NCBI GenBank assembly: GCA_018433585.1
Contig: JAHDQW010000008.1
Location: 1-64,000, forward strand
Direction of reading: 5' to 3'
Length of the DNA stretch: 64,000 nt
Source: Candidatus Praeruminimicrobium purgamenti
Lineage (GTDB): Bacteria; Elusimicrobiota; Endomicrobiia; Endomicrobiales; Endomicrobiaceae
In this document: positions 1-64,000 of the stretch, piece after piece
How positions within the stretch are numbered: position 1 is the first letter of the stretch
How the letters are laid out: every line of letters starts with the position of its first letter
The notes under the pieces: generated by a model
Told to the model about the DNA's origin: nothing
What the model saw: only the letters and a program-made list of their open reading frames with translations
Databases searched by the model: none
Program-made: the position numbers and the translations under genes

Positions 1-1
1 A

Positions 2-1240
2 CATCAGGATTATCATATAATAGCTCCTCTCGTATTCAACATATATTGCCTGATAAAAACAGAGCATTTTAAAAATCGTAAGTGGTCGTTAATATACGGA
101 ATATCGGTAGGCGCAGGCTTAATGATAAAAGATACTTTTTCTTCTTTTTTCTTTCCTCCTTTTCTGATAGTTCTGATTCAAAGTTTCAGAAAAGAATTTA
201 AAACATCATCTATAATCAACGTGATGTTTTCAGCAATCTTTGCATGCGTGATATCCGGATGCCATTATTTCAGACTACCTATATTTGAAAAACTTTTTAA
301 CGAACCGATAACAGATCCCGGAGGGCCGGTTTTTTCTTTTGAAAGTTTAAGAATAATGACAATAGGTTTATGGGAAGAAATGTTATCTCCTCCGTTATTT
401 TTGCTGTTTTTAACAGGAGTAATATGGTTTATAATAAAATACAAAAGCGATTATAAATATCCGTTTATATTCTGCATTCTTGTTCCTTGGTCTCTTATAA
501 CATTTATGCCTCTGCATAAACTTATTGACTTCGCAGTAGTGTTTATTCCTGTCATGATATTAATTTCAGCATTATTTATATCACATATACAAAAAGAAAC
601 TTTTAAAAAAATAATATTCTTTGTAATTATCTTTACGGGAATTCTGCAATATATAGATTTTTCTTACGGTATTGACACAAAACTTTTTAATGCTGGATTC
701 CATTATAAAAGCCACCGCATAACTTATTACAATAAAAAAAATCCGTTTATAATCTATTACGACAATAAAACGGATAACCTGAAAATACAAATAATTGAAT
801 ATTTAAAAACAAATTATCCTAATGCAAAAATTTTAATCAAAGAATTAAGGCTTAATATTATTGACGATCTAGCTTTCTTTTCATGGTTGCATTTAAATGA
901 TTTGAATATGGTGTATGATGATATTTTTCATTTCCCTTCACTTAAAGGCATAGACATAATTATTGATTCCAAATTCGGAATAACTCCGGAAGAACTGATT
1001 GCTTCGCGCATAAACCAGTTTTGCAACACATTTCAAAATAAAGGGAATGACAGAGACAAAAAACTTTTTATGAAACAATTAAAATTTTTAAAAGAAAGGG
1101 AAAAAGAAATAAACGCTAATTTTCATAAAGTTAAATCTTTTGATTTTGAAGACAATAAAGAACTAATCATATTATTGGCGAGAAATATGGATACTGGCTA
1201 CAACTGTACAAAAACCGCGTATACCGATAAATCAAATTAA
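2..1240 (+). CDS. Membrane protein, possibly GT-C glycosyltransferase (5' partial)
   Basis: The reading frame is open from base 2 without a stop, so the methionine at 122 is probably internal and the gene begins left of the window. The visible part has several hydrophobic segments (about the first 180 residues after base 122), then a soluble, charged C-terminal domain of roughly 190 residues. The stretch around bases 100-150 (GAGLMIKDTF) resembles the loop seen in PMT/dolichyl-phosphate-mannose-type GT-C glycosyltransferases, which transfer sugars from lipid carriers at the outer face of the inner membrane. That family call is an inference from membrane layout and one short motif; no catalytic residues are visible because the N-terminal part is missing. 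It converges on the nitroreductase gene with 13 bases between the stops. Confidence 0.5.
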   Translation, partial: HQDYHIIAPLVFNIYCLIKTEHFKNRKWSLIYGISVGAGLMIKDTFSSFFFPPFLIVLIQSFRKEFKTSSIINVMFSAIFACVISGCHYFRLPIFEKLFNEPITDPGGPVFSFESLRIMTIGLWEEMLSPPLFLLFLTGVIWFIIKYKSDYKYPFIFCILVPWSLITFMPLHKLIDFAVVFIPVMILISALFISHIQKETFKKIIFFVIIFTGILQYIDFSYGIDTKLFNAGFHYKSHRITYYNKKNPFIIYYDNKTDNLKIQIIEYLKTNYPNAKILIKELRLNIIDDLAFFSWLHLNDLNMVYDDIFHFPSLKGIDIIIDSKFGITPEELIASRINQFCNTFQNKGNDRDKKLFMKQLKFLKEREKEINANFHKVKSFDFEDNKELIILLARNMDTGYNCTKTAYTDKSN

Positions 1241-1253
1241 ATCGTTTTTCCCG

Positions 1254-1823
1254 TTACCATTTGTTATTATGTATTTTGGCCGGATTATATTTTTGCTTAG
1301 GCAAATCATTTCCTGCAGGATATCCGACGGGAATAACGCATAAAGGAATGATATTCTTCGGAATCATTAAAAGTCTTTGTATTCCTTTTACCCTGTCTTC
1401 CTGAGGATAAATACCGCACCATACGGCGCCCAGTTTTAAAGATTCCGCCGCCAAAAGAATATTTTCCGTTACTGCAGAACAATCCTGAACCCAGTAAATT
1501 TCGCTGATATCGGCGTTGCCGCAGACAATGATTGCAACTGAAGCGTTTTTTGCAGGCGAAGCATAAGGCAGTATCTTTGCAATATTTTCAAGAGTCTTTT
1601 TATCGTTTACAACCACAAATTCCCAAGGCTGTTTATTCATTGCGCTTGGAGCGGCCATAGCGGCTTTAAGAATAATGTCTATTTTTTCCTGTTCAACTTT
1701 TTGGGCAGTATATTTTCTGACGCTTTTTCGGCTTAAAATATTATCAACAACTGCATTGCTTCCCGCATATGCAGCCGAATATACAAGCATAAAACAAAAG
1801 ACAAACGATATTATTTTTGACAT
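1254..1823 (-). CDS. Nitroreductase family protein with signal peptide
   Basis: 189 residues. The first ~20 residues form a Sec-type signal peptide ending at AYA-G, followed by a compact nitroreductase fold: SRKSVRKYT near the N terminus (phosphate contact of FMN in this family), AAPSAMNKQPWEFVVV, and the C-terminal GYPAG motif. Members use FMN and usually NAD(P)H to reduce nitro or quinone substrates in the cytoplasm, so export of such a protein is unusual; substrate and electron donor are unknown. The ribosome site GGGAGA lies 6 bases before the ATG. It follows carB on the same strand with a 41-base gap, so it may be the last gene of the carA-carB transcript. The fold assignment is secure, the location is predicted, the function open. 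Confidence 0.8.
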   Translation of the reverse strand: MSKIISFVFCFMLVYSAAYAGSNAVVDNILSRKSVRKYTAQKVEQEKIDIILKAAMAAPSAMNKQPWEFVVVNDKKTLENIAKILPYASPAKNASVAIIVCGNADISEIYWVQDCSAVTENILLAAESLKLGAVWCGIYPQEDRVKGIQRLLMIPKNIIPLCVIPVGYPAGNDLPKQKYNPAKIHNNKW

Positions 1824-1864
1824 ATTCTATCTCCCGGAGAAAAAATCAGCTCTTTATATAAACC

Positions 1865-4800
1865 TTATAAATTGATGCAGTGTGATTTTTGTAATTTTTC
1901 ATAATCGTCAAAAGCTTTCAAATAAGCCATAACTTTTTCTATGTTTGTTAAAATAGAACAGCCGCATTTGATAGCCGTTTTTCTTATTTCGGCATTGTCT
2001 TTTCTGTCGGTTAAATCAAAATTTTTATGTATATTGATAACAAAATCTACTTTACCGTCTTTTATAATATCAACGGCTCTTGGAGAATCGTTCCAATGAA
2101 CGCAGTTAACGTTATATCCTTTTTCTTTCAAGTATCTTGCCGTTCCTGTTGTAGCATAGATAGGAACGTTTAACTTGTAGAGACTGTCAACAACTTCCAT
2201 AAATTTTAATTTATCTCTTTCTCTTCCGGAACTTAGCAAAATACCTTTCTTCGGTTTCTTTATCTGCGTTGCTTCCATTGATAAAAGCATAGCCTGATTA
2301 AAATTGCTGCCGAGGCATCCGACTTCGCCGGTAGACCCCATCTCAACTCCTGTTACCGGATCTGCGCCGTCAAGCCTTTGATAACTGAACATTGAAGCTT
2401 TTATGCCGACAAAAGGAATCTCGCTTTCATCTATGACAATTTTTTTAATTTTTTCTTTATTCATAACTTTGCAGGATATTTCGGCAAGGTTCTTTCCGGA
2501 TACTTTTGAAATAAAAGGAAAGGATCTTGAAGCTCTTGAGTTACATTCTATTACTTTTACGTCATTATCTTTTGCAATAAACTGAATATTAAAAGGACCG
2601 TTAAGATTAAGACCTTTTGCTATTTTTCTTACAATATCTTTTATAGAATTTACCGTTTTAACATAAAGCTTTTCAGGCGGAAATACCAAAGTCGCATCTC
2701 CGCTGTGAACGCCGGCATTTTCGACATGTTCGCTTACAAGAGATATTATAACTTCTCCGTCCTTTGCAACGCCGTCGCATTCGACTTCTTTTGCGTCAAG
2801 TATAAACTTTGATATAACCACAGGATAGTCATCGGAAATATCTTTAGTAAGCGATAAAAAATAATCAAGACTGCTGTCATCGCTTGCAACGTTCATAAGA
2901 GTCCCTGATAAAACAAAGCTTGGTCTTATCAAAACAGGAAAACCTACTCTCTTAATAAATTCATCTATCTCTTTCCTTGAAGTAGCCGATATCCATTCAG
3001 GCTGGTCTATTTCAAGTTTATCAAGAAGCGTTGAGAATTTATTTCTGTCTTCGGCCATATCAACCGTTTTTGCGCTGTGTCCCAAAATTTTAACTTTAGC
3101 TTCATTTAAAGGCTGTATTAAATTATTAGGGTTTTGTCCGCCCATTGAAGCTATCACGCCTTTAGGTTTTTCAATATCAACTATATCAAGAACTCTTTCA
3201 AAAGATAATTCTTCAAAATACAGCCTGTTAGATGTCGAGAAATCAGTTGATACGGTTTCAGGATTACAGTTTATAATAACACTGTCAGATCTTTTGCCTT
3301 TAAAATATTTGCTGGTCATAACCGAACACCAGTCAAATTCAAGACTGCTGCCTATACGGTAGCTTCCGCTTCCGAGAGTTATAATGCTTGAATTTTTCTT
3401 TGTAAGAGCAATATCATTATGCTGACCGTCATAAGACAGATAAAGATAATTTGAACCGGTAGGGTATTCCGCCGAAGTAGTGTCTATTTGTTTTACAACA
3501 GGAACAACATTCAATTTTTTTCTTAATTTTCTTACCTGTAAAGATAATGTTTTAATTTGTTTCTGCGTATATTTAACGTTCGGATCTTTTACGCTTAAGA
3601 AAAATTTTACCAGCTGGTAGTCTGAGAATCCCAAAGATTTTAATTTTCTCAAATACCCTTTATCAAGAGTCTTAAACGCTTCGTATATATCTTTCTTTTT
3701 TGTTTTTGCAAGTATTTCGGTAACTTCATTTTCAGTATTTGCGAGAGTCTGAACATGAGTTAGAAACCATTTTGAAATGCTTGATAATTCGGCAATTCTT
3801 TCAAGAGTGTACCCTCTCTTAAAAGCTTCGTATATTGCAAACAGACGCAAATTTGTAGGATTTTCAATTTCATATTCCAAAGCTTCTTTTGAAGCGTCTT
3901 TGAAAACGCCGGCAGTAATTCCTTCCTCGTTTTCATTAACCATTCTTATGGCTTTCTGCGTTATTTCGCAGAAGTTTCTTCCGATTGCCATAACCTCGCC
4001 GACAGATTTCATCTGGGTTCCGAGAAGTTTCGAAACTCCCGTAAATTTTGTCAGATCCCATCTAGGAACCTTTAACGTTACATAATCCAAAGACGGTTCA
4101 AAAAATGCCGAAGTAGTCGTTGTTACGGGATTTTTAAGTTCAAGCAAATCAAAACCAGACACGACTTTAGCCGCTATATAAGCTATAGGATATCCGGTGG
4201 CTTTTGAAGCAAGCGCAGACGATCTTGAAAGTCTGGCATTTATCTCAATGACATAAAATTCATATTTAAAAGGACTCAGCGCAAACTGCACATTACATTC
4301 TCCGACAACTCCTATGCTGTGAACTATTTTTATCGCCGTATCTCTGAGCATATTATTTTCAATATTGTCAATTGTCTGACATGGGGCTATAACAATTGAA
4401 TCACCCGTATGTATTCCCATAGGATCAAAATTTTCCATATTACAGATAGTTATACAATTGCCCTGCCTGTCTCTCATTACTTCGTATTCTATTTCTTTCC
4501 AGCCGTGCAGTGATTTTTCTATCAATATCTGCGGAACAGACATAAGCGCAGCGGAAGCAAGATTTTTTAAAGTTTCGGCATTCTTAGCCAAGCCGCTTCC
4601 CAAACCGCCTAATGCAAAAGCGGATCTTGTTATGACCGGATATCCGATTTCTTCGGCGACTTTTAAAGCGTCTTCTACAGTGGAAACCGCTTTACTTTGA
4701 GGTATAGGCACTTCTATTTCCTGCATTCTCTTTGCAAATAAGTCTCTGTTTTCAGAAACTTCCAAAGCTTCTACCTGTGTCCCTAAAACTTCGACTCCGT

Positions 4801-5152
4801 ATTTTTTTAAGACGCCTGACTTTTCAAGTTCTATAACGCAGTTTAAAGCGGTCTGTCCTCCGAAACTTGAAATTATTCCGACTGGACGTTCCTGTTCTAT
4901 AATTTTTTCAACCCAAAAAGGCGTTACGGGATACAAAAAAACTTTCTTATCAATTTCGCTGTTTGTTTGAACAGACGCAATATTAGGGTTAACGACAAGG
5001 ACTTCAAGCCCTTCTTCCTGCAATGCTTTGACTGCCTGGGAACCCGAATAATCAAATTCACCGGCCTGTCCTATAGCCAAAGCTCCTGACCCCAATAATA
5101 TTACTTTTTGTTTTTTATTCCCTTTAGGATTTAAAAATTTTAGTATCGGCAT
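1865..5152 (-). CDS. carB: Carbamoyl-phosphate synthase large subunit
   Basis: 1095 residues, the normal length. The enzyme makes carbamoyl phosphate from bicarbonate, 2 ATP and ammonia supplied by CarA, feeding pyrimidine and arginine synthesis. Two ATP-grasp halves are visible: the first opens with LLGSGALAIGQAGEFDYSGSQ and has IEINARLSRSSALASKATGYP; the second opens near residue 615 (LGSGSYRIGSSLEFDWC) and has VIECNSRASRSFPFISK. The C-terminal MGS-like allosteric domain (ILLSSGRERDK onward, about 130 residues) is present, so it should be able to respond to effectors. A GAGGGA ribosome site sits 5 bases before the ATG. It is separated from carA by 182 bases holding a strong hairpin, so the subunits may not be made in strictly equal amounts. 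No pyrB or argF is present in the window. Confidence 0.98.
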   Translation of the reverse strand: MPILKFLNPKGNKKQKVILLGSGALAIGQAGEFDYSGSQAVKALQEEGLEVLVVNPNIASVQTNSEIDKKVFLYPVTPFWVEKIIEQERPVGIISSFGGQTALNCVIELEKSGVLKKYGVEVLGTQVEALEVSENRDLFAKRMQEIEVPIPQSKAVSTVEDALKVAEEIGYPVITRSAFALGGLGSGLAKNAETLKNLASAALMSVPQILIEKSLHGWKEIEYEVMRDRQGNCITICNMENFDPMGIHTGDSIVIAPCQTIDNIENNMLRDTAIKIVHSIGVVGECNVQFALSPFKYEFYVIEINARLSRSSALASKATGYPIAYIAAKVVSGFDLLELKNPVTTTTSAFFEPSLDYVTLKVPRWDLTKFTGVSKLLGTQMKSVGEVMAIGRNFCEITQKAIRMVNENEEGITAGVFKDASKEALEYEIENPTNLRLFAIYEAFKRGYTLERIAELSSISKWFLTHVQTLANTENEVTEILAKTKKKDIYEAFKTLDKGYLRKLKSLGFSDYQLVKFFLSVKDPNVKYTQKQIKTLSLQVRKLRKKLNVVPVVKQIDTTSAEYPTGSNYLYLSYDGQHNDIALTKKNSSIITLGSGSYRIGSSLEFDWCSVMTSKYFKGKRSDSVIINCNPETVSTDFSTSNRLYFEELSFERVLDIVDIEKPKGVIASMGGQNPNNLIQPLNEAKVKILGHSAKTVDMAEDRNKFSTLLDKLEIDQPEWISATSRKEIDEFIKRVGFPVLIRPSFVLSGTLMNVASDDSSLDYFLSLTKDISDDYPVVISKFILDAKEVECDGVAKDGEVIISLVSEHVENAGVHSGDATLVFPPEKLYVKTVNSIKDIVRKIAKGLNLNGPFNIQFIAKDNDVKVIECNSRASRSFPFISKVSGKNLAEISCKVMNKEKIKKIVIDESEIPFVGIKASMFSYQRLDGADPVTGVEMGSTGEVGCLGSNFNQAMLLSMEATQIKKPKKGILLSSGRERDKLKFMEVVDSLYKLNVPIYATTGTARYLKEKGYNVNCVHWNDSPRAVDIIKDGKVDFVINIHKNFDLTDRKDNAEIRKTAIKCGCSILTNIEKVMAYLKAFDDYEKLQKSHCINL

Positions 5153-5213
5153 TTTTCCCTCTTTCTCAAAATTATATCGATCTTATGTTTTTTAAGACTA
5201 AACCTTTTAAAAT

Positions 5214-5251
5214 CCCGTCGATTGTGCACTTTTAAATACACAATTGACGGG
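5214..5251 (-). terminator. Strong hairpin between carA and carB (terminator or attenuator)
   Basis: Two 13-base arms (5214-5226 and 5239-5251) pair with a single G/T mismatch around a 12-base loop. On the minus strand the hairpin is followed by ATTTTAAAAG, a short and imperfect T-run, so it could be a leaky terminator after carA, a regulatory attenuator, or a processing site. A TATAAT lies about 60 bases further on, nearer to carB (5176-5181), with no convincing -35. The hairpin is clearly real sequence structure; its role is inferred. Confidence 0.55.
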
Positions 5252-5334
5252 AATTTATTTATCATTTAAATATTCAATTTCATTAATACCTTTTGCAGCT
5301 TTTACAAATATAAACAAACGCAATGATATCGCAA

Positions 5335-6474
5335 CTAAAGAGTTTTGATAAACTGGTCTAAAATCCATCCTGTATCATTAGGGCCGCTTGAAGCTTCAGG
5401 ATGAAACTGAACAGACATAAACGGCTTCGTTTTGTGCTTAATGCCTTCAACGCCCTTGTCGTTGGCATTTTCAAACCATAAATCCCAATCCGGCATAATA
5501 GTCTCAGAGTCAACCGTATAGCTGTGATTTTGGCTTGTCATAAACGCTTTGTGCCCCGGAATTGCAAACACCGGCTGGTTATGGCTTCTGTGTCCGTAAG
5601 GCATTTTCTTAATTTTAGCTCCGGAAGCAAGGGAAATAATTTGATGTCCCAAACATATACCCAAGACAGGTTTATTATCTTTCAGCAAATCCGAAACTCT
5701 CTCTACCAAATCACCTGTATTTCTAGGGTCTCCGGGACCGTTGCTGATAAGCCATCCGTCAGCCTTAACTTTTGAAAAGTCGCTGTCCCAAGGAACAAGC
5801 TCTATGCTGCATCCTTTGGCTACTAACATTCTCAAAATATTCCATTTAACGCCGCAGTCCACAACGGCGACTTTCTTTTTTCCTGTTCCGTAAATACAAT
5901 TTGTTTTTGTAGACACCGTAGGCATTAAATTAAACTTTGAAGGGTCTACATATTCTTCTTTCTTAAAATTTTCAACAAACGGAAATTTTTTAATTGTATT
6001 TTCTTTCTTACATCCTTCAGGGATTATCCAGCCGAAAAGATTCCTGCTGTTTCTGATAGTTTGAACCAAATATCTGGTATCAACGCCTATTATCCCCGGA
6101 ACCTGCTGGCTTATCATCCACTCTTCAAGAGATACTCCGTTGTTGTGATGATAACATTCATCAAAAATTTCCGAAGCGATAATTCCCTGTGTCTTTATGG
6201 ATGAACTTTCATGTCCGTAAGACATAAAAAAATCCCCACCGTTTAAGGTAGGGACGCCATAATTACCTATAAGACAAAAACTGAATACCAGAATTTGTCC
6301 GACATATGACGGATCGGACATAGATTCACTGTAACCCAGCATGCCCGTATTAAAAACCATCTCGCCGCTGACTGCAACATCCGAACCTATTAATTTCCCT
6401 TCAAACTTCATCCCGTTGGAAAGTTCCAATGTGGCTTTTTTTCTTGTTTGTTTTTTAGTCATTGTTTTATCCAT
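5335..6474 (-). CDS. carA: Carbamoyl-phosphate synthase small (glutaminase) subunit
   Basis: 379 residues. It hydrolyses glutamine and channels ammonia to CarB. The N-terminal half is the CarA-specific domain (LELSNGMKFEGKLIG, then FNTGMLGYSE). The C-terminal class I amidotransferase has the nucleophile elbow VLGICLGHQI and the catalytic His-Glu in VQFHPEAS, so the triad is complete; the GYGHRSHNQPV-type loop is also present as PYGHRSHNQPV. The start ATG at 6474 shares one base with the stop of the ANTAR gene (TAATG), which points to translational coupling; a second in-frame ATG four codons later could also serve. It is the only clear glutamine-consuming enzyme downstream of the ANTAR regulator in this operon, which fits nitrogen-linked control. 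Confidence 0.97.
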   Translation of the reverse strand: MDKTMTKKQTRKKATLELSNGMKFEGKLIGSDVAVSGEMVFNTGMLGYSESMSDPSYVGQILVFSFCLIGNYGVPTLNGGDFFMSYGHESSSIKTQGIIASEIFDECYHHNNGVSLEEWMISQQVPGIIGVDTRYLVQTIRNSRNLFGWIIPEGCKKENTIKKFPFVENFKKEEYVDPSKFNLMPTVSTKTNCIYGTGKKKVAVVDCGVKWNILRMLVAKGCSIELVPWDSDFSKVKADGWLISNGPGDPRNTGDLVERVSDLLKDNKPVLGICLGHQIISLASGAKIKKMPYGHRSHNQPVFAIPGHKAFMTSQNHSYTVDSETIMPDWDLWFENANDKGVEGIKHKTKPFMSVQFHPEASSGPNDTGWILDQFIKTL

Positions 6475-7067
6475 TATTTCTCGTCTATAAAATCAAACAT
6501 CTTTATTATGGTTTTTGCTATATCGTTTATTGTTCTGCCCGAATCCATAGCTTTTTTTTGCAGATTTCTGTATGCCTGAGCCTCATCAAGCTTAAATTTT
6601 TTCATCAGGATTCCTCTGGCTCTGTCAACATTTTTTCTTTCTTCAATCTGCTGCTCAAGGCTCAGAACTTTCTTTTCCATATCGTAAAATCTATGAGAAA
6701 GTCTGACGGCAAGCTCTGTCGTATGCAGCAAAACCTGATTATTTATCGGTTTCGTAATGCAAAATATATCTATAGAGGTCTTTTTTAATTCATTAATAAA
6801 ATCGCTTTGCGCAATATTAGTCAATATAATAGTAGGACAAATTCTAAGCTCTTCTATTTTACTTGCAAGAGTAAAACCGTTCATATCAAGCAGGGAATAA
6901 TCCGCAATAACGGCGGCAGGCATCATAACAGACACTTTTCTCAAAGCGTCATTGCCTGAATTTGACACATATACGACGGAAAAAATATTTACGGACGACG
7001 ATAAAATAGATTTTATTTCATTTGCCAACGCATCTGAACAAACCAATAATATTTTATAATTGTCCAT
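6474..7067 (-). CDS. ANTAR-domain response regulator (RNA-binding antiterminator)
   Basis: 197 residues. The N-terminal ~120 residues look like a receiver domain: a likely phospho-acceptor Asp in AVIADYSLLDMNG, Thr in TIILTNI and Lys in CITKPI. The usual acidic pair near the N terminus is reduced (LLVCSDALA). A short helical linker (MEKKVLSLEQQIEER) leads to an ANTAR domain of about 55 residues, RARGILMKKFKLDEAQAYRNL then AMDSGRTINDIAKTI, the family hallmark. ANTAR proteins bind paired small RNA hairpins with six-base loops (A at 1, G at 4) and stop terminators from forming. Two leaders of this kind occur in the window, at 9656-9700 and 19939-19990, both before glutamate synthase genes, so they are likely its targets. 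No partner sensor kinase is seen here. Confidence 0.93.
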   Translation of the reverse strand: MDNYKILLVCSDALANEIKSILSSSVNIFSVVYVSNSGNDALRKVSVMMPAAVIADYSLLDMNGFTLASKIEELRICPTIILTNIAQSDFINELKKTSIDIFCITKPINNQVLLHTTELAVRLSHRFYDMEKKVLSLEQQIEERKNVDRARGILMKKFKLDEAQAYRNLQKKAMDSGRTINDIAKTIIKMFDFIDEK

Positions 7068-7086
7068 AACCTGTCCCTAACGTTAT

Positions 7087-7114
7087 ATTATATAAAAAAA
7101 ATGGAAAATTTCAA
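7087..7114 (-). promoter_or_regulatory. Candidate promoter of the ANTAR gene, overlapped by a weak hairpin
   Basis: On the minus strand TTGAAA (7109-7114) and TATAAT (7087-7092) are 16 bases apart, just upstream of the ANTAR start. The same 57-base gap holds an all-AT-rich hairpin (8-base arms AAAATTTC/GAAATTTT around CATTTT) followed by a run of T, which could be a weak terminator after the GXGXG gene. Thus the ANTAR-carA part may be transcribed both by read-through and from its own start. Inference from sequence only. Confidence 0.4.
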
Positions 7115-7124
7115 AATGGAAATT

Positions 7125-7865
7125 TTAATACTTTGTATACATGTTGTTATACGGATTTTTATTTACCGTCATATACTTTGAAAATTTATTTATGTCTATA
7201 TTGCCTGTATATTTAAAATATTGCTTGTATTGCTTAACATATTTTGCAAGTACTTCCAAATCTTCCTGTTCCATAGCAACTTTTGTTATTTCTTTTCCGA
7301 GCTTATGCTGAGGAACTACTCCGTTAATATACATTCTTCCGCCGTGCATTCCTGTTCCGCAGTATTTTCCGGTTAATTCTTCATCTTTTGCAAGACCAAG
7401 CCCCATAACTATTATTATTCCTCCGGCCATATATTCGCCCAAGAAATCTCCGGCTCCGCCGCCGATAACTATGGCAGGTTTCATATCCAAATACTCTTTC
7501 ATATGTATTCCGACTCTGTATCCGACGCTGTCTTTTATAAAAATTTCTCCGCCTCTCATTGCATATCCTGCAGTATCTCCGCAGCTTCCGTGGACGATTA
7601 TTCTTCCTTTGTTCATCGTATTGCCAATCGCATCCTGAGCGTTTGAGAGAACTTCTATTTCAGGCCCGTCCATATAAGCGGCCAAATCATTTCCCGGAAC
7701 TCCGTCAATAATGATTTTCACTTTCCCGCTGACGCCGCAGCCTATATATCTCTGCCCGAAAACATTTTTCAGCGTTATGGTATCGTACGCAGACGCTTTT
7801 TCTTTTATTTCTCTGTTTAATTCCCTAGCTTCTCTTAAATTTACTTCTATATTTACGTTAGCCAT
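7125..7865 (-). CDS. Glutamate synthase GXGXG-domain subunit (split GltB C-terminal part)
   Basis: 246 residues made almost wholly of the right-handed beta-helix (GXGXG) that ends bacterial GltB and also occurs in FwdC/FmdC. Typical repeats are visible: GQRYIGCGVSGKVKIIIDG, GNTMNKGRIIVHGSCGDTAGYAMRGGEIFIKD, GYRVGIHMKE, and VIGGGAGDFLGEYMAGGIIIVMG. In archaeal-type glutamate synthases this domain is a separate polypeptide that holds the glutaminase and FMN parts together. Its start overlaps the end of the FAD oxidoreductase gene by 8 bases, so the pair is translationally linked. The glutaminase and FMN subunits it should assemble with are at 17315-19908, on the far side of the autotransporter gene. 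Confidence 0.92.
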   Translation of the reverse strand: MANVNIEVNLREARELNREIKEKASAYDTITLKNVFGQRYIGCGVSGKVKIIIDGVPGNDLAAYMDGPEIEVLSNAQDAIGNTMNKGRIIVHGSCGDTAGYAMRGGEIFIKDSVGYRVGIHMKEYLDMKPAIVIGGGAGDFLGEYMAGGIIIVMGLGLAKDEELTGKYCGTGMHGGRMYINGVVPQHKLGKEITKVAMEQEDLEVLAKYVKQYKQYFKYTGNIDINKFSKYMTVNKNPYNNMYTKY

Positions 7866-9114
7866 TTTTACCTCTGAACATTTTATTATATCTTATATCC
7901 TGCGAAAATACGTTTAAACCTATGTCTCTTTTTGTAATATCGTAATTCAAATCTTTCAGGGATATTCTATCATTTATTATAGATGTATAGATACCGGCTC
8001 TGTAAGGAAGGTTTAACAAAGCAAAACCGACAAGTTTATCGTCTTTTATTATAAGTTTTTTAAACGTTATTTTTGTTTCGTCATATTCTACATATTCGGC
8101 ATATCCCTGTTCTTTAGGATCGATTATACCGGCTGAAATTAACTGAATGCCGAAAAAGCCTATGGCGTTCATTGCAAAAGAACCGTTAAAAGGCGTTTTT
8201 TCACCTGCCATATTTAAACCCGCCGTTTCGCCCTGAATAAAAGCATTAGGCCACAAAGCAAGAATTTTATTTTGCTGCGACAAAACATCAAGAGACTCAA
8301 CGCAGTCTCCGGCAGCATAAACATCTTTGGCGGAAGTCATCATATATTTATCGGTTACTATACCTCTGTTTATTTTAATTTTAGCATTTTGCGCTACGGC
8401 AACGTTAGGTCTTACGCCGACCGCCATTATAAGAACATCACAGACAAGTTTTGTCCCGTCTGACAACAGAACGCTGTCTGAAGAAACTTCCGAAACCGTA
8501 ACCGATAATTTAAAATTAATATCGTGTTCCTCTATATGTTTCTGCATTATGGAAGCCGTTTTTTTATCAAGAACGGAAGCCATGAGCCTGTCGGCAAGAT
8601 CTATTACGGAAATCTGTCCGACTTTACCGGCAAGAGCTTCGGCGGCTTTTAATCCGATCAATCCTGCCCCGACTATAACAACTTTTGATTTCTTCGTTAT
8701 AACTTTCTCTATTTTCTGAGCATCTTCGAGCTTTAAAAAAGTGAAAACATTTTTATGTTTTTCTATTCCTTTTACCGGCGGAACAAAAGGTATGCTCCCC
8801 GTGGCAATTAAAAGTTTATCATATTTATAAGTTTTTTTATTTGAACATTTCACTTCTTTCTTTTTTGTATCTATCTGCTGAGCCTGACAGTTCAAAACTA
8901 CGTTAATTTTTTTATTTTTATAAAATTCCGCCGGCTTATACTTCATTAATTCAATATCATATTTGCCCGCAAGGTAATATGAAATCAACGGTCTGCCGTA
9001 AGCTTCGAAAGATTCCTCTGAAAGAATAGTAATCTTTCCAGTCTTATCTATACTTCTGATCTTATCTGCGCAATTTATTCCTGCCGCGCTGTTACCGATT
9101 ATTAAATATTCCAT
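7858..9114 (-). CDS. FAD/NAD(P)-dependent oxidoreductase, likely glutamate synthase electron-input subunit
   Basis: 418 residues of the pyridine-nucleotide-disulfide oxidoreductase type, similar in layout to rubredoxin reductase and the NirB N-terminal part. The FAD fold opens with IIGNSAAGINCADKI; the NAD(P) fold is VVIVGAGLIGLKAAEAL near residue 150; the second FAD contact is DVYAAGDCVE near residue 270. There is no redox-active CxxC, so it is not a disulfide reductase. Its position directly after a polyferredoxin (stop and start adjacent, no gap) and before the GXGXG subunit matches split glutamate synthase operons of clostridia and thermophiles, where it passes electrons from NAD(P)H to the Fe-S chain. 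The exact donor cannot be read from the sequence. Confidence 0.85.
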   Translation of the reverse strand: MEYLIIGNSAAGINCADKIRSIDKTGKITILSEESFEAYGRPLISYYLAGKYDIELMKYKPAEFYKNKKINVVLNCQAQQIDTKKKEVKCSNKKTYKYDKLLIATGSIPFVPPVKGIEKHKNVFTFLKLEDAQKIEKVITKKSKVVIVGAGLIGLKAAEALAGKVGQISVIDLADRLMASVLDKKTASIMQKHIEEHDINFKLSVTVSEVSSDSVLLSDGTKLVCDVLIMAVGVRPNVAVAQNAKIKINRGIVTDKYMMTSAKDVYAAGDCVESLDVLSQQNKILALWPNAFIQGETAGLNMAGEKTPFNGSFAMNAIGFFGIQLISAGIIDPKEQGYAEYVEYDETKITFKKLIIKDDKLVGFALLNLPYRAGIYTSIINDRISLKDLNYDITKRDIGLNVFSQDIRYNKMFRGKNG

Positions 9115-9570
9115 TTATTTTACCTCTTCTTCGTCCATAAGTTTAAGAGCGTTATTAGGACAATTTTGTACGCATGCCGGATTTCCTCCGGTCTCTATAC
9201 ACAAATCGCATTTGGAAACGATCTTTTTTTCGGTACTTTTTTTAACAGCGCCGAAAGGACAAACTAAAACGCATGACAGACATCCCACGCATTTTTCTTT
9301 TATATTTCTTACAATACCGGTTTCATCTTTATACATAGCTCCGGATATGCAGGCTTTTACGCATTTCGGATCACTGCAGTGTCTGCACTGTAATGCAAAG
9401 TAGGTTTTGGTTTTAGGCGAAAGTATTTCTTCAACCACAATGGCTGATTGTATATTCTCTTTTTTGTAAGTCTTGATTATATCTTTTGATTTTGAATGTG
9501 CCGTTTTGCAATATACTTCGCACAATCCGCATCCCAAACAATTCTTTTCAAACGCGTATACTTTTTTCAT
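9115..9570 (-). CDS. Polyferredoxin (four [4Fe-4S] sites), glutamate synthase electron carrier
   Basis: 151 residues with four Cys clusters of the HycB/DmsB type: CLGCGLCEVYC near the N terminus, CRHCSDPKCVKAC in the middle, CVGCLSCVLVCP, and CDLCIETGGNPACVQNCP. They should bind four [4Fe-4S] clusters. There are no membrane segments or signal peptide, so it is cytoplasmic. It is the first gene of a minus-strand operon with a consensus promoter and an antitermination-type leader, and it is directly followed by the FAD oxidoreductase, which supports a role in bringing electrons to the glutamate synthase. AGAGG lies 6 bases before the ATG. A role with another oxidoreductase is possible but less supported. 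Confidence 0.88.
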   Translation of the reverse strand: MKKVYAFEKNCLGCGLCEVYCKTAHSKSKDIIKTYKKENIQSAIVVEEILSPKTKTYFALQCRHCSDPKCVKACISGAMYKDETGIVRNIKEKCVGCLSCVLVCPFGAVKKSTEKKIVSKCDLCIETGGNPACVQNCPNNALKLMDEEEVK

Positions 9571-9655
9571 TTTTACCTCTTTTCTATTACTGTACAGGTT
9601 TTCAATATCCGCCCTGCCAAACTTCTTGTTTTAATTCTTTTTATCTAACAAAAGT

Positions 9656-9690
9656 AGTCCAAAGGATCCGTTTGCCAAACCCTTTGGACT
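9656..9690 (-). terminator. Leader terminator of the polyferredoxin operon
   Basis: On the minus strand two perfectly paired 10-base arms, AGTCCAAAGG (9690-9681) and CCTTTGGACT (9665-9656), enclose a 15-base loop and are followed by ACTTTTG. It lies in the 5' leader, about 85 bases before the polyferredoxin ATG, so it would stop transcription before the genes unless prevented. Its 5' arm shares six bases with the 3' side of the ANTAR-type hairpin at 9685-9700, so the two structures cannot form together. The T-run is short, so termination may be partial. Confidence 0.75.
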
Positions 9691-9700
9691 GCTTTGTCCA
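9685..9700 (-). promoter_or_regulatory. ANTAR-type hairpin in leader of the polyferredoxin operon
   Basis: Minus-strand TGGAC-AAAGCA-GTCCA: a 5-bp stem with a six-base loop having A at position 1 and G at position 4, the signature of ANTAR protein binding sites. Its 3' arm is part of the following terminator stem, giving the expected either/or switch. A canonical site has two such hairpins; the one expected upstream is not clear. At 9700-9715 there is an all-AT hairpin with a six-base loop, but the loop (GTATTA) lacks the A1/G4 pattern. The candidate binder is encoded four genes downstream at 6474-7067. Confidence 0.7.
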
Positions 9701-9736
9701 TTATTAATACATAATCGTTATAAGTAAAGTTTTAAA

Positions 9737-9765
9737 ATTATAAACAAAATTGCTGCTGTTGTCAA
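9737..9765 (-). promoter_or_regulatory. Consensus sigma-70 promoter of the polyferredoxin-FAD-GXGXG operon
   Basis: Minus strand: TTGACA (9765-9760), a 17-base spacer, TATAAT (9742-9737), a full match to consensus. Transcription should start near 9730, giving a leader of about 160 bases. Such a strong promoter with a leader terminator suggests that control is mostly by antitermination rather than by initiation. The rest of the 306-base gap (9571-9876) holds the autotransporter's own upstream region; a plus-strand TTGTAA (9784-9789) and TAATAT (9807-9812), 17 apart, is a weak candidate promoter for it. Confidence 0.85.
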
Positions 9766-9876
9766 TACTGTCTGTTTTTTGCTTTGTAATTTATAAAAAA
9801 AAGATGTAATATCCGTAATTATAATGGTGTATTAGTTCCTTTTATATTTGGAAATAAATTATTTTACGGAGGAAGC

Positions 9877-12800
9877 ATGCGAAGATTTTTTAACAAGCTT
9901 GTAAAAATTTTATTTGGCGTTGCTCTTATGACACTAATGTCATTCCACACGGGTTTTGCGGCAATCAGCGGCAGCAATGATTCTGAAAACTACACATACT
10001 CATCCGATGATTCAGGCGATGCAATGTATACAAACACCATGACAAGCACAGGATACAGCGGCGTCGTTTTAAACCCCTCAACAGCAGCCTCTTTAACTGT
10101 TCGTGGAACAGGAACATACCCTACTATAAGCGATTGGATGAACAATGGCAGCCTTAATCTTTCCTCCTCAGGTTCGGCAATATACGTCGAAAATATTTTT
10201 GTAAATAATCTTTCAAGTCTGCAGGCAAGCTCTTTAAACATAAACGCTTCCTCGGTATTTGTAAACAGTTCTTCTTTGAATTTTGATACGATAACAAATA
10301 ATGGAAATTTTCTTACGAATGCAAGCAGTATTGCAGCAACATCCGGAATAGTGAGTAACGGGAGTTTAGTGTTTTACGGCGGAACAAACAACACCGATGT
10401 GACAGGAACCGGCAGTTTCCAAGTGGCAACAAGCGATTTTACCAATAATGCAAATATAACCCAAAATTCTATTTTTTTCAATAGCGGCTTAAATATAGTT
10501 AATACTACAGGGAGCAAGATAACATCAACGTACTTCACCATAGCAAACGGATCAACATTTATAACAGATCTGGACGATATCGATATATATACGGCAGGTG
10601 AAGATTTATTAAATCACGGCCTTTTACAAACTTCCGCAGACGGTACAAACTATAATAATATCAAGGGAATAGGTAATTTAAATATTGGGTTTGGAAATAC
10701 GGTATACAATGATTCTACGGCAACAATATCTCAAAGCACTATAACAGTTGCAGGAGTATTAATAAATAATAACAATACGGCGGATGCAATAAAAGCAACA
10801 AACGGATTTGTCGTGCAATCTAATGCGACATTGCAAAGCAATGCATCGGCATTGGCAGGAAATATTACAAATAACGGCGGATGGGTAGTTTTTACAGGCG
10901 GGACAAACGACAATGACGTTACCGGCACCGGATGGCTGAGAGCAACAAACACAATGACAAATAACGGTGATATCAGCCAGGCAAGAGTTTATATAGACAG
11001 CGGAACAGTTACAAATAACGGCGTAATCACGGCAGATGACATATATGTAGATTCGGATGCGATATTATTAACAAATAATTTGCTTGACACAACTGCCGGC
11101 AGCGGAGGGATACATAATAACGGTACGCTGGAGGTAAATATTGACAGTACTACAACAATAAACAGCGCAAATATTATAGACGGCGGAGGCGGTTTGGAAA
11201 TATTGGGAAACACCGTTTTCAACCAACAGGCCGACAAAACGATTACTCAACGTTCGATATTGATTTCTTCTAATGCCTCATTGACTGCAAATGCCGACGA
11301 TTTGATTGTGTCGGATAAAATATATAATGAGGGAAGTTTGACTTTTCAAGGTTCATCCGTCAATAATAATAATGAAGTAACCGGAACGGGAGACTTATTT
11401 ATAAACGGATCAATACGCAATTTTAAAAATATCAGCCAATCCAATCTGACATTATATAATTCTACGAGTTTATTAAATGTTGAAGGTTCAACTGTAACAC
11501 TTACAGATAATCTTTCAATCGGCTCATCTGCAGGTTTGCAAAATAACGGTATATTAAATGTAGTAGACGGCGTAAACAACGGTTCAATAACCTATGGTTC
11601 AACATCACAAGGTATTATCAACATATCCGGAAATTTCATCAATAACGGCAATATGGCACAGGAAGAATTATACATATCCAGCGGCGCTTCAGTAATAACA
11701 AATGCTTCCAATTCAAATATACACAAAATCATATCAAACAACGGCGACTTTATATTTACAGGCGGAGTAAGTGATGATAATATAACAGGAACCGGAACTT
11801 TGACATACAACGGGGCAGAAAGCAATTTAACAAATTATGCCGATATAACTCAGTCTGCCGTTAATATAACAAGCGGAACTTTCTCCAACCATACAGGCGG
11901 CTTAATAACCGCAACTGCCATAGATATAGCAAGCAACGGCACTTTACAGACAGATATTGATGACATAGATACTTACACAAACGGCGGCGCCGTAACCAAT
12001 GCGGGATTATTACAGATAAATGCCGACGGCACAAACCTAAACAGCATACAAGGTACCGGAAATATTGAGATTGCATCCGGTTATAATGTAACAAACAGTT
12101 CTTCAATAGCACAAAATATATTCTCAAACAACGGAAACTTTACAAATGATGCCTCAGGTACAGTACAGGTAAGTTCTTTCACAAACAGCGGAACAGTATT
12201 AAATCAAAATATTATAAATGCAGAATACTTTGCAAACAGACCCGCATCAACTATTCTTAATAACGGGGAAATTAATATTAACGGCGGTATAAATGAAGGC
12301 ACAATAGACAGAACAGGCGGAGTAGGCGTCGGAACAATGACCGTTACTGCAGGCACATTTTATAATACAGGATACATTGAACAATACTCTTTAATAATTA
12401 AAGACGGCGGTCATTTAGTCACAAATGCAGGCGTGCTTCTTCTTGATACTGGATACATTATAAACGATTCTTTATTGACATTCACAGGCGGAATTCTAGG
12501 CCAAAATGTTTACGGTTCCGGAACTCTAGCCGTCGAAGGAGATGTTTCCAACAATAGTCTTATACAACAAAGCGCGTTAAATGTTGTCAGCGGTACAAGC
12601 GGAGATTTCAACATATTAACCAACAGTTCATCAACAATCGTTAATGATGTTTTTGTAGGACGGTATGCCGGCATAAATAACGACACCGAACTCATTACAG
12701 GATCACTGACAAACGAAGGCGCCATAGTAAATACATCCACATCAAGTTTTACTGTAGGCAACGGTTTAAATACAGGTTCAATATCAGGAACAGGAAACAT

Positions 12801-15800
12801 CAATATATCCGGAGGATTTGACAATACCAACGGAACATTGGCACAAACAAACATTAACATATCTACTACATCGGCTTCTTTGGTAAGCAACGCAAGCGGG
12901 TTAAACGGAAACATCAATAATGCCGGGACATTAACCTTAACAGGCGGAACAAACAGCAATATAATAACAGCTTACAACGGAACTTTTGGAAATTTAATAA
13001 TAGACAGTTCTACAGTAACAAACACAGCGTCTGTAGAGCAAGAAAATATTACTGTAACTGACAGCGGCACTTTTGCAAATCAAGAAGATATTACGGTTAG
13101 AAATTTACTTAAAAACAGCGGAACTGTCATGAATAACAGCTTAATAACAGCCGATCAACTTACAAATGACCTGAACGCAACAATAACAAATGACGGAACA
13201 TTGACATTAAATAACGGCGGTTCAAATCAGGGCGTTATAAACGGGTCAGCAGGTATTTTAAATACATACGGAAGTTTTACAAACAACGGAGACATCAGCC
13301 AAAGCTCGGTTACCGTTCATACAGGAACATTTAATAACGCATCAGGAAGCTCGATAACGGCAGCATACTTGGGAACGGCTTCGGGAACAATCTTGACAAC
13401 CGATATAGACGACATATCCGCAACTATAGGAAATGACGGATTGCTGCAAATTAATGCCGACGGGACCAACAACAACAATATATTGGGCGGCGGAAGATTA
13501 GAAATACTTGAAAGCAACAATGTAACAAATTCCGCAATAATAACTCAAAGCACCGTAACGGTAAGAGGAGCTCTTACAAACGAAAATTTTATAACTGCAG
13601 CCAACGGGTTCACTGTTGCCGAAACAGGAACTATGTCAACAAATGCTTCAAATATCTCAGGGAATATTGAAAATACAGGATTTATAAATTTTACAGGCGG
13701 AACTAATAACAGTACAGTAACAGGCAACGGAATACTAAACACAACAGGAACTTTTGTAAACAATGCCGGAATAACACAAAACTTAGTAAACGTTACAAGC
13801 GGTTCATTTATAAACAATTCGGGACAGCTCATAACAGCAAACGTTCTTAATATCAGTTCAAACGCAGCAATGACGACTGACATTGATAATATTAAAGCAA
13901 ATACCGCAAACGACGGTTCATTAACAATAAATGCCGAAGGGACAAATTCAAACAATATAAGCGGAAACGGAACTCTGTCCGTGGCAACAGGATCACACGG
14001 CTATGTATATAACAGCGCAAGTTCTTCCATAAGCCAAAACAGAATAATTCTAAGCAGCAGCGCATTAGTAAACAACAACAAGAATACAGATTCTATAAAC
14101 GCTTCCGGAGGTTTTCTTGTCGATTCGCAAAGCCTTTTACAGGCTGACGCCTCATCATTGGCTGGAGATATAGAAAGTTACGGTCTTATTGGTTTTACGG
14201 GAGGAATAAATGATAATATTATAACCGGAACCGGAATTTTATACATTTTAGGCAATACAGAAAACACCTCTTCAATTACGCAGGCGGATATATATATAAA
14301 CAACGGAACAAATTTTAAAACCGACGCTTCAAACTTAGCAATTTCGAATTATATAAACAATTACGGAACTTTGCTTTTAACGGATGCAGCCGACACTGTT
14401 CTTGAAGAATCCGTAACAGGAATAGGAAACATAATAAAAACCGGAACCGGAACTATTGTTATGACAGGCAATAATTCTTATGACGGAACAACAACAATAA
14501 CCGAAGGCGCTTTGCAAATAGGCGCAGCAGGCAATATAGGAACAAATAATATTATGTTCGACGGCGGAAAACTTATAACGAGTACAAATACGGTTATTGC
14601 TCTTAACAACAGGTTTATAGGAACAGAAAGCAATGATGTCTCTATTGACGTTTTGGCAGGAGAGCTTCAACTTTCAACAACCGCAGTAATAGCTCAGGCT
14701 TCTACGGGAAATACAAGCTTAATAAAAAGCGGAGCCGGAACTTTGACTCTTCTGATGGATTCAAATTATTATAACGGCGACACATATGTGTCAAGCGGCA
14801 CATTGGCAGGAACAACCGCTAATATTAACGGAACTCTTTACGGAACAGGCGTCTCCAACCTAGACACTTTTGATTTTACCGACACACAAACAAGCACAAC
14901 AGCGGCACATGTCGTACTTAACGAAATAGACGATACAAATTATATCGGAACTTTCAATAAAACCGGTTCGGCTTTAATGGATGTAACTAATTACTTCCGC
15001 TCATATCAGGCAAATATCAGCAGCGGATCACTCTATGTGAACAATATTGCGTCAGGAACAAATTTTATAGTCGACAGCACTATGACTTTCACAAACAGTC
15101 TGTTTGGAGGCAATTCAAACATAACGGCAGATGAAGTTGTAATAGGAACCGGAGCAACAGCAGCCCCTGGAAATTCAATAGGGACAACAAATATAACCGG
15201 CGATGAAACTTTTGCCGCAGGTTCAACATATCAAGTTGAATTTGAACAGACAAGCATGCAAAACGGCGGAGCAAACAACGATACTACAAATGTTTCGGGA
15301 ACTGTAACAATAGACAATACCGACACTTCTTTAGATTTAATAAATCTGAACGGAAAATTTTATGTTCATGAAGTCTTGGACATCATAACAGCCGGAACAT
15401 TGAACGGAGAATTCACAACACCTACTCTAACGGGATATGATGTAGATACGGCAGATTTAAGACTCGGCAGCAGAATAGATTATACAGTATATAACGACGG
15501 TAATACTATGAAACTTGCAGTAAACAGAATTGCTTCGGATTACGCAAATTCTCCGGAACTCACCGACATGTCTCATAATGAAAAAGAAGTTGCAAAATCC
15601 ATAGATGCGATTTCAACCGGATACGGAGGAGATATTACGAATGCTCTTGATGCTTTGGAAAAATACTATTATTATACAAGCACATACGATTTAAACGCAT
15701 TAAAAGCAGGATTTAACGATATAGCGGGCGTAATATATGCAAATTCAACATTAATGTCATACTTTAATGCAAAAACGAAACATGTTTATGACAGAATCCA

Positions 15801-17223
15801 ACAAAGATGTGCAGATTTGTATCCTTGCAATAAATTCCACGACAAATTGTGGACAGAGTACTATTATAATAATTACCAGGTTGATGAAAACAGCAATTCG
15901 CCGAAATATACGACTGACGTAAACGGATTTTTGGTAGGATTTGATATGATATCTGCAAAATCATGGACTATGGGAATTATGGCAGGCTACGGAACGTCCA
16001 CTTTAAAACAAAATCAGGACCAGACTTCAATGAAAGACATAAACCTCGGATTTTACAGCGGATATGAAAATGAAAAATGGCAGTTAAAAGGAATGTTGTT
16101 CGGCGGATATGAAAATTACAATACGGACAGAACAATAGCATTTATGAACAGAACGGCAACCAGCGAACATAACGGCTACAGCGCATCATTGGATTTAGAA
16201 GCAGCATATAAAATACCTCTTAACAAAAATTCTGAAGCAAAGCATAAACTTTTGTTAAAACCTTTTGCAGGAATCACAACCTCATACATAATGCAGGATT
16301 CATTCAAAGAAAAGGGAGCCGACGATCTTAATCTCAGCATTAAATCAAACGACACTCTTTTAGCTCAGGCAAAAGCGGGGATCGGAATAAACGGCAAAAT
16401 AAAAAAATTCGGCTGGTATGCAAATGTAGGAGCCAGACAAATGATCACTGACGATTATGCCGAAACAGAAACATCTCTTACAAGATTTCCGGGACTTACG
16501 GATATGAAAATTAAAGGTGCGGAACTTACTCCTTTCTCATTGTCAGGCGGACTCGGAGCAGATTATATTTTATCCGAAGATTGGACAATTTTCGCCAACG
16601 GTCAAACAAATTATGCAAATTCTTCCAAAGAATACTACGGGAACATAGGTTTTACTTATAGATTCGGATGCGTTAACAACAAAGAAACCGTAGAAAAAAA
16701 TGAAGAACATGAAAAACAGATTATAGAAAAAATGCAAAAAGAGATTGATGAAGCGGCTAAAAGAGAACAGGCTCTGCAGGACAGAATAAAAAAATATGAA
16801 GCTACAGTAGTCAACGAAGAGACAGCTCAGGAACTGAGAGAGAAAAAAATAACCGAAGTGGTATTGGTAAATAAACCTCAGTTTAAGTTCAACAGCATTG
16901 AACTTACCGACAGCGGGAAAGCAAGTCTTCAGCAAGTTGTAGAAGAGTTAAAACAATATCCTAACGCAGAGTTATTGATAGAAGGACACAGCGATAACAT
17001 GGGTACTGACGAATACAACCAAATATTGTCAGAAAAAAGAGCAAATATGATTGCCGTCGTTTTAAAAAAGAATTACGATGTAAAAAATTATATTTCAATA
17101 ATCGGGAAAGGTTCTACAGATAATTTAGTTCCTAACGATTCCGATTCACACCGCGCTCAAAACCGCAGAGTTGAGATAATAATCACAGGCTCGCAAGAAA
17201 CAACCGAATCTGTTGAAAAATAA
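9877..17223 (+). CDS. Giant autotransporter with C-terminal coiled coil and OmpA-like domain
   Basis: 2448 residues. A signal peptide (residues 1-29, ends GFAA) is followed by a ~1950-residue passenger that is rich in Asn, Thr, Gly and Ser, almost free of Cys, and built from repeated segments such as FTGGTN..(V/I)TGTG and DIDDI...GLLQINADGTN. Two autotransporter-associated strand-switch repeats lie near residues 1517-1550 and 1613-1646. A linker and 12-strand type barrel follow (about 1985-2265, starting DKLWTEYYYNNYQ and ending FTYRFG). Instead of ending there, the protein continues with a charged coiled coil (about 2268-2325) and an OmpA-like peptidoglycan-binding domain (about 2330-2440: IEGHSDNMGTDEYNQILSEKRA, then AQNRRVEI). 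Strong GGAGGAA site before the ATG. It is the only plus-strand gene between the two halves of the glutamate synthase cluster, with its own terminator. Confidence 0.93.
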   Translation: MRRFFNKLVKILFGVALMTLMSFHTGFAAISGSNDSENYTYSSDDSGDAMYTNTMTSTGYSGVVLNPSTAASLTVRGTGTYPTISDWMNNGSLNLSSSGSAIYVENIFVNNLSSLQASSLNINASSVFVNSSSLNFDTITNNGNFLTNASSIAATSGIVSNGSLVFYGGTNNTDVTGTGSFQVATSDFTNNANITQNSIFFNSGLNIVNTTGSKITSTYFTIANGSTFITDLDDIDIYTAGEDLLNHGLLQTSADGTNYNNIKGIGNLNIGFGNTVYNDSTATISQSTITVAGVLINNNNTADAIKATNGFVVQSNATLQSNASALAGNITNNGGWVVFTGGTNDNDVTGTGWLRATNTMTNNGDISQARVYIDSGTVTNNGVITADDIYVDSDAILLTNNLLDTTAGSGGIHNNGTLEVNIDSTTTINSANIIDGGGGLEILGNTVFNQQADKTITQRSILISSNASLTANADDLIVSDKIYNEGSLTFQGSSVNNNNEVTGTGDLFINGSIRNFKNISQSNLTLYNSTSLLNVEGSTVTLTDNLSIGSSAGLQNNGILNVVDGVNNGSITYGSTSQGIINISGNFINNGNMAQEELYISSGASVITNASNSNIHKIISNNGDFIFTGGVSDDNITGTGTLTYNGAESNLTNYADITQSAVNITSGTFSNHTGGLITATAIDIASNGTLQTDIDDIDTYTNGGAVTNAGLLQINADGTNLNSIQGTGNIEIASGYNVTNSSSIAQNIFSNNGNFTNDASGTVQVSSFTNSGTVLNQNIINAEYFANRPASTILNNGEININGGINEGTIDRTGGVGVGTMTVTAGTFYNTGYIEQYSLIIKDGGHLVTNAGVLLLDTGYIINDSLLTFTGGILGQNVYGSGTLAVEGDVSNNSLIQQSALNVVSGTSGDFNILTNSSSTIVNDVFVGRYAGINNDTELITGSLTNEGAIVNTSTSSFTVGNGLNTGSISGTGNINISGGFDNTNGTLAQTNINISTTSASLVSNASGLNGNINNAGTLTLTGGTNSNIITAYNGTFGNLIIDSSTVTNTASVEQENITVTDSGTFANQEDITVRNLLKNSGTVMNNSLITADQLTNDLNATITNDGTLTLNNGGSNQGVINGSAGILNTYGSFTNNGDISQSSVTVHTGTFNNASGSSITAAYLGTASGTILTTDIDDISATIGNDGLLQINADGTNNNNILGGGRLEILESNNVTNSAIITQSTVTVRGALTNENFITAANGFTVAETGTMSTNASNISGNIENTGFINFTGGTNNSTVTGNGILNTTGTFVNNAGITQNLVNVTSGSFINNSGQLITANVLNISSNAAMTTDIDNIKANTANDGSLTINAEGTNSNNISGNGTLSVATGSHGYVYNSASSSISQNRIILSSSALVNNNKNTDSINASGGFLVDSQSLLQADASSLAGDIESYGLIGFTGGINDNIITGTGILYILGNTENTSSITQADIYINNGTNFKTDASNLAISNYINNYGTLLLTDAADTVLEESVTGIGNIIKTGTGTIVMTGNNSYDGTTTITEGALQIGAAGNIGTNNIMFDGGKLITSTNTVIALNNRFIGTESNDVSIDVLAGELQLSTTAVIAQASTGNTSLIKSGAGTLTLLMDSNYYNGDTYVSSGTLAGTTANINGTLYGTGVSNLDTFDFTDTQTSTTAAHVVLNEIDDTNYIGTFNKTGSALMDVTNYFRSYQANISSGSLYVNNIASGTNFIVDSTMTFTNSLFGGNSNITADEVVIGTGATAAPGNSIGTTNITGDETFAAGSTYQVEFEQTSMQNGGANNDTTNVSGTVTIDNTDTSLDLINLNGKFYVHEVLDIITAGTLNGEFTTPTLTGYDVDTADLRLGSRIDYTVYNDGNTMKLAVNRIASDYANSPELTDMSHNEKEVAKSIDAISTGYGGDITNALDALEKYYYYTSTYDLNALKAGFNDIAGVIYANSTLMSYFNAKTKHVYDRIQQRCADLYPCNKFHDKLWTEYYYNNYQVDENSNSPKYTTDVNGFLVGFDMISAKSWTMGIMAGYGTSTLKQNQDQTSMKDINLGFYSGYENEKWQLKGMLFGGYENYNTDRTIAFMNRTATSEHNGYSASLDLEAAYKIPLNKNSEAKHKLLLKPFAGITTSYIMQDSFKEKGADDLNLSIKSNDTLLAQAKAGIGINGKIKKFGWYANVGARQMITDDYAETETSLTRFPGLTDMKIKGAELTPFSLSGGLGADYILSEDWTIFANGQTNYANSSKEYYGNIGFTYRFGCVNNKETVEKNEEHEKQIIEKMQKEIDEAAKREQALQDRIKKYEATVVNEETAQELREKKITEVVLVNKPQFKFNSIELTDSGKASLQQVVEELKQYPNAELLIEGHSDNMGTDEYNQILSEKRANMIAVVLKKNYDVKNYISIIGKGSTDNLVPNDSDSHRAQNRRVEIIITGSQETTESVEK

Positions 17224-17240
17224 CTTTAATACTGAAATAA

Positions 17241-17275
17241 AAACTCCCTGAATAAAATTATTCAGGGAGTTTTTT
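17241..17275. terminator. Bidirectional intrinsic terminator between autotransporter and gltB-like genes
   Basis: A near-perfect hairpin, arms AAACTCCCTGAAT and its complement, with A-run on the left and T-run on the right. It ends the autotransporter transcript on the plus strand 18 bases after the stop codon and, read the other way, the FMN-subunit operon on the minus strand. Confidence 0.92.
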
Positions 17276-17314
17276 AATTGCTTTTAAAAACACAAAATTA
17301 CACAGGCGTCTTTA

Positions 17315-18820
17315 TTATTCTCCGGCATGCTTAATGCCGAGTATTTCCAATTCTTTTTTATTTAATCCTACGCCTCTTAACATCAATCTGTTGCCTCTTA
17401 AACTGTCTATTGCGTTAATACCCATTCCACCCAGCATTTCTTTTATTTCATGGTCCCATGCGTTAAGAAGATTTACAAGCCTTTGGTAAGCTATATCAGG
17501 ATTAAGCCTTTTTACCAAATCAGGGTCCTGAGTCGCTATTCCCCAGTTGCATTTTCCGGTAGAACACGAATGGCACATATGGCATCCGATAGCTATTAAA
17601 GCTGCGCTTGCTATATAAACGGCATCGGCGCCTAAAGCTATGGCTTTTACTATATCCGCGCTGTTTCTTATCGAACCTGCACAGATGATTGATATTGAAT
17701 TTCTTATTCCCTCGTCTCTTAATCTCTGATCAACGGAAGCCAAAGCAAGTTCTATAGGAATTCCGACATTGTCTCTTACTCTTGTTGGAGCTGCACCTGT
17801 TCCGCCTCTGAAACCGTCTATAACTATTGCATCAGCTCCGGCTCTTGCTATACCCGAAGCGATTGCTGAAACGTTGTGAACGGCAGCTATTTTTACAAAT
17901 ACAGGCTTCTGGTAATTTGTTGCTTCTTTTAATGAGAATATAAGCTGTCTTAAATCTTCTATTGAATAAATATCGTGGTGAGGAGCAGGAGAAATAGCAT
18001 CCGATCCGACAGGAATCATTCTTGTAGCAGAAACATCTTCTCCGACTTTTATTCCCGGCAAATGTCCGCCGATACCTGGTTTTGCTCCCTGCCCTATTTT
18101 AATTTCTACGGCAACTCCGGCATTTAAATATCCGACATGCACGCCGAATCTTCCCGAGGCTACCTGTACTATCGTATTTTTACCGTATTTATAAAAATCT
18201 TTATGAAGGCCGCCTTCTCCAGTGTTGTACAATATGCCAAGATTTTCTGCGGCTCTTGCAAGAGATTCATGAGCGTTTTTGGAAATAGATCCGTAACTCA
18301 TTGCCGAAAACATTATAGGCATATTTAATTCTATTTGCGGAGGCATTTCCGTAACAAGTTTGCCGTCTTTATCATATTCAAGTTTTTCAGGTTTTCTTCC
18401 GATCATCACTTTTGTTTCCATCGGTTCTCTTAAAGGATCGATTGAAGGATTCGTAACCTGGCTTGCATTCAAAAGCATTTTATCCCAGTATATAGGAAAA
18501 TTCTTAGGATTCCCCATACTTGATAAAAGCATTCCGCCTGTTTCCGCCTGTCTGTAAATTTCGTCTATCGCCTGTCCGCTCCAGTTGGCGTTTTCTCTGA
18601 ATTCCAAAGAATTCTTTCTTATCTTAAGCGCTTTTGTAGGGCACAAGACAACGCATCTGTGACAGTTAACGCATTTTGCGTCATTTGCTCTTACGACATT
18701 ATCTTCTTCATCATAAGAATGAACTTCGTTTGCGCATTGCTTTACGCATACTTTGCACTGTATGCATTTATTTTCATCTCTTAAAACTTCAAATTGTGGA
18801 GAGATTAAACTTGAACTCAT
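17315..18820 (-). CDS. Glutamate synthase FMN/Fe-S catalytic subunit (archaeal-type)
   Basis: 501 residues. Residues about 15-70 carry two [4Fe-4S] motifs (CIQCKVCVKQCANE and CVNCHRCVVLCPTKA). The rest is the FMN-binding TIM barrel that forms glutamate from 2-oxoglutarate and ammonia: MFSAMSYGSISKNAHESLARAA, NTGEGG, GQGAKPGIGGHLPG, DAIVIDGFRGGTGAAPT, and the phosphate site ICAGSIRNSADIVKA followed by GADAVYIASAAL. The C-x5-C-type cluster Cys residues near CHMCHSCSTGKC are also present. This is the central GltB domain as a separate polypeptide, as in archaea and Thermotoga. Its start overlaps the glutaminase stop by 4 bases (ATGA), so both are made together. The GXGXG and electron-input subunits are at 7125-9570. 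Confidence 0.95.
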   Translation of the reverse strand: MSSSLISPQFEVLRDENKCIQCKVCVKQCANEVHSYDEEDNVVRANDAKCVNCHRCVVLCPTKALKIRKNSLEFRENANWSGQAIDEIYRQAETGGMLLSSMGNPKNFPIYWDKMLLNASQVTNPSIDPLREPMETKVMIGRKPEKLEYDKDGKLVTEMPPQIELNMPIMFSAMSYGSISKNAHESLARAAENLGILYNTGEGGLHKDFYKYGKNTIVQVASGRFGVHVGYLNAGVAVEIKIGQGAKPGIGGHLPGIKVGEDVSATRMIPVGSDAISPAPHHDIYSIEDLRQLIFSLKEATNYQKPVFVKIAAVHNVSAIASGIARAGADAIVIDGFRGGTGAAPTRVRDNVGIPIELALASVDQRLRDEGIRNSISIICAGSIRNSADIVKAIALGADAVYIASAALIAIGCHMCHSCSTGKCNWGIATQDPDLVKRLNPDIAYQRLVNLLNAWDHEIKEMLGGMGINAIDSLRGNRLMLRGVGLNKKELEILGIKHAGE

Positions 18821-19908
18821 TTTTTTACCTCCAGCTTAACGATGACAGGTTCTCCGCCTTTAGGATGACGAATATTTTCCGGATCTTTGCAAATCACTCT
18901 GATAGCGCTCTCTTCGCTGGCAAAATATACTTTGCTGCCTTTTTCGGCGGTTACCATAGATCTCAATTTTATTCTGTCGTTAAGTGCAATCAACCCGTCT
19001 TCATAACCTATTAAAATAGAGAAAGGTCCGTTTATTAAAGCGCTTGAATATACCGTTCTTAAAGCTTTCAATTCCGCCGCTTTTTTAGGGTTTTCTCTTT
19101 CTATGTCTTTCCAGAAAGGAGCAACAAGCACCTGTATTGCTTTTTCTATAGGAAGCTTATGTTTCCTTACAAGCAAATCCAGAAGATACGTAATTACTTC
19201 AGTATCTGTCTGAAGAGAACAATTATATCCGTACATTTCAACAAATCTTCTGTTTGCGTCATAAGAAGAAATTTCGCCGTTGTGAACTATAGACCAGTCA
19301 AGCATTGTGAAAGGATGAGCTCCGCCCCACCACCCCGGAGTGTTCGTAGGAAATCTTCCGTGAGCTGTCCATATATATCCTTCATAGTTTTCCAGCATAA
19401 AAAATTCGCCGATATCTTCAGGATATCCTACGCCTTTAAAAGCTCCCATATTTTTACCGCTTGAAAAAACGTAAGCTCCGTCAAATTCTTTATTGACTCT
19501 TATAACGCATCTTGCCGTAAATTCTTCCTCGTCCATATTAAGGTCTCTGACCTTATATATTCTAGGCTGTACAAAATATCTCCAGATTAGAGGTTTATCT
19601 TTAATGCTTGCAACTTTTCTTGTAGGAATATTGCCAGCGCTTTCAATTTCAAAATGTTCGTTAAGAAATTCTTCTGTTTTGGCTTTTACAGTATTATTTT
19701 CATAAAAAATATGCAGTGCGAAAAAATCTTTATATTGAGGATAAATACCGTATCCGGCAAAACCTCCGCCCAATCCGTTAGACCTCTCATGCATAAGAGC
19801 GATCGATTTAACGATATCTTCACCGTTAAATCTGTTGCCTTTTTTATCTATAATACCGCTTATGGCGCATCCTGCCGGTATTTTTATTTCGCCTTCTTTT
19901 TTAAGCAT
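18817..19908 (-). CDS. Glutamate synthase glutaminase subunit (class II amidotransferase)
   Basis: 363 residues from the ATG at 19908, chosen because AGGAGG lies 6 bases upstream; a longer in-frame ATG at 19983 falls inside the leader hairpins and is unlikely to be used. The Ntn nucleophile is probably Cys14 (PAGCAISGIIDKKG), implying removal of a short propeptide. Other class II amidotransferase marks are HGRFPTNTPGWWGGAHPF, IVHNGEISSYDANRRF and LQTDTEVITYLLD. It frees ammonia from glutamine for the adjacent FMN subunit. A consensus-like promoter and an antitermination-type leader precede it, so it is the first gene of a two-gene operon. In typical relatives the polyferredoxin, FAD and GXGXG genes would follow directly; here they lie beyond the autotransporter. 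Confidence 0.94.
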   Translation of the reverse strand: MLKKEGEIKIPAGCAISGIIDKKGNRFNGEDIVKSIALMHERSNGLGGGFAGYGIYPQYKDFFALHIFYENNTVKAKTEEFLNEHFEIESAGNIPTRKVASIKDKPLIWRYFVQPRIYKVRDLNMDEEEFTARCVIRVNKEFDGAYVFSSGKNMGAFKGVGYPEDIGEFFMLENYEGYIWTAHGRFPTNTPGWWGGAHPFTMLDWSIVHNGEISSYDANRRFVEMYGYNCSLQTDTEVITYLLDLLVRKHKLPIEKAIQVLVAPFWKDIERENPKKAAELKALRTVYSSALINGPFSILIGYEDGLIALNDRIKLRSMVTAEKGSKVYFASEESAIRVICKDPENIRHPKGGEPVIVKLEVKK

Positions 19909-19938
19909 TTTGCCTCCTGCAAAGTCAAAAAATATATT

Positions 19939-19977
19939 AAAAAAAATACTCAAAAGATTTGTGATAAATCCTTTGAG
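19939..19977 (-). terminator. Leader terminator of the glutaminase-FMN subunit operon
   Basis: On the minus strand 12-base arms (19977-19966 and 19960-19949) pair with one G-U around a five-base loop and are followed by TATTTTTTTT, a classical intrinsic terminator. It sits about 40 bases before the ATG at 19908, so it would block expression by default. Its 5' arm begins with the 3' arm of the ANTAR-type hairpin at 19973-19990, so the structures exclude each other. Confidence 0.88.
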
Positions 19978-19990
19978 CACCATTGCTCAA
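19973..19990 (-). promoter_or_regulatory. ANTAR-type hairpin in leader of the glutaminase operon
   Basis: Minus-strand TTGAGC-AATGGT-GCTCAA: a perfect 6-bp stem with a six-base loop having A at position 1 and G at position 4. It overlaps the leader terminator by five bases, as at 9685-9700, although the stem sequences differ. No clear first hairpin is found between it and the likely transcription start near 20004. Stabilising this hairpin by an ANTAR protein would let transcription run into the glutaminase gene. Confidence 0.72.
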
Positions 19991-20010
19991 TTTTCGTTGT
20001 CGGTTTGTTT

Positions 20011-20039
20011 ATGCTAGCAGTTTTTATAGTTTTTGTCAA
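20011..20039 (-). promoter_or_regulatory. Promoter of the glutaminase-FMN subunit operon
   Basis: Minus strand: TTGACA (20039-20034), 17-base spacer, TAGCAT (20016-20011), preceded by TGC as an extended -10. Start expected near 20004, giving a ~95-base leader that contains the ANTAR-type hairpin and terminator. It is divergent from the tRNA promoter at 20068-20097. Confidence 0.75.
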
Positions 20040-20067
20040 TATATACACAAGCGAATTTAACAAATAT

Positions 20068-20097
20068 TTGACAAAAAAGTATTCTTTCTGATATAAT
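20068..20097 (+). promoter_or_regulatory. Promoter of tRNA-Asp
   Basis: Consensus TTGACA (20068-20073) and TATAAT (20092-20097) with an 18-base spacer, 17 bases before the mature tRNA end. It may also supply read-through to the phosphatase and nth genes. Confidence 0.85.
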
Positions 20098-20114
20098 CTG
20101 CAGATGTTAGCCAT

Positions 20115-20193
20115 GGGGATGTGGTGTAGCCTGGTTTAACACACTGCCCTGTCAAGGCAGAGACCGCGGGTTCGAATCCCGTCATCCCCGCCA
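20115..20193 (+). tRNA. tRNA-Asp (anticodon GTC)
   Basis: A complete cloverleaf: acceptor arm GGGGATG/CATCCCC, anticodon stem CTGCC/GGCAG around loop CTGTCAA (anticodon GTC, Asp), T arm CGGG-TTCGAAT-CCCG, discriminator G and an encoded CCA (20191-20193). Confidence 0.97.
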
Positions 20194-20205
20194 AAAAAAT
20201 TATAC

Positions 20206-20243
20206 AAGTCCTTTCTTAAAAACAAGAACGGACTTATTTTTTT
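20206..20243 (+). terminator. Intrinsic terminator after tRNA-Asp
   Basis: AAGTCC (20206-20211) pairs with GGACTT (20230-20235), with an inner TTCTT/AAGAA stem, followed by ATTTTTTT. It separates the tRNA from the phosphatase gene ten bases further on. Confidence 0.8.
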
Positions 20244-20252
20244 GAGAAAATC

Positions 20253-21035
20253 ATGAAATTTAATAAATTCACAAATACCGCAATAGAAAGCGCTTATGCA
20301 GGCTCTGAAATACTGCTTAAATATTTCAATAAAATAAAAGAAATCGAATATAAAGGGATAGTCGATCCGGTAACCGTTGCAGATAAACAATCCCAAAAAG
20401 CCGTTATTGAAAAAATTCAGTCTGTTTTTCCTCTTCATAATATAATTGCCGAAGAAAAAGACAATTTTTTAAAACAAGACAATGATTACTGCTGGATAAT
20501 AGATCCCTTGGACGGGACCGTAAATTACGTTCACGGAGTTCCTGCTTTCTGCATCTCAATAGGTCTTTTATACAAAAAACAAATAATATCCGGCGTAGTT
20601 TATGCCCCGGCGCTGAAAGAAATGTTTGTTGCCGAAAAAGACAAAGGCAGTTTTTTAAACGGTAAAAAAATTAAAGTATCATCCGTAAAAGAAATGATCA
20701 AAGCCCTGCCGGTCACCGGATTTCCTTATTATGTAAGAGAAAAACACGAAAGCGTTCTCAATAAATTTAAAAATGTAATGTTTGAAACGCAGGCTATGAG
20801 AAGGTTCGGCTCTGCCGCAATAGACCTTGCTTATGTAGCATGCGGAAGATTCGACTTTTTTTGGGAAGAAGGGTTAAAACCTTGGGATGTAGCCGCAGGC
20901 ATACTTCTTGTAGAAGAAGCCGGAGGCAAAGTGTCTGATTATAAAAACAAAAACGATTTCTTATACGGACAGACGATAGTGGCCTCTAATAAACTTCTCC
21001 ACTCAAAAGCTCTTAAAATTTTAAATGAAAAATAA
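20253..21035 (+). CDS. Inositol monophosphatase family protein (SuhB-like)
   Basis: 260 residues, the family length. Metal-binding signatures are intact: EEKD near residue 68, WIIDPLDGTVNYVHGVP near residue 86, and EEGLKPWDVAAGILLVEEAGG near residue 208. Members are Mg2+- and Li+-sensitive phosphatases acting on inositol phosphate, fructose-1,6-bisphosphate or PAP; the sequence does not settle the substrate. No signal peptide, so cytoplasmic. The ribosome site is poor (TTGAGAAA), and the gene lies 10 bases after the tRNA terminator, so it may depend on read-through. Its end overlaps the nth start by 11 bases, linking both genes. Confidence 0.88.
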   Translation: MKFNKFTNTAIESAYAGSEILLKYFNKIKEIEYKGIVDPVTVADKQSQKAVIEKIQSVFPLHNIIAEEKDNFLKQDNDYCWIIDPLDGTVNYVHGVPAFCISIGLLYKKQIISGVVYAPALKEMFVAEKDKGSFLNGKKIKVSSVKEMIKALPVTGFPYYVREKHESVLNKFKNVMFETQAMRRFGSAAIDLAYVACGRFDFFWEEGLKPWDVAAGILLVEEAGGKVSDYKNKNDFLYGQTIVASNKLLHSKALKILNEK

Positions 21036-21666
21036 TAAAAATATAGATCAAATAATAGCCGTATTGAACAAAGAATATAAAGGAATAGATATTGCACTGA
21101 ATTTCAGCAATGTTTTTGAACTTTTGGTCGCTACAATTTTATCGGCGCAGTGTACTGACAAAAGAGTAAATATTGTAACATCATCCCTGTTCAAAAAATA
21201 TAAAACTATTGAAGATTATGCAAATGCCGACATCACCTGTTTTGAAGAAGACATAAAATCAACAGGATTTTTCAGAAATAAAGCGAAAAACATTATTGCA
21301 ACCGCAAATATTATCCTTAAACAATATAACGGCATTGTTCCGAAAACGATGGAAGAATTAATAACTCTTAAAGGCGTCGCCAGAAAAACGGCAAATATAG
21401 TTTTAGGCAGCGGATACGGCATATCTGAAGGCATTGCGGTTGATACGCACGTAATAAGACTTTCAAATTTAATAGGACTGTCAAAATCTTCAGACCCTAA
21501 AAAAATTGAGAAAGATTTGATGAAAATCGTTCCGAAAAAATACTGGATAAAAGTTTCATTCCTTATACAAACTTTAGGGAGAAGAGTCTGCAAAGCCAGA
21601 AAACCTGACCACGATATCTGTCCAGTAAAGCATTTATGCAAATATTATCTCACAAATGTTAAATAA
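21025..21666 (+). CDS. nth: Endonuclease III with altered Fe-S motif
   Basis: 213 residues. A DNA glycosylase/AP lyase for oxidised pyrimidines in base-excision repair. The helix-hairpin-helix and catalytic Lys are in ELITLKGVARKTANIVLGSG, and the catalytic Asp in GIAVDTHVIRLSNLIGL. The C-terminal [4Fe-4S] loop is normally C-x6-C-x2-C-x5-C; here it reads C-KARKPD-H-DI-C-PVKHL-C, so the second ligand is His instead of Cys (codon CAC, about base 21613). The cluster could still form with a His ligand, be labile, or be absent. Otherwise length and order are normal. It overlaps the upstream phosphatase gene by 11 bases. Confidence 0.94.
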   Translation: MKNNKNIDQIIAVLNKEYKGIDIALNFSNVFELLVATILSAQCTDKRVNIVTSSLFKKYKTIEDYANADITCFEEDIKSTGFFRNKAKNIIATANIILKQYNGIVPKTMEELITLKGVARKTANIVLGSGYGISEGIAVDTHVIRLSNLIGLSKSSDPKKIEKDLMKIVPKKYWIKVSFLIQTLGRRVCKARKPDHDICPVKHLCKYYLTNVK

Positions 21667-21680
21667 CTTTTACGGCAATA

Positions 21681-21720
21681 AAAAAAGCGCCCGTAATTAA
21701 ACGGACGCTTTTTTATTTTT
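21681..21720. terminator. Bidirectional terminator between nth and gdhA
   Basis: AAAAAAGCG(C)CCGT and ACGG(A)CGCTTTTTT pair with one mismatch around AATTAA. The A-run and T-run flanks serve both the plus-strand nth transcript and the minus-strand gdhA transcript. Confidence 0.88.
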
Positions 21721-21733
21721 ATATATCCGCGGA

Positions 21734-23074
<1,341 letters not shown>

Positions 23075-23113
23075 TTACCTCCAAAAAAAATTTACATCTT
23101 TATTGTACGGCTT

Positions 23114-23431
23114 TTATTTTTTTTCTTGAACGGCAGGTTCTTCTTTCTTGTCATCATCCTTAACATTATCGCCTTTAGCGGCTTCATCGGCATAATTTAT
23201 TTGCAGATTAGAAATCGTATCCGTCAAAAATTTTTCTTCCGTCACGGTCAAATTTCCTTTCATTTTGTCCCTGAGCATAAGAAGCATATCTATTGTTACC
23301 TGAGCGCTTTTCAAATCTTTTGTTATTTTACCGTCAATTTGATTAGGGATTTTGCCTATCTGCTGCCAACAGGCTGACGCAAACATTGAAACTAAGCTGA
23401 ACAAATGCTGGTTTAATTCTTTAGGATCCAT
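23114..23431 (-). CDS. DUF1844 family protein
   Basis: 105 residues. The DUF1844 core is LNQHLFSLVSMFASACWQQIGKIPN followed by DLKSAQVTIDMLLMLRDKMKGNLTVTEEKFL and a short helix, then a charged, probably disordered tail (DEAAKGDNVKDDDKKEE). Families of this sort occur in Elusimicrobia, deltaproteobacteria and related phyla; function is unknown. It is tucked 11 bases after gltX and before gdhA on the same strand, so it is likely cotranscribed with them. Confidence 0.82.
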   Translation of the reverse strand: MDPKELNQHLFSLVSMFASACWQQIGKIPNQIDGKITKDLKSAQVTIDMLLMLRDKMKGNLTVTEEKFLTDTISNLQINYADEAAKGDNVKDDDKKEEPAVQEKK

Positions 23432-23442
23432 ATCCGCACCTC

Positions 23443-24924
23443 TTATTTAAAATATTTATCTACGGCGATTTTAATTCTCTTCAAAACTTCATCTTTACCC
23501 ATAACTTCCATCATATGAAACAGGCTGGGGCCTTGTGTTCTTCCGGAAACGGCAACTCTTATCGGATGAAAAACCTGTCCTGTCTTAATTCCTTTTTCAG
23601 CGGCAATATTTCTTGCAAACAGTTCCAAAGAATCTGCCGTAAACGACTGTTCTGCCGGAAGACGGTTCAAAGATTCGTTAAGAACAAGTTTTGCGCTGTC
23701 TTTTGCTTTTTCAGACAAAAAGACTTTTGCCGTCGCGGCTTCATCAAAAACAACGTCTTTAAAGAAAAAATCAACCAAAGAAGGAATATCCTTTATCAAC
23801 TTAATTTTTTCGTGCTCGAGAGAGATAGCTTTTTTAAGCAAAACTTTATCCCATTTTTCAACAATATTTTCCTGTTTTGTATAGTAAATCCAATCCATGA
23901 ACAAATCGTAAATTTCATCCGCTGATTTTTTTCTTATATACTCTCCGTTCATCCACAACAACTTTGCGGAGTCAAAAGTCGCCGGACTGCTGTTGCATCT
24001 GTCCAATGAAAATTTTTCTATAAGCTCGTCATGTTCAAACAACTGCTGGCTGTCGGATGTGGACCAGCCGAGTAAAGCGAGATAATTAATTAAAGCTTCT
24101 CTTAAATAACCTTCCCTTCTGTATTCCAAAACAGAAGTATGCCCGTGCCTTTTTGATAATCTTGCTCCGTCCGGGCCGAGTATCATTGACAAATGCGCAA
24201 ATTTAGGCATTTCCCATCCGAGCGCTTTAAAAATATGCAGCTGTCTGGGAGTATTAGAAATATGATCGTCTCCTCTGATAACATGAGTCATTTTCATCAG
24301 ATAATCGTCAACGACGCAGGCAAAATTATATGTAGGAACTCCGTTAGCTTTCATTAATACAAAATCGTCAAGCAAAGCATTTTCAAAGCTTACGTGTCCT
24401 CTTACGATATCATCAAATTCAATGCTGCCCTCTTTAGGCATTTTAAATCTTATAACCGCGGTTCTGCCTTCGGCTTCTTTGTTTTTTCTTTCTTCTTCGG
24501 TTAAATTAGCGCAATGTCCGTTATATTTAGGAGGAAGCTTTGCAAGAAGCGCCTGCTGTCTCATCTTCTCAACTTCATCGGGAGTACAGTAACATTTATA
24601 TGCAAAACCTTTTTCTATAAGAATATCGATGTACTTCTGATATATTCCTATTTCTTTTCTTTTCATCTGGTAATAAGGCGCATATTCAGGCAATTCGTTG
24701 CCCGGACCTTCCTGCCAGTTAAGCTGCAGCCAGTTTAACGCATCTATAATGATGCCTGTCGACTGATCTGTAGATCTTGCTTCATCAGTATCTTCTATTC
24801 TTAAAACAAACGTCCCTTTTTCTTTTTTAGCATACAGCCAATTAAACAACGCCGTCCTTACTCCGCCTATATGCAAATCACCCGTTGGAGACGGAGCAAA
24901 TCTTACTCTGATGTTTCCTGACAT
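23443..24924 (-). CDS. gltX: Glutamyl-tRNA synthetase
   Basis: 493 residues from the ATG at 24924, chosen because AAGGAAG lies 6 bases upstream and the protein then begins [20 protein letters not shown], the standard N terminus; an upstream in-frame ATG at 24969 adds 15 residues without a good ribosome site. Class I marks: the HIGH-type HIGG and the KMSKS-type RLSKRHG near residue 245. It charges tRNA-Glu. Whether it also charges tRNA-Gln cannot be told here; no gatCAB or glnS occurs in the window. It heads a gltX-DUF1844-gdhA cluster, all linked to glutamate. Confidence 0.97.
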
Positions 24925-24965
24925 AAACACTTCCTTTTCAGCAGTTATTGTATTATTGAATAATC

Positions 24966-24992
24966 GCAAGCTCCCTTTTCCGGGAGACTTGC
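24966..24992 (-). terminator. Hairpin between hisG and gltX
   Basis: GCAAGCTCCC (24966-24975) pairs with GGGAGACTTGC (24982-24992) with one bulged base. It lies after hisG and before gltX on the minus strand. It has no good T-run downstream (GATTATTC), so it may be a weak terminator or mRNA end-stabiliser. Confidence 0.45.
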
Positions 24993-25020
24993 AATTAAAA
25001 TTTTAAATATAAAAAAACGT

Positions 25021-25893
25021 TTAATAAATAATTTTATTTAAAGGATATTCTATTATTCCTTCAGCGCCGGCTCTTTTTAAAGCAGGTATTATTTTCTTAA
25101 CAACTTTTTCTTCTATTATAACTTCTAAAGCAACCCAGTTGCCGTCACTCAAATTTGATATTGTAGGTTTTCTTAAAGCCGGCAAGATTTTCTCTACCTG
25201 CGGAAGTGTTTTGAAAGGTATGTTCATTTTCAACCCCACCATACCTTCGGCATTAAGGGCTCCTTTCAATAAAATGGCGAGATTTTCTATCTTTTCTTTT
25301 TTCCAGCTGTCTTTCCATGCGGCTTCGTTTGCTATAAACCTCGTAGTAGAAACCAGCAGTTCTTCAACAATTCTCAAATTGTTTGCCCTTAAGGAAGAAC
25401 CTGTTTCCGTAAGCTCAACTATTGCATCGACAAGTTTTCCCGCCTTTGCTTCAGTTGCGCCCCATGAAAATTCCACGTTTGCTTTCACTTTATTTTTTGA
25501 AAAATATTTTTTTGTGTAATTCAAAAGCTCGGTGGCGACTCTTTTTCCCTGGAGATCCTGAATTTTTTTAATTTTTGAATCGTTAGGAACTGCCAAAACC
25601 CATCTGACAGGCCTAAACCCTGATTTTGCATACTGAAGTTCGCAGACCTCTTTTACCGATGCTCCGCTCTCGCATATCCAGTCAAAGCCAGTAAGCCCTG
25701 CGTCAAAAACTCCGTCCTGAACATATTTAGCCATTTCCTGCGAACGGACAAGCATAACTTCTATCTCTTCGTCATCGCAGCTTGGGAAATAAGATCTGGA
25801 AGATGCATTTATTCTTATGCCGGCTTTTTTGAATAATTCAATTGTTGATTCCTGTAAGCTTCCTTTAGGAAACCCGAGTTTTAATTTCTTCAT
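25021..25893 (-). CDS. hisG: ATP phosphoribosyltransferase, long form
   Basis: 290 residues. First step of histidine synthesis (ATP + PRPP). The catalytic domains show [37 protein letters not shown] and [19 protein letters not shown] (the PRPP-binding segment). The extra C-terminal ~75 residues ([20 protein letters not shown]...) form the ACT-like regulatory domain of the long HisG, so no HisZ is needed and feedback by histidine is expected. It is the only his gene in the window. It follows the cvpA-like gene by 2 bases and ends the DUF1015-cvpA-hisG operon. Confidence 0.95.
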
Positions 25894-25895
25894 CG

Positions 25896-26381
25896 TTACT
25901 CCTTTATCATTAATATATAATTTTTGCCTTCTTGTATTTTTTCACTTACTTCCAAATTCGGAGTATATCTGCTGAACGAAGGGAAAAATCTCGAAGATAT
26001 TTTTGATATTTCCGAACTTGCTTTCGTGTTTACCGGTTTTGAAGACTGTTCTTTTAAACCCGGTATAATAACATTTGCAGACAATATAAACCAAAGAACA
26101 ACGGCAAAACAAGCTCCCATGGCTTTATCAAATATCGACAAATATAAAAATTTAACTATTTTAACAACCAGCAGTCCGATAAGAAAAACGGCAATTGCCG
26201 ACGCAATAAAAATCAGATAATAATTTATGCCTATCTGGTACGGATAGTTTTCAGCCAAAAGGATTGAAAAAAATCCTGCGGACACGGCAAAAAAACTTTT
26301 TATTATACCGGTACTGAATCCGATATATAAAAAAATCAGCAAAGCTATTATTAAAATAAAATCTATAAAAATTCCTAACAT
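25896..26381 (-). CDS. CvpA family membrane protein
   Basis: 161 residues with four hydrophobic segments in the first ~115 residues ([20 protein letters not shown], then three more) and a hydrophilic C terminus. The layout FxxGxxxG-like turn after the first helix matches the CvpA/colicin V production family, whose molecular role is unsettled (envelope homeostasis in gammaproteobacteria). Its start overlaps the DUF1015 stop by 7 bases and its stop is 2 bases from hisG, so all three share a transcript. Confidence 0.72.
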
Positions 26382-27589
26382 ACAGTATGAATAATTATTC
26401 CGCTGGCAAGTTTAGGGAAAAAATATGTCGATTTCTGCGGCATAGTTTCATTTTGCAGCGCAATTTCTTTTATGGCTTCAACAGGCGTTGCAGGAACTAA
26501 AATCGCAATTTTTTTCGTTTTCTTTGCCAAAGAGACGGCTTCTTTATCGCTTTTTACATAAATATACTTATCCGCGGCAATTTCAGGTATTAATATCGAA
26601 TGCAGTATGCTTACGCCTAAATTTCTGTAAGCCTGGCATTTATCAGGCATGGCTTTTTTAAGCAGCGCAGGATTTTTAACCTGTAAAGTTCTGTATTTGC
26701 CTTCTTTAAAAATTATAAGAGGCTGAACTTTTTCTTTAAGAAGTTTTTCAAAACTTGTCAAAGGAAGAACATTAAAATACTTTTCTATGTTTTCTTCGAT
26801 ATTCGCCGGAGCTTCTATAACTCTGTGGGTAGGCCAAATTGAAATTCCGGAATCTTCCATCGGGCACAAATATGCCAAAACATAACCGTATTCGTTTTTA
26901 TCAGAAAATTTCTTATCTTTGCTTTTTATATACTGCAAATAATTCCATGCGGTTTCATATCTGTGGTGTCCGTCAGCTATAAAAATTTTCTTGCTCGCAA
27001 GCGATTTTGAAATATCGTCAATAAGCTTCTCATCGGAAACAACCCATAATTTATGAAGTGTTCCTTCTTTATCCTTTGCCGTTGCGGCAGGTTTCTTTTT
27101 GGATATGTTTTTACATATTGTTACGACTTTTTTCTTATCGTCGTTAAATAAACCGAAAATAGGGCTTAAATTTGCCTTGACGGCTTTTAACAGACTGAGC
27201 CTGTCGGCTTTAGGCTTTGCAAGAGTTTTTTCATGAGGTTTTACTGCTCCGCCGTGCGGATTTTCAAGTTTCAACGCCGTAAAAAATCCTCTTCTCGTCA
27301 TTTTTTTGCCGTGATCGTTAAAAATCTGTTCGTAGAAATACAAAGAAGGCTTTTCATCCTCGGACAAAACGCCTTCGCTTATCCATTTTTTAAATAAAAA
27401 ACTTGCCTGGGCATATTTATTTCTTGTTCCTGCGGCATCTGAAAGTTCAAGCTGCACCATATTATGTTTTGATTTCTTTTTTAACTGAGCTTTTTCTTCC
27501 GGACTTATTACGTCATAAGGCGGACAAATTTCATTTGTAATGTTTTCCTTAGAATATCTGATCCCGTTAAATGCTTTTACTATTGCCAT
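26375..27589 (-). CDS. DUF1015 family protein
   Basis: 404 residues, the full family length. Visible marks are the N-terminal ICPPYDVISPEEKAQL, the middle PHEKTLAKPKADRLSLLKAVKANLSPIFGLF, and IADGHHRYETAWNYL near residue 205, a conserved His-rich motif of this family. No signal peptide or membrane segment. The family is widespread in bacteria and is often found near central metabolic genes; its reaction is not known to me with certainty. It is the first gene of an operon with cvpA-like and hisG, under a near-consensus promoter, with GGGGAG before the ATG. Confidence 0.85.
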   Translation of the reverse strand: MAIVKAFNGIRYSKENITNEICPPYDVISPEEKAQLKKKSKHNMVQLELSDAAGTRNKYAQASFLFKKWISEGVLSEDEKPSLYFYEQIFNDHGKKMTRRGFFTALKLENPHGGAVKPHEKTLAKPKADRLSLLKAVKANLSPIFGLFNDDKKKVVTICKNISKKKPAATAKDKEGTLHKLWVVSDEKLIDDISKSLASKKIFIADGHHRYETAWNYLQYIKSKDKKFSDKNEYGYVLAYLCPMEDSGISIWPTHRVIEAPANIEENIEKYFNVLPLTSFEKLLKEKVQPLIIFKEGKYRTLQVKNPALLKKAMPDKCQAYRNLGVSILHSILIPEIAADKYIYVKSDKEAVSLAKKTKKIAILVPATPVEAIKEIALQNETMPQKSTYFFPKLASGIIIHTVC

Positions 27590-27622
27590 TTTCTAAACTC
27601 CCCAAATTTTAAAATATGATTG

Positions 27623-27652
27623 ATTTTACATAATATTTTATATTGTTGTCAA
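27623..27652 (-). promoter_or_regulatory. Promoter of the DUF1015-cvpA-hisG operon
   Basis: Minus strand TTGACA (27652-27647), 18-base spacer, TAAAAT (27628-27623). It lies in the 74-base gap after the metH stop; no terminator is seen there, so read-through from metH is possible. Confidence 0.7.
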
Positions 27653-27663
27653 AACATAAAATT

Positions 27664-30087
27664 TCAGCCGTTTTTCACGGCGTGTTTTATAAGTTCCGAC
27701 GCGACTCTTGCCGCTTCTATCGCGTCTCTTGAATAACCTTCCGCTCCGATGCTTTTTGCAAAAGCTCTTGTAACCGGAGCTCCGCCGACCATAATCTTAA
27801 TATCCATATTAAGTGATTTTTTCAGTTCTATGACTTTTTCCATTTCAACCATTGTGGTTGTCATAAGAGCTGACAGTCCTATAATATCAGCATCGCATTC
27901 TTTTGCTTTTTGAATTATTATTTCTTTATCAACATTTTTCCCTACATCGTAAACTTCAAACCCGAAACTTTCAAGCACTGCGCAAACTATGTTTTTACCT
28001 ATATCGTGTACATCTCCCTTAACCGTTGCCATAACTACTTTGCCGTAAACGGCTCCTTTTTCTTTTTTCAGCATAGGCTTTATATGGGCAAAAGCCGCCT
28101 GCGACGCTTCGGCCGCCATTATCACCTGGGGAAGAAAAAATTCTTTTGAATTAAATTTTTCGCCCACAACATTAAGCGCTTTTAAAATGAGCTCGTTTGA
28201 TATAAACAACGGATTGTTATCTTCTTTTAAAATTTCGTCTATCAATTCTATTATATATTCTTTATCCCCGTTTATAATCGCATTGAACAATTTATCTTTC
28301 GGAGATATTGCGATTTCTTCTTTAACCGCGGAAATTTTTGCGGTATTTGAAAAACGGGCGACATATTTTTTTGCATTCGGATCTTTATTTGTCAGCAAAT
28401 CTCTTGCATAGACATCGTCAATTGTCCAGTCTACCGACGGGTTGCATATGGCAATATCAAGACCGGCCTTTAAAGCCATCTGCAAAAATGTTGAATTTAT
28501 AGTCTGTCTTGACGGAAGTCCAAATGATATGTTTGAAACTCCTAGAAGAGTTTTACATTCAGGAAATCTTATTTTTGACTGTTTTAACGCTTCAAGCGTT
28601 TCTCCGGCCTGCTCGGGAGAAGAGCTTGCCGACAAAGTAAGATAATCGAAAATTACCTCGTTTCTTTCAATTTTATATTTATCAGCAGACTGCAATATTT
28701 TTTCAGCTATCTCTATTCTTTTCTGCCATGTTTCCGGAATTCCGTCTTCGTCGACCGTTAAAGCTATAAGACTTGCTCCGTATCTTTTTGCTATAGGCAT
28801 TATTAAATCCAGCTTTTCCGTTTCGCCGTTAACTGAATTAATTAACGGTTTGCCTGCGCAATGTTTGCAGGCTTGGCTTAAAGCCTCCGGGAAACTTGAA
28901 TCCAAAGATAACGGAACGTTTACGATTTCCTGCACTTCATTAACCGCCTGAATAATCAGAGAAACTTCATCTGCTCCAGGAAGGCCCATATTTATGTCAA
29001 GAATATTTGCGCCGTTATTAACCTGTTGTCTAGCTTCCGATTTAACAAGCCCGAATATGTTTTTTGATAATTCCTGCTGAAATTTTTTCCTGCCCGTAGG
29101 ATTTATTCTTTCTCCTATTTTTACAGGTCTTTGAAGCAGATTCAAATCAACGGCTTTTGTTCTGCTTGAGAGTAAATGATGTTTTACAAAAGCTCTTTTT
29201 ACAGGCTTTTTATTTTTTAAATTTTCTGATAAAAGCTTTATGTATTCCGGAGTAGTTCCGCAGCATCCGCCGAAAAAATTTATTCCGCTTTCATAAGCTT
29301 TTAAAGAAACTGCCAAAAATTCTTCCGGCGTTCCCGGAAAAACAGTTTCTCTGTTTATAAACTCAGGCATTCCTGCATTAGGCTTAAACGATACCGGCAG
29401 ATTCGTATTTTTTGCGGCAAACTGCGCCAGTTTTAAAAGTTCTTCCGGACCTACCGAACAATTCATCCCCAAAGCGTCAACCCTCAGACTTTCAGCCAAA
29501 GCAATAAAACTTAATACATCGGTTCCCGTAACCGTCGAACCGTCCTTCGTAAAAGTCATCTGCGTAATTATCGGACCTTCAAAGACATCCCTTACAGCAA
29601 GAACGGCAGCCTTGAGTTCTTTTATTTCCGTCATTGTTTCTATGATTATAAGGTCGGCTCCAGCGTCTCTAAGCATAGCGGCCTGTTCTTTGAAAACGTC
29701 GTAAGCCTCATCAAAAGATACCGAACCCAGAGGATAAAGATACGAGCCTATCGAAGAAATGTCTCCCGCGACAAAAGAGCCGGTCTTTTTTGCCTCTTCT
29801 TTTGCTATAGACACTCCCGCATTTATTATTTCAGCCATTTTCCCGATAAGATTGTATTGTTTAAACTTTAACCTGTTAGCTCCGAAAGTATTTGTAAGTA
29901 TTATATCGGATCCGCTAGAAATGTAAGATGAATAGATTTGTCTTATCCTTTCCGGATATTTTATGTTTAATTCCTCCGGAGTGGACACGTCTTTTAAAAA
30001 ATCAAATTTCTGCAGCTGCGTACCGGTCGCTCCGTCCATAATTAAAACTTTTTCTTTAAGCAGTTCTTTAAATTCCGTTTTATTCAT
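27664..30087 (-). CDS. metH: Cobalamin-dependent methionine synthase without reactivation domain
   Basis: 807 residues versus about 1200 in E. coli MetH. Domains: homocysteine methyltransferase (1 to ~300; ILTNTFGANRLKF and the zinc site GGCCGTTPEYIK), pterin/methyl-tetrahydrofolate domain (~320-580; KIGERINPTGRKKF, ILDINMGLPGADE), and cobalamin cap plus Rossmann domain (~600-807; GDVHDIGKNIVCAVLESFGF with the base-off His ligand in DVHDIG). The S-adenosylmethionine-dependent reactivation domain is missing and encoded just upstream at 30093-30692. So methionine is made from homocysteine and methyl-THF only when B12 is available. AAAGG precedes the ATG; the upstream gap is 5 bases. No cobalamin riboswitch is evident. 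Confidence 0.96.
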   Translation of the reverse strand: MNKTEFKELLKEKVLIMDGATGTQLQKFDFLKDVSTPEELNIKYPERIRQIYSSYISSGSDIILTNTFGANRLKFKQYNLIGKMAEIINAGVSIAKEEAKKTGSFVAGDISSIGSYLYPLGSVSFDEAYDVFKEQAAMLRDAGADLIIIETMTEIKELKAAVLAVRDVFEGPIITQMTFTKDGSTVTGTDVLSFIALAESLRVDALGMNCSVGPEELLKLAQFAAKNTNLPVSFKPNAGMPEFINRETVFPGTPEEFLAVSLKAYESGINFFGGCCGTTPEYIKLLSENLKNKKPVKRAFVKHHLLSSRTKAVDLNLLQRPVKIGERINPTGRKKFQQELSKNIFGLVKSEARQQVNNGANILDINMGLPGADEVSLIIQAVNEVQEIVNVPLSLDSSFPEALSQACKHCAGKPLINSVNGETEKLDLIMPIAKRYGASLIALTVDEDGIPETWQKRIEIAEKILQSADKYKIERNEVIFDYLTLSASSSPEQAGETLEALKQSKIRFPECKTLLGVSNISFGLPSRQTINSTFLQMALKAGLDIAICNPSVDWTIDDVYARDLLTNKDPNAKKYVARFSNTAKISAVKEEIAISPKDKLFNAIINGDKEYIIELIDEILKEDNNPLFISNELILKALNVVGEKFNSKEFFLPQVIMAAEASQAAFAHIKPMLKKEKGAVYGKVVMATVKGDVHDIGKNIVCAVLESFGFEVYDVGKNVDKEIIIQKAKECDADIIGLSALMTTTMVEMEKVIELKKSLNMDIKIMVGGAPVTRAFAKSIGAEGYSRDAIEAARVASELIKHAVKNG

Positions 30088-30092
30088 AATAA

Positions 30093-30692
30093 TTACCTTT
30101 CCATTCCGAAAATCGCCGATACCGATTTTCTCGGAAACATCTGACAGCTTTCGGATAAAGATATTCCTATTTTGTCAGCGCCGAGCCATTTTAAAAAATC
30201 TTTCTGATTTTCTATCGGCCAGTCTCCGTATCCGGGAGAAAATCTTCTGGTATATGAGATATTTTCCTTTGATTTATTTAATTTTACGTCATTACAGATA
30301 TTATCCACCAGTTCTTCTATCGCAACCGAACCTATCGCATCATATATATAAGACAATGCCAGCTTTTTTTCTTCCAAAAGCAAATCTATTTTGTCGTCAA
30401 GAGAACTTCCTATCGTTGCGGCAATTCCGCAGACAGAATACGATTTCTCCAAAAGTTTCAAAATATCCGTGCTTTCTATAATAAAACCGTCTAAAAATAT
30501 TTTATTCTCCGCCGAACGTTTGTCCGCAAAAGAAACGGCATATTTAGGTTTTAAAAGCTTTTTTGCAAATTCTATCGATTCAATAATCGAATTTTTTATA
30601 TTGTCTTCGATTTTTGTCTTGTGCTTATTTGCTCCCATTCTCATTATAACAGAATCATAATTTATCTTTAAATTCAAAATTTCTTTAGACAT
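30093..30692 (-). CDS. Methionine synthase reactivation-domain protein (separate subunit)
   Basis: 199 residues. The C-terminal part matches the SAM-binding reactivation domain of MetH: RRFSPGYGDWPIENQKDFLKWL, then GISLSESCQMFPRKSVSAIFG. In E. coli this is the last third of one polypeptide; here, as in some Thermotoga and clostridia, it is a free protein. It should re-methylate oxidised cobalamin in MetH using S-adenosylmethionine and a reductant. It lies 5 bases upstream of metH and overlaps the radical SAM gene by 8 bases, so the three form one unit. Confidence 0.9.
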   Translation of the reverse strand: MSKEILNLKINYDSVIMRMGANKHKTKIEDNIKNSIIESIEFAKKLLKPKYAVSFADKRSAENKIFLDGFIIESTDILKLLEKSYSVCGIAATIGSSLDDKIDLLLEEKKLALSYIYDAIGSVAIEELVDNICNDVKLNKSKENISYTRRFSPGYGDWPIENQKDFLKWLGADKIGISLSESCQMFPRKSVSAIFGMER

Positions 30693-31581
30693 CAGTGCAC
30701 CCGTTATTTTTATATACCGGACAAAAAAGACATGCCACCCCGCTGTTTTGTACGGTTTTGTTCAATAAAAAATCTCTTATGTTTCTCATTTTTACGCCGT
30801 TCCATACTTCGTCTAAAGGCTGTTCGAAAATATTTCCTACGGGGAATTTAACGATTTCCTCCGCACAGCACGGATATACTTCTCCGAATACGTTTATATT
30901 TAAGCTTTCAAAAGGTTCCGCACAGCATATTTCTCGGTTTATTTTTGTATCGGCGCAGCGGAAATTTAACGGCATCCAGTCTTCAAAACCTTTATAAAAA
31001 TCCGTTCTTCTGAAAAAGACTTCAACTCCAAGCTCATTAAAAAATGCTTCCGCTTCACGCATTAAATTTTCATTGTGTCTGAAAACCACAAAAACCACAG
31101 ACAGTTTCGGATATTCCGAATTAATTTTCTTTTTATAATGCTGTATTAATTTTATATTATCGATTACAACGTCAAAATTTCCGCCGATTCTGTATTTTTC
31201 GTATGTCTCCTGATCTATGCCGTCAGCTCCTATTAATACACTCTTTACTTTTGATTCCAATAAATCTGATACGGAACCGAGCAGATTAAGATTTGTCAAT
31301 ATTGTCGTCTGAAGCCCTTCGCGTTTGCCGTTTAAATATTTTATCATTTGAAAAATTGATTTATTTATTAAAGGCTCATGTTTGCTTCCGAAAGTAATCT
31401 GTTCGGGAAAAACTTTTATTGCATCGACAAACTTTTTAAATTCTTCAAAAGACATTAATCTCGGAGCCTGCTGTCTTCCGGTTCTTCTTGCAGTATCAGG
31501 ACATAAAGGGCATGAAAGATTGCAGACATTCGTTACGTCTATCTTTATTTCCCTGCATATTAAATTATTTAAATCATTCAT
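30685..31581 (-). CDS. Radical SAM/SPASM-type protein of unknown function
   Basis: 298 residues. The radical SAM cluster is CNLSCPLC near residue 20 and the C-terminal Cys-rich SPASM-like part is YPCCAEEIVKFPVGNIFEQPLDEVWNG followed by CLFCPVYKNNGC. Such enzymes cleave SAM to a 5'-deoxyadenosyl radical and usually modify peptides, cofactors or small molecules. The substrate cannot be read. Its overlap with the reactivation protein gene suggests a link to methionine/SAM or cobalamin metabolism, but position in a long housekeeping operon may be chance. The ribosome site is weak. Confidence 0.82.
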   Translation of the reverse strand: MNDLNNLICREIKIDVTNVCNLSCPLCPDTARRTGRQQAPRLMSFEEFKKFVDAIKVFPEQITFGSKHEPLINKSIFQMIKYLNGKREGLQTTILTNLNLLGSVSDLLESKVKSVLIGADGIDQETYEKYRIGGNFDVVIDNIKLIQHYKKKINSEYPKLSVVFVVFRHNENLMREAEAFFNELGVEVFFRRTDFYKGFEDWMPLNFRCADTKINREICCAEPFESLNINVFGEVYPCCAEEIVKFPVGNIFEQPLDEVWNGVKMRNIRDFLLNKTVQNSGVACLFCPVYKNNGCTDV

Positions 31582-31602
31582 TTTAAAATCTTATGCGCCG
31601 TT

Positions 31603-33171
31603 TTAACGGAATCTTCTTTGTCTCTGCATGCTCTGCGAGCTGCTTTTATTTTCCTGACTTGTACTTTTATACTCATTTGAACTGTAATTAGCGCTTACAT
31701 TTACGTTGCTTTTGTACTGCTGCACATTTTGCGAAGGAGGATTGCCTTTATAATTGATAAAAGAATTTACAATTACAAAAGTTTTTTTGTTTTCCTGTAT
31801 AGTTGCCGATATCTTTTTTGAACTTACGACATTTGAGTAATTATCCAGATAATTTATATTTATCTCGTGAGTTCCTGGACGTAAACGGACTCTTGACATA
31901 TTGATATTTGCAGGTAAAGTTCTCCATGACCTTGTGTCTGCTTTTTCCATATAACTCGTCGCAATATTTAACAAGCTTTTTGTCAAAATGCCCAAAGAAT
32001 CATTTTCAGATTGTTTTTTAACGCTGTCAGCTACTGTTTTTGTTAAAATATATCTTCCGACGGCTCTTGCTATAGTCCTTGCATATATTAAAGCAATCTT
32101 GTTATCAAGATATTTTTCCAAAAGAGAAGCTATATCTGCGGCGTTATAACCTTTTATTTCTGACGTAGTAACGCTGTTGCTGCTTACGGAAACGGTTTCT
32201 TCCAAAGAAAAAGAAGTTATTAAATTATTGTACCTGTAATATTTGGGAAATGAAACTTTTATATAATCATCCGAAATTCCAGCCTGAACGGCGGCTCTTA
32301 CTTCCTGGGCTTTAGCCTGATCGTCATTTGTTATCTGCACGCTGTTGAAAAACGGCAGAGCTTTATAAAGGGATATTTCCAGAATATTCTCAATTTTTTT
32401 TGGAGAAAGCCCGTTGTAGTCTATGACAATCAGTTCTCCAGTACCGGGAGCATCCGTTCTTGAAGCGTAAGAATATATGTTTTTTAAATCCGCCGCTTCC
32501 TGATTCATTCCGAATTTACAATATAATGTGTATAAATTATTTACCAAATCTGCAGGAACCGGAACAACGTACAGATTGGAATTCCCGTAAGCTTTCAATG
32601 CCATTTTATAGGAGATCAGCGCATCGTTTGAATATCCGGCATTTTCATAAACTATCCCCATAAAATATCTTATAAATCCGTCATCCGAATAAAAAGCTTT
32701 GCCGTTTGAATCAGCCTGAATTTTCTTGAAAAGATTGTCCGTCTGCCTTGCCTCAACCACAGACTCGTTATTCATTCCCTGCATGATATAATTTAACGCG
32801 CAGAAAATATTTGCGTAAGCCATTTCATAAGGTTCGCCGTAATAAGGCACCATATTATCGTTTGAAAACAAAGAAAAAAGGCCTGCGGAAATACTTTTTG
32901 TGTAATTAATATCGTATATTCTTTTTGCTTCTTCAAAAGCGGAATTGCTTTCTTTATACTTTTGGGAAAAATGGTTCAGCATTCCTACGTCTAAATAATA
33001 TAACAACTCGTTTTTTGCGCCGTAAGCTTCTTTTGAAGCCGTCGCAAGAGTTTCTGCGGAAGTGCGGTCGTCCTGCAACATAAAAGATTCAAGCTGATTG
33101 TAGTATTTCTGCACGCCTGCACACGATGCCGCAAACAGAAACACCACAACCAGATATTTGAATTTATTCAT
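31603..33171 (-). CDS. COG3014-type lipoprotein with TPR-like region
   Basis: 522 residues. An N-terminal lipoprotein signal ends LFAASC (Cys17 lipidation site expected). The first half has TPR-like helical pairs (residues ~60-240: LLYYLDVGMLNHFSQKYKESNSAFEEAKRIY; FMGIVYENAGYSNDALISYKMALKAYG). The C-terminal part includes a beta segment (LRPGTHEININYLDNYSN) and a Ser/Gln/Arg-rich tail. Similar proteins (COG3014) are often encoded next to LpoB-like lipoproteins, as here (5 bases downstream of one), suggesting an outer-membrane complex linked to peptidoglycan synthesis. The family function is not established. Confidence 0.75.
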   Translation of the reverse strand: MNKFKYLVVVFLFAASCAGVQKYYNQLESFMLQDDRTSAETLATASKEAYGAKNELLYYLDVGMLNHFSQKYKESNSAFEEAKRIYDINYTKSISAGLFSLFSNDNMVPYYGEPYEMAYANIFCALNYIMQGMNNESVVEARQTDNLFKKIQADSNGKAFYSDDGFIRYFMGIVYENAGYSNDALISYKMALKAYGNSNLYVVPVPADLVNNLYTLYCKFGMNQEAADLKNIYSYASRTDAPGTGELIVIDYNGLSPKKIENILEISLYKALPFFNSVQITNDDQAKAQEVRAAVQAGISDDYIKVSFPKYYRYNNLITSFSLEETVSVSSNSVTTSEIKGYNAADIASLLEKYLDNKIALIYARTIARAVGRYILTKTVADSVKKQSENDSLGILTKSLLNIATSYMEKADTRSWRTLPANINMSRVRLRPGTHEININYLDNYSNVVSSKKISATIQENKKTFVIVNSFINYKGNPPSQNVQQYKSNVNVSANYSSNEYKSTSQENKSSSQSMQRQRRFR

Positions 33172-33176
33172 ATATC

Positions 33177-33782
33177 TTATGCTTTATATTTTTTCTTTCC
33201 AACAACTTTTTTTATTTTTTTCTGGCCTATCCATACTTTTTCGTTTGTCTGTATATCGACAAGTTCCAATTCAATCTGGTAATATTTTAAAGTTTCGTTT
33301 TTGATTGCATCTGTAATTGTGTTTATCTGTCCTTTAAGCATAAAATCAGCCCCTATTTCTTTACCGAATTTTTTGACTGTTGCAGGGTCTGAAAAATCTG
33401 CCTGGTCCATTCTCTCGTCTCTTATTTCGTCTCTTTCCGCTTTTGAAGCTACAAATGTCGCTTTGCCGGTATTAATCAAAGATCTTTCGAGATCTTTTAC
33501 AAAAGTTTCAGTATTAATGTGCTCGTCGCTTTTATTTAAAACGGTTCCTACTATTATTCTCGGTTTTGTCTGGTTAGCTTTTATAAAATTATCCATCCAA
33601 GGCCTTGCAACAGAATCCGCCATCATTTCATCTGCAACAAGTTTTGAATCCGTATCATTCCAATTACCGCTTAAATCAATGGCCTCATCGGCATTGACTC
33701 TTGTTATTTTCGGCGCTGAAGAACAGGAAAATAACGCTGCTGAAAAACATAATACCGCCAACATCAGAGCAATTTTCTTCAT
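33177..33782 (-). CDS. LpoB-like penicillin-binding-protein activator lipoprotein
   Basis: 201 residues. Lipobox LFSC (Cys about 20), then a disordered stretch, then the LpoB-type fold: DNFIKANQTKPRIIVGTVLNKSDEHINTETFVKDLERSLINTGK, and GADFMLKGQINTITD...YYQIELELVDIQTNEKVW. In enterobacteria LpoB reaches through the periplasm to activate PBP1b. The fold call is firm; the partner PBP is not in the window. It is 2 bases after tyrS and 5 bases before the COG3014 gene, a conserved pairing in diderms. Confidence 0.8.
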   Translation of the reverse strand: MKKIALMLAVLCFSAALFSCSSAPKITRVNADEAIDLSGNWNDTDSKLVADEMMADSVARPWMDNFIKANQTKPRIIVGTVLNKSDEHINTETFVKDLERSLINTGKATFVASKAERDEIRDERMDQADFSDPATVKKFGKEIGADFMLKGQINTITDAIKNETLKYYQIELELVDIQTNEKVWIGQKKIKKVVGKKKYKA

Positions 33783-33784
33783 TT

Positions 33785-34945
33785 TTATCCTCTCTTAACA
33801 ATTTTTTTAAATTTTCTTTTGCCCGCCTGGACAATCATTCCGTTTTCAATTTCTATTTCACAATCCTCTGAAACTTTATTTGAATTAATCTTTACTCCGC
33901 CCTGATCTATTAATCTTCTGGCTTCGTTTTTGCTCGCAGCCATCTGCGAAACAAACAGCAGTTCGGATAATTTTATTTTTTGTTCTTCAAAGTAATATTC
34001 TTCTATATCAGTAGGCATATCTTTTTTTGCAAATATTTTTTCAAATTCATTCTTTGCATTTTCAGCTTCCTGAATGTTCCAATATCTTTCAACGATAATC
34101 ATTGCAAGCTTTACTTTTGCCTCTTTAGGATGCATTTGTCTGACATGCTCAAGGTTTTCCTGCGTAAGAAGCTCGTAATATTTGTACATCAACTCATCCG
34201 ACACCGACATAACTTTTCCGAACATATCCTGAGGCTTATCGTTTAACGATATATAATTGTTATAAGACTTTGACATTTTCCTTACGCCGTCAGTTCCTTC
34301 AAGAAGTGGCATTGTGATTACAACCTGAGGTTCCTGCCCGTTATCGCGCTGCATATCTCTTGCAAGAAGAAGATTAAACTTTTGATCGCTGCCGCCCAGC
34401 TCTACATCGGACTGCAACGCCACAGAATCGTAAGCCTGCAAAAGAGGATACATAAATTCAACTATGCTTATCGGAACATCGGCCTTATATCTTTTTTCAA
34501 AATCATCTCTTACAAGCATTTGGGCAACCGTATGTTTTGAAGCAAGTTTCAATAAACCTTCTATGCCGAGTTCGGATAACCATTTGCTGTTAAAAACAAC
34601 TTCTGTTTTATCTTTATCAAGAATTTTAAAAACCTGCTCCTGATAAGTTTTTACATTGTTTAAAATCTGCTCCTGGGTCATCATAGGTCTTGTGGCGGAT
34701 CTTCCTGAAGGATCCCCGATCTTCGCGGTAAAATCGCCTATTAAAAATATAACCTGATGTCCCAAATCCTGAAAAACTTTTAATTTGTTTATTATTACGC
34801 TGTGCCCCAGATGCAAATCCGGAGCAGTAGGGTCAACACCGAGTTTTACCTTTAATTTTTTTCCGGAAGATAATTTCTTTTTCAGTTCTTCTTCCGAAAT
34901 AATCTCATTAGTTCCTCTTCTGATTTGTGAAAGCGCGTCTGTCAT
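33785..34945 (-). CDS. tyrS: Tyrosyl-tRNA synthetase
   Basis: 386 residues, class I aminoacyl-tRNA synthetase. The HIGH-type motif is in [19 protein letters not shown] and KMSKS in [11 protein letters not shown]; Tyr-recognising [12 protein letters not shown] is present, and the S4-type RNA-binding domain closes the protein ([26 protein letters not shown]). It charges tRNA-Tyr. It lies 24 bases downstream of pfkA with no T-box leader, and 2 bases before the lpoB-like gene. Confidence 0.97.
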
Positions 34946-34969
34946 CTGTTGTATTTCCTTTATTTTCGT

Positions 34970-35935
34970 TTATATGGATAATCTTTTTAATACTTCGTAA
35001 GCGGTCTTGTTAAAATCCTTTTCTTTCTTAATCGCAGTCGGTATATCGGTAGTGGATAAACGTCCTTCAATAAGACCTACCAGTAAATTTGATTTCCCCT
35101 CGGCAAGAAGTTTAACTGCATAAGCGCCGAACTGTGATGCCAAAATTCTGGTCCTTGCAGTAGGCGTACCGCCTCTCTGAATATACCCGAGATTGCTTAC
35201 ACGCACGTCAAGTCCCGTATTTTTGGCTATTTTTGCCGCAAAATCCATTGAACTTCCGCAGCCTTCGGCAAAAGCTATAATCTCAGAAGTTTTTCCTCTG
35301 ACGTTGCCTTTCTTCAGCTGGGAATATAAATCTTCCATTTTTATTTTCATCTCCGGAACTATAATAAACTCAACGCCTGCGGCAATTCCTACGTCGAGAG
35401 TTAAAAAACCGTGTTCTCTTCCCATAATTTCAACAACGAATATTCTGTCATGGCTTGTCGCAGTATCTCTGATTTTATCTATTGCAGAAACAGCCGTATT
35501 GAGAGCGGTATCATAACCTATGGTCTCGTCAGTGCCGTACACATCGTTATCAATTGATGCCGGTATATTTACAACTTTTATTCCTTTTTTGCATAATGCG
35601 TTTCCCGCGGCAAGAGATCCGTCGCCGCCAATAACAATCATTCCGTAAATATCAAGTTCTTTTATTATATTAACCGCTTTATTTAAACCTACGGACGTCT
35701 TCATTTCAGGACATCTCCCTGTATGAAGCATTGTCCCGCCGAGATTTATAATACCGCTTACCGATCTCACATTAAGATTTATATATTCGCCGTCAAGAAG
35801 TCCTTTAAAGCCTCTTCTGAAACCGATAACGTCAAAACCGGAATATATGCCGGCTCTTGTTACCGCTCTTATAGCTGCATTCATTCCCGGAGCATCTCCG
35901 CCGGAAGTAATAATACCGATTTTTTTATTAGACAT
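34970..35935 (-). CDS. pfkA: 6-phosphofructokinase (ATP type)
   Basis: 321 residues from the ATG at 35935, chosen because GGGGG lies 5 bases upstream; an in-frame TTG at 35947 would use no ribosome site. Glycolysis: fructose-6-phosphate to fructose-1,6-bisphosphate. ATP site ITSGGDAPGMNAAIR and IGGDGSLAAG (Gly after GGD favours ATP over diphosphate); catalytic PASIDNDVYGTDETIGYDTA; MGREHGFL. First gene of a long operon running through tyrS, the lipoproteins and metH. Confidence 0.96.
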   Translation of the reverse strand: MSNKKIGIITSGGDAPGMNAAIRAVTRAGIYSGFDVIGFRRGFKGLLDGEYINLNVRSVSGIINLGGTMLHTGRCPEMKTSVGLNKAVNIIKELDIYGMIVIGGDGSLAAGNALCKKGIKVVNIPASIDNDVYGTDETIGYDTALNTAVSAIDKIRDTATSHDRIFVVEIMGREHGFLTLDVGIAAGVEFIIVPEMKIKMEDLYSQLKKGNVRGKTSEIIAFAEGCGSSMDFAAKIAKNTGLDVRVSNLGYIQRGGTPTARTRILASQFGAYAVKLLAEGKSNLLVGLIEGRLSTTDIPTAIKKEKDFNKTAYEVLKRLSI

Positions 35936-35967
35936 TTCTACCCCCAATTTTTCTTAATGATTTTTAT

Positions 35968-35996
35968 ATTTTACATATTTAGAATTTATAGGGCAA
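35968..35996 (-). promoter_or_regulatory. Candidate promoter of the pfkA operon
   Basis: Minus strand TTGCCC (35996-35991), 17-base spacer, TAAAAT (35973-35968), about 30 bases before the pfkA start, directly after the pilin terminator. Confidence 0.6.
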
Positions 35997-35998
35997 TA

Positions 35999-36032
35999 GA
36001 AAAACGCCGCTAAACTTACAGTTTAGCGGCGT
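35999..36032 (-). terminator. Intrinsic terminator after the pilin gene
   Basis: Perfect 12-base arms (36004-36015 and 36021-36032) around TTACA; on the minus strand the hairpin is followed by TTTTTC. It ends the pilin transcript 24 bases after the stop. Confidence 0.92.
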
Positions 36033-36056
36033 CTATTATATTAAAAACAGGCAGCG

Positions 36057-36452
36057 TTAATCGCTTACTCCTGTCGCCGTAAGAACTGATTGTTGTTTTA
36101 TATCCGGACTGTTTAAAGTTACTCCTATACCGGTTGCCCCTCCTATGCCTGTTGTTTCGGCAGTAAAAGATACCCCGTTGACGGTAACCTGAAACGAAGT
36201 AAAATATTTATTTGCTCTTGCGTCTATATCAAGAGCCGTACTGAAAGAAGTTGCGGACACCGGAAGATAATTGGCAAATTCGACGTAATATATTTTTTCC
36301 TGTTTTTCTATGGCGCTTATCAGGCTTTTACCTTCTGTCAGCATTGATTTTCTTGTATAACCCCTGTAAATAGGAACAGCAACTATCGAAAGGATTCCGA
36401 CAATGACTATTACTATGACTAATTCGACAAGAGTAAAACCTTTATTTCCCAT
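36057..36452 (-). CDS. Type IV pilin-like protein
   Basis: 131 residues from the ATG at 36452 (GGAGAGA 4 bases upstream); an in-frame TTG at 36509 lies within the promoter -10 and is not used. The prepilin signature is a very short leader MGNKG followed by FTLVELVIVIVIVGILSIVAVPIYRGY, with the processing site G/F and Glu5. The globular domain has no Cys pair (no disulfide-bounded D region as in major pilins). It could be a pilin of type IV pili or a pseudopilin of type II secretion. No pilus assembly genes are in the window. Own promoter and terminator, so a single-gene transcript. Confidence 0.9.
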   Translation of the reverse strand: MGNKGFTLVELVIVIVIVGILSIVAVPIYRGYTRKSMLTEGKSLISAIEKQEKIYYVEFANYLPVSATSFSTALDIDARANKYFTSFQVTVNGVSFTAETTGIGGATGIGVTLNSPDIKQQSVLTATGVSD

Positions 36453-36508
36453 AATCTCTCCATTTTTATAAAAAACATTCTCTTCTTTAACAGCTTTAAT
36501 GAAGTTCA

Positions 36509-36537
36509 ATTTTATATTAATTATGTATATTTTTCAA
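36509..36537 (-). promoter_or_regulatory. Promoter of the pilin gene
   Basis: Minus strand TTGAAA (36537-36532), 17-base spacer, TAAAAT (36514-36509). Start expected near 36502, leaving a ~50-base leader before the ATG at 36452. Confidence 0.7.
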
Positions 36538-36559
36538 CAAGAAAATAAAACTTGGGACG

Positions 36560-37096
36560 TCAGCTTCTCATGCTCAATTTACATCCGCAGTATTTTTGGC
36601 TGTACAAGCCCATTTTTTTTACGCTGTTTACACCCTGATAGAACTCTTTTCTCGGATCGACATAAATGAAATTTAAACCGTTTTTTTCAGCCGTATCACG
36701 GGCAATGTCCTTAATTTCTTCATGTTTTTGATAAGGACTTGCAAGCAAAGTAGTTGAAAAATTCATTATGCCGAGTTCCTTTGCTCTTGCCGCCGTTTCT
36801 TCAAGCCTCTTTTTATAACAAAAAAAACATCTTCCTTGTTTGCAGGCAACGGCTTCATTAAGCCATAACTGTTCATAAAGTTCGCTACTGCCGAGCCACG
36901 CGGCGTTTTTTTCCGCAGTTTCTATTTTCATCAACTTCATATATTCGCGCCATGTTTCTTTTCTTAATTCGTACTCATGCAGAGGGTAAATGTTAGGATT
37001 ATACCAAAAGCTTACAATATCAAACTGTTCTTTCAGCAAAGATATTGTTGATGATGAACACGGAGCACAGCATGTATGTAATAATATTTTCTGCAT
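36560..37096 (-). CDS. queH: Epoxyqueuosine reductase QueH
   Basis: 178 residues. Last step of queuosine synthesis at tRNA position 34. The DUF208/QueH Cys motifs are LLHTCCAPCSSS near the N terminus, CKQGRCFFCYKKRLEETA in the middle, and YCGCKL at the end, which bind an Fe-S cluster and a metal. The non-cobalamin QueH replaces QueG. Its ATG overlaps the ruvB stop by one base (TAATG), so translation is coupled. QueH ends the rpsA-ruvA-ruvB-queH unit. Confidence 0.92.
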   Translation of the reverse strand: MQKILLHTCCAPCSSSTISLLKEQFDIVSFWYNPNIYPLHEYELRKETWREYMKLMKIETAEKNAAWLGSSELYEQLWLNEAVACKQGRCFFCYKKRLEETAARAKELGIMNFSTTLLASPYQKHEEIKDIARDTAEKNGLNFIYVDPRKEFYQGVNSVKKMGLYSQKYCGCKLSMRS

Positions 37097-38127
37097 TATA
37101 ACAGTTCTTTTTGTTTTTTATTTTTAGGCAGTTCCATCCCTAAATGCTTGTATGCCAATTCCGTCGCTATCCTGCCTCGCGGCGTTCTTGCAATAAAACC
37201 TGATTGTATTAAAAAAGGTTCATATACGTCAGATACCGTTTCGGAATCTTCCGATATGGCAACCGCTATCGTTTCTATCCCTACCGGTCCGCCTCCGAAT
37301 TTTTCTATAACAGTCCTTAAAAAGAGTCTGTCCATTTTATCAAGACCTTTCTCGTCAACTCCCAAAGCGCAAAGAGCTTCCTGCGCAATTTGTTTATTTA
37401 TAATTCCGTCCGTCTTAATTTCCGCAAAATCCCTTACTCTTCTCAAAAGCCTGTTGACTATTCTAGGAGTTCCTCTTGACCGTTTGGCTATTTCGAAAGT
37501 GCCTTCATCGTCTATTGCTACTTTTATAATGCCGCTGGATCTTTTAACGATCTTGAAAAGTTCATTGTCGTCATAAAAATTTAAATGTTCAATTATGCCG
37601 AATCTGTCTCTCAAAGGGCCTGAAAGCATTCCCGCTCTTGTCGTGGCGCCGACAAGAGTAAATCTTGGAACCGGCAGTTTTATCGTTTTTGCTGAAGGTC
37701 CCTGTCCGATAATAATATCAAGTTCAAAATCTTCCATAACCGGATACAGAGATTCTTCAACCAAATGATTCATTCTGTGAATTTCATCTATAAAAAAAAC
37801 GTCTCCCTCGGAAAGATTTGTTAAAATTGCCGCCAAATCCCCGACTCTTTCCAACACAGGTCCCGAAGTAGTCCTCAAATTGCCGCCCATTTCTTTGGCG
37901 ATAATATGGGCAAGCGTTGTTTTGCCGAGTCCCGGAGGAGCATAAAAAAGACAGTGATCCAAAGCTTCCTGCCTTTTTTTTGAAGCTTCAATAAAAACTT
38001 TTAAATTATCTTTGAGTTTTTGCTGTCCTACAAAATCATCAAGACACTGCGGTCTCAAAGAATTTTCCAGTTTTTCTTCCGGAGTCAATTCTCCTGCGTC
38101 TATAATTCTGTTAATATCTTCATTCAT
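37096..38127 (-). CDS. ruvB: Holliday junction helicase RuvB
   Basis: 343 residues. AAA+ motor of the RuvAB branch-migration complex. Walker A is [20 protein letters not shown], Walker [11 protein letters not shown], sensor 1 [20 protein letters not shown], and the C-terminal winged helix contains [23 protein letters not shown]. Start 37 bases after ruvA; stop overlaps queH by one base. Confidence 0.97.
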
Positions 38128-38164
38128 TTTTATTCCGGCTTTCTTTTATTTATCTTTTTTAATG

Positions 38165-38770
38165 CTATAAACTTTTTAATGACTCTTTAATTATATCTTC
38201 AACCGGCATTTTATCGTTGCCGTTTGTAATTTTAGAAACGGCAGCCCTTGCCTGAAAATCTTTATATCCCAATGCAACCAGCCCTGCAACCGCTTCGGAT
38301 ATATTCGTACTGCCGGCAATACCTGCCCATTTTTGAGAATCGCTGACAGTTATTGCCGTAATTTTATCTTTTAAAGCCGCCGTTATTTTTTCGGCGGTTT
38401 TTTTCGTAAAGCCGAACATACTGCATATCATTGAGACGTCTCTGGCTGCAACCGCGCTTTTAAAATCTGCAAATGATTTTGAAATTTTATCAAGATACTC
38501 CATGGCTTTTTTTGCGCCGGTAGAAGGGACTTCGTCCTTTATTAAAAGAAACATCTCTCTTTCGTCTTTTGACAAAAATCCGTAATGAGAAACAACTCCT
38601 CCGTACATACCTGTTGACTCGACGATATACAGTTTAATTTCCTGTCCTTCTTTAGGGAGCTTATCGCACGCGGCGGACGTAATGTTTACTTCATATCCTA
38701 TGCCTGACACTTCCACAACGGCGCTGTTTTGTTTTTTTGAAGATAAGATTCCGTTAAAATAGTCTATCAT
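38165..38770 (-). CDS. ruvA: Holliday junction DNA helicase subunit RuvA
   Basis: 201 residues. N-terminal OB fold (MIDYFNGILSSKKQNSAVVEVSGIGYEVNI), central helix-hairpin-helix region (less standard than usual, VPSTGAKKAMEYLDK), and the C-terminal UBA-like domain III that contacts RuvB (AVAGLVALGYKDFQARAAVSKI). Its start overlaps the rpsA stop by 4 bases (ATGA). Confidence 0.93.
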   Translation of the reverse strand: MIDYFNGILSSKKQNSAVVEVSGIGYEVNITSAACDKLPKEGQEIKLYIVESTGMYGGVVSHYGFLSKDEREMFLLIKDEVPSTGAKKAMEYLDKISKSFADFKSAVAARDVSMICSMFGFTKKTAEKITAALKDKITAITVSDSQKWAGIAGSTNISEAVAGLVALGYKDFQARAAVSKITNGNDKMPVEDIIKESLKSL

Positions 38771-40434
38771 TTATCCTCTTGTAAAATATCGCCCAAAGTG
38801 ACTCTGTCATTGTCGGCGGCAAATTGTTTTATCAATTCTCTTTCCATTGATTTTTCAAATTTTTTGACGGAAGCTTCAAGCTTTCTTTCTTTCGTATCGG
38901 CTTTTATAATCTTTGCCTCTATTTCGTCGCCTTCTTTAGGAAATTCCTGCATTTTGTTTTCCATTGAAAATTCTGTTTTCTTTATAAGAACGGTTATGCC
39001 TTCTTCTATTTCAACAAAAACTCCGAATTCGGCGACCCTTATTACTTTTCCCTTTACAGTTTCTCCGACTTTATATTTCTTATAAGGATCCTGCATTAAA
39101 TGCTTGATCGAAAGAGCAATTTTTTCATTCTGCGGATTTACAGACAAAACTACTGCTTCTATTTCGTCGCCTTTCTTTACGGTTTCTTCCGGATGTTTTA
39201 TGTTTTTTATCCATGAAAAATCGCTTATATGAATAAGTCCTTCTATTCCTTCAGGCAGTTTTACAAATGCGCCGAAAGGAGTGACATTTTTAACAATACC
39301 TTTTACTTTGGCTCCGGGAATATAATGTCTTGCGGCGTCTTCCCAAGGATTACGGCTCATTTTTTTAACAGAAAGAGCAATTTTTTTTGTTTCTTTATCA
39401 CAGTTTACAACTTTAACTTCTATTTCTTTTCCTGCCGTTACTTCTTGTTTGAAAAGATGTTCGCTGTCATTCCACGCATATTCGCTTACCGCCAATAATC
39501 CTTCAACGCCTTTTTCAAGTTCTACAAATGCGCCGTAAGGCATTATTGAAGTAACTTTCCCTTTAATAATTAAACCCTCTATATATTTTTCGCTTGCGCT
39601 GTCCCAAGGATTTGTTACAAGCTGTTTCATGCTTAAAGAAATTCTTTCCTGTTCTTTATCGACTTTTGCAATCTGAACTCTTATTATCTGTCCGACTTTC
39701 AATATGTCCTCAACCTGTTTGACTTTATACCAGGCAAGCTCGCCGATATGAAGAAAACCGTCAATTCCTCCGAGATTAATAAAAGCGCCGGATTTTATTA
39801 TTCTGGCAACCGTTCCGTCTATTATTTGTCCTTCGGACAATGTCTCAAGCATTGACACCTTCTTTGCAAGCTTCTCGTCTTCAAGCAGTTTTTTTCTGGA
39901 CAATGAAATTTTCTTTTCGTTTCTGTCGAATTCAATTATTGCAAACTCATAATTTTTGCCTATATATTTTGCGCCGTCTTTAATAAAAACGGTATCTGTC
40001 TGCGAAATATGAAGAAATGCTTTTATTCCGACATCAACTAAAAAACCGCCTTTTACCGTTTTTGTTATCGTTCCTTTAACCGTTTTTTTGTTTTTAAAAG
40101 ATTCTTCCAAAAAATCCCATGCTGATTTTTCAAGAACTTCTCTGTACGAAAGAAGCATTTTGCCTCTGACATTTTTCACAAAAACTTTAACCGTTGCCCC
40201 GACTTTTATTTCTTTCGGGATAACGCCGTTTTCAAATTCTGATTTCAAAATCATGCCTTCCGACTTCATTCCCAAATCAACCATAAAACCCTCATCGGTT
40301 TCGGCGACTATGGGAACGTCTATAATTTGGCCCGGATCTATTTTTGTCTCAGGGCCGAGCAAATCTTCCATACTAATGTTTTCATCATCTTCAAACTTCG
40401 TCAAATTATCTAAATTGTTATTTTTCTTGTTCAC
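38767..40434 (-). CDS. rpsA: Ribosomal protein S1
   Basis: 555 residues with six S1 domains in a row; later ones are clear (GTVARIIKSGAFINLGGIDGFLH, GKVTSIMPYGAFVELEKGVEGLL, GIVKNVTPFGAFVKLPEGIEGLIH, GKVIRVAEFGVFVEIEEGIT), the first two more divergent. It helps mRNA bind the 30S ribosome. Its start overlaps the ispH stop by 4 bases. Association of ispH with rpsA, sometimes as a fusion, is known in clostridia. Confidence 0.95.
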   Translation of the reverse strand: MNKKNNNLDNLTKFEDDENISMEDLLGPETKIDPGQIIDVPIVAETDEGFMVDLGMKSEGMILKSEFENGVIPKEIKVGATVKVFVKNVRGKMLLSYREVLEKSAWDFLEESFKNKKTVKGTITKTVKGGFLVDVGIKAFLHISQTDTVFIKDGAKYIGKNYEFAIIEFDRNEKKISLSRKKLLEDEKLAKKVSMLETLSEGQIIDGTVARIIKSGAFINLGGIDGFLHIGELAWYKVKQVEDILKVGQIIRVQIAKVDKEQERISLSMKQLVTNPWDSASEKYIEGLIIKGKVTSIMPYGAFVELEKGVEGLLAVSEYAWNDSEHLFKQEVTAGKEIEVKVVNCDKETKKIALSVKKMSRNPWEDAARHYIPGAKVKGIVKNVTPFGAFVKLPEGIEGLIHISDFSWIKNIKHPEETVKKGDEIEAVVLSVNPQNEKIALSIKHLMQDPYKKYKVGETVKGKVIRVAEFGVFVEIEEGITVLIKKTEFSMENKMQEFPKEGDEIEAKIIKADTKERKLEASVKKFEKSMERELIKQFAADNDRVTLGDILQEDK

Positions 40435-41306
40435 TTCGCTTTCTCCTTATCTTTCTTATTTGTTATTGCAAGAACTTCTTCCATCCTCCTTTTAACGTTG
40501 GTAATTATCCAGCTCGGAGTTGACGCCCCGGCCGTAATCCCGAATATCCGTTTATTTTTAAACCAGCCGTCTTTTATTTCGTCAACATTTTCTATATGAT
40601 GCGTTTTTGTTATTTTTGAACATATCTGGTAAAGTCTTCTCGTATTGCCTGAATTTTTACCGCCTATCACAATCATTAAATCAACTTTATTTGCAAGTTT
40701 CTCAGCTGCGCTTTGCCTGTCAAAAGTCGCTTTGCATATAGTATTATATATTTTTACTTTTGAAATTTTTGAAATTTTATTAACTATCTCTTTAAACTTC
40801 TTCGGACTCTGCGTAGTCTGGCTCACTATATATATTATATCTGTTTTTTTTACGTTTTTGATGTCTTTTATATCTTCAACCACTATACATTTGTCTTTTC
40901 CGTAAGAAACCAGAGCGACTACTTCCGGATGCGTTTTTTCACCTATTATGACAATCTGCTCGCTTTCATCGCTTAATTTTTTTACTATGTCCTGCGCTCT
41001 CTTTACAAACGGGCATGTGGCGTCCAAGATTTTTATATTTTTCTTTTTAGACAGTTTCTCATAAATATCAAGAGGTATACCGTGAGTTCTTAAAACAAGA
41101 ACCCCGTTTTTTATTTTGGAATAATCTTCTATAACTTTAATTTTTTCCTGTTCAAGGCGGAGAACTTCCTGCGGATTATGAATAAGCGGGCCGAAAGTAT
41201 AAACTGTTTTATCATTTTCCCCGGCTATTTGTTCGGCAAGCCCTATTGCTCTTTTTACCCCGAAACAAAAACCTGAACTCTTTGCAATTTTAATTTGTTT
41301 TTTCAT
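40431..41306 (-). CDS. ispH: 4-hydroxy-3-methylbut-2-enyl diphosphate reductase
   Basis: 291 residues from the ATG at 41306 (GGGA five bases upstream); an ATG at 41312 lies inside that ribosome site. Last step of the MEP isoprenoid pathway, a [4Fe-4S] enzyme. The three cluster Cys are in SSGFCFGVKRAI, DATCPFVKRAQ and NTICKATFDRQ; substrate residues THGIP, GEKTHPEV and the Ser/Asn motif KNSGNTRRL plus TAGASTPSW are present. So the cell makes isoprenoids by the non-mevalonate route. Confidence 0.97.
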   Translation of the reverse strand: MKKQIKIAKSSGFCFGVKRAIGLAEQIAGENDKTVYTFGPLIHNPQEVLRLEQEKIKVIEDYSKIKNGVLVLRTHGIPLDIYEKLSKKKNIKILDATCPFVKRAQDIVKKLSDESEQIVIIGEKTHPEVVALVSYGKDKCIVVEDIKDIKNVKKTDIIYIVSQTTQSPKKFKEIVNKISKISKVKIYNTICKATFDRQSAAEKLANKVDLMIVIGGKNSGNTRRLYQICSKITKTHHIENVDEIKDGWFKNKRIFGITAGASTPSWIITNVKRRMEEVLAITNKKDKEKAK

Positions 41307-41318
41307 AAACATCCCGTA

Positions 41319-42386
41319 TTATACGCCGTTATTTATTTTATTATATAAAATCCTGGCAATTTCTTCATTAGCTTTCGGAGCAGGGTGTCCGTCATTTTTT
41401 ATAGTATATCCGTTTTCTTCGCAATATACCGGCAATAAAACAAATTGCAACCCTGCGTCTTTCATCTTTTTTTCCAAAATTGCAGAATCAGAACGCCATT
41501 TGATAATAATAAGCCTTGATTTATACTTTTCTCTTATTACTTTGTCCATCTGCTTCAGACTGCTTATAAGATATTCTTCATAAAACGGCTTATTATGTCT
41601 TTCTATAATCTTTAAAAATATATTTCTGAACAAACAACTTCTTTTAAAAAAATGTTTGACGAATCTGAAAGGACAATCGGCTTCAAAGCGCCTGGCGCCG
41701 GAGTAAAGCCAAATATCGCCCGGTTCGCTCATTCTGAAATTTCTGTATAAATGATCGTCAATTAATGAATAAATAAAATATTCAACCCGGGATTTTTTTA
41801 AGCAGCCGTCGACAAAACCTCCGTTTAAAATATTTACGGCCGTATTTGTTGCATGACCGCGTATTCCGCAGTTAATAACGTTATTATCAAAATTCATAAG
41901 TTTTGAAAAGTAATACGGCAGTGTTTCGTCATCATTTAATCCCTCTCCGAAAACCATTGAGCAGCCCAAGAATATATACGTTTTTTGCGAGTCAGGATTA
42001 CATTTTGTATATCTCAGTCCGTTTGAATAACAATTATACAGCGCATTATATATATATTCGCCGTTTTTATCATAATTATCAATATTTCCCGGCCCGAGTT
42101 CAATCTTTTGTTTTTTCCCTGAAGAATTAAAAAAGCATATTGCCCTGCAAGAGCGCAGTCCTGTTTCATTTATGTCTTTTATTCTGTATTCATACGGCGG
42201 AAAATATTTTTCGCATGTAAGCGAACAGATAAATTCAGCGGCTCCTAAAGATATAAATAACGAAAATAAAACAATAAAAAACGTTTTTAAAAATTTATTT
42301 TTAAAAATTAACGCCGAAATAATAAATATCAAAGAACAAAATAAAAAAATACACAAAAAAACATTATCCGTCAAATATGCCGTCAT
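41319..42386 (-). CDS. Membrane-anchored SGNH/GDSL-hydrolase-like protein (paralogue 1)
   Basis: 355 residues. Two N-terminal membrane segments (about 5-27 and 31-54) precede a soluble domain. The likely nucleophile Ser is in [29 protein letters not shown] and the Asp-His pair in NDGHPAPKANEEIARILYN, the first and last blocks of SGNH hydrolases. SGNH enzymes of this layout often remove or transfer acyl groups on glycans or lipids, but no substrate can be named. Two relatives lie at 42976-44099 and 49762-50844. Its start overlaps the plsC stop by 4 bases, placing it near lipid genes. Confidence 0.72.
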   Translation of the reverse strand: MTAYLTDNVFLCIFLFCSLIFIISALIFKNKFLKTFFIVLFSLFISLGAAEFICSLTCEKYFPPYEYRIKDINETGLRSCRAICFFNSSGKKQKIELGPGNIDNYDKNGEYIYNALYNCYSNGLRYTKCNPDSQKTYIFLGCSMVFGEGLNDDETLPYYFSKLMNFDNNVINCGIRGHATNTAVNILNGGFVDGCLKKSRVEYFIYSLIDDHLYRNFRMSEPGDIWLYSGARRFEADCPFRFVKHFFKRSCLFRNIFLKIIERHNKPFYEEYLISSLKQMDKVIREKYKSRLIIIKWRSDSAILEKKMKDAGLQFVLLPVYCEENGYTIKNDGHPAPKANEEIARILYNKINNGV

Positions 42387-42973
42387 AAACTTTCTATTTC
42401 ACGCAGTATTTTTTCCGACAATTTTAAATAATCTTCTTTTGTATACTGCTGCGGAGGCATAACAGGTTTCCCGTATTTTATTTTAATCTGTCTGAATTTT
42501 CTCATATTATCTGTATTGGTTATTTTTACAGGAACTACCGGCACTCCGGCATTACACGCAACCATTCCTAAGCCTGCTCTCGCTTTCCCGAGTCTGCCGT
42601 CTTTTGATCTTGTTCCTTCAGGAAACATTAAAAGCGCTTTTTTATTTTCAAGCAGAGCAAAAGCATTTCTGAAAGCCGACATATCCTGCATTCCTCTTTT
42701 TACCGGAAAAGCATTCGTTCTTTTTATTAAAAAGCCCAATACCGGAACTGAAAACAATTCCTGTTTTGCCATAAAAAACAAATCTTTTTTCATAAAACAG
42801 CCTGTAAGAGGAGGATCAAAAAAACTCATATGATTTGGAGCGATAATGACCCCGCTGTTTTCGGGTATATTTTCCTGTCCCTCTGATTTGCATCTGTACA
42901 GTACTATAAACATAACCTTAAAAAGGAATCTGCCGAAATAATAAAGAAAACCGCTTTTTATATTTATCCGCAT
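42383..42973 (-). CDS. plsC: 1-acyl-glycerol-3-phosphate acyltransferase
   Basis: 196 residues. Phospholipid synthesis: acylation of lysophosphatidic acid. The catalytic motif is PNHMSFFDPPLTG (His-x4-Asp), the glycerophosphate motif FPEGTRSKDGRL, and the third block GVPVVPVKI. A hydrophobic N-terminal segment should hold it at the inner membrane. It lies between two SGNH-type genes, overlapping one by 4 bases. Confidence 0.9.
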   Translation of the reverse strand: MRINIKSGFLYYFGRFLFKVMFIVLYRCKSEGQENIPENSGVIIAPNHMSFFDPPLTGCFMKKDLFFMAKQELFSVPVLGFLIKRTNAFPVKRGMQDMSAFRNAFALLENKKALLMFPEGTRSKDGRLGKARAGLGMVACNAGVPVVPVKITNTDNMRKFRQIKIKYGKPVMPPQQYTKEDYLKLSEKILREIESL

Positions 42974-42975
42974 AG

Positions 42976-44099
42976 TTATGATCCTTTGCCGTTTATATGG
43001 TTATATAATATCTCCGCTATTTCCTTATTGGCTTTTGCAGACGGATGACCGTCATATTTAATTTTGTAATCCAAATCATCAGAAAGAAAGTATCTTGGTA
43101 TAACAACAACATCAAGCCCGGAATTAAGAATCTTATAAATATAAGGCCCGAACACAGGCCATATTACTATTGTCAATTTTGAATTATATTTTTCCCTGAC
43201 AACCGCATCCATCTTTTTCAAATCTTCTATCAAATAATCTTCATAAAACGACTGTGAATGTTTATCTATTAACGGCAGAATAAATTTTTTAAAAACATAA
43301 CTTTTCGCAAAAATAAGTTTTATTTCACCGTAAGGCTGCTTGTTTCTTATCCAATGTCCGTCTAAATATTGGCAGCTGTCTATACATGCGGCATTTGATT
43401 CTATTTCAAAATTTCTAATGATATGATCATCAACAAAGTAATAAAAAAATGACTGTATGCAGAATCTTTTTTGACAAACTTTCGGATAATATCATTATTT
43501 AAAATATTTAAAGCCGTCGTAGTTGACTGACCTGCAACTCCGCAGTTTAAAACATTGCTCTTAAAACTCATAAGTTTTGAAAAATTATAAGTCAGCGTTT
43601 CAGTATCCTTAAGGCCTACGCCGAAAACAAAAGAACAGCCAAGAAAAATATAATTATTGTCCGAATCAGATTTGCATTGGGTATATCTGAAATAATTCGG
43701 ATATACCGTATATCTTATATCATATACCAAAGACAACCGCGGTTTTGTCTGCAGATAATTATCATATTCGTCTTTTAGATAATAATACTCTTCTATCCGG
43801 TCATTATCGGATTTATCCACAAATCTTTTATGTTTCAAAGCAAAAATTTTATTTTTATCCGCATCTTTTAAATAATCTTTATGAAAATCAGTTACCGGAT
43901 AAGGCAAAAAGAAAGATAACAGAAATTCAAAAAGAGCAATCGTAAAAAAAACCGAGAACAAAATAAATGAAGTTAGTTTTATTCCTTTACAGCGTATAAA
44001 AACTGCCGGAATTAAAAAAACCAATGAACTGATTAAAAAAATATAAGCGAATTCATGATTTAAAAAAGCTGTTTTAAATATTTCATATATCGTTTGCAT
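42976..44099 (-). pseudogene. SGNH-hydrolase-like protein (paralogue 2), frameshifted at a T7 tract
   Basis: The N-terminal part (44099 to ~43450) and C-terminal part (~43442 to 42976) together match paralogues 1 and 3 over their full length: two membrane segments, nucleophile FLGCSFVFGVGLKDTETLTYNFSKLMSF, and DGHPSAKANKEIAEILYN at the end. At a run of seven T on the minus strand (43449-43443) the frame changes by one base; as read, the first part ends early at about 43401. With eight T the frame would run on through YYFVDDHIIRNFEIESN into the C-terminal part with no other stop. It could be a pseudogene, a phase-variable slippage gene, or a sequencing error in the homopolymer. Confidence 0.75.
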
Positions 44100-44153
44100 A
44101 GCATGAATCCCGCATAAACTTTAGAGTGACCGCAAAACAAATTCTGTACAAAA

Positions 44154-45431
44154 TTAACTGCAGACCTGTTTTAAAATATCATAAAAATTAGAAAAAGATA
44201 TGTTTACGCAGCTGCTGTCAATTATTTCCGTAGTTCCTTCCGCGATTAACCCTGCCACCGAAAGCATCATCGCTATTCTGTGATCTTTAAAACTGTCGAC
44301 TCTGCATCCGGTTAATTTTGTCTTGCCGCGTATTATCAATCCGTCTTCAGTTTCTTTAATATCCGCACCCATTTTTTTAAGCTGGGTTGCTATTGCGGAA
44401 AGCCTGTCGCTTTCTTTTACCCTCAACTCTTTTGCTCCGGAAATAACAGTGGTCCCTTCAGCCTGGGTGGCGCATAAGGCAATGGCAGGTATTTCGTCCA
44501 CAAGTCTCGGCATTATTTTACCGTCAATATTAACGCCGCATAAATCAGAAGAACTAATCTCTATATCGGCGACTTCTTCTCCTGAAACATTTCTTATATT
44601 TTCAAATTTAATATTTGCGCCCATATTTTTGATTATTTCTATTATGCCGTCTCTTGTAGGATTTATGTTTACTCCCAAAATTTTTATGCGCGAATTTTTT
44701 AATATAAGCCCCGCTGCTATAAAGAAAGCGGCTGAAGAAATATCGGAAGGGACGTTTACTTCCTGCGCAAAAAGTCTGTCGCATTTTTTTATACTTACTT
44801 TCAAATTGTCCTCAACAATATCAGCTCCGAAAGCCTTCAGCATTCTTTCCGAATGGTCTCTTGATTTCTCCGGCTCGGTTACGCTTGTAATTCCGTCGGC
44901 ATATAAACCGGCAAGCAGAATGCAGGACTTTACCTGCGCGCTTGCAACGTTGCTTATATAATCAATCGCTTTCAAACCCTGAGTTTCTTTTATCGTCATA
45001 GGGAGAAAATTATCTTTATCGGCCGTAATATCGGCATTCATTAATCTTAAAGGCTCTATTACACGCTTCATAGGTCTTTTTGACAAACTCTCATCCCCGT
45101 TAATAACGGTTGTAAATTTTTGACCGGCTAAAATCCCCGAAATAAGGCGGGTAGTCGTTCCCGAATTACCGGCATATATACTGTGCGGACTTTTTTTCAA
45201 GCCGTTTAAGCCTGCGCCTTTTATTGTCAGTCTGCTACTGGTCTGAACAATGTCAACGCCCATCGCTTTAAAAGCGTTCATTGTCATAAGACAATCGTCA
45301 GAATGCAGATAGTTGTTAACAGCCGACGTGCCGTTTGCAAGACAAGACAGCATTATTGCTCTGTGCGTAATTGATTTATCGGCCGGAACTTTTATTTCGG
45401 CAATTATTTTTGAAATTTTATTTATTTTCAT
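44154..45431 (-). CDS. aroA: EPSP synthase
   Basis: 425 residues. Sixth step of the shikimate pathway. Typical marks: KINKISKIIAEIKVPADKSITHRAIM, AGNSGTTTRLISGILAGQ, SKRPMKRVIEPLR, LRVKESDRLSAIATQLKKMGADI and DHRIAMMLSVAGL near the end. Start overlaps the tyrA stop by 14 bases; follows aroF-tyrA in one operon of aromatic amino acid synthesis. Confidence 0.97.
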   Translation of the reverse strand: MKINKISKIIAEIKVPADKSITHRAIMLSCLANGTSAVNNYLHSDDCLMTMNAFKAMGVDIVQTSSRLTIKGAGLNGLKKSPHSIYAGNSGTTTRLISGILAGQKFTTVINGDESLSKRPMKRVIEPLRLMNADITADKDNFLPMTIKETQGLKAIDYISNVASAQVKSCILLAGLYADGITSVTEPEKSRDHSERMLKAFGADIVEDNLKVSIKKCDRLFAQEVNVPSDISSAAFFIAAGLILKNSRIKILGVNINPTRDGIIEIIKNMGANIKFENIRNVSGEEVADIEISSSDLCGVNIDGKIMPRLVDEIPAIALCATQAEGTTVISGAKELRVKESDRLSAIATQLKKMGADIKETEDGLIIRGKTKLTGCRVDSFKDHRIAMMLSVAGLIAEGTTEIIDSSCVNISFSNFYDILKQVCS

Positions 45432-46263
45432 TTTTTATACTTTTTCTTAATATTTTTTCCAAAGATTTTTTATTGTCAATTTGTTTTACAAACAATTTTA
45501 ACAGGCTGCAGAACTCTTCCGTAAGAGTTATAAGATTTTTCTTGTTGTTAAGAAAAATCGGCATCCATATATCAGGCGAAGATTTGGCAACTCTCGTGAT
45601 GCTTTCAAAAGATCCTGCTTTAACTTTATCAACATTGCCGTTTTTCTTATGTTTCGTTAAAAACATATTATAAAAACTGAAAGCAATAATGTGAGGCAGA
45701 TGGCTGGTAAAAGCGACTATTTCATCATGTTCTTTTGCCGTCATATAGACGATTTCGCAACCAACGTCCTTCCACATACCCGCGACTGCCTTTGTACTTT
45801 TGCCGTTTCTTCCGGTAATAATTACACGGGCATTATCATAAAGGTTTTTTTTTGCAGATTTTATACCGCTTTGTTCAGTGCCGGCCATCGGATGACAGCC
45901 TACAAAATCAGGATAACTTTTATTTTTTTTAAATTCGTTTATTTTAGTTTCAATATTGAATTTGACGCTTCCTATATCTGTGACGACAGCTTCTTTTGAT
46001 AAATATTTTGCCGCCTCTTTATATGCGCCGGCCACCATATCGACAGGCAGACAGATAACCGCAATATCCGAGCCGGCAATATCTTTAATATCGGAAGAAT
46101 ATCTGTCAACCGCTCCTTTTGCTTTTGCAAGCCGCAGAGACTCGATATTTCTTCCGATACCTAATATTTCATATTTTCTAAGGGAATTCTTTTTTATATT
46201 CCTGAGAGCCATTCCCAAAGAGCCGCCCATAAGGCCTACGCCGATGATTGCGACTTTTTTCAT
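45418..46263 (-). CDS. tyrA: Prephenate dehydrogenase
   Basis: 281 residues. Tyrosine branch: prephenate to 4-hydroxyphenylpyruvate. NAD(P) fold VAIIGVGLMGGSLGMALRNIKK at the N terminus, VGCHPMAGTEQSGIKSA (substrate and catalytic His region), and the helical dimer domain ahead of AFTSHLPHIIAFSFYN. No ACT or chorismate mutase domain, so regulation would come from the upstream DAHP synthase. Start and aroF stop share one base (TAATG); it overlaps aroA by 14 bases. Confidence 0.94.
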   Translation of the reverse strand: MKKVAIIGVGLMGGSLGMALRNIKKNSLRKYEILGIGRNIESLRLAKAKGAVDRYSSDIKDIAGSDIAVICLPVDMVAGAYKEAAKYLSKEAVVTDIGSVKFNIETKINEFKKNKSYPDFVGCHPMAGTEQSGIKSAKKNLYDNARVIITGRNGKSTKAVAGMWKDVGCEIVYMTAKEHDEIVAFTSHLPHIIAFSFYNMFLTKHKKNGNVDKVKAGSFESITRVAKSSPDIWMPIFLNNKKNLITLTEEFCSLLKLFVKQIDNKKSLEKILRKSIKNENK

Positions 46264-47279
46264 TAAATTTCTCTGTCCAAAGCTTTTGCCAAAACTTTAA
46301 GTTCCGCCATAAGCTTATTGTATTGATCCGGCAGCAAACTCTGAGGTCCGTCAGACAACGCTTCCTCAGGTCTAGGATGTATTTCCAAAGCAATAGCATC
46401 AGCTCCGGCGGCAAGACATGCTTTTGCCATAGTAGGCACATGTTCTCTTATTCCTATACCGTGTGAAGGATCCAAAACAACAGGCAGATGCGTCATTTTT
46501 TTAATTACGGGAACGGCATTTAAATCAAGAGTAAATCTTGTGGCCGTTTCAAATGTTCTGATGCCTCTTTCGCACAGCATAACGTTATAGTTTCCCTGTG
46601 ACAATATATATTCCGCGGAAAGCAGCCATTCTTTTATCGTAGTAGCCATTCCTCTTTTAAGAAGCACTGGCTTTTTTTGTTTGCCGCAGGCTTTCAATAA
46701 ATCATAATTTTGAATATTTCTTGCGCCTATCTGTATAATATCGCAATACTCGCTTAACAAAGGAACCTGTTCGACGGACATTGCTTCGCTGACGGTAGGC
46801 ATCTCAAGTTTTTTGCCTGCATACGCCATGTATTTCAAACCTTTTTCGCCTAATCCCTGAAAAGTATACGGCGAAGATCTCGGTTTAAAAGCTCCGCCTC
46901 TGAGAATTGTTCCTCCGGCATCTTTCACGATTTTTCCTATTTCAAGCAAAACAGCTTTGCTTTCAATGGCGCACGGGCCTGCAATAACAGGAACTTTATT
47001 TCCGCCGACTTCTATACCGTACGGAAGTTTTACGACCGTATTTTCTTTTTTAAATTCTCTTGAAGCCAGTTTATAAGGCTTTTCTATTTCGCTTATATGG
47101 TCTACTTCTTCCATTGATTCAAAAACATCTTTATACTTTTCTGCAAATTCACCTATCATTCCTATGATAGTTATATCAACGCCTCTTGATATATGAGGGA
47201 CATAGCCGAGTTTTTTTATTTTCTCGATAACTTTTGCTTCTTCCTGCTTGCTTGATTTTCTCTTCAATGTGATAATCAT
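46263..47279 (-). CDS. aroF: DAHP synthase, type I-beta with ferredoxin-like regulatory domain
   Basis: 338 residues. First step of aromatic amino acid synthesis. The N-terminal ~75 residues ([29 protein letters not shown]...) form the ferredoxin-like domain that in Thermotoga-type enzymes brings feedback inhibition by aromatic amino acids. The catalytic barrel has [47 protein letters not shown] and [12 protein letters not shown]. First gene of an aroF-tyrA-aroA operon. Confidence 0.95.
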
Positions 47280-47302
47280 TTTATTTTATCCTCTAAGTCT
47301 TT

Positions 47303-48475
47303 TTATTTATAAATTTTCAAAACGGCAAATTTTAAGTATTCTGTTTCCGGCATTGACACAAGAACAGGATGATCTTTTGCCTGCGAAGCTATTTCCAGAA
47401 ATACGGCTCTTTTTTTAGCTCTTGCGCACGCTTCCTGTATCATTTTTTTAAAATCGCTTACAGACAAATGATGAGAGCACGAGCTTGTCGAAAATATTCC
47501 GCCGTCTTTCAGCAGACTTACCGCCTGCTCATTAATTTTCACATAATGTTTATATCCGGGATGAAAATCTTTCTTGCTTTTTATAAGTCCCGGCGGATCT
47601 ATATTCACTACTTCAAATTTTTCTCCCGCAGCTTCCGAAGAGCAAAGATATTCAGATGCGTCTGCGACTATAGCGTTAAAATTTTTGAAGCCGTTTAATT
47701 CATAATTTTTTGAAGCCATTTCAAGAGCAGGTTTGGAAGAATCGACAAAAATAACCTCATTTGCTCCGCCTTTTAAAGCATTCAATCCGAAAGACCCCGT
47801 ATGGGTAAAACAATCCAAAACTTTTTTCCCTTTGCAATACTTTTGGAGTATTTTTCTGTTATCTCTCTGATCAAAGAAAAATCCTGTTTTTTGTCCCGAC
47901 TTTATGTTTACATAATATTTTACGTCATTTTCAGATATTATAATATCATCCGGGATTTCTCCGGAATATACTTCCGATTCGCCTGAAAGATTTTCCAGTT
48001 TGCGTAGATAAGAATCATTTCTTATCATTATGCCTTTAGGCTTCAAAACATTGTTTACGGCATCGAGAATATCGTGCTTGTTCGCTTCCGCTCCGGCAGA
48101 AACAAACTGAGCCGAACAATAATCTTCGTATTTATCCAGTATGAATCCTCCGATATCGTCAGATTCTCCGTAAACGACTCTGAAAGAATTACTGTCAGGG
48201 TACAATTCTTTTCTGAACGACAAGGCCCTTGATATCCTGTCTTCCCAAAATTTAATATCGACGATTTCATTCTTTTTCGACAACAGTCTAAAAGCTATCA
48301 AAGAATGTGGATTGTAAAATCCTATGCCTATAAAGTTATTCATACTGTCATAGCATTCGACAATCTCGCCTGTCTGCGGTTTATCGCAAATTTCTTTTAT
48401 TTCATTGGAAAAAACCCATTGATGCCCTGTTTTTATTCTTTTTTCTTCTTTTTGTTTTAAAATAATTTTTTTCAT
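47303..48475 (-). CDS. RlmI-type rRNA (cytosine-5) methyltransferase
   Basis: 390 residues from the ATG at 48475, with AGGA 5 bases upstream; another in-frame ATG at 48493 is closer to the glyA stop but has a poorer site. N-terminal PUA domain (KRIKTGHQWVFSNEI), a middle EEHD-like region, and a class I SAM-methyltransferase domain with VLDCFTHTGSFGLNAL (SAM loop), EVIFVDSS and NIDPPGL, followed by the SSCSHH catalytic area. The family methylates C1962 of 23S rRNA in E. coli. Unclear whether the target is the same here. Confidence 0.86.
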   Translation of the reverse strand: MKKIILKQKEEKRIKTGHQWVFSNEIKEICDKPQTGEIVECYDSMNNFIGIGFYNPHSLIAFRLLSKKNEIVDIKFWEDRISRALSFRKELYPDSNSFRVVYGESDDIGGFILDKYEDYCSAQFVSAGAEANKHDILDAVNNVLKPKGIMIRNDSYLRKLENLSGESEVYSGEIPDDIIISENDVKYYVNIKSGQKTGFFFDQRDNRKILQKYCKGKKVLDCFTHTGSFGLNALKGGANEVIFVDSSKPALEMASKNYELNGFKNFNAIVADASEYLCSSEAAGEKFEVVNIDPPGLIKSKKDFHPGYKHYVKINEQAVSLLKDGGIFSTSSCSHHLSVSDFKKMIQEACARAKKRAVFLEIASQAKDHPVLVSMPETEYLKFAVLKIYK

Positions 48476-48518
48476 TTTTATCCTAAACTGCATTTTTCCG
48501 CATATACATATTCTACGG

Positions 48519-49751
48519 TTAATATACCGGGAACTGTTTGCACAAAGCGGTTACTTCTTTCTTAACATCGTTTATAACGGTTTCATTTTGAATATTTTTC
48601 AAAACTTTTATAATCCACCCGGCAATTTTTTTCATTTCCTCTTCTTTCATTTTTCTCGTAGTTACGGCCGGCGTTCCTATTCTTATGCCTGAAGATATCA
48701 TAGGTTTTTCAGGATCATAAGGAATTGTATTTTTATTTGCCGTAATTCCCGCTTTTTCCAAAGTTATCTGGGCATCTTTACCGTTGACTCCCAAAGGTCT
48801 TAAATCAACAAGGAACATATGGCAGTCAGTTCCGCCTGAAACTATTCTTAAACCGCCTTCGGACATAGCCTGCGCAAATACTTTTGCATTTTTTGCAACC
48901 TGCTTCTGATAATCGGTGAAAGAAGGATCCAATGCTTCTTTGAAAGCCACGGCTTTTGCGGCGATAACATGCATCAACGGACCGCCTTGAATTCCAGGGA
49001 AAACAGCGGAATTAACAGCTTTGGCGTATTTTTCCTGACACATAATCATACCGCCTCTCGGACCTCTGAGGGTTTTATGAGTTGTAGTAGTTACTATATC
49101 GGCATATTTAACAGGTGAAGGATATATCCCGGCGGCAATGAGCCCCGCATAATGAGCAACATCCGCCATATGGAAAGCCCCTACGGAATCTGCAATTTCT
49201 CTTATTTTTTTCCAATCCCAAATTCTTGAATATGCGCTGGCTCCGGTAACAATAAGTTTAGGTTTGTGTTCTTTAGCCAATTTTTCAAGCTTGTCATAAT
49301 CGACAAGTTCCGTTTCTTTATCAACCGTATAAGGAATGATATTAAAATACTTGCCGGAAAAATTATAAGGACTTCCGTGCGATAAATGTCCGCCGTGAGC
49401 AAGATCCATCCCCATAACAGTATCGCCGGGCTTAATCAAAGCCATAAAAGAAGCCATGTTTGCCTGTGCGCCTGAATGAGGCTGCACGTTTGCATGCTCG
49501 CATCCGAATAGTTGTTTTGCTCTTTCTATAGCTATATTTTCAATTTTATCCACAAATTCGCAGCCGCCGTAATATCGTTTCCCCGGATAACCTTCCGCAT
49601 ATTTATTTGTAAGCACGGATCCCTGTGCCTGGATCACGGCCTTTGAAGTATGGTTTTCTGAAGCGATAAGCTCAATGGTGTTCTCTTGTCTTGAGTGTTC
49701 TTCTTCAATAATTCCTGCAACTTCCGCATCTACTCTTTCTAACTCTTGCAT
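48519..49751 (-). CDS. glyA: Serine hydroxymethyltransferase
   Basis: 410 residues. Serine and tetrahydrofolate to glycine and methylene-THF, supplying one-carbon units for metH. PLP Lys is in [17 protein letters not shown]; other marks are [36 protein letters not shown] and [14 protein letters not shown]. The gene is 10 bases downstream of an SGNH-type gene and 43 bases upstream of the rlmI-like gene on the same strand. Confidence 0.97.
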
Positions 49752-49761
49752 GTTCTGACTC

Positions 49762-50844
49762 CTAATTTTTATTTGCGACTATATGATTATATAAAATTTC
49801 TGCCGTTTCTTCATTCATTTTCGGATTCGGATGATTATAATAACCGTTTTCATACTTTCTGAATTCTTCAGGCAAAAATATCAAATCAAGATTTGTTTCT
49901 CTTATTTTTCTTATAAATTTACCTCCGAACTCTGGCCATATTATAACCGTAAGCTTAGAATTATATTTATCTTTTATAACTCTGTCCATCTCAACCAGAC
50001 TGTCTATTAAATAATATGCGTAAAAATCAACATATTTGCTCTCCAAAGGCTCAAGAAATATTCTTCTGAATATGTAACTTCTTGCAAATATCAGTTTTAT
50101 CATTCCCAAAGGCTGCGGGACTCTTGACCATTTTTCGTTTTTATACAACCAGTTATCGCCTGAAGAATCGCCTTCCGTAAGTCTGAAATTTCTTCTTATT
50201 CCGTCTCCTATCAAAGAAAAAATAAAATGTTCCGCTTTTGTATTATTGCCGATTTTATTTATAATGCCGCTGTTTAAAATGCTTAACGCCCTGTTTGTTC
50301 CTTTCCCGCGTACGCCCAAATTTAAAACGTTCGCTTCAAAATTCATTAATTTTGAAAAGTTATACGGAAGAGTCTCATCATCGTTTACAAACTCTCCAAA
50401 AGTAAAAGAACATCCCAAAAAAATATAAGTTTTCAGCCCTTTAGTATCGCATCGGGTATGCCTGAATCCGTTTGTAAACAAAGTGTACTCTGCAATGCCG
50501 AGCAGTTTATTGCCGGCGTTTTTAAGCTCGTAATCTATATTTTCATTGAAACAGAAAAAATCTCTTTTATTTTTATCCACGAATCTGGCGCATTTTACAA
50601 TTTCTTTTTTATTATCAGGTTCAAATTTGATATTTTTTACGGACTCCGTAAAAACAGGTCTCATTGAATAATATAAAGAAAATTCAGCAATACTTAAAGC
50701 AATGAATACGGAAAACAAAACTATACATGCGGTTTTAAACAGTATTTCTTTTATAAATAAGGCAGCCGTTAAACAAAAAAAACCGCACAATAAAAACAAA
50801 TACGCAAATTCATGTACGGCTATATGCTCTAGTATGTTTACCAC
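49762..50844 (-). CDS. Membrane-anchored SGNH-like protein (paralogue 3), catalytic Asp missing
   Basis: 360 residues from a GTG at 50844. Same layout as the proteins at 41319 and 42976: two membrane segments, then a Ser block [31 protein letters not shown]. In the last block, where relatives have DGHP, this protein has YNHP ([19 protein letters not shown]), so the Asp of the Asp-His pair is absent. It may be inactive, or use another acid. It shares long alignable stretches with the others ([26 protein letters not shown]). Position between glyA and tsaC is probably not functional. No substrate can be named. Confidence 0.68.
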
Positions 50845-50862
50845 AAATAAAAATCCGCCCGT

Positions 50863-51486
50863 TTAAATATATTCCAGCAATTTATTACAATCTAAACAGC
50901 CTTTACGAATTACCACATAGGGAAATTTTACCATATCTATAACTGTAGATTCAAAAGAAAATTTACAAATGCCGTCATCTATTATGGCATCTATTTTTTT
51001 ATTAAAATACTCTGCCGCTATATCTGCGCTCACTGCGCTTTTTTTGCCGGATACGTTTGCGGAAGTACTCATAAGAGGAACTTTGTATTCCGACATAATA
51101 TCAAGCAGAATCTTACAATTAGGTATTCTTACTCCTAAATTATCCCTTCCGCCGGTTAATAGTTTCCCCAGTTCGGTAGTCGGCAGAATAAGAGTAAGCT
51201 GTCCGGGCCAAAAATCTTTTACAATCTTGCTTATTTTCTTGGGAAAAATTACAAATTGTTCCAAAGTGGTAATTTTATCCGACAGCATTATCAGAGGCTT
51301 CCTGTCATTTCTGTTTTTTAATTTGTAAATATGCTTCTGTCCTGACCGGTTAAAAACGCTTGTCATAATACCGTAAACGGTATCGGTAGGCAGTACGAGA
51401 ATACCGCCTGATTCTAAAATACTTATTGTTTCTTTTATAATTGTTTCTTTCTTTTCTTTCTTAGTGTTGAAAATTTTACTTTCCAT
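50863..51486 (-). CDS. tsaC: L-threonylcarbamoyladenylate synthase (YrdC/Sua5 family)
   Basis: 207 residues. Makes threonylcarbamoyl-AMP for the t6A modification of ANN-decoding tRNAs. Family motifs: GGILVLPTDTVYGI, KLKNRNDRKPLIML (nucleotide-binding KxR area), MSTSANVSGKKSA and SFESTVIDM. No Sua5 C-terminal domain. Its start overlaps the stop of the hydrogenase-protease-like gene by 11 bases. Confidence 0.93.
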   Translation of the reverse strand: MESKIFNTKKEKKETIIKETISILESGGILVLPTDTVYGIMTSVFNRSGQKHIYKLKNRNDRKPLIMLSDKITTLEQFVIFPKKISKIVKDFWPGQLTLILPTTELGKLLTGGRDNLGVRIPNCKILLDIMSEYKVPLMSTSANVSGKKSAVSADIAAEYFNKKIDAIIDDGICKFSFESTVIDMVKFPYVVIRKGCLDCNKLLEYI

Positions 51487-51964
51487 TTTCTGTTGCTTCC
51501 TTTATTGATAAAACGATTTTATCGGCTGTTTTTTTTACAATTTCAGAGATGCCGATACCGAACTCCAAAGTCTGCGGCTGAATACCTATTATCAATACAC
51601 GGCATTCAAAATCACGGAAGAGATAGTCCAAAAAAACGTTTATAGGCATCATATGGGTTGAAAAAGATGCACCGGTTATGTCGCTCGCGTCAATAATGTC
51701 AATTCCGCCGGGTTCTTTGCCGGTATCGGCCGCATCAATAACAATCATATCGGAAGGTTTATATTTTTTTATCTCACCCGTAAAATTTTCAGGAGCAGTT
51801 GCCCCTTTTATAACGCATAATTTTGCATTGTCAGGATTATATTTTAACAATTCGTCGGCTATATACATACCGACAGCATCATCGCTTCTTAATTCGGAAC
51901 CTATCGCTAAAACAAGCAGTCTGTCAGACTGTCTTAAAAAATCTTTAATTTGTTTTTCCGGCAT
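51476..51964 (-). CDS. HycI-like hydrogenase maturation protease
   Basis: 162 residues from the ATG at 51964 (AGGGAAAAG upstream; a longer in-frame start is possible). The HycI/HybD fold is recognised by LAIGSELRSDDAVGMYIADEL, VIDAADTGKEPGG and SFSTHMMPINVFLDYL, which carry the Asp, Asp and His that bind nickel in the maturing large subunit. The enzyme clips the C terminus of [NiFe]-hydrogenase large subunits once the metal is in place. No hydrogenase gene is in the window, and the gene is set among LPS and tRNA-modification genes. Confidence 0.85.
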   Translation of the reverse strand: MPEKQIKDFLRQSDRLLVLAIGSELRSDDAVGMYIADELLKYNPDNAKLCVIKGATAPENFTGEIKKYKPSDMIVIDAADTGKEPGGIDIIDASDITGASFSTHMMPINVFLDYLFRDFECRVLIIGIQPQTLEFGIGISEIVKKTADKIVLSIKEATENGK

Positions 51965-52802
51965 CGTCTTTTCCCTGTAAATTTCTTCCCGGCATGTTAT
52001 TGTATTCCGCCAGTTCGGCAATTATTGATCCGACCGGAATTTTAGTTTTCATTTTAACAGGCATTTTTTTATGGTCGTTGGTTACCCACACCTGCAGTCT
52101 TCCTTTAGCCTGAAAAATTCCTGCATTATCCCTTATTGCCGGTTCCAAAATCAAACAATCGAATTTTCCGGCTTTCGTCTCAACCGTTTCTTTTCCCGTA
52201 ACTTTTGTTTTCAGCGGCCAGGACTTGTCTCCAGAATGAGCGTCAAATATATATTCTTTGCCGACTTCCAAATCAAGAGTTCTGAAAAAATAAAGAGCCG
52301 ATATAACATCCTGAACCCATAAAACGGTATCTCCTTCCCTGACGGAACCGTTATCGTTTAAAACAAATTTTTTATTTGCATGGTCAAAATCAACCTGCTC
52401 TCTTTTTTTCCAGCCGCCTTCAGAGATATCCGCGCTGTACCTTAAAGAACACAAACTTTCCGCATCAAGCCATGACTGGTTTATATCTCTTACTTTAAAA
52501 AAATTATCAAAAAAAACAGACGACTTTGCCTGTGAGTATAAATGATATGCTATTCTGTTATTCACATTTTCAAAACCTCTTATTTCAAGAGTTCCCTGCC
52601 CTACCTTTATAAACTGCCAGTAAACATCAAAAATAAGATTTTCTTCCGAAGGCAGATGCCCGCTCAGATTTCTCCATTTAAAAGTGCTTGTTGAAATTTC
52701 GGCATCGTTTTCAACAGGCGTTTTCTTAACGGCATTCTGAGCATAAACAGGAACACACATCAACGCAAGCAAAAAAACAATTTTAATTTTTTTTATAATC
52801 AT
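51945..52802 (-). CDS. DUF3108 exported protein
   Basis: 285 residues with a Sec signal peptide (ends VYAQ). Body starts LSGHLPSEENLIFDVYWQFIKVGQGTLEI and contains SSVFFDNFFKVRDINQSWLDAESL and AGKFDCLILEPA, and ends with VWVTNDHKKMPVKMKTKIPVGSI; this matches the DUF3108 beta-rich periplasmic family of diderms. Function unknown. It overlaps gmhB by 20 bases and the HycI-like gene by 20 bases. Confidence 0.85.
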   Translation of the reverse strand: MIIKKIKIVFLLALMCVPVYAQNAVKKTPVENDAEISTSTFKWRNLSGHLPSEENLIFDVYWQFIKVGQGTLEIRGFENVNNRIAYHLYSQAKSSVFFDNFFKVRDINQSWLDAESLCSLRYSADISEGGWKKREQVDFDHANKKFVLNDNGSVREGDTVLWVQDVISALYFFRTLDLEVGKEYIFDAHSGDKSWPLKTKVTGKETVETKAGKFDCLILEPAIRDNAGIFQAKGRLQVWVTNDHKKMPVKMKTKIPVGSIIAELAEYNNMPGRNLQGKDDAGKTN

Positions 52803-53358
52803 TTATTATCACCTTTGCTGCCTGATATAAATTTTTTACTACGGCTAAAGGTTTCTGTTTTTCTTTTTCCGTTTTTAAAGATTGTTTTTTACCGTGGCCC
52901 GTTAAAACCAGCACCCCTTTGCCTCCGAAATTATAACCTAAAAGATAATCTCTTACGCTGTCGCCTATCGTATATGATTTTTGCAAATCTATGTTTAAAT
53001 CTTTGGCTGCCTGAAGAGCCATTCCGGTTTTAGGTTTTCTGCAGTCGCAGATATCGTCCGGACCGTGCGGGCAGTAATAAATACCGTCTATTTTGATTCC
53101 CTGCTCTTTCAACAAAGCAATCAATTTGTTATGTATTTTTTTTAATTTACCTTCCGAAAAAAAACCTCTGGCTATGCCCGACTGATTTGTGACAATAACA
53201 ATTTTAAATCCCGCCTGCTGAAGTTTCAAAATTGATTTTTTTGCAAAACTGTAAATTTTTAAGTCTTTTTCATCGCTTAAATAATGTTTATCATGGTTTA
53301 TAGTGCCGTCTCTGTCCAAAAATACCGCAGGGGATGGAACATTATTTTTGTTCTTCAT
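52783..53358 (-). CDS. gmhB: Heptose-1,7-bisphosphate 7-phosphatase (HAD family)
   Basis: 191 residues from the ATG at 53358 (an upstream ATG at 53406 lies within the O-antigen ligase gene and has no better ribosome site). HAD motifs: AVFLDRDGTINHD (nucleophile Asp), IVTNQSGIARGFF, and IGDSVRDYLLG. The zinc-binding loop CPHGPDDICDCRKPKTGM is typical of GmhB/HisB-N. It makes the ADP-heptose precursor for LPS inner core. Other heptose genes (gmhA, hldE) are not in the window. Overlaps the upstream ligase by 17 bases. Confidence 0.9.
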   Translation of the reverse strand: MKNKNNVPSPAVFLDRDGTINHDKHYLSDEKDLKIYSFAKKSILKLQQAGFKIVIVTNQSGIARGFFSEGKLKKIHNKLIALLKEQGIKIDGIYYCPHGPDDICDCRKPKTGMALQAAKDLNIDLQKSYTIGDSVRDYLLGYNFGGKGVLVLTGHGKKQSLKTEKEKQKPLAVVKNLYQAAKVIINDYKKN

Positions 53359-54544
53359 TATTTTTCTCTTCTTTTTTATTTTTTGCCAAAGTTCCGCCCA
53401 AAACAAGCCCGGTTATCCAAAAATAATCCATTGCAACCCTCGGTCCTCTTAAAACAGTATCGAAATTATCTCCTATTAAAAGAGATATCCAGCAGAAAAT
53501 CAGCGCAAGTGCAAGCAGAGAATTATTTGTTTTATACGAATTCACAAGCCTTTTAAAAATATGAAACAGCAAAAAGACGAAAATTACGATTCCGGTAAGT
53601 CCGAAATCCGCAAGCAGATTAATGTACATACTGTGCAGATGTCTTGCTCCGTCGCTATAATCTTGCGAAATTTCAATAAATTCTTTTTGTTTTACGCTTT
53701 GCCGCGGTCCCACGCCGAACAAAGGATTATTCTTAAATATTGCAAAAGCTATTTTATATCCGTTAATTCTGGTTTTTAAACTTCCTTCGTGTGATATGCT
53801 GGTATTTTGAACCCTCTGCTGTATAAAAGTATTTTTTGAATATATAATGCCTATAATTAATCCGGACAACAAAGCAAACATAAAAATTTCTTTTATTCTT
53901 TTTGTCTTATAAAAATAAAAAGCGAATATTGCGACATAAGTGATAAACCCTGCTATATAATAACCTCTCGAACCCGTAAGGAACAAAGATACGGCAAAGA
54001 AAACGGATAATGCAAATAAAATTTTCTTTTGATTTTTGCTTAAATCCTGCCTAAATAAAAACAAAATAAACGTAATGCTTGAAATCATAACGCACATAGC
54101 TCCGAGAGATATATGCCATAAAAAAGCATTGATATGACCGTATAATCCGCTGCCGGCAAGAGGCATTCCAAAAATTTCTTTATAAAATAACCCGTAATAT
54201 GCCAAAACCGACAAAAATACTATTACAGAAAAAACCGTAATATTGGTTAAAATAATTTTATATTTTTTTGTTTCGTTAACAACGTAATAGCCTAAAACAA
54301 AAGGAGGCAGCCAGCTTGCCGCATAATTAAACATCTCGTCAAAAGCAATTTTTCTGTCTCCGCTGAAAACAGCCAAAATAAATCCGTAAACCAAAAAAAC
54401 ACAAATAAGCTGAAAGATTTTCTCTCTTTTTAAATCATCCCAATTTTTATAAATAAAGAAAAGAGAAATTATAGAAAAGGCATATCCGAATATGTGCGAA
54501 AAAACAACGCCGGCGGCAAATAAATAATTCAATAATAATTCCAT
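53342..54544 (-). CDS. O-antigen ligase/Wzy-family membrane protein
   Basis: 400 residues with about ten membrane segments. The large periplasmic loop before the last segments contains NPLFGVGPRQSVKQKEF...SDGARHLHSMYINLLADFGLTG, the Wzy_C pattern with conserved Arg/His, and LTGSRGYYIAGF precedes it. This family joins O-antigen or oligosaccharide to lipid A-core. Charged tail (KKEEKNNEEQK). One base of overlap with lpxK (TAATG), so the two are translationally linked. Confidence 0.85.
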   Translation of the reverse strand: MELLLNYLFAAGVVFSHIFGYAFSIISLFFIYKNWDDLKREKIFQLICVFLVYGFILAVFSGDRKIAFDEMFNYAASWLPPFVLGYYVVNETKKYKIILTNITVFSVIVFLSVLAYYGLFYKEIFGMPLAGSGLYGHINAFLWHISLGAMCVMISSITFILFLFRQDLSKNQKKILFALSVFFAVSLFLTGSRGYYIAGFITYVAIFAFYFYKTKRIKEIFMFALLSGLIIGIIYSKNTFIQQRVQNTSISHEGSLKTRINGYKIAFAIFKNNPLFGVGPRQSVKQKEFIEISQDYSDGARHLHSMYINLLADFGLTGIVIFVFLLFHIFKRLVNSYKTNNSLLALALIFCWISLLIGDNFDTVLRGPRVAMDYFWITGLVLGGTLAKNKKEEKNNEEQK

Positions 54545-55572
54545 TATGCTCCCCTGCTCAATATTTTATCTACGGCTTGCTCCATAAATTCTCTTCCTTC
54601 CTGAAAACAGACGGATATATTTAAAACGTATATTTTCTTTTTCAAATAATCATCCGCAACGTCTGAAAGTTTTACTGCGTCTTTGTGAGTGGTAAATACA
54701 ACCGTATTTTCATTTACTGCTTCTGATGCAATATTTGCGGCATCTTTTAAACTATATTTATGATGATCTTTGAACACAATTTCACGCTTTAAACTGAAGC
54801 CTAAATTAGCAAGAATATTTTTAAAATTATCCGGAGAACCTACAGCACAAACCATGACAACATCTTTATTTTTAAAAAAATCCGCGCTGATTTTATTATT
54901 CCCGTACATATCGGTTATATCCGAATTACAGACAAAAGACAGCAAAGGTTTTTTGCCCGTAATGCTTATTATTTTTTTCTTTATACTTTCGAGTTTTTCA
55001 TCCGCGCAAAGATTTGAGTTTGTTAAAACCACAATGCCGGCTCTTGCAAGAGATGTTGTTTTTTCCCTTAAAATACCGGCAGGTATAACCATGTTGTTGC
55101 CGAACGGATTAAGAGCGTTAACACAAACGATGTCCAAATCTCTTTCCAGTTTCCAATGCTGAAAACCGTCATCTAAAATAAAAACGTCCGGATTGAATTC
55201 TTGCGCCAGACGAGCGCTTTCCGTTCTGTCTTTGCCGACAATAACAGGGCATTGTACTCTTTGAGCCATCATATAAGGTTCATCTCCGGCTTCATATATC
55301 CGCGATAATATTTTCTCTCTGTCTCTTACTATTATATTTTTACGCGTATTGTCTTTTCTTGCATATCCTCTTGATAAAATGACAGGCATTTTCCCTTTTG
55401 ACAAAACATATTCGGCTATCGCCAAAACAACAGGAGTTTTACCGCTGCCGCCCCAGGTAACATTGCCTACGCTTATAACAGGAACGTTCAGCCGGCTCCG
55501 TTTCGTCAACATTCTGTTCAACGTTGAAATGAAACCGTAAATAACCGATAAAGGATATAATAATTTTTTCAT
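54544..55572 (-). CDS. lpxK: Tetraacyldisaccharide 4'-kinase
   Basis: 342 residues. Adds the 4' phosphate of lipid A. Walker A is GNVTWGGSGKTPVVLAIAEYV (after the LNVPVISVG start), followed by ILSRGYARKD, DEPYMMAQRVQCPVIVGKDR, and the Mg2+ site DDGFQHWKLERDLDIVCVNALNPFGN. A short N-terminal membrane segment. Overlaps the O-antigen ligase gene by one base and is 1 base after the GT4 gene. Confidence 0.95.
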   Translation of the reverse strand: MKKLLYPLSVIYGFISTLNRMLTKRSRLNVPVISVGNVTWGGSGKTPVVLAIAEYVLSKGKMPVILSRGYARKDNTRKNIIVRDREKILSRIYEAGDEPYMMAQRVQCPVIVGKDRTESARLAQEFNPDVFILDDGFQHWKLERDLDIVCVNALNPFGNNMVIPAGILREKTTSLARAGIVVLTNSNLCADEKLESIKKKIISITGKKPLLSFVCNSDITDMYGNNKISADFFKNKDVVMVCAVGSPDNFKNILANLGFSLKREIVFKDHHKYSLKDAANIASEAVNENTVVFTTHKDAVKLSDVADDYLKKKIYVLNISVCFQEGREFMEQAVDKILSRGA

Positions 55573-55573
55573 G

Positions 55574-56671
55574 TTAAATATTTTTATAAACTTCCGTTAA
55601 ATTTTGAACCATTTTTTCTATTGAAAAAGTTTCTTTGACGAATTTTTGTCCGTTAAGACCTATTTGTTCGGCATAATTTTTATCATCCAAGAGTTTTTTA
55701 ACTGCTTCAGTCAGCTGTTCAACATTTCTCGGCTCTATTATAAAACCGGTTTTCTTGTCGATTACGGTTTCCGGATTGCCTCCTACTCTTGTAGTTATTA
55801 CCGGAATCGCCAGCGACTGCGCTTCAAGGTTCACATTTCCGAAGCCTTCCGTTCCGCATGACAAAAGACAAAAAATATTCATCACTTTCAAATATTTCGC
55901 AACGTCCGATTGGTAACCTGCAAAAAAGACAATATCATCCGCTTTTAATTTTTTCGCATATTCTTCCTGCTCATTTTTCCCGGCTCCGTCGCCGACTAAA
56001 ATACATCTTAAATGCGGATATTCCGCTCTTAATTTCGAAACGGCCTCCATAAGATAAATCTGTCCTTTGCCTTCCAAAGAAACCATTGCGGCTATCGTTC
56101 CTATAACCGTTTTATTTTGCAGTCCGTATTTTTCAATCACGTCATTACAGTAAATTTCTTTTGCAAATTTGTCGAAATCAAACCCGTTATATAAAACCTT
56201 GACTTTTCCCGAAGGCGCTTTTTCATATTTGATTAAATTATCGCGTACAGCCCTGGAAACGGTAAGAGTCATATCGGCTATTCCGTAATGCCACTTCGCA
56301 TAAAATTTATGACGGGTATCCTGTCTCCTGTGTAAAACGACTTTTATATTTTTAAAAAAAAGCTTCATTAAAAGCGCAGTCCAAAAAAGTTTGCCCTGGT
56401 GTACGTGAAGTATATTTATTTTTTCTTTCTTAATAATTTTGGCCAATCTTAAAACGCCGGAAGGAGTGAACGACCCTCTGCACTTAAAATCACACACTTT
56501 CACATTGTTTTCTTTTGCCTGTGCATATAAAAAACTGCCGGCCGGAGCAGCAACTAAAGGCTCTATCTCCCCGCTTAACTTATGCAGGCTTACAGCGGTA
56601 AGAAGCGTCATTTTTTCGGCGCCTCCTATTGTAAAAGAAGAAAACATATGAAGAACTTTTATTTTATCCAT
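55574..56671 (-). CDS. Glycosyltransferase family 4
   Basis: 365 residues of GT-B fold. Retaining GT4 marks: HVHQGKLFWTALL in the acceptor half and the nucleotide-sugar EX7E region CGTEGFGNVNLEAQSLAIPVITTRVGGNPE. Acceptor and sugar unknown, but the surroundings point to LPS core or O-antigen. It is 2 bases from the PIG-L gene and 1 base from lpxK. Confidence 0.88.
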   Translation of the reverse strand: MDKIKVLHMFSSFTIGGAEKMTLLTAVSLHKLSGEIEPLVAAPAGSFLYAQAKENNVKVCDFKCRGSFTPSGVLRLAKIIKKEKINILHVHQGKLFWTALLMKLFFKNIKVVLHRRQDTRHKFYAKWHYGIADMTLTVSRAVRDNLIKYEKAPSGKVKVLYNGFDFDKFAKEIYCNDVIEKYGLQNKTVIGTIAAMVSLEGKGQIYLMEAVSKLRAEYPHLRCILVGDGAGKNEQEEYAKKLKADDIVFFAGYQSDVAKYLKVMNIFCLLSCGTEGFGNVNLEAQSLAIPVITTRVGGNPETVIDKKTGFIIEPRNVEQLTEAVKKLLDDKNYAEQIGLNGQKFVKETFSIEKMVQNLTEVYKNI

Positions 56672-56673
56672 TA

Positions 56674-57387
56674 TTACAATACCTTCTTTGCAAAAGAAAC
56701 ATATTCCTGTATGCTTGCTCTAAAAAAAGCTTCACAGTGGGTAGTATTTTTCCCTTTTACAACAGCCCAGTATTGCGCAAGCGAAGAAGCCATTTTTACG
56801 TAATCTCTTGTCGCCGTCTGCGTTTTGTAGCAGCCGATGGCCTTTTCTTTTTCATCCCATACGTCAGAAATATCAACGATTACATTAGGAATTAATGTCG
56901 TCCAAACAGAATAAGCATATATCATGGAATCTATCTTGCGCTGTTTATACGATTTCAAAAGCGCCTTTGATATCGCTATATGGTCCTGATGATTATCTAT
57001 AAGGAAAGGAACAAAAATTACGTCAGGACTGACTCTGTCAAATAGTTCCGTAAACTGTTTTGCCAATTCGCCGTTTGAAGAAGACAATGTTCTTATCTGA
57101 AACTGCAAAAAATGATTTATTTTGGAACCTAGTATTTTCGAGGCTGCTTTTGTTTCATTCATTCTTTCGCTGCCGTCAGAAGTACAAAAAGCTATTTCCA
57201 AATGTCCGCCGTTCTGTGTATGTTTTATCAGCGTTCCGCCGCATCCTATAGATTCGTCATCCTGATGAGGAGCTATAACCAGCACTTTTCCGGCCGGCAG
57301 TTTTTCCTCCATAGGCATAGAATATTTCAAAAAAGGCTGAATATATTCGTACATTTTAAAAACGCTTCTATAATTTGCATACTTCAT
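56674..57387 (-). CDS. PIG-L family deacetylase (LmbE-like)
   Basis: 237 residues. Zinc site of the PIG-L family: VLVIAPHQDDESIGCGGTLIKHTQNGG with the AHxDDE-type motif PHQDDE and the second His in DNHQDHIAIS. These enzymes remove acetyl groups from N-acetylglucosamine-containing molecules. Here it could act on a sugar of the LPS made by the neighbouring transferases. GGAGT precedes the ATG, which overlaps the GT9 gene by 20 bases. Confidence 0.9.
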   Translation of the reverse strand: MKYANYRSVFKMYEYIQPFLKYSMPMEEKLPAGKVLVIAPHQDDESIGCGGTLIKHTQNGGHLEIAFCTSDGSERMNETKAASKILGSKINHFLQFQIRTLSSSNGELAKQFTELFDRVSPDVIFVPFLIDNHQDHIAISKALLKSYKQRKIDSMIYAYSVWTTLIPNVIVDISDVWDEKEKAIGCYKTQTATRDYVKMASSLAQYWAVVKGKNTTHCEAFFRASIQEYVSFAKKVL

Positions 57388-58336
57388 GATTACTCCTCAT
57401 TTGTTCAAAAGTATTTATTATTTCGTCGGCAGTTATATTTTTTATATTTTCTTTTTTTATTATCGTATGGTTTTCCAGCGGCTGCGGGCCTATCTGCACA
57501 GGATCAGTTTTTCCGTACAAAGCAAGGCATTTCACGCCTAAACTTGCAGAAAGGTGCATCGTGCCGGAATCAATACCGATAAAAAACCCGGCTTTGCTTA
57601 TTAAAGCGGCCAGTTCCAAAAGACCTCCGTCCGGACAAAAGAGAAACGGTTTTTTACGGCATCTATTTACTATTTTTTCTATATTGCATTTTTCCCATTT
57701 TGCTCCGACGACAACAATGCTGACATTTTTATCATGCAGCTTATCTATTGTTTCTACCCAGACGTTTTCATCAAGGCATTTTTCCTGTCTTCTTGCGCTT
57801 GCGCCGGTTGAAACAACCGTAAATTTTTTTTCGCATATGGAGTTTTGTTTCAGCCATTCAGATACTGAATCTGAGAAAATGCGGTCAATTTTTATTAAAC
57901 CCGTATAGTCTTTTTTTACCGAAAACAGTCCTGCTGTTTTTGCAAGCGTAATATTGTTTGACAAAGACGGCACGCCTGTTTTAACGGCTTTATCAGTAAG
58001 TAAAATTTTTAAACCGGCAGTACAAAAACCGACTCTTTTCTCTATCCCGGATAAAAAAACAGTAATTAAAGTTTCAGGCGATTCAGAAAATAAAACGGCG
58101 GTTTTAATATTTTCTTTTCTTATTTCTTTAATAAGCCTGAATCTTTCCGCCAAAGATTTTTCTTTAATAAAAATTTTATCAGCCAAGCCTGTTGAATTTA
58201 AAAGTCCGGCAAGATTTTTTCTGACGACAGAATAAATTTTTATATCAGGATTCTGTCTTTTTGCGGCTTCAAGAACAGGCAATGAAAACAATAAATCGCC
58301 GAGCTGGTTCATATGAAAAAAAATTATTTTATCCAT
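57368..58336 (-). CDS. Glycosyltransferase family 9 (heptosyltransferase-like), copy A
   Basis: 322 residues. N-terminal IFFHMNQLGDLLFSLPVLEAAKRQNP and C-terminal FFIGIDSGTMHLSASLGVKCLALYGKTDPVQIGP are the GT9 signatures (ADP-heptose binding Asp-Ser/Gly-Thr region). Likely adds heptose or another sugar to LPS inner core. Overlaps the next GT9 gene by 13 bases and PIG-L by 20. Confidence 0.87.
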   Translation of the reverse strand: MDKIIFFHMNQLGDLLFSLPVLEAAKRQNPDIKIYSVVRKNLAGLLNSTGLADKIFIKEKSLAERFRLIKEIRKENIKTAVLFSESPETLITVFLSGIEKRVGFCTAGLKILLTDKAVKTGVPSLSNNITLAKTAGLFSVKKDYTGLIKIDRIFSDSVSEWLKQNSICEKKFTVVSTGASARRQEKCLDENVWVETIDKLHDKNVSIVVVGAKWEKCNIEKIVNRCRKKPFLFCPDGGLLELAALISKAGFFIGIDSGTMHLSASLGVKCLALYGKTDPVQIGPQPLENHTIIKKENIKNITADEIINTFEQMRSNHEVCKL

Positions 58337-59307
58337 TCTTCAACTCTTTCCAATACGGTTTCGGGAGTTATCTGTTCAAGACATTTTTCCGTATCATATT
58401 TGCATTTGCCTCTGCACGGACTGCACGGCAGATTTGCGCTTATAACCTTTGCCTTGCCGCCGTAAGGAGACGTTTCATTTATATCGGAACCGCCGAAAAT
58501 AAAAGCGCATTTGACATTTGAGGCATTCGCAAGATGCATCGGCCCTGTATCTGAACCTATCGCACATTTACATTTCTGCAAAACGGCCGGCAACATAGCG
58601 ATATCAGTTTTACCGCATAAATCAATTATATTTTCAGAATTTATTTTCCCGTAATCGTCCGAAGAACCCAATATAAGAATTTTTGTTTCGGGGCTGTTTT
58701 TTCTTATCATTGCGGCAAGTTTTACATAGTTGTCTTTATTCCAGCTTTTTGTTTTCCCTCTTGCAAAAGGCATAAACGCTATTATGTTGTTTGTATTTTC
58801 TATTCCGGAACGCATAAGCAATTCATTTGCCGAACATAAAATATTTTCTTTTATTCCTATTTTAAAATCTACGCCGTATTCTCTGCCTGTAATGTAAGTA
58901 AGGGATTTTAAATTTCTTAAAACTGCATTTAATTTAGGATCTCTTTTATAAGGTTCTTTGAGCAGCACCCAGCTGAATTCTTTCATTCCGCTTACGCCGA
59001 TTTTAATCTTTGCATTCAGCAGTTTTGTAAAAAAAGCAGTTCTTAAAAGACCCTGCAAATCAATCGCAATGTCGTAATTTTCTTTGTTGCACTCGTTTAA
59101 AACTTCAAAAAAAGCTTTTATTCCGCCTTTTCTGTCCCAGCATTTTATGCTTTCGACATTAGGAAACAACTCTACCACCTGCTTCCACTGTTTGAAAACA
59201 AGCCAGTCTATACGGGCATCTTTCCATTCGGCCTTTGCAGCCTGAACGACAGGATTTGCCTGAACAATATCGCCGAAAGAGCTCGGCTTAATAATTAATA
59301 TTTTCAT
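58324..59307 (-). CDS. Glycosyltransferase family 9 (heptosyltransferase-like), copy B
   Basis: 327 residues. Starts MKILIIKPSSFGDIVQANPVVQAAKAEWK, has CKCAIGSDTGPMHLANASNVKCAFIFGGSDINETSPYGG, and a C-terminal Cys-rich end CSPCRGKCKYDTEKCLEQIT seen in WaaF/WaaQ relatives. A 117-base gap follows upstream, where a TATAAT-like site may allow a separate transcript. Sugar and acceptor unknown. Confidence 0.87.
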   Translation of the reverse strand: MKILIIKPSSFGDIVQANPVVQAAKAEWKDARIDWLVFKQWKQVVELFPNVESIKCWDRKGGIKAFFEVLNECNKENYDIAIDLQGLLRTAFFTKLLNAKIKIGVSGMKEFSWVLLKEPYKRDPKLNAVLRNLKSLTYITGREYGVDFKIGIKENILCSANELLMRSGIENTNNIIAFMPFARGKTKSWNKDNYVKLAAMIRKNSPETKILILGSSDDYGKINSENIIDLCGKTDIAMLPAVLQKCKCAIGSDTGPMHLANASNVKCAFIFGGSDINETSPYGGKAKVISANLPCSPCRGKCKYDTEKCLEQITPETVLERVEEWIK

Positions 59308-59424
59308 AAACTTCCGTTTTTGTACTTTTACGTTTATATATAACTCTTTTATTTTATCAAATTATATACCAAAATATACACTAAACTCTTTTGATTTTTA
59401 AGATAAGTTTTGCAGGATTGCGCG
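59308..59424 (-). promoter_or_regulatory. AT-rich gap with candidate promoters
   Basis: The 117-base gap between the DUF374-GT9 fusion gene and the GT9 copy B gene holds several -10-like hexamers on the minus strand (TATAAT in GGTATATAATTTG, and TTGATA with TATAAA 16 bases on), so a promoter for the downstream LPS genes is plausible. No RNA gene or clear terminator is seen. Confidence 0.3.
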
Positions 59425-61101
59425 TTAAAACAATTTCTTTTTTACCGCTTCAAATACTTCTTCGACAGAAATGAGTTTCATGCAGTCAACTTTGGTGCAG
59501 GTTCTGTTTCTGCAAGGTTGGCATTCGACTTTTTTTTGAATTATTACAGTATTGCCTTTAAACGGCCCTGTTCTGCGGGCATTTGTCGGGCCTAAGACAG
59601 CAACTGCATTTACGCCTAAAGCTGTTGCAATATGCATCGGACCGGCTTCATTTGCAACAAAAACCGAACACACTTTAAAAAAAGCCATTAATTCGGTCAA
59701 ATTAAATTTTCCGGTTAAATCAGTTATTTTTTTTGTTCTGCTTTTCAGTATTATTTCTTCGTTTAATCCTTTTTCGCTTGCGCCGCCTTCTTTCCCGCCG
59801 ATTAAAACGACGTTTATCTCAAACTGTTCGTTTAACAGATCTATCAATTCGGCAAATTTTTCTGTCTGCCATCTTCTGGATATCCATCCGCCTCCGGGAT
59901 GAACAGCCACAATTTTCTTGTTCAAATCAATATTTTCTTTTTTCAAAAGATTTTTCATTTTTTCTATTTCTTCATTTTTAACCGTTATACTGTAATTTAA
60001 TACATCTTCCGGGCATCCTAAGTATTTTGCGACCGCAAAATGTCTTTCGATACAATGAGAATCCTGCTTTTCAGGCTTTATTTCTTTTGAAAAAAGCCAT
60101 GAAAGCTCCCTCATGCCGTTTGTGGAAGAAGACGCCAGTTTAAATTTTGCGCCTGCCAGTTTAACTATAAAAGCAGATTTAAATAACCCGTGGAAATCAA
60201 TACTTAAATCATAATTGTTTGCTCTTAATTTTTTATAAAACTTAAGAATATACGGGATCGAAACTTTTGTTCTGTCAAAAACTATTAAATCATCTATTAA
60301 ATTGTTATCTTTAAGTATGCCTGCGCATCTTTCATCTGCTATCCAGCTTATGTGAGCATGAGGATACTGCTTCTTTATGGCAGCAACTGCCGGAAGCGCA
60401 AATATAATATCGCCCATTCTGCTCGGCTGGACTATAAGTATTTTAGGCTGAGGATGATAATGTAAATATTCTTTGATATCCTTAGACCATGCATATTTGC
60501 CTGCAAATTCAGACAATTTATTCAATTCCTGTTCTACTAATACCGCTTTTTCTTCAAGATTATCCGAAGGTTCTATTTTTATAGGTTTGCCGTATATTAT
60601 TAAGGCTTTTGAAAAAGGAACCGGTATCTTATATTTATCCCACGCTTTTTCAAGAATTTTCACATTTTTGGCGATTCCGCACAAAGGAACCAAAGGAATT
60701 CCAAGCCTTTGCGATATAAAAAGTATTCCCGGTTTAACTTTATGCAAAGGACCTTTCGGACCGTCAACGGCAAAAGCTACTTTATATCCTTTTTTTGCAT
60801 ATCTTAAAGTTTCAACCAAAGCTTTTTCCGCGCCTTTTGAAGAAGAACCTCTTACGGCTATATAACCGAATTTTTCAAGTATTCCCGACTGGATTTCTCC
60901 GTCCTTTGACATGCTCGACATTATAACTACATTCATATTTCTGTTTACATAAAACGGAACAAACTGTTCTCCGTGCCAAAAAGAATAAACATACTGATCA
61001 TTGATATAATCGACAAAATTAATTACCCTTATTCTGAGCGTTCTGCCTACAACGCTCATAAGGAACCAGCCTATTGAAGAAATTATTTTCAGTTTATTCA
61101 T
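59425..61101 (-). CDS. Fusion: DUF374 acyltransferase-like domain plus GT9 heptosyltransferase domain
   Basis: 558 residues. Residues 1 to ~210 match the DUF374 acyltransferase-like family (YSFWHGEQFVPFY, MSSMSKDGEIQSGILEKFGY, VAFAVDGPKGPLHKVKPG), which lies near lipid A genes in many diderms. Residues ~220-558 are a complete GT9 domain (PKILIVQPSRMGDIIFALPAVAAIKKQYP; FVANEAGPMHIATALGVNAVAVLGPTNARRTGP) with the Cys-rich end CQPCRNRTCTKVDC. Normally two genes; here one frame without any break. The protein may couple a lipid A acylation step and sugar transfer. Overlaps waaA by 8 bases. Confidence 0.82.
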   Translation of the reverse strand: MNKLKIISSIGWFLMSVVGRTLRIRVINFVDYINDQYVYSFWHGEQFVPFYVNRNMNVVIMSSMSKDGEIQSGILEKFGYIAVRGSSSKGAEKALVETLRYAKKGYKVAFAVDGPKGPLHKVKPGILFISQRLGIPLVPLCGIAKNVKILEKAWDKYKIPVPFSKALIIYGKPIKIEPSDNLEEKAVLVEQELNKLSEFAGKYAWSKDIKEYLHYHPQPKILIVQPSRMGDIIFALPAVAAIKKQYPHAHISWIADERCAGILKDNNLIDDLIVFDRTKVSIPYILKFYKKLRANNYDLSIDFHGLFKSAFIVKLAGAKFKLASSSTNGMRELSWLFSKEIKPEKQDSHCIERHFAVAKYLGCPEDVLNYSITVKNEEIEKMKNLLKKENIDLNKKIVAVHPGGGWISRRWQTEKFAELIDLLNEQFEINVVLIGGKEGGASEKGLNEEIILKSRTKKITDLTGKFNLTELMAFFKVCSVFVANEAGPMHIATALGVNAVAVLGPTNARRTGPFKGNTVIIQKKVECQPCRNRTCTKVDCMKLISVEEVFEAVKKKLF

Positions 61102-62356
61102 TTATTAAACTCTTGTTAATAATTTTTATGTTAGCTTCTATTGCGCCTTTCTGCATTTTAACTACGTTCAATGCTTTCTGACCTGTCTGTTCTCTTAAAT
61201 TTTTATCTCTTAACAGTTTTATTACCGTATCTTTTAAATCCTTCGGACCGGAAATTTCAAAAGCGCCGCCGTTTTCCTTCAATAATTTTGATTCGTTTTC
61301 AAAATTAAACATATATTTCCCGAATATTATCGGTTTTGAATACGCCGAAGGTTCTATAGGATTTTGTCCGCCGCTTTTCACGATTGACCCCCCTATAAAA
61401 ACTATGTCTGAAATCGAATAAATGGTTTGCAGTTTGCCGAAAGTATCTATCAATAAAACGTCTTTTTCTCCGCCGTTTAATTCCGTAAACAACATCGTTT
61501 TCAGCTGCTGTTTCCGCAATAACCCGGAAATTTCGCCGATTCTTGAAATATGTCTAGGCGCAATTATTAATTTCAAATTAGGAAATTCCTTTTTCACTTC
61601 TTGAAAAACTTCTATAATAATTCTTTCTTCGTTTTCCCTTGTGCTGCCGGCTGTCAAAACGATATCTTCTTCTTTATAGAACAAACTTTCTTTGGAAATT
61701 TTCTCTTTCGTAAAATCTCTATCGTATTTTATATTACCCGTTACAGTGATATTATCTTTGTTTTTAAGAATTTCGGCAAATCTTTCGTAATCCTGTTCAT
61801 TTCTTACCGATATGTAATTTATAAGGCTTAGAAAAGTTCTCCAGAATAATGAGGTGGCTTTATAATATCCGAAAGCTCCTTTTGATATTCTGCCGTTTAC
61901 GGTAATTATTTTTGTGCCTATGCTGTTTGCACAGTATATCATACCCGGCCAGAATTCCGTTTCAATAAGTATCAAAACGTCCGGTTTTATCCTGTTCATC
62001 ATCTTTGAAATAAAAGGATATATGTCCACCGGAACCAGAGAGTAATACGTTATACCGTCTATTTTTGATATGTATTCTCTTGCGGATTTTGTTATTGCCG
62101 TTACTATGACATTATACTGGCGCAAATGAGGAATCATCGGCTCGACAGCTTTTGCTTCGCCTAAAGACGCGCAGTGTATCCATACTTTTTTCTTACTTTT
62201 ATCAAATTCCGGAATTTTCCCCAGCGAAAGCCTTTCTTTTATACAGTAAAAAAAATCTTGTCTGTTTTTCTTGCCTGACAAAATAATGGCAAGCAAAATA
62301 GGCGCCAGAAAGGACAACAGTAAACAATTATACAGCACAAGCAATATTTTTGTCAT
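61094..62356 (-). CDS. waaA: Kdo transferase WaaA
   Basis: 420 residues. Adds Kdo to lipid IV-A. N-terminal membrane anchor, then VWIHCASLGEAKAVEPMIPHLRQ (catalytic Glu in GE), ILIETEFWPGMIYCA, and the C-terminal GT-B half TAGSTRENEERIIIEVFQEVKKEFP with APRHISRIGEI and IGGSIVKSGGQNPIEPSAYSKP. First gene of the LPS cluster, with its own promoter divergent from comM. AGG lies 5 bases before the ATG. Confidence 0.95.
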   Translation of the reverse strand: MTKILLVLYNCLLLSFLAPILLAIILSGKKNRQDFFYCIKERLSLGKIPEFDKSKKKVWIHCASLGEAKAVEPMIPHLRQYNVIVTAITKSAREYISKIDGITYYSLVPVDIYPFISKMMNRIKPDVLILIETEFWPGMIYCANSIGTKIITVNGRISKGAFGYYKATSLFWRTFLSLINYISVRNEQDYERFAEILKNKDNITVTGNIKYDRDFTKEKISKESLFYKEEDIVLTAGSTRENEERIIIEVFQEVKKEFPNLKLIIAPRHISRIGEISGLLRKQQLKTMLFTELNGGEKDVLLIDTFGKLQTIYSISDIVFIGGSIVKSGGQNPIEPSAYSKPIIFGKYMFNFENESKLLKENGGAFEISGPKDLKDTVIKLLRDKNLREQTGQKALNVVKMQKGAIEANIKIINKSLINE

Positions 62357-62402
62357 TTTACCTATATCTCTGTACTGCTTTTAAATTTTTTAGGATTTTT
62401 AG

Positions 62403-62431
62403 ATTATATCTAAATCGCCGTACAAAAACAA
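62403..62431 (-). promoter_or_regulatory. Promoter of the waaA LPS cluster
   Basis: Minus strand TTGTTT (62431-62426), 17-base spacer, TATAAT (62408-62403), about 45 bases before waaA. It is divergent from and nearly adjoining the comM promoter. Confidence 0.6.
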
Positions 62432-62435
62432 CATA

Positions 62436-62464
62436 TTGAAGTATGCTTTGATTTTATATATAAT
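62436..62464 (+). promoter_or_regulatory. Promoter of comM/yifB
   Basis: Plus strand TTGAAG (62436-62441), 17-base spacer, TATAAT (62459-62464), about 30 bases before the ATG at 62495. Confidence 0.68.
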
Positions 62465-62494
62465 TTCATAATCAAAACACGTACGGGTTGGCCA

Positions 62495-64000
62495 ATGATT
62501 TCTTTTTTACATTCTGCGGCAGTACAGGGAATAAACGCATGTCTTATTGATGTTGAAGTCGATATATCTTCCGGTCTTCCGATTTTTTCAATCGTAGGTC
62601 TGCCTGATACGGCTGTTAAAGAATCCAGAGACCGTGTAGTATCCGCAATTAAAAATTCAGGCTTTGATTTTCCTACAAAAAAGATTACCGTAAATCTTGC
62701 GCCGGCCGATATTAAAAAAGAAGGCGGCTTATTTGACCTGCCTATCGCTTTGGGAATAATTGCTTCAAGCGGAACTATCGCGGCAAAATCACTAAATAAA
62801 ATATGCGCAATAGGAGAGTTGTCTCTTGACGGCAAAATAAGACCGGTTAAAGGAATTCTACCCATAGTATTGAGTTTGGAAAAATTCGGCATAAGAAAAA
62901 TCATAGTGCCTGAAAAAAACAAATATGAAGCGGCAGTCGCAAAAAACATAGAAGTTTATCCTTTCGGAGAACTGCAGGAAGTTGTAAAATTTTTAAAAAA
63001 CGAAATACAGAAGGTACCTTTTTCTAACGGGAATATTGCAACGCATCCCGAAGAATTTTCAACAACCGCAGATTTTGCGGATATCAAAGGACAATTTTTT
63101 GCCAGAAGAGCCGCCGAAGTAGCATCGGCAGGCGGACATAACATGATCATGATTGGTCCTCCCGGTTCAGGTAAAACTATGATAGCAAAAAGAATCCCGA
63201 CCATTCTGCCTCCGATGAGTTTTGAAGAATCAGTTGAAACCACAAAAATATGGTCCGTATCAGGACTGATGCAGGCTGGAGAAAGCCTTGTTTATCAAAG
63301 ACCGTTCAGAAGTCCTCATCATACTACTTCTTCAATAGCTTTGGTCGGCGGAGGTTCTTATCCTAAACCCGGCGAAGTCAGTCTTGCCCACAACGGCGTT
63401 TTGTTCCTTGACGAACTTACAGAATTTAAAAGAGACGTTTTAGAAGTCTTAAGGCAGCCTTTGGAAGATAAAATTGTTACTGTTTCCAGAGCAAAAAATA
63501 CACTGACTTTCCCTGCTTCTTTTATGTTAATCGCATCCATGAATCCATGTCAGTGCGGTAATTACGGAAGCGGGGCTAAAGAGTGTACATGCAATCCTTA
63601 CCAGGTAATGAAATACCGCTCAAAAATATCAGGTCCGCTGATGGACAGGATAGATATACAGGTAGAAGTTCCCGCATTAAAAATAGAAGAAATTACATCA
63701 GAAAAAAATACCGATGCGGAAAATTCATACAATATAAAGAAAAGGGTCGTTAAAGCGCGGCATATACAACTTGAAAGGTTTAAAGGGAAAAACATGTACT
63801 GCAATGCTCAAATGGGTCCTAAAGAAATCAAAAAATATTGTCTTTTGGATGATAAAGCTTGCATTCTCCTGAAAAACGCCATAGAAAAACTCGGTTTTTC
63901 GGCAAGAGCTTACGACAGGATTTTAAAAGTCGCCAGAACGATAGCAGACCTTGCAGCTTCAGACATCATATCATCGGCACACATAGCCGAAGCCATAAAA
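62495..64000 (+). CDS. comM: ComM/YifB family Mg-chelatase-like AAA+ protein (3' partial)
   Basis: 502 codons are visible and the frame is open at the window edge, so the 3' end is missing (family length about 500-510). N-terminal S5-like domain (MISFLHSAAVQGINACLIDVEVDIS, GLPDTAVKESRDRV), then AAA+ Walker A MIGPPGSGKTMIAKR, Walker B GVLFLDELTEFKRDVLEVLRQPLED, and ASMNPCQCGNYG followed by GPLMDRIDIQVEVP. In naturally competent bacteria ComM is a branch-migration helicase for incoming DNA; elsewhere its role is less clear. It has no good ribosome site before the ATG (GGGTTGGCC). Confidence 0.95.
   Translation, partial: MISFLHSAAVQGINACLIDVEVDISSGLPIFSIVGLPDTAVKESRDRVVSAIKNSGFDFPTKKITVNLAPADIKKEGGLFDLPIALGIIASSGTIAAKSLNKICAIGELSLDGKIRPVKGILPIVLSLEKFGIRKIIVPEKNKYEAAVAKNIEVYPFGELQEVVKFLKNEIQKVPFSNGNIATHPEEFSTTADFADIKGQFFARRAAEVASAGGHNMIMIGPPGSGKTMIAKRIPTILPPMSFEESVETTKIWSVSGLMQAGESLVYQRPFRSPHHTTSSIALVGGGSYPKPGEVSLAHNGVLFLDELTEFKRDVLEVLRQPLEDKIVTVSRAKNTLTFPASFMLIASMNPCQCGNYGSGAKECTCNPYQVMKYRSKISGPLMDRIDIQVEVPALKIEEITSEKNTDAENSYNIKKRVVKARHIQLERFKGKNMYCNAQMGPKEIKKYCLLDDKACILLKNAIEKLGFSARAYDRILKVARTIADLAASDIISSAHIAEAIK

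Follow-up and report, generated by a model that had tools for sequence, protein, structure and literature searches.

The DNA analysed here as a whole (64 kb; hereafter the window) carries on its minus strand the genes of a split glutamate synthase in two operons. Each operon is preceded by a leader with a predicted promoter, a hexaloop hairpin and a terminator that overlaps the hairpin; we refer to these as the 9656 and 19939 leaders. The features are as follows.

1865..5152, minus strand: carB, carbamoyl-phosphate synthase large chain (TIGR01369 above cut-off)
5335..6474, minus strand: carA, carbamoyl-phosphate synthase small chain, abutting the ANTAR gene (TIGR01368 above cut-off)
6474..7067, minus strand: receiver-ANTAR protein, the proposed regulator (PF03861, 2.5e-17)
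7125..7865, minus strand: glutamate synthase GXGXG subunit, GltB3 (PF01493)
7858..9114, minus strand: pyridine nucleotide-disulphide oxidoreductase subunit (PF07992)
9115..9570, minus strand: 4Fe-4S polyferredoxin of the split glutamate synthase (Pfam Fer4 families)
9656..9690, minus strand: intrinsic terminator stem-loop of the 9656 leader
9685..9700, minus strand: hexaloop hairpin (P2-like) of the 9656 leader, proposed ANTAR binding site; A1/G4 loop, stem pairing supported across relatives
9737..9765, minus strand: predicted sigma-70 promoter of the 9656 leader
17315..18820, minus strand: glutamate synthase FMN/central subunit, GltB2 (PF01645, 3e-141)
18817..19908, minus strand: glutamate synthase GATase subunit, GltB1 (PF00310)
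19945..19981, minus strand: terminator of the 19939 leader, followed by a T-run (terminator scan)
19973..19990, minus strand: hexaloop hairpin of the 19939 leader, TTGAGC-AATGGT-GCTCAA (hairpin scan)
20011..20039, minus strand: predicted promoter of the 19939 leader, TTGACA-17-TAGCAT (sequence match)

The start of GltB1 was set at 19908, after the leader; the mechanical start of its reading frame is 19983. Between gltB2 and the ferredoxin gene lies a plus-strand gene for an OmpA/PATR outer-membrane protein of 2448 amino acids (9877-17223). In genus g7 the genes form one contiguous unit, glnA-gltB1-gltB2-ferredoxin-reductase-gltB3-ANTAR-carA-carB, with a single leader before glnA, whereas in the window's genome a unit of this type lies in three pieces, each with its own leader, and glnA is on another contig. 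A promoter-like site, TTGAAA-16-TATAAT, stands directly before the ANTAR gene (7114-7087), and the gene may therefore have some expression of its own.

Anatomy and conservation of the leaders

A preliminary description of this DNA had read three elements in the 9656 leader: a full-consensus promoter, a TGGAC-AAAGCA-GTCCA hairpin with A1 and G4 in its loop, and a terminator of two perfect 10-base arms overlapping the hairpin by six bases. All three are in place. The promoter, TTGACA-17-TATAAT, matches the consensus at 12 of 12 positions (TTGACA at 9765-9760, TATAAT at 9742-9737), and transcription is predicted to start about 30 nt before the hexaloop hairpin, which occupies 9700-9685 and folds alone with -6.4 kcal/mol. 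The terminator, AGTCCAAAGG..CCTTTGGACT, spans 9690-9656 with 15 pairs including G-U, and shares the six nucleotides 9690-9685 with the hairpin. The T-run that follows it (9655-9646) is weak, ACTTTTGTTA, a point that the preliminary description passed over; the matching site in a sister genome (L093, an Endomicrobiaceae MAG, JAQVBD010000005.1) reads ACTTTTTTTAG. This sister genome keeps the ferredoxin leader, with the same promoter, hairpin and terminator, in surrounding sequence that has diverged. The fold of the 9656 leader has a z-score of -5.9, and none of 200 shuffles folded equally well. A search with the 4227 covariance models of Rfam, at gathering and relaxed thresholds, returned tRNA only and no known riboswitch or leader family.

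We then asked how often such an arrangement arises by chance. Scanning the window for A1/G4 hexaloop hairpins that overlap a terminator of at least 10 pairs returned exactly two cases, the 9656 and 19939 leaders. No such overlap was found in 60 dinucleotide shuffles of the window, and none in the window itself under any of the 15 alternative letter choices at loop positions 1 and 4. The earlier judgement that the two leaders share one architecture despite different stem sequences, and that this is hard to get by chance, is thus borne out. A single covariance model detects both leaders, both being among its 18 input rows.

The two mutually exclusive structures are also supported by pairing across relatives. 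Across the 18 aligned rows, 97% of the cells of the hexaloop stem are paired, 4 of its 5 pairs show changes on both sides, and the terminator covaries. As the 18 rows were chosen by a scanner that demands pairing, 45 held-out elements provide a fairer test. In these, P2 pairing reached 88%, against a mean of 75.5% and a maximum of 81.8% in 2000 shuffles, P2 being absent from the model used; the closing C-G pair was present in all 45 rows. Terminator covariation was seen in the larger set as well, in an alignment fitted to the terminator. A1 and G4 occur in 63 of the 63 leaders compared, these letters being partly built into the search, and the loop is narrowed to AAAGRN. The leaders therefore contain what is expected of a P2 element, namely an A1/G4 hexaloop hairpin, its stem 3 or more pairs long, that overlaps an intrinsic terminator, and also the minimal ANTAR binding motif, one AxxGxx hexaloop on a short stem (PMC8934654).

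A nitrogen regulon and its proposed regulator

The preliminary description had proposed a genome-wide search for hexaloops with overlapping terminators, and had assigned both halves of the enzyme to one RNA-binding regulator. For this search, 18 Endomicrobiaceae leaders, the two window leaders included, were used to build a covariance model. At E <= 0.012 it found five leaders in the genome of 1.86 Mb, the next match, with reverse-strand echoes set aside, having E = 5.2 (E-values of this model are rough). They precede gltB1-gltB2 (19939), ferredoxin-reductase-gltB3-ANTAR-carAB (9656), glnA, purF and porin-amtB-glnK (contig 17), and all five thus stand before nitrogen-linked operons. In relatives, leaders were found before the same genes, before the ANTAR gene itself and before second amtB-glnK pairs; dapF-like genes and a few that resemble transport or amidotransferase genes, identified by eye from their translations, also follow leaders.

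Several other features of the relatives were recorded. Leaders at L107:5645-5706, L105:6275-6332 and 3778-3835, and L033:8623-8683 stand before genes that hint at a wider regulon there: by eye from translations, a putative urea-carboxylase-associated protein, two putative solute-binding lipoproteins and a dapF-like gene. Several relatives have tandem sets of two or three attenuators before amtB or glnA (L037:12590, 12693, 12810; L040:4303, 4391; L101:5886, 5976; L100:2369, 2448; L108:2956, 3042). Where the leader is of the porin-amtB type, the hexaloop stem has an A-C mismatch beside its closing pair (TGGAC-AAAGNA-GCCCA), with the terminator intact; the mismatch is conserved in two genera (L091:7930-7992, L092:7721-7782, L034:13658-13717 and 14938-14997, L035:13533-13601), and these leaders are possibly tuned, weaker antiterminators.

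In a genome search, the protein encoded at 6474-7067, within the operon that starts at the 9656 leader, was the only ANTAR protein. Its gene went unmentioned in the preliminary description, as did the absence of a first hexaloop hairpin (P1) discussed below. The predicted structure has a mean pLDDT of 89.5, and its best full-length superposition is on RNA-bound EutV (6ww6; TM 0.78, rmsd 3.1). In EutV, G4 is touched by Arg142, Lys149, Glu160 and Tyr164 (PMC8934654). An ungapped alignment, in which chain numbering runs two ahead of the numbering of that paper, gives R144, R151, E162 and Y166 as their counterparts, R144, E162 and Y166 being invariant in 18 orthologues. Arg175 and Arg177 of EutV, which make backbone contacts, are not conserved in place. 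Thus, the protein has an ANTAR domain of the EutV type, with the G4-contacting Arg, Glu and Tyr and a coiled-coil dimer helix.

The receiver domain departs from that type. Across orthologues the phospho-acceptor D56 is nearly invariant and the Lys is mostly kept; the acidic pair of beta1 (residues 8-13) is lost in those covering that part. With the acidic pair gone and D56 kept, the domain is, judged by its sequence, a pseudo-receiver. A search of 37 genomes for kinases of the HisKA_2 type found none. The protein thus lacks the complete phosphorylation site of a EutV-type regulator, and with no HisKA_2 partner found in those genomes ordinary phosphorylation is doubtful, and the incomplete pocket leaves GlnK (P-II) or another protein partner as a possible input. 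In AmiR/AmiC an ANTAR regulator is controlled by a protein partner and not by a partner kinase (PDB 1qo0). The same is described for NasS-NasT (PMC3795266), and the case here, with no HisKA_2 kinase found, may be compared with both.

We next compared the distribution of leaders and ANTAR genes in 77 Endomicrobiaceae genomes (Elusimicrobiota), counting leaders at E <= 0.005. Leaders were present in 25 of 26 ANTAR-positive genomes and in 6 of 51 ANTAR-negative ones (Fisher p = 1.5e-13, uncorrected for phylogeny; the 51 are not independent cases, since most belong to one genus, g8). Of the six ANTAR-negative genomes, G099 has a weak match (E = 0.0033), and G034, G064, G066 and G097, which have leaders and in which no ANTAR gene was found, are represented by assemblies that are 79-91% complete. 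The sixth match, in G029, is a generic inverted repeat without hexaloop and was rejected as a leader. In G097, a g8 genome, the leader is kept before amtB (L201:3391-3460), and either the ANTAR gene is missing from the assembly or this leader is a relic. The g8 genomes are small and lack ANTAR and glnA genes; many keep gltB1, and no leader was present at any of the g8 gltB1 loci examined. On account of the small genomes without glnA, we take g8 to match the endosymbiotic Endomicrobiellum described in PMC11257099. It appears that such endosymbiont-like genomes have lost regulator and leaders jointly.

Together, the sole ANTAR protein, the relatedness of the leaders and their co-occurrence with the ANTAR gene across genomes make one regulator for both halves of the enzyme the best reading. 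That part of the earlier proposal stands, and the regulon is wider than the two operons it considered: the genome encodes an ANTAR protein and carries leaders before a set of functionally linked operons.

Leaders without a first hexaloop

Published ANTAR antiterminators are dual hexaloops; in Enterococcus faecalis, deletion of P1 abolished induction and an altered linker impaired it (PMC3369931). In the 2022 study of the EutV structure it was concluded that preventing termination requires contact with one hexaloop and then the other, and the same study redefined the minimal binding motif as one hexaloop and urged further work on single-hexaloop motifs (PMC8934654). At the 9656 and 19939 leaders, an upstream A1/G4 hexaloop is absent, and the canonical arrangement, with P1 a short linker upstream (Ramesh et al. 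2012), is not found. The preliminary description had called the 9656 leader ANTAR-type. This fits its P2 hexaloop overlapping a terminator; it does not hold for the standard form, because the defining first hexaloop is missing here and family-wide. A switch with one hairpin contradicts the best-studied case, since deletion of P1 abolished induction in E. faecalis.

Another family also has one-hexaloop leaders: that in G043 precedes a gdhA-like gene and that in G053 a gltB1-like gene, both genes named by eye. In a genome from another class of the phylum (G055), such a leader lies beside a differently built ANTAR gene, before a gltB1-like gene, with about 2 nt between predicted start and hairpin. 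The ANTAR gene of G055, whose product has a GAF-like N-terminal part by eye, directly precedes the leader and the gltB1-like gene (L186:7060-7910). In the regions around ANTAR genes of other families and orders of the class, no leader was found beyond the one family of G043 and G053; the ANTAR proteins encoded there probably act on different targets or on an element that has diverged further.

A first hairpin might be present in cryptic form, for example if the 30 nt preceding the hexaloop folded into a weak hairpin with a 7-nt loop, and the leader would then be a canonical dual-hexaloop target after all. No other leader with a strong promoter has so long a 5' segment as the 9656 leader, in which a mismatched stem around UAACGAU can be sketched by hand. 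The sketched hairpin is not kept in the sister leader, however, and in G055 the hexaloop begins only about 2 nt past the predicted start. In the 26 leaders with strong promoters, a median of 18 nt (range 12-30) separates the predicted start from the hexaloop hairpin, and no fold below -1 kcal/mol exists for 24 of these 26 segments. Upstream A1/G4 hexaloops occur in 2 of 56 leaders, fewer than the 4.4 in shuffles, and a search for first hairpins with relaxed stems gave no excess over shuffles. We therefore regard a cryptic P1 as unlikely. What does recur between start and hexaloop is a ACUUAAUAA-like motif (window 9701-9712, for example): CTTAAT is present in 12 of 56 leader 5' segments (1.1 in shuffles, at most 5), and TTAATA follows strong promoters in 8 of 27 leaders versus 0 of 30 other strong promoters.

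Alternatively, the leaders could be plain attenuators or terminators free of ANTAR control, the small hairpin being a by-product of the terminator sequence. Any terminator arm can supply short alternative hairpins, and the terminators here are strong on their own. However, A1/G4 is the only rule giving overlaps in the window (2 versus 0), and in 502 kb, in regions partly chosen with the model, it gives 32 versus 2. As the held-out rows also support P2 pairing and the leader tracks the ANTAR gene across genomes, we consider this very unlikely. Equally improbable, in our view, is that the ANTAR protein binds the leaders with reversed sign or at another level, such as blocking translation, which is reported for mycobacterial ANTAR RNAs. 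ANTAR RNAs of Actinobacteria that overlap ribosome sites do act in translation (PMC8164766), and the Shine-Dalgarno sequence of the purF leader directly follows the terminator. In each of the remaining four leaders, however, at least about 28 nt separate the terminator region from the start codon, and what the hairpin excludes is the terminator, not a ribosome site.

Proposed mechanism and relation to known systems

We conclude that the 9656 leader exists and belongs to a coherent regulon. Starting from the observed anatomy, conservation, covariation, regulon membership and co-occurrence with the ANTAR gene, we think it quite probable that it acts as a transcription attenuator under the control of the receiver-ANTAR protein of its own operon, with one hexaloop sufficing and all the leaders forming one nitrogen regulon. 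By default, transcription would begin from the strong promoter; with the hexaloop hairpin's 5' arm displaced, the 15-pair terminator would form and stop polymerase near 9650. An active ANTAR dimer would grip the emerging AAAGCA hexaloop, flipping out G4 as EutV does, and by holding the 3' half of the hairpin would keep the terminator from closing. Polymerase would then read through the ferredoxin, reductase and gltB3 genes, the regulator's own gene and, in all likelihood, carAB. The same protein would open the four further leaders, before gltB1-gltB2, glnA, purF and porin-amtB-glnK, giving one nitrogen-assimilation regulon with positive autoregulation, and the single hexaloop would suffice, with no P1 hairpin for recruitment. 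Binding of the ANTAR protein to the leader is what its conserved G4 contacts suggest; antitermination as the sign of control is modelled on EutV and NitR, and the inducing condition would presumably be nitrogen shortage.

More tentatively, at a probability that we would put somewhat short of even, ANTAR antitermination may require no more than one hexaloop, and the case may extend to a central nitrogen-assimilation regulon of Elusimicrobiota built on P1-less attenuators, in which the ACUUAAUAA-like segment or a short start replaces P1 and the pseudo-receiver is switched by a protein or metabolite, not by phosphorylation.

The closest known system is that of EutV/EutW and the eutP-type leaders of E. 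faecalis (PMC3369931, PMC8934654), which likewise combines a receiver-ANTAR protein, with conserved G4-contacting residues, and an AxxGxx hexaloop with a conserved closing pair whose hairpin overlaps the 5' arm of the terminator. The present system differs in that P1 is absent, the loop is AAAGRN, no HisKA_2 kinase was found in the 37 genomes, the acidic pocket of the receiver is lost, and the targets serve nitrogen assimilation and not ethanolamine use. NitR of Clostridium saccharobutylicum is reported as an ANTAR antiterminator that induces glutamine synthetase and glutamate synthase genes on nitrogen limitation (cited in PMC6316151). Compared by the genes regulated, the likeness lies in ANTAR control of GS/GOGAT genes; the phylum is different, and the regulon here adds purF, amtB-glnK and, by operon, carAB. 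In Desulfotomaculum reducens and D. acetoxidans, too, glutamate synthase genes have putative ANTAR RNAs before them (PMC3369931). Those genomes resemble ours in having several ANTAR elements before nitrogen genes including glutamate synthase, but their elements were detected by a dual-hairpin model, which the leaders described here would not satisfy.

ANTAR control as a kind is thus not new, since ANTAR control of glutamate synthase is known (NitR; Ramesh 2012). What is new is the P1-less architecture, family-wide and in a second class of the phylum. Among open-licence papers, to which our search was confined so that an earlier report is possible, nothing relevant was found on ANTAR control in Endomicrobia or Elusimicrobia, and the main genome analysis of Endomicrobiaceae does not discuss regulation (PMC11257099). 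The family-wide one-hexaloop leaders provide a natural test of the rule that both hexaloops are needed (PMC8934654). For the Endomicrobiaceae themselves, they outline a concrete nitrogen regulon, together with a case in which a regulator and its leaders were apparently lost together in endosymbiont-like genomes.
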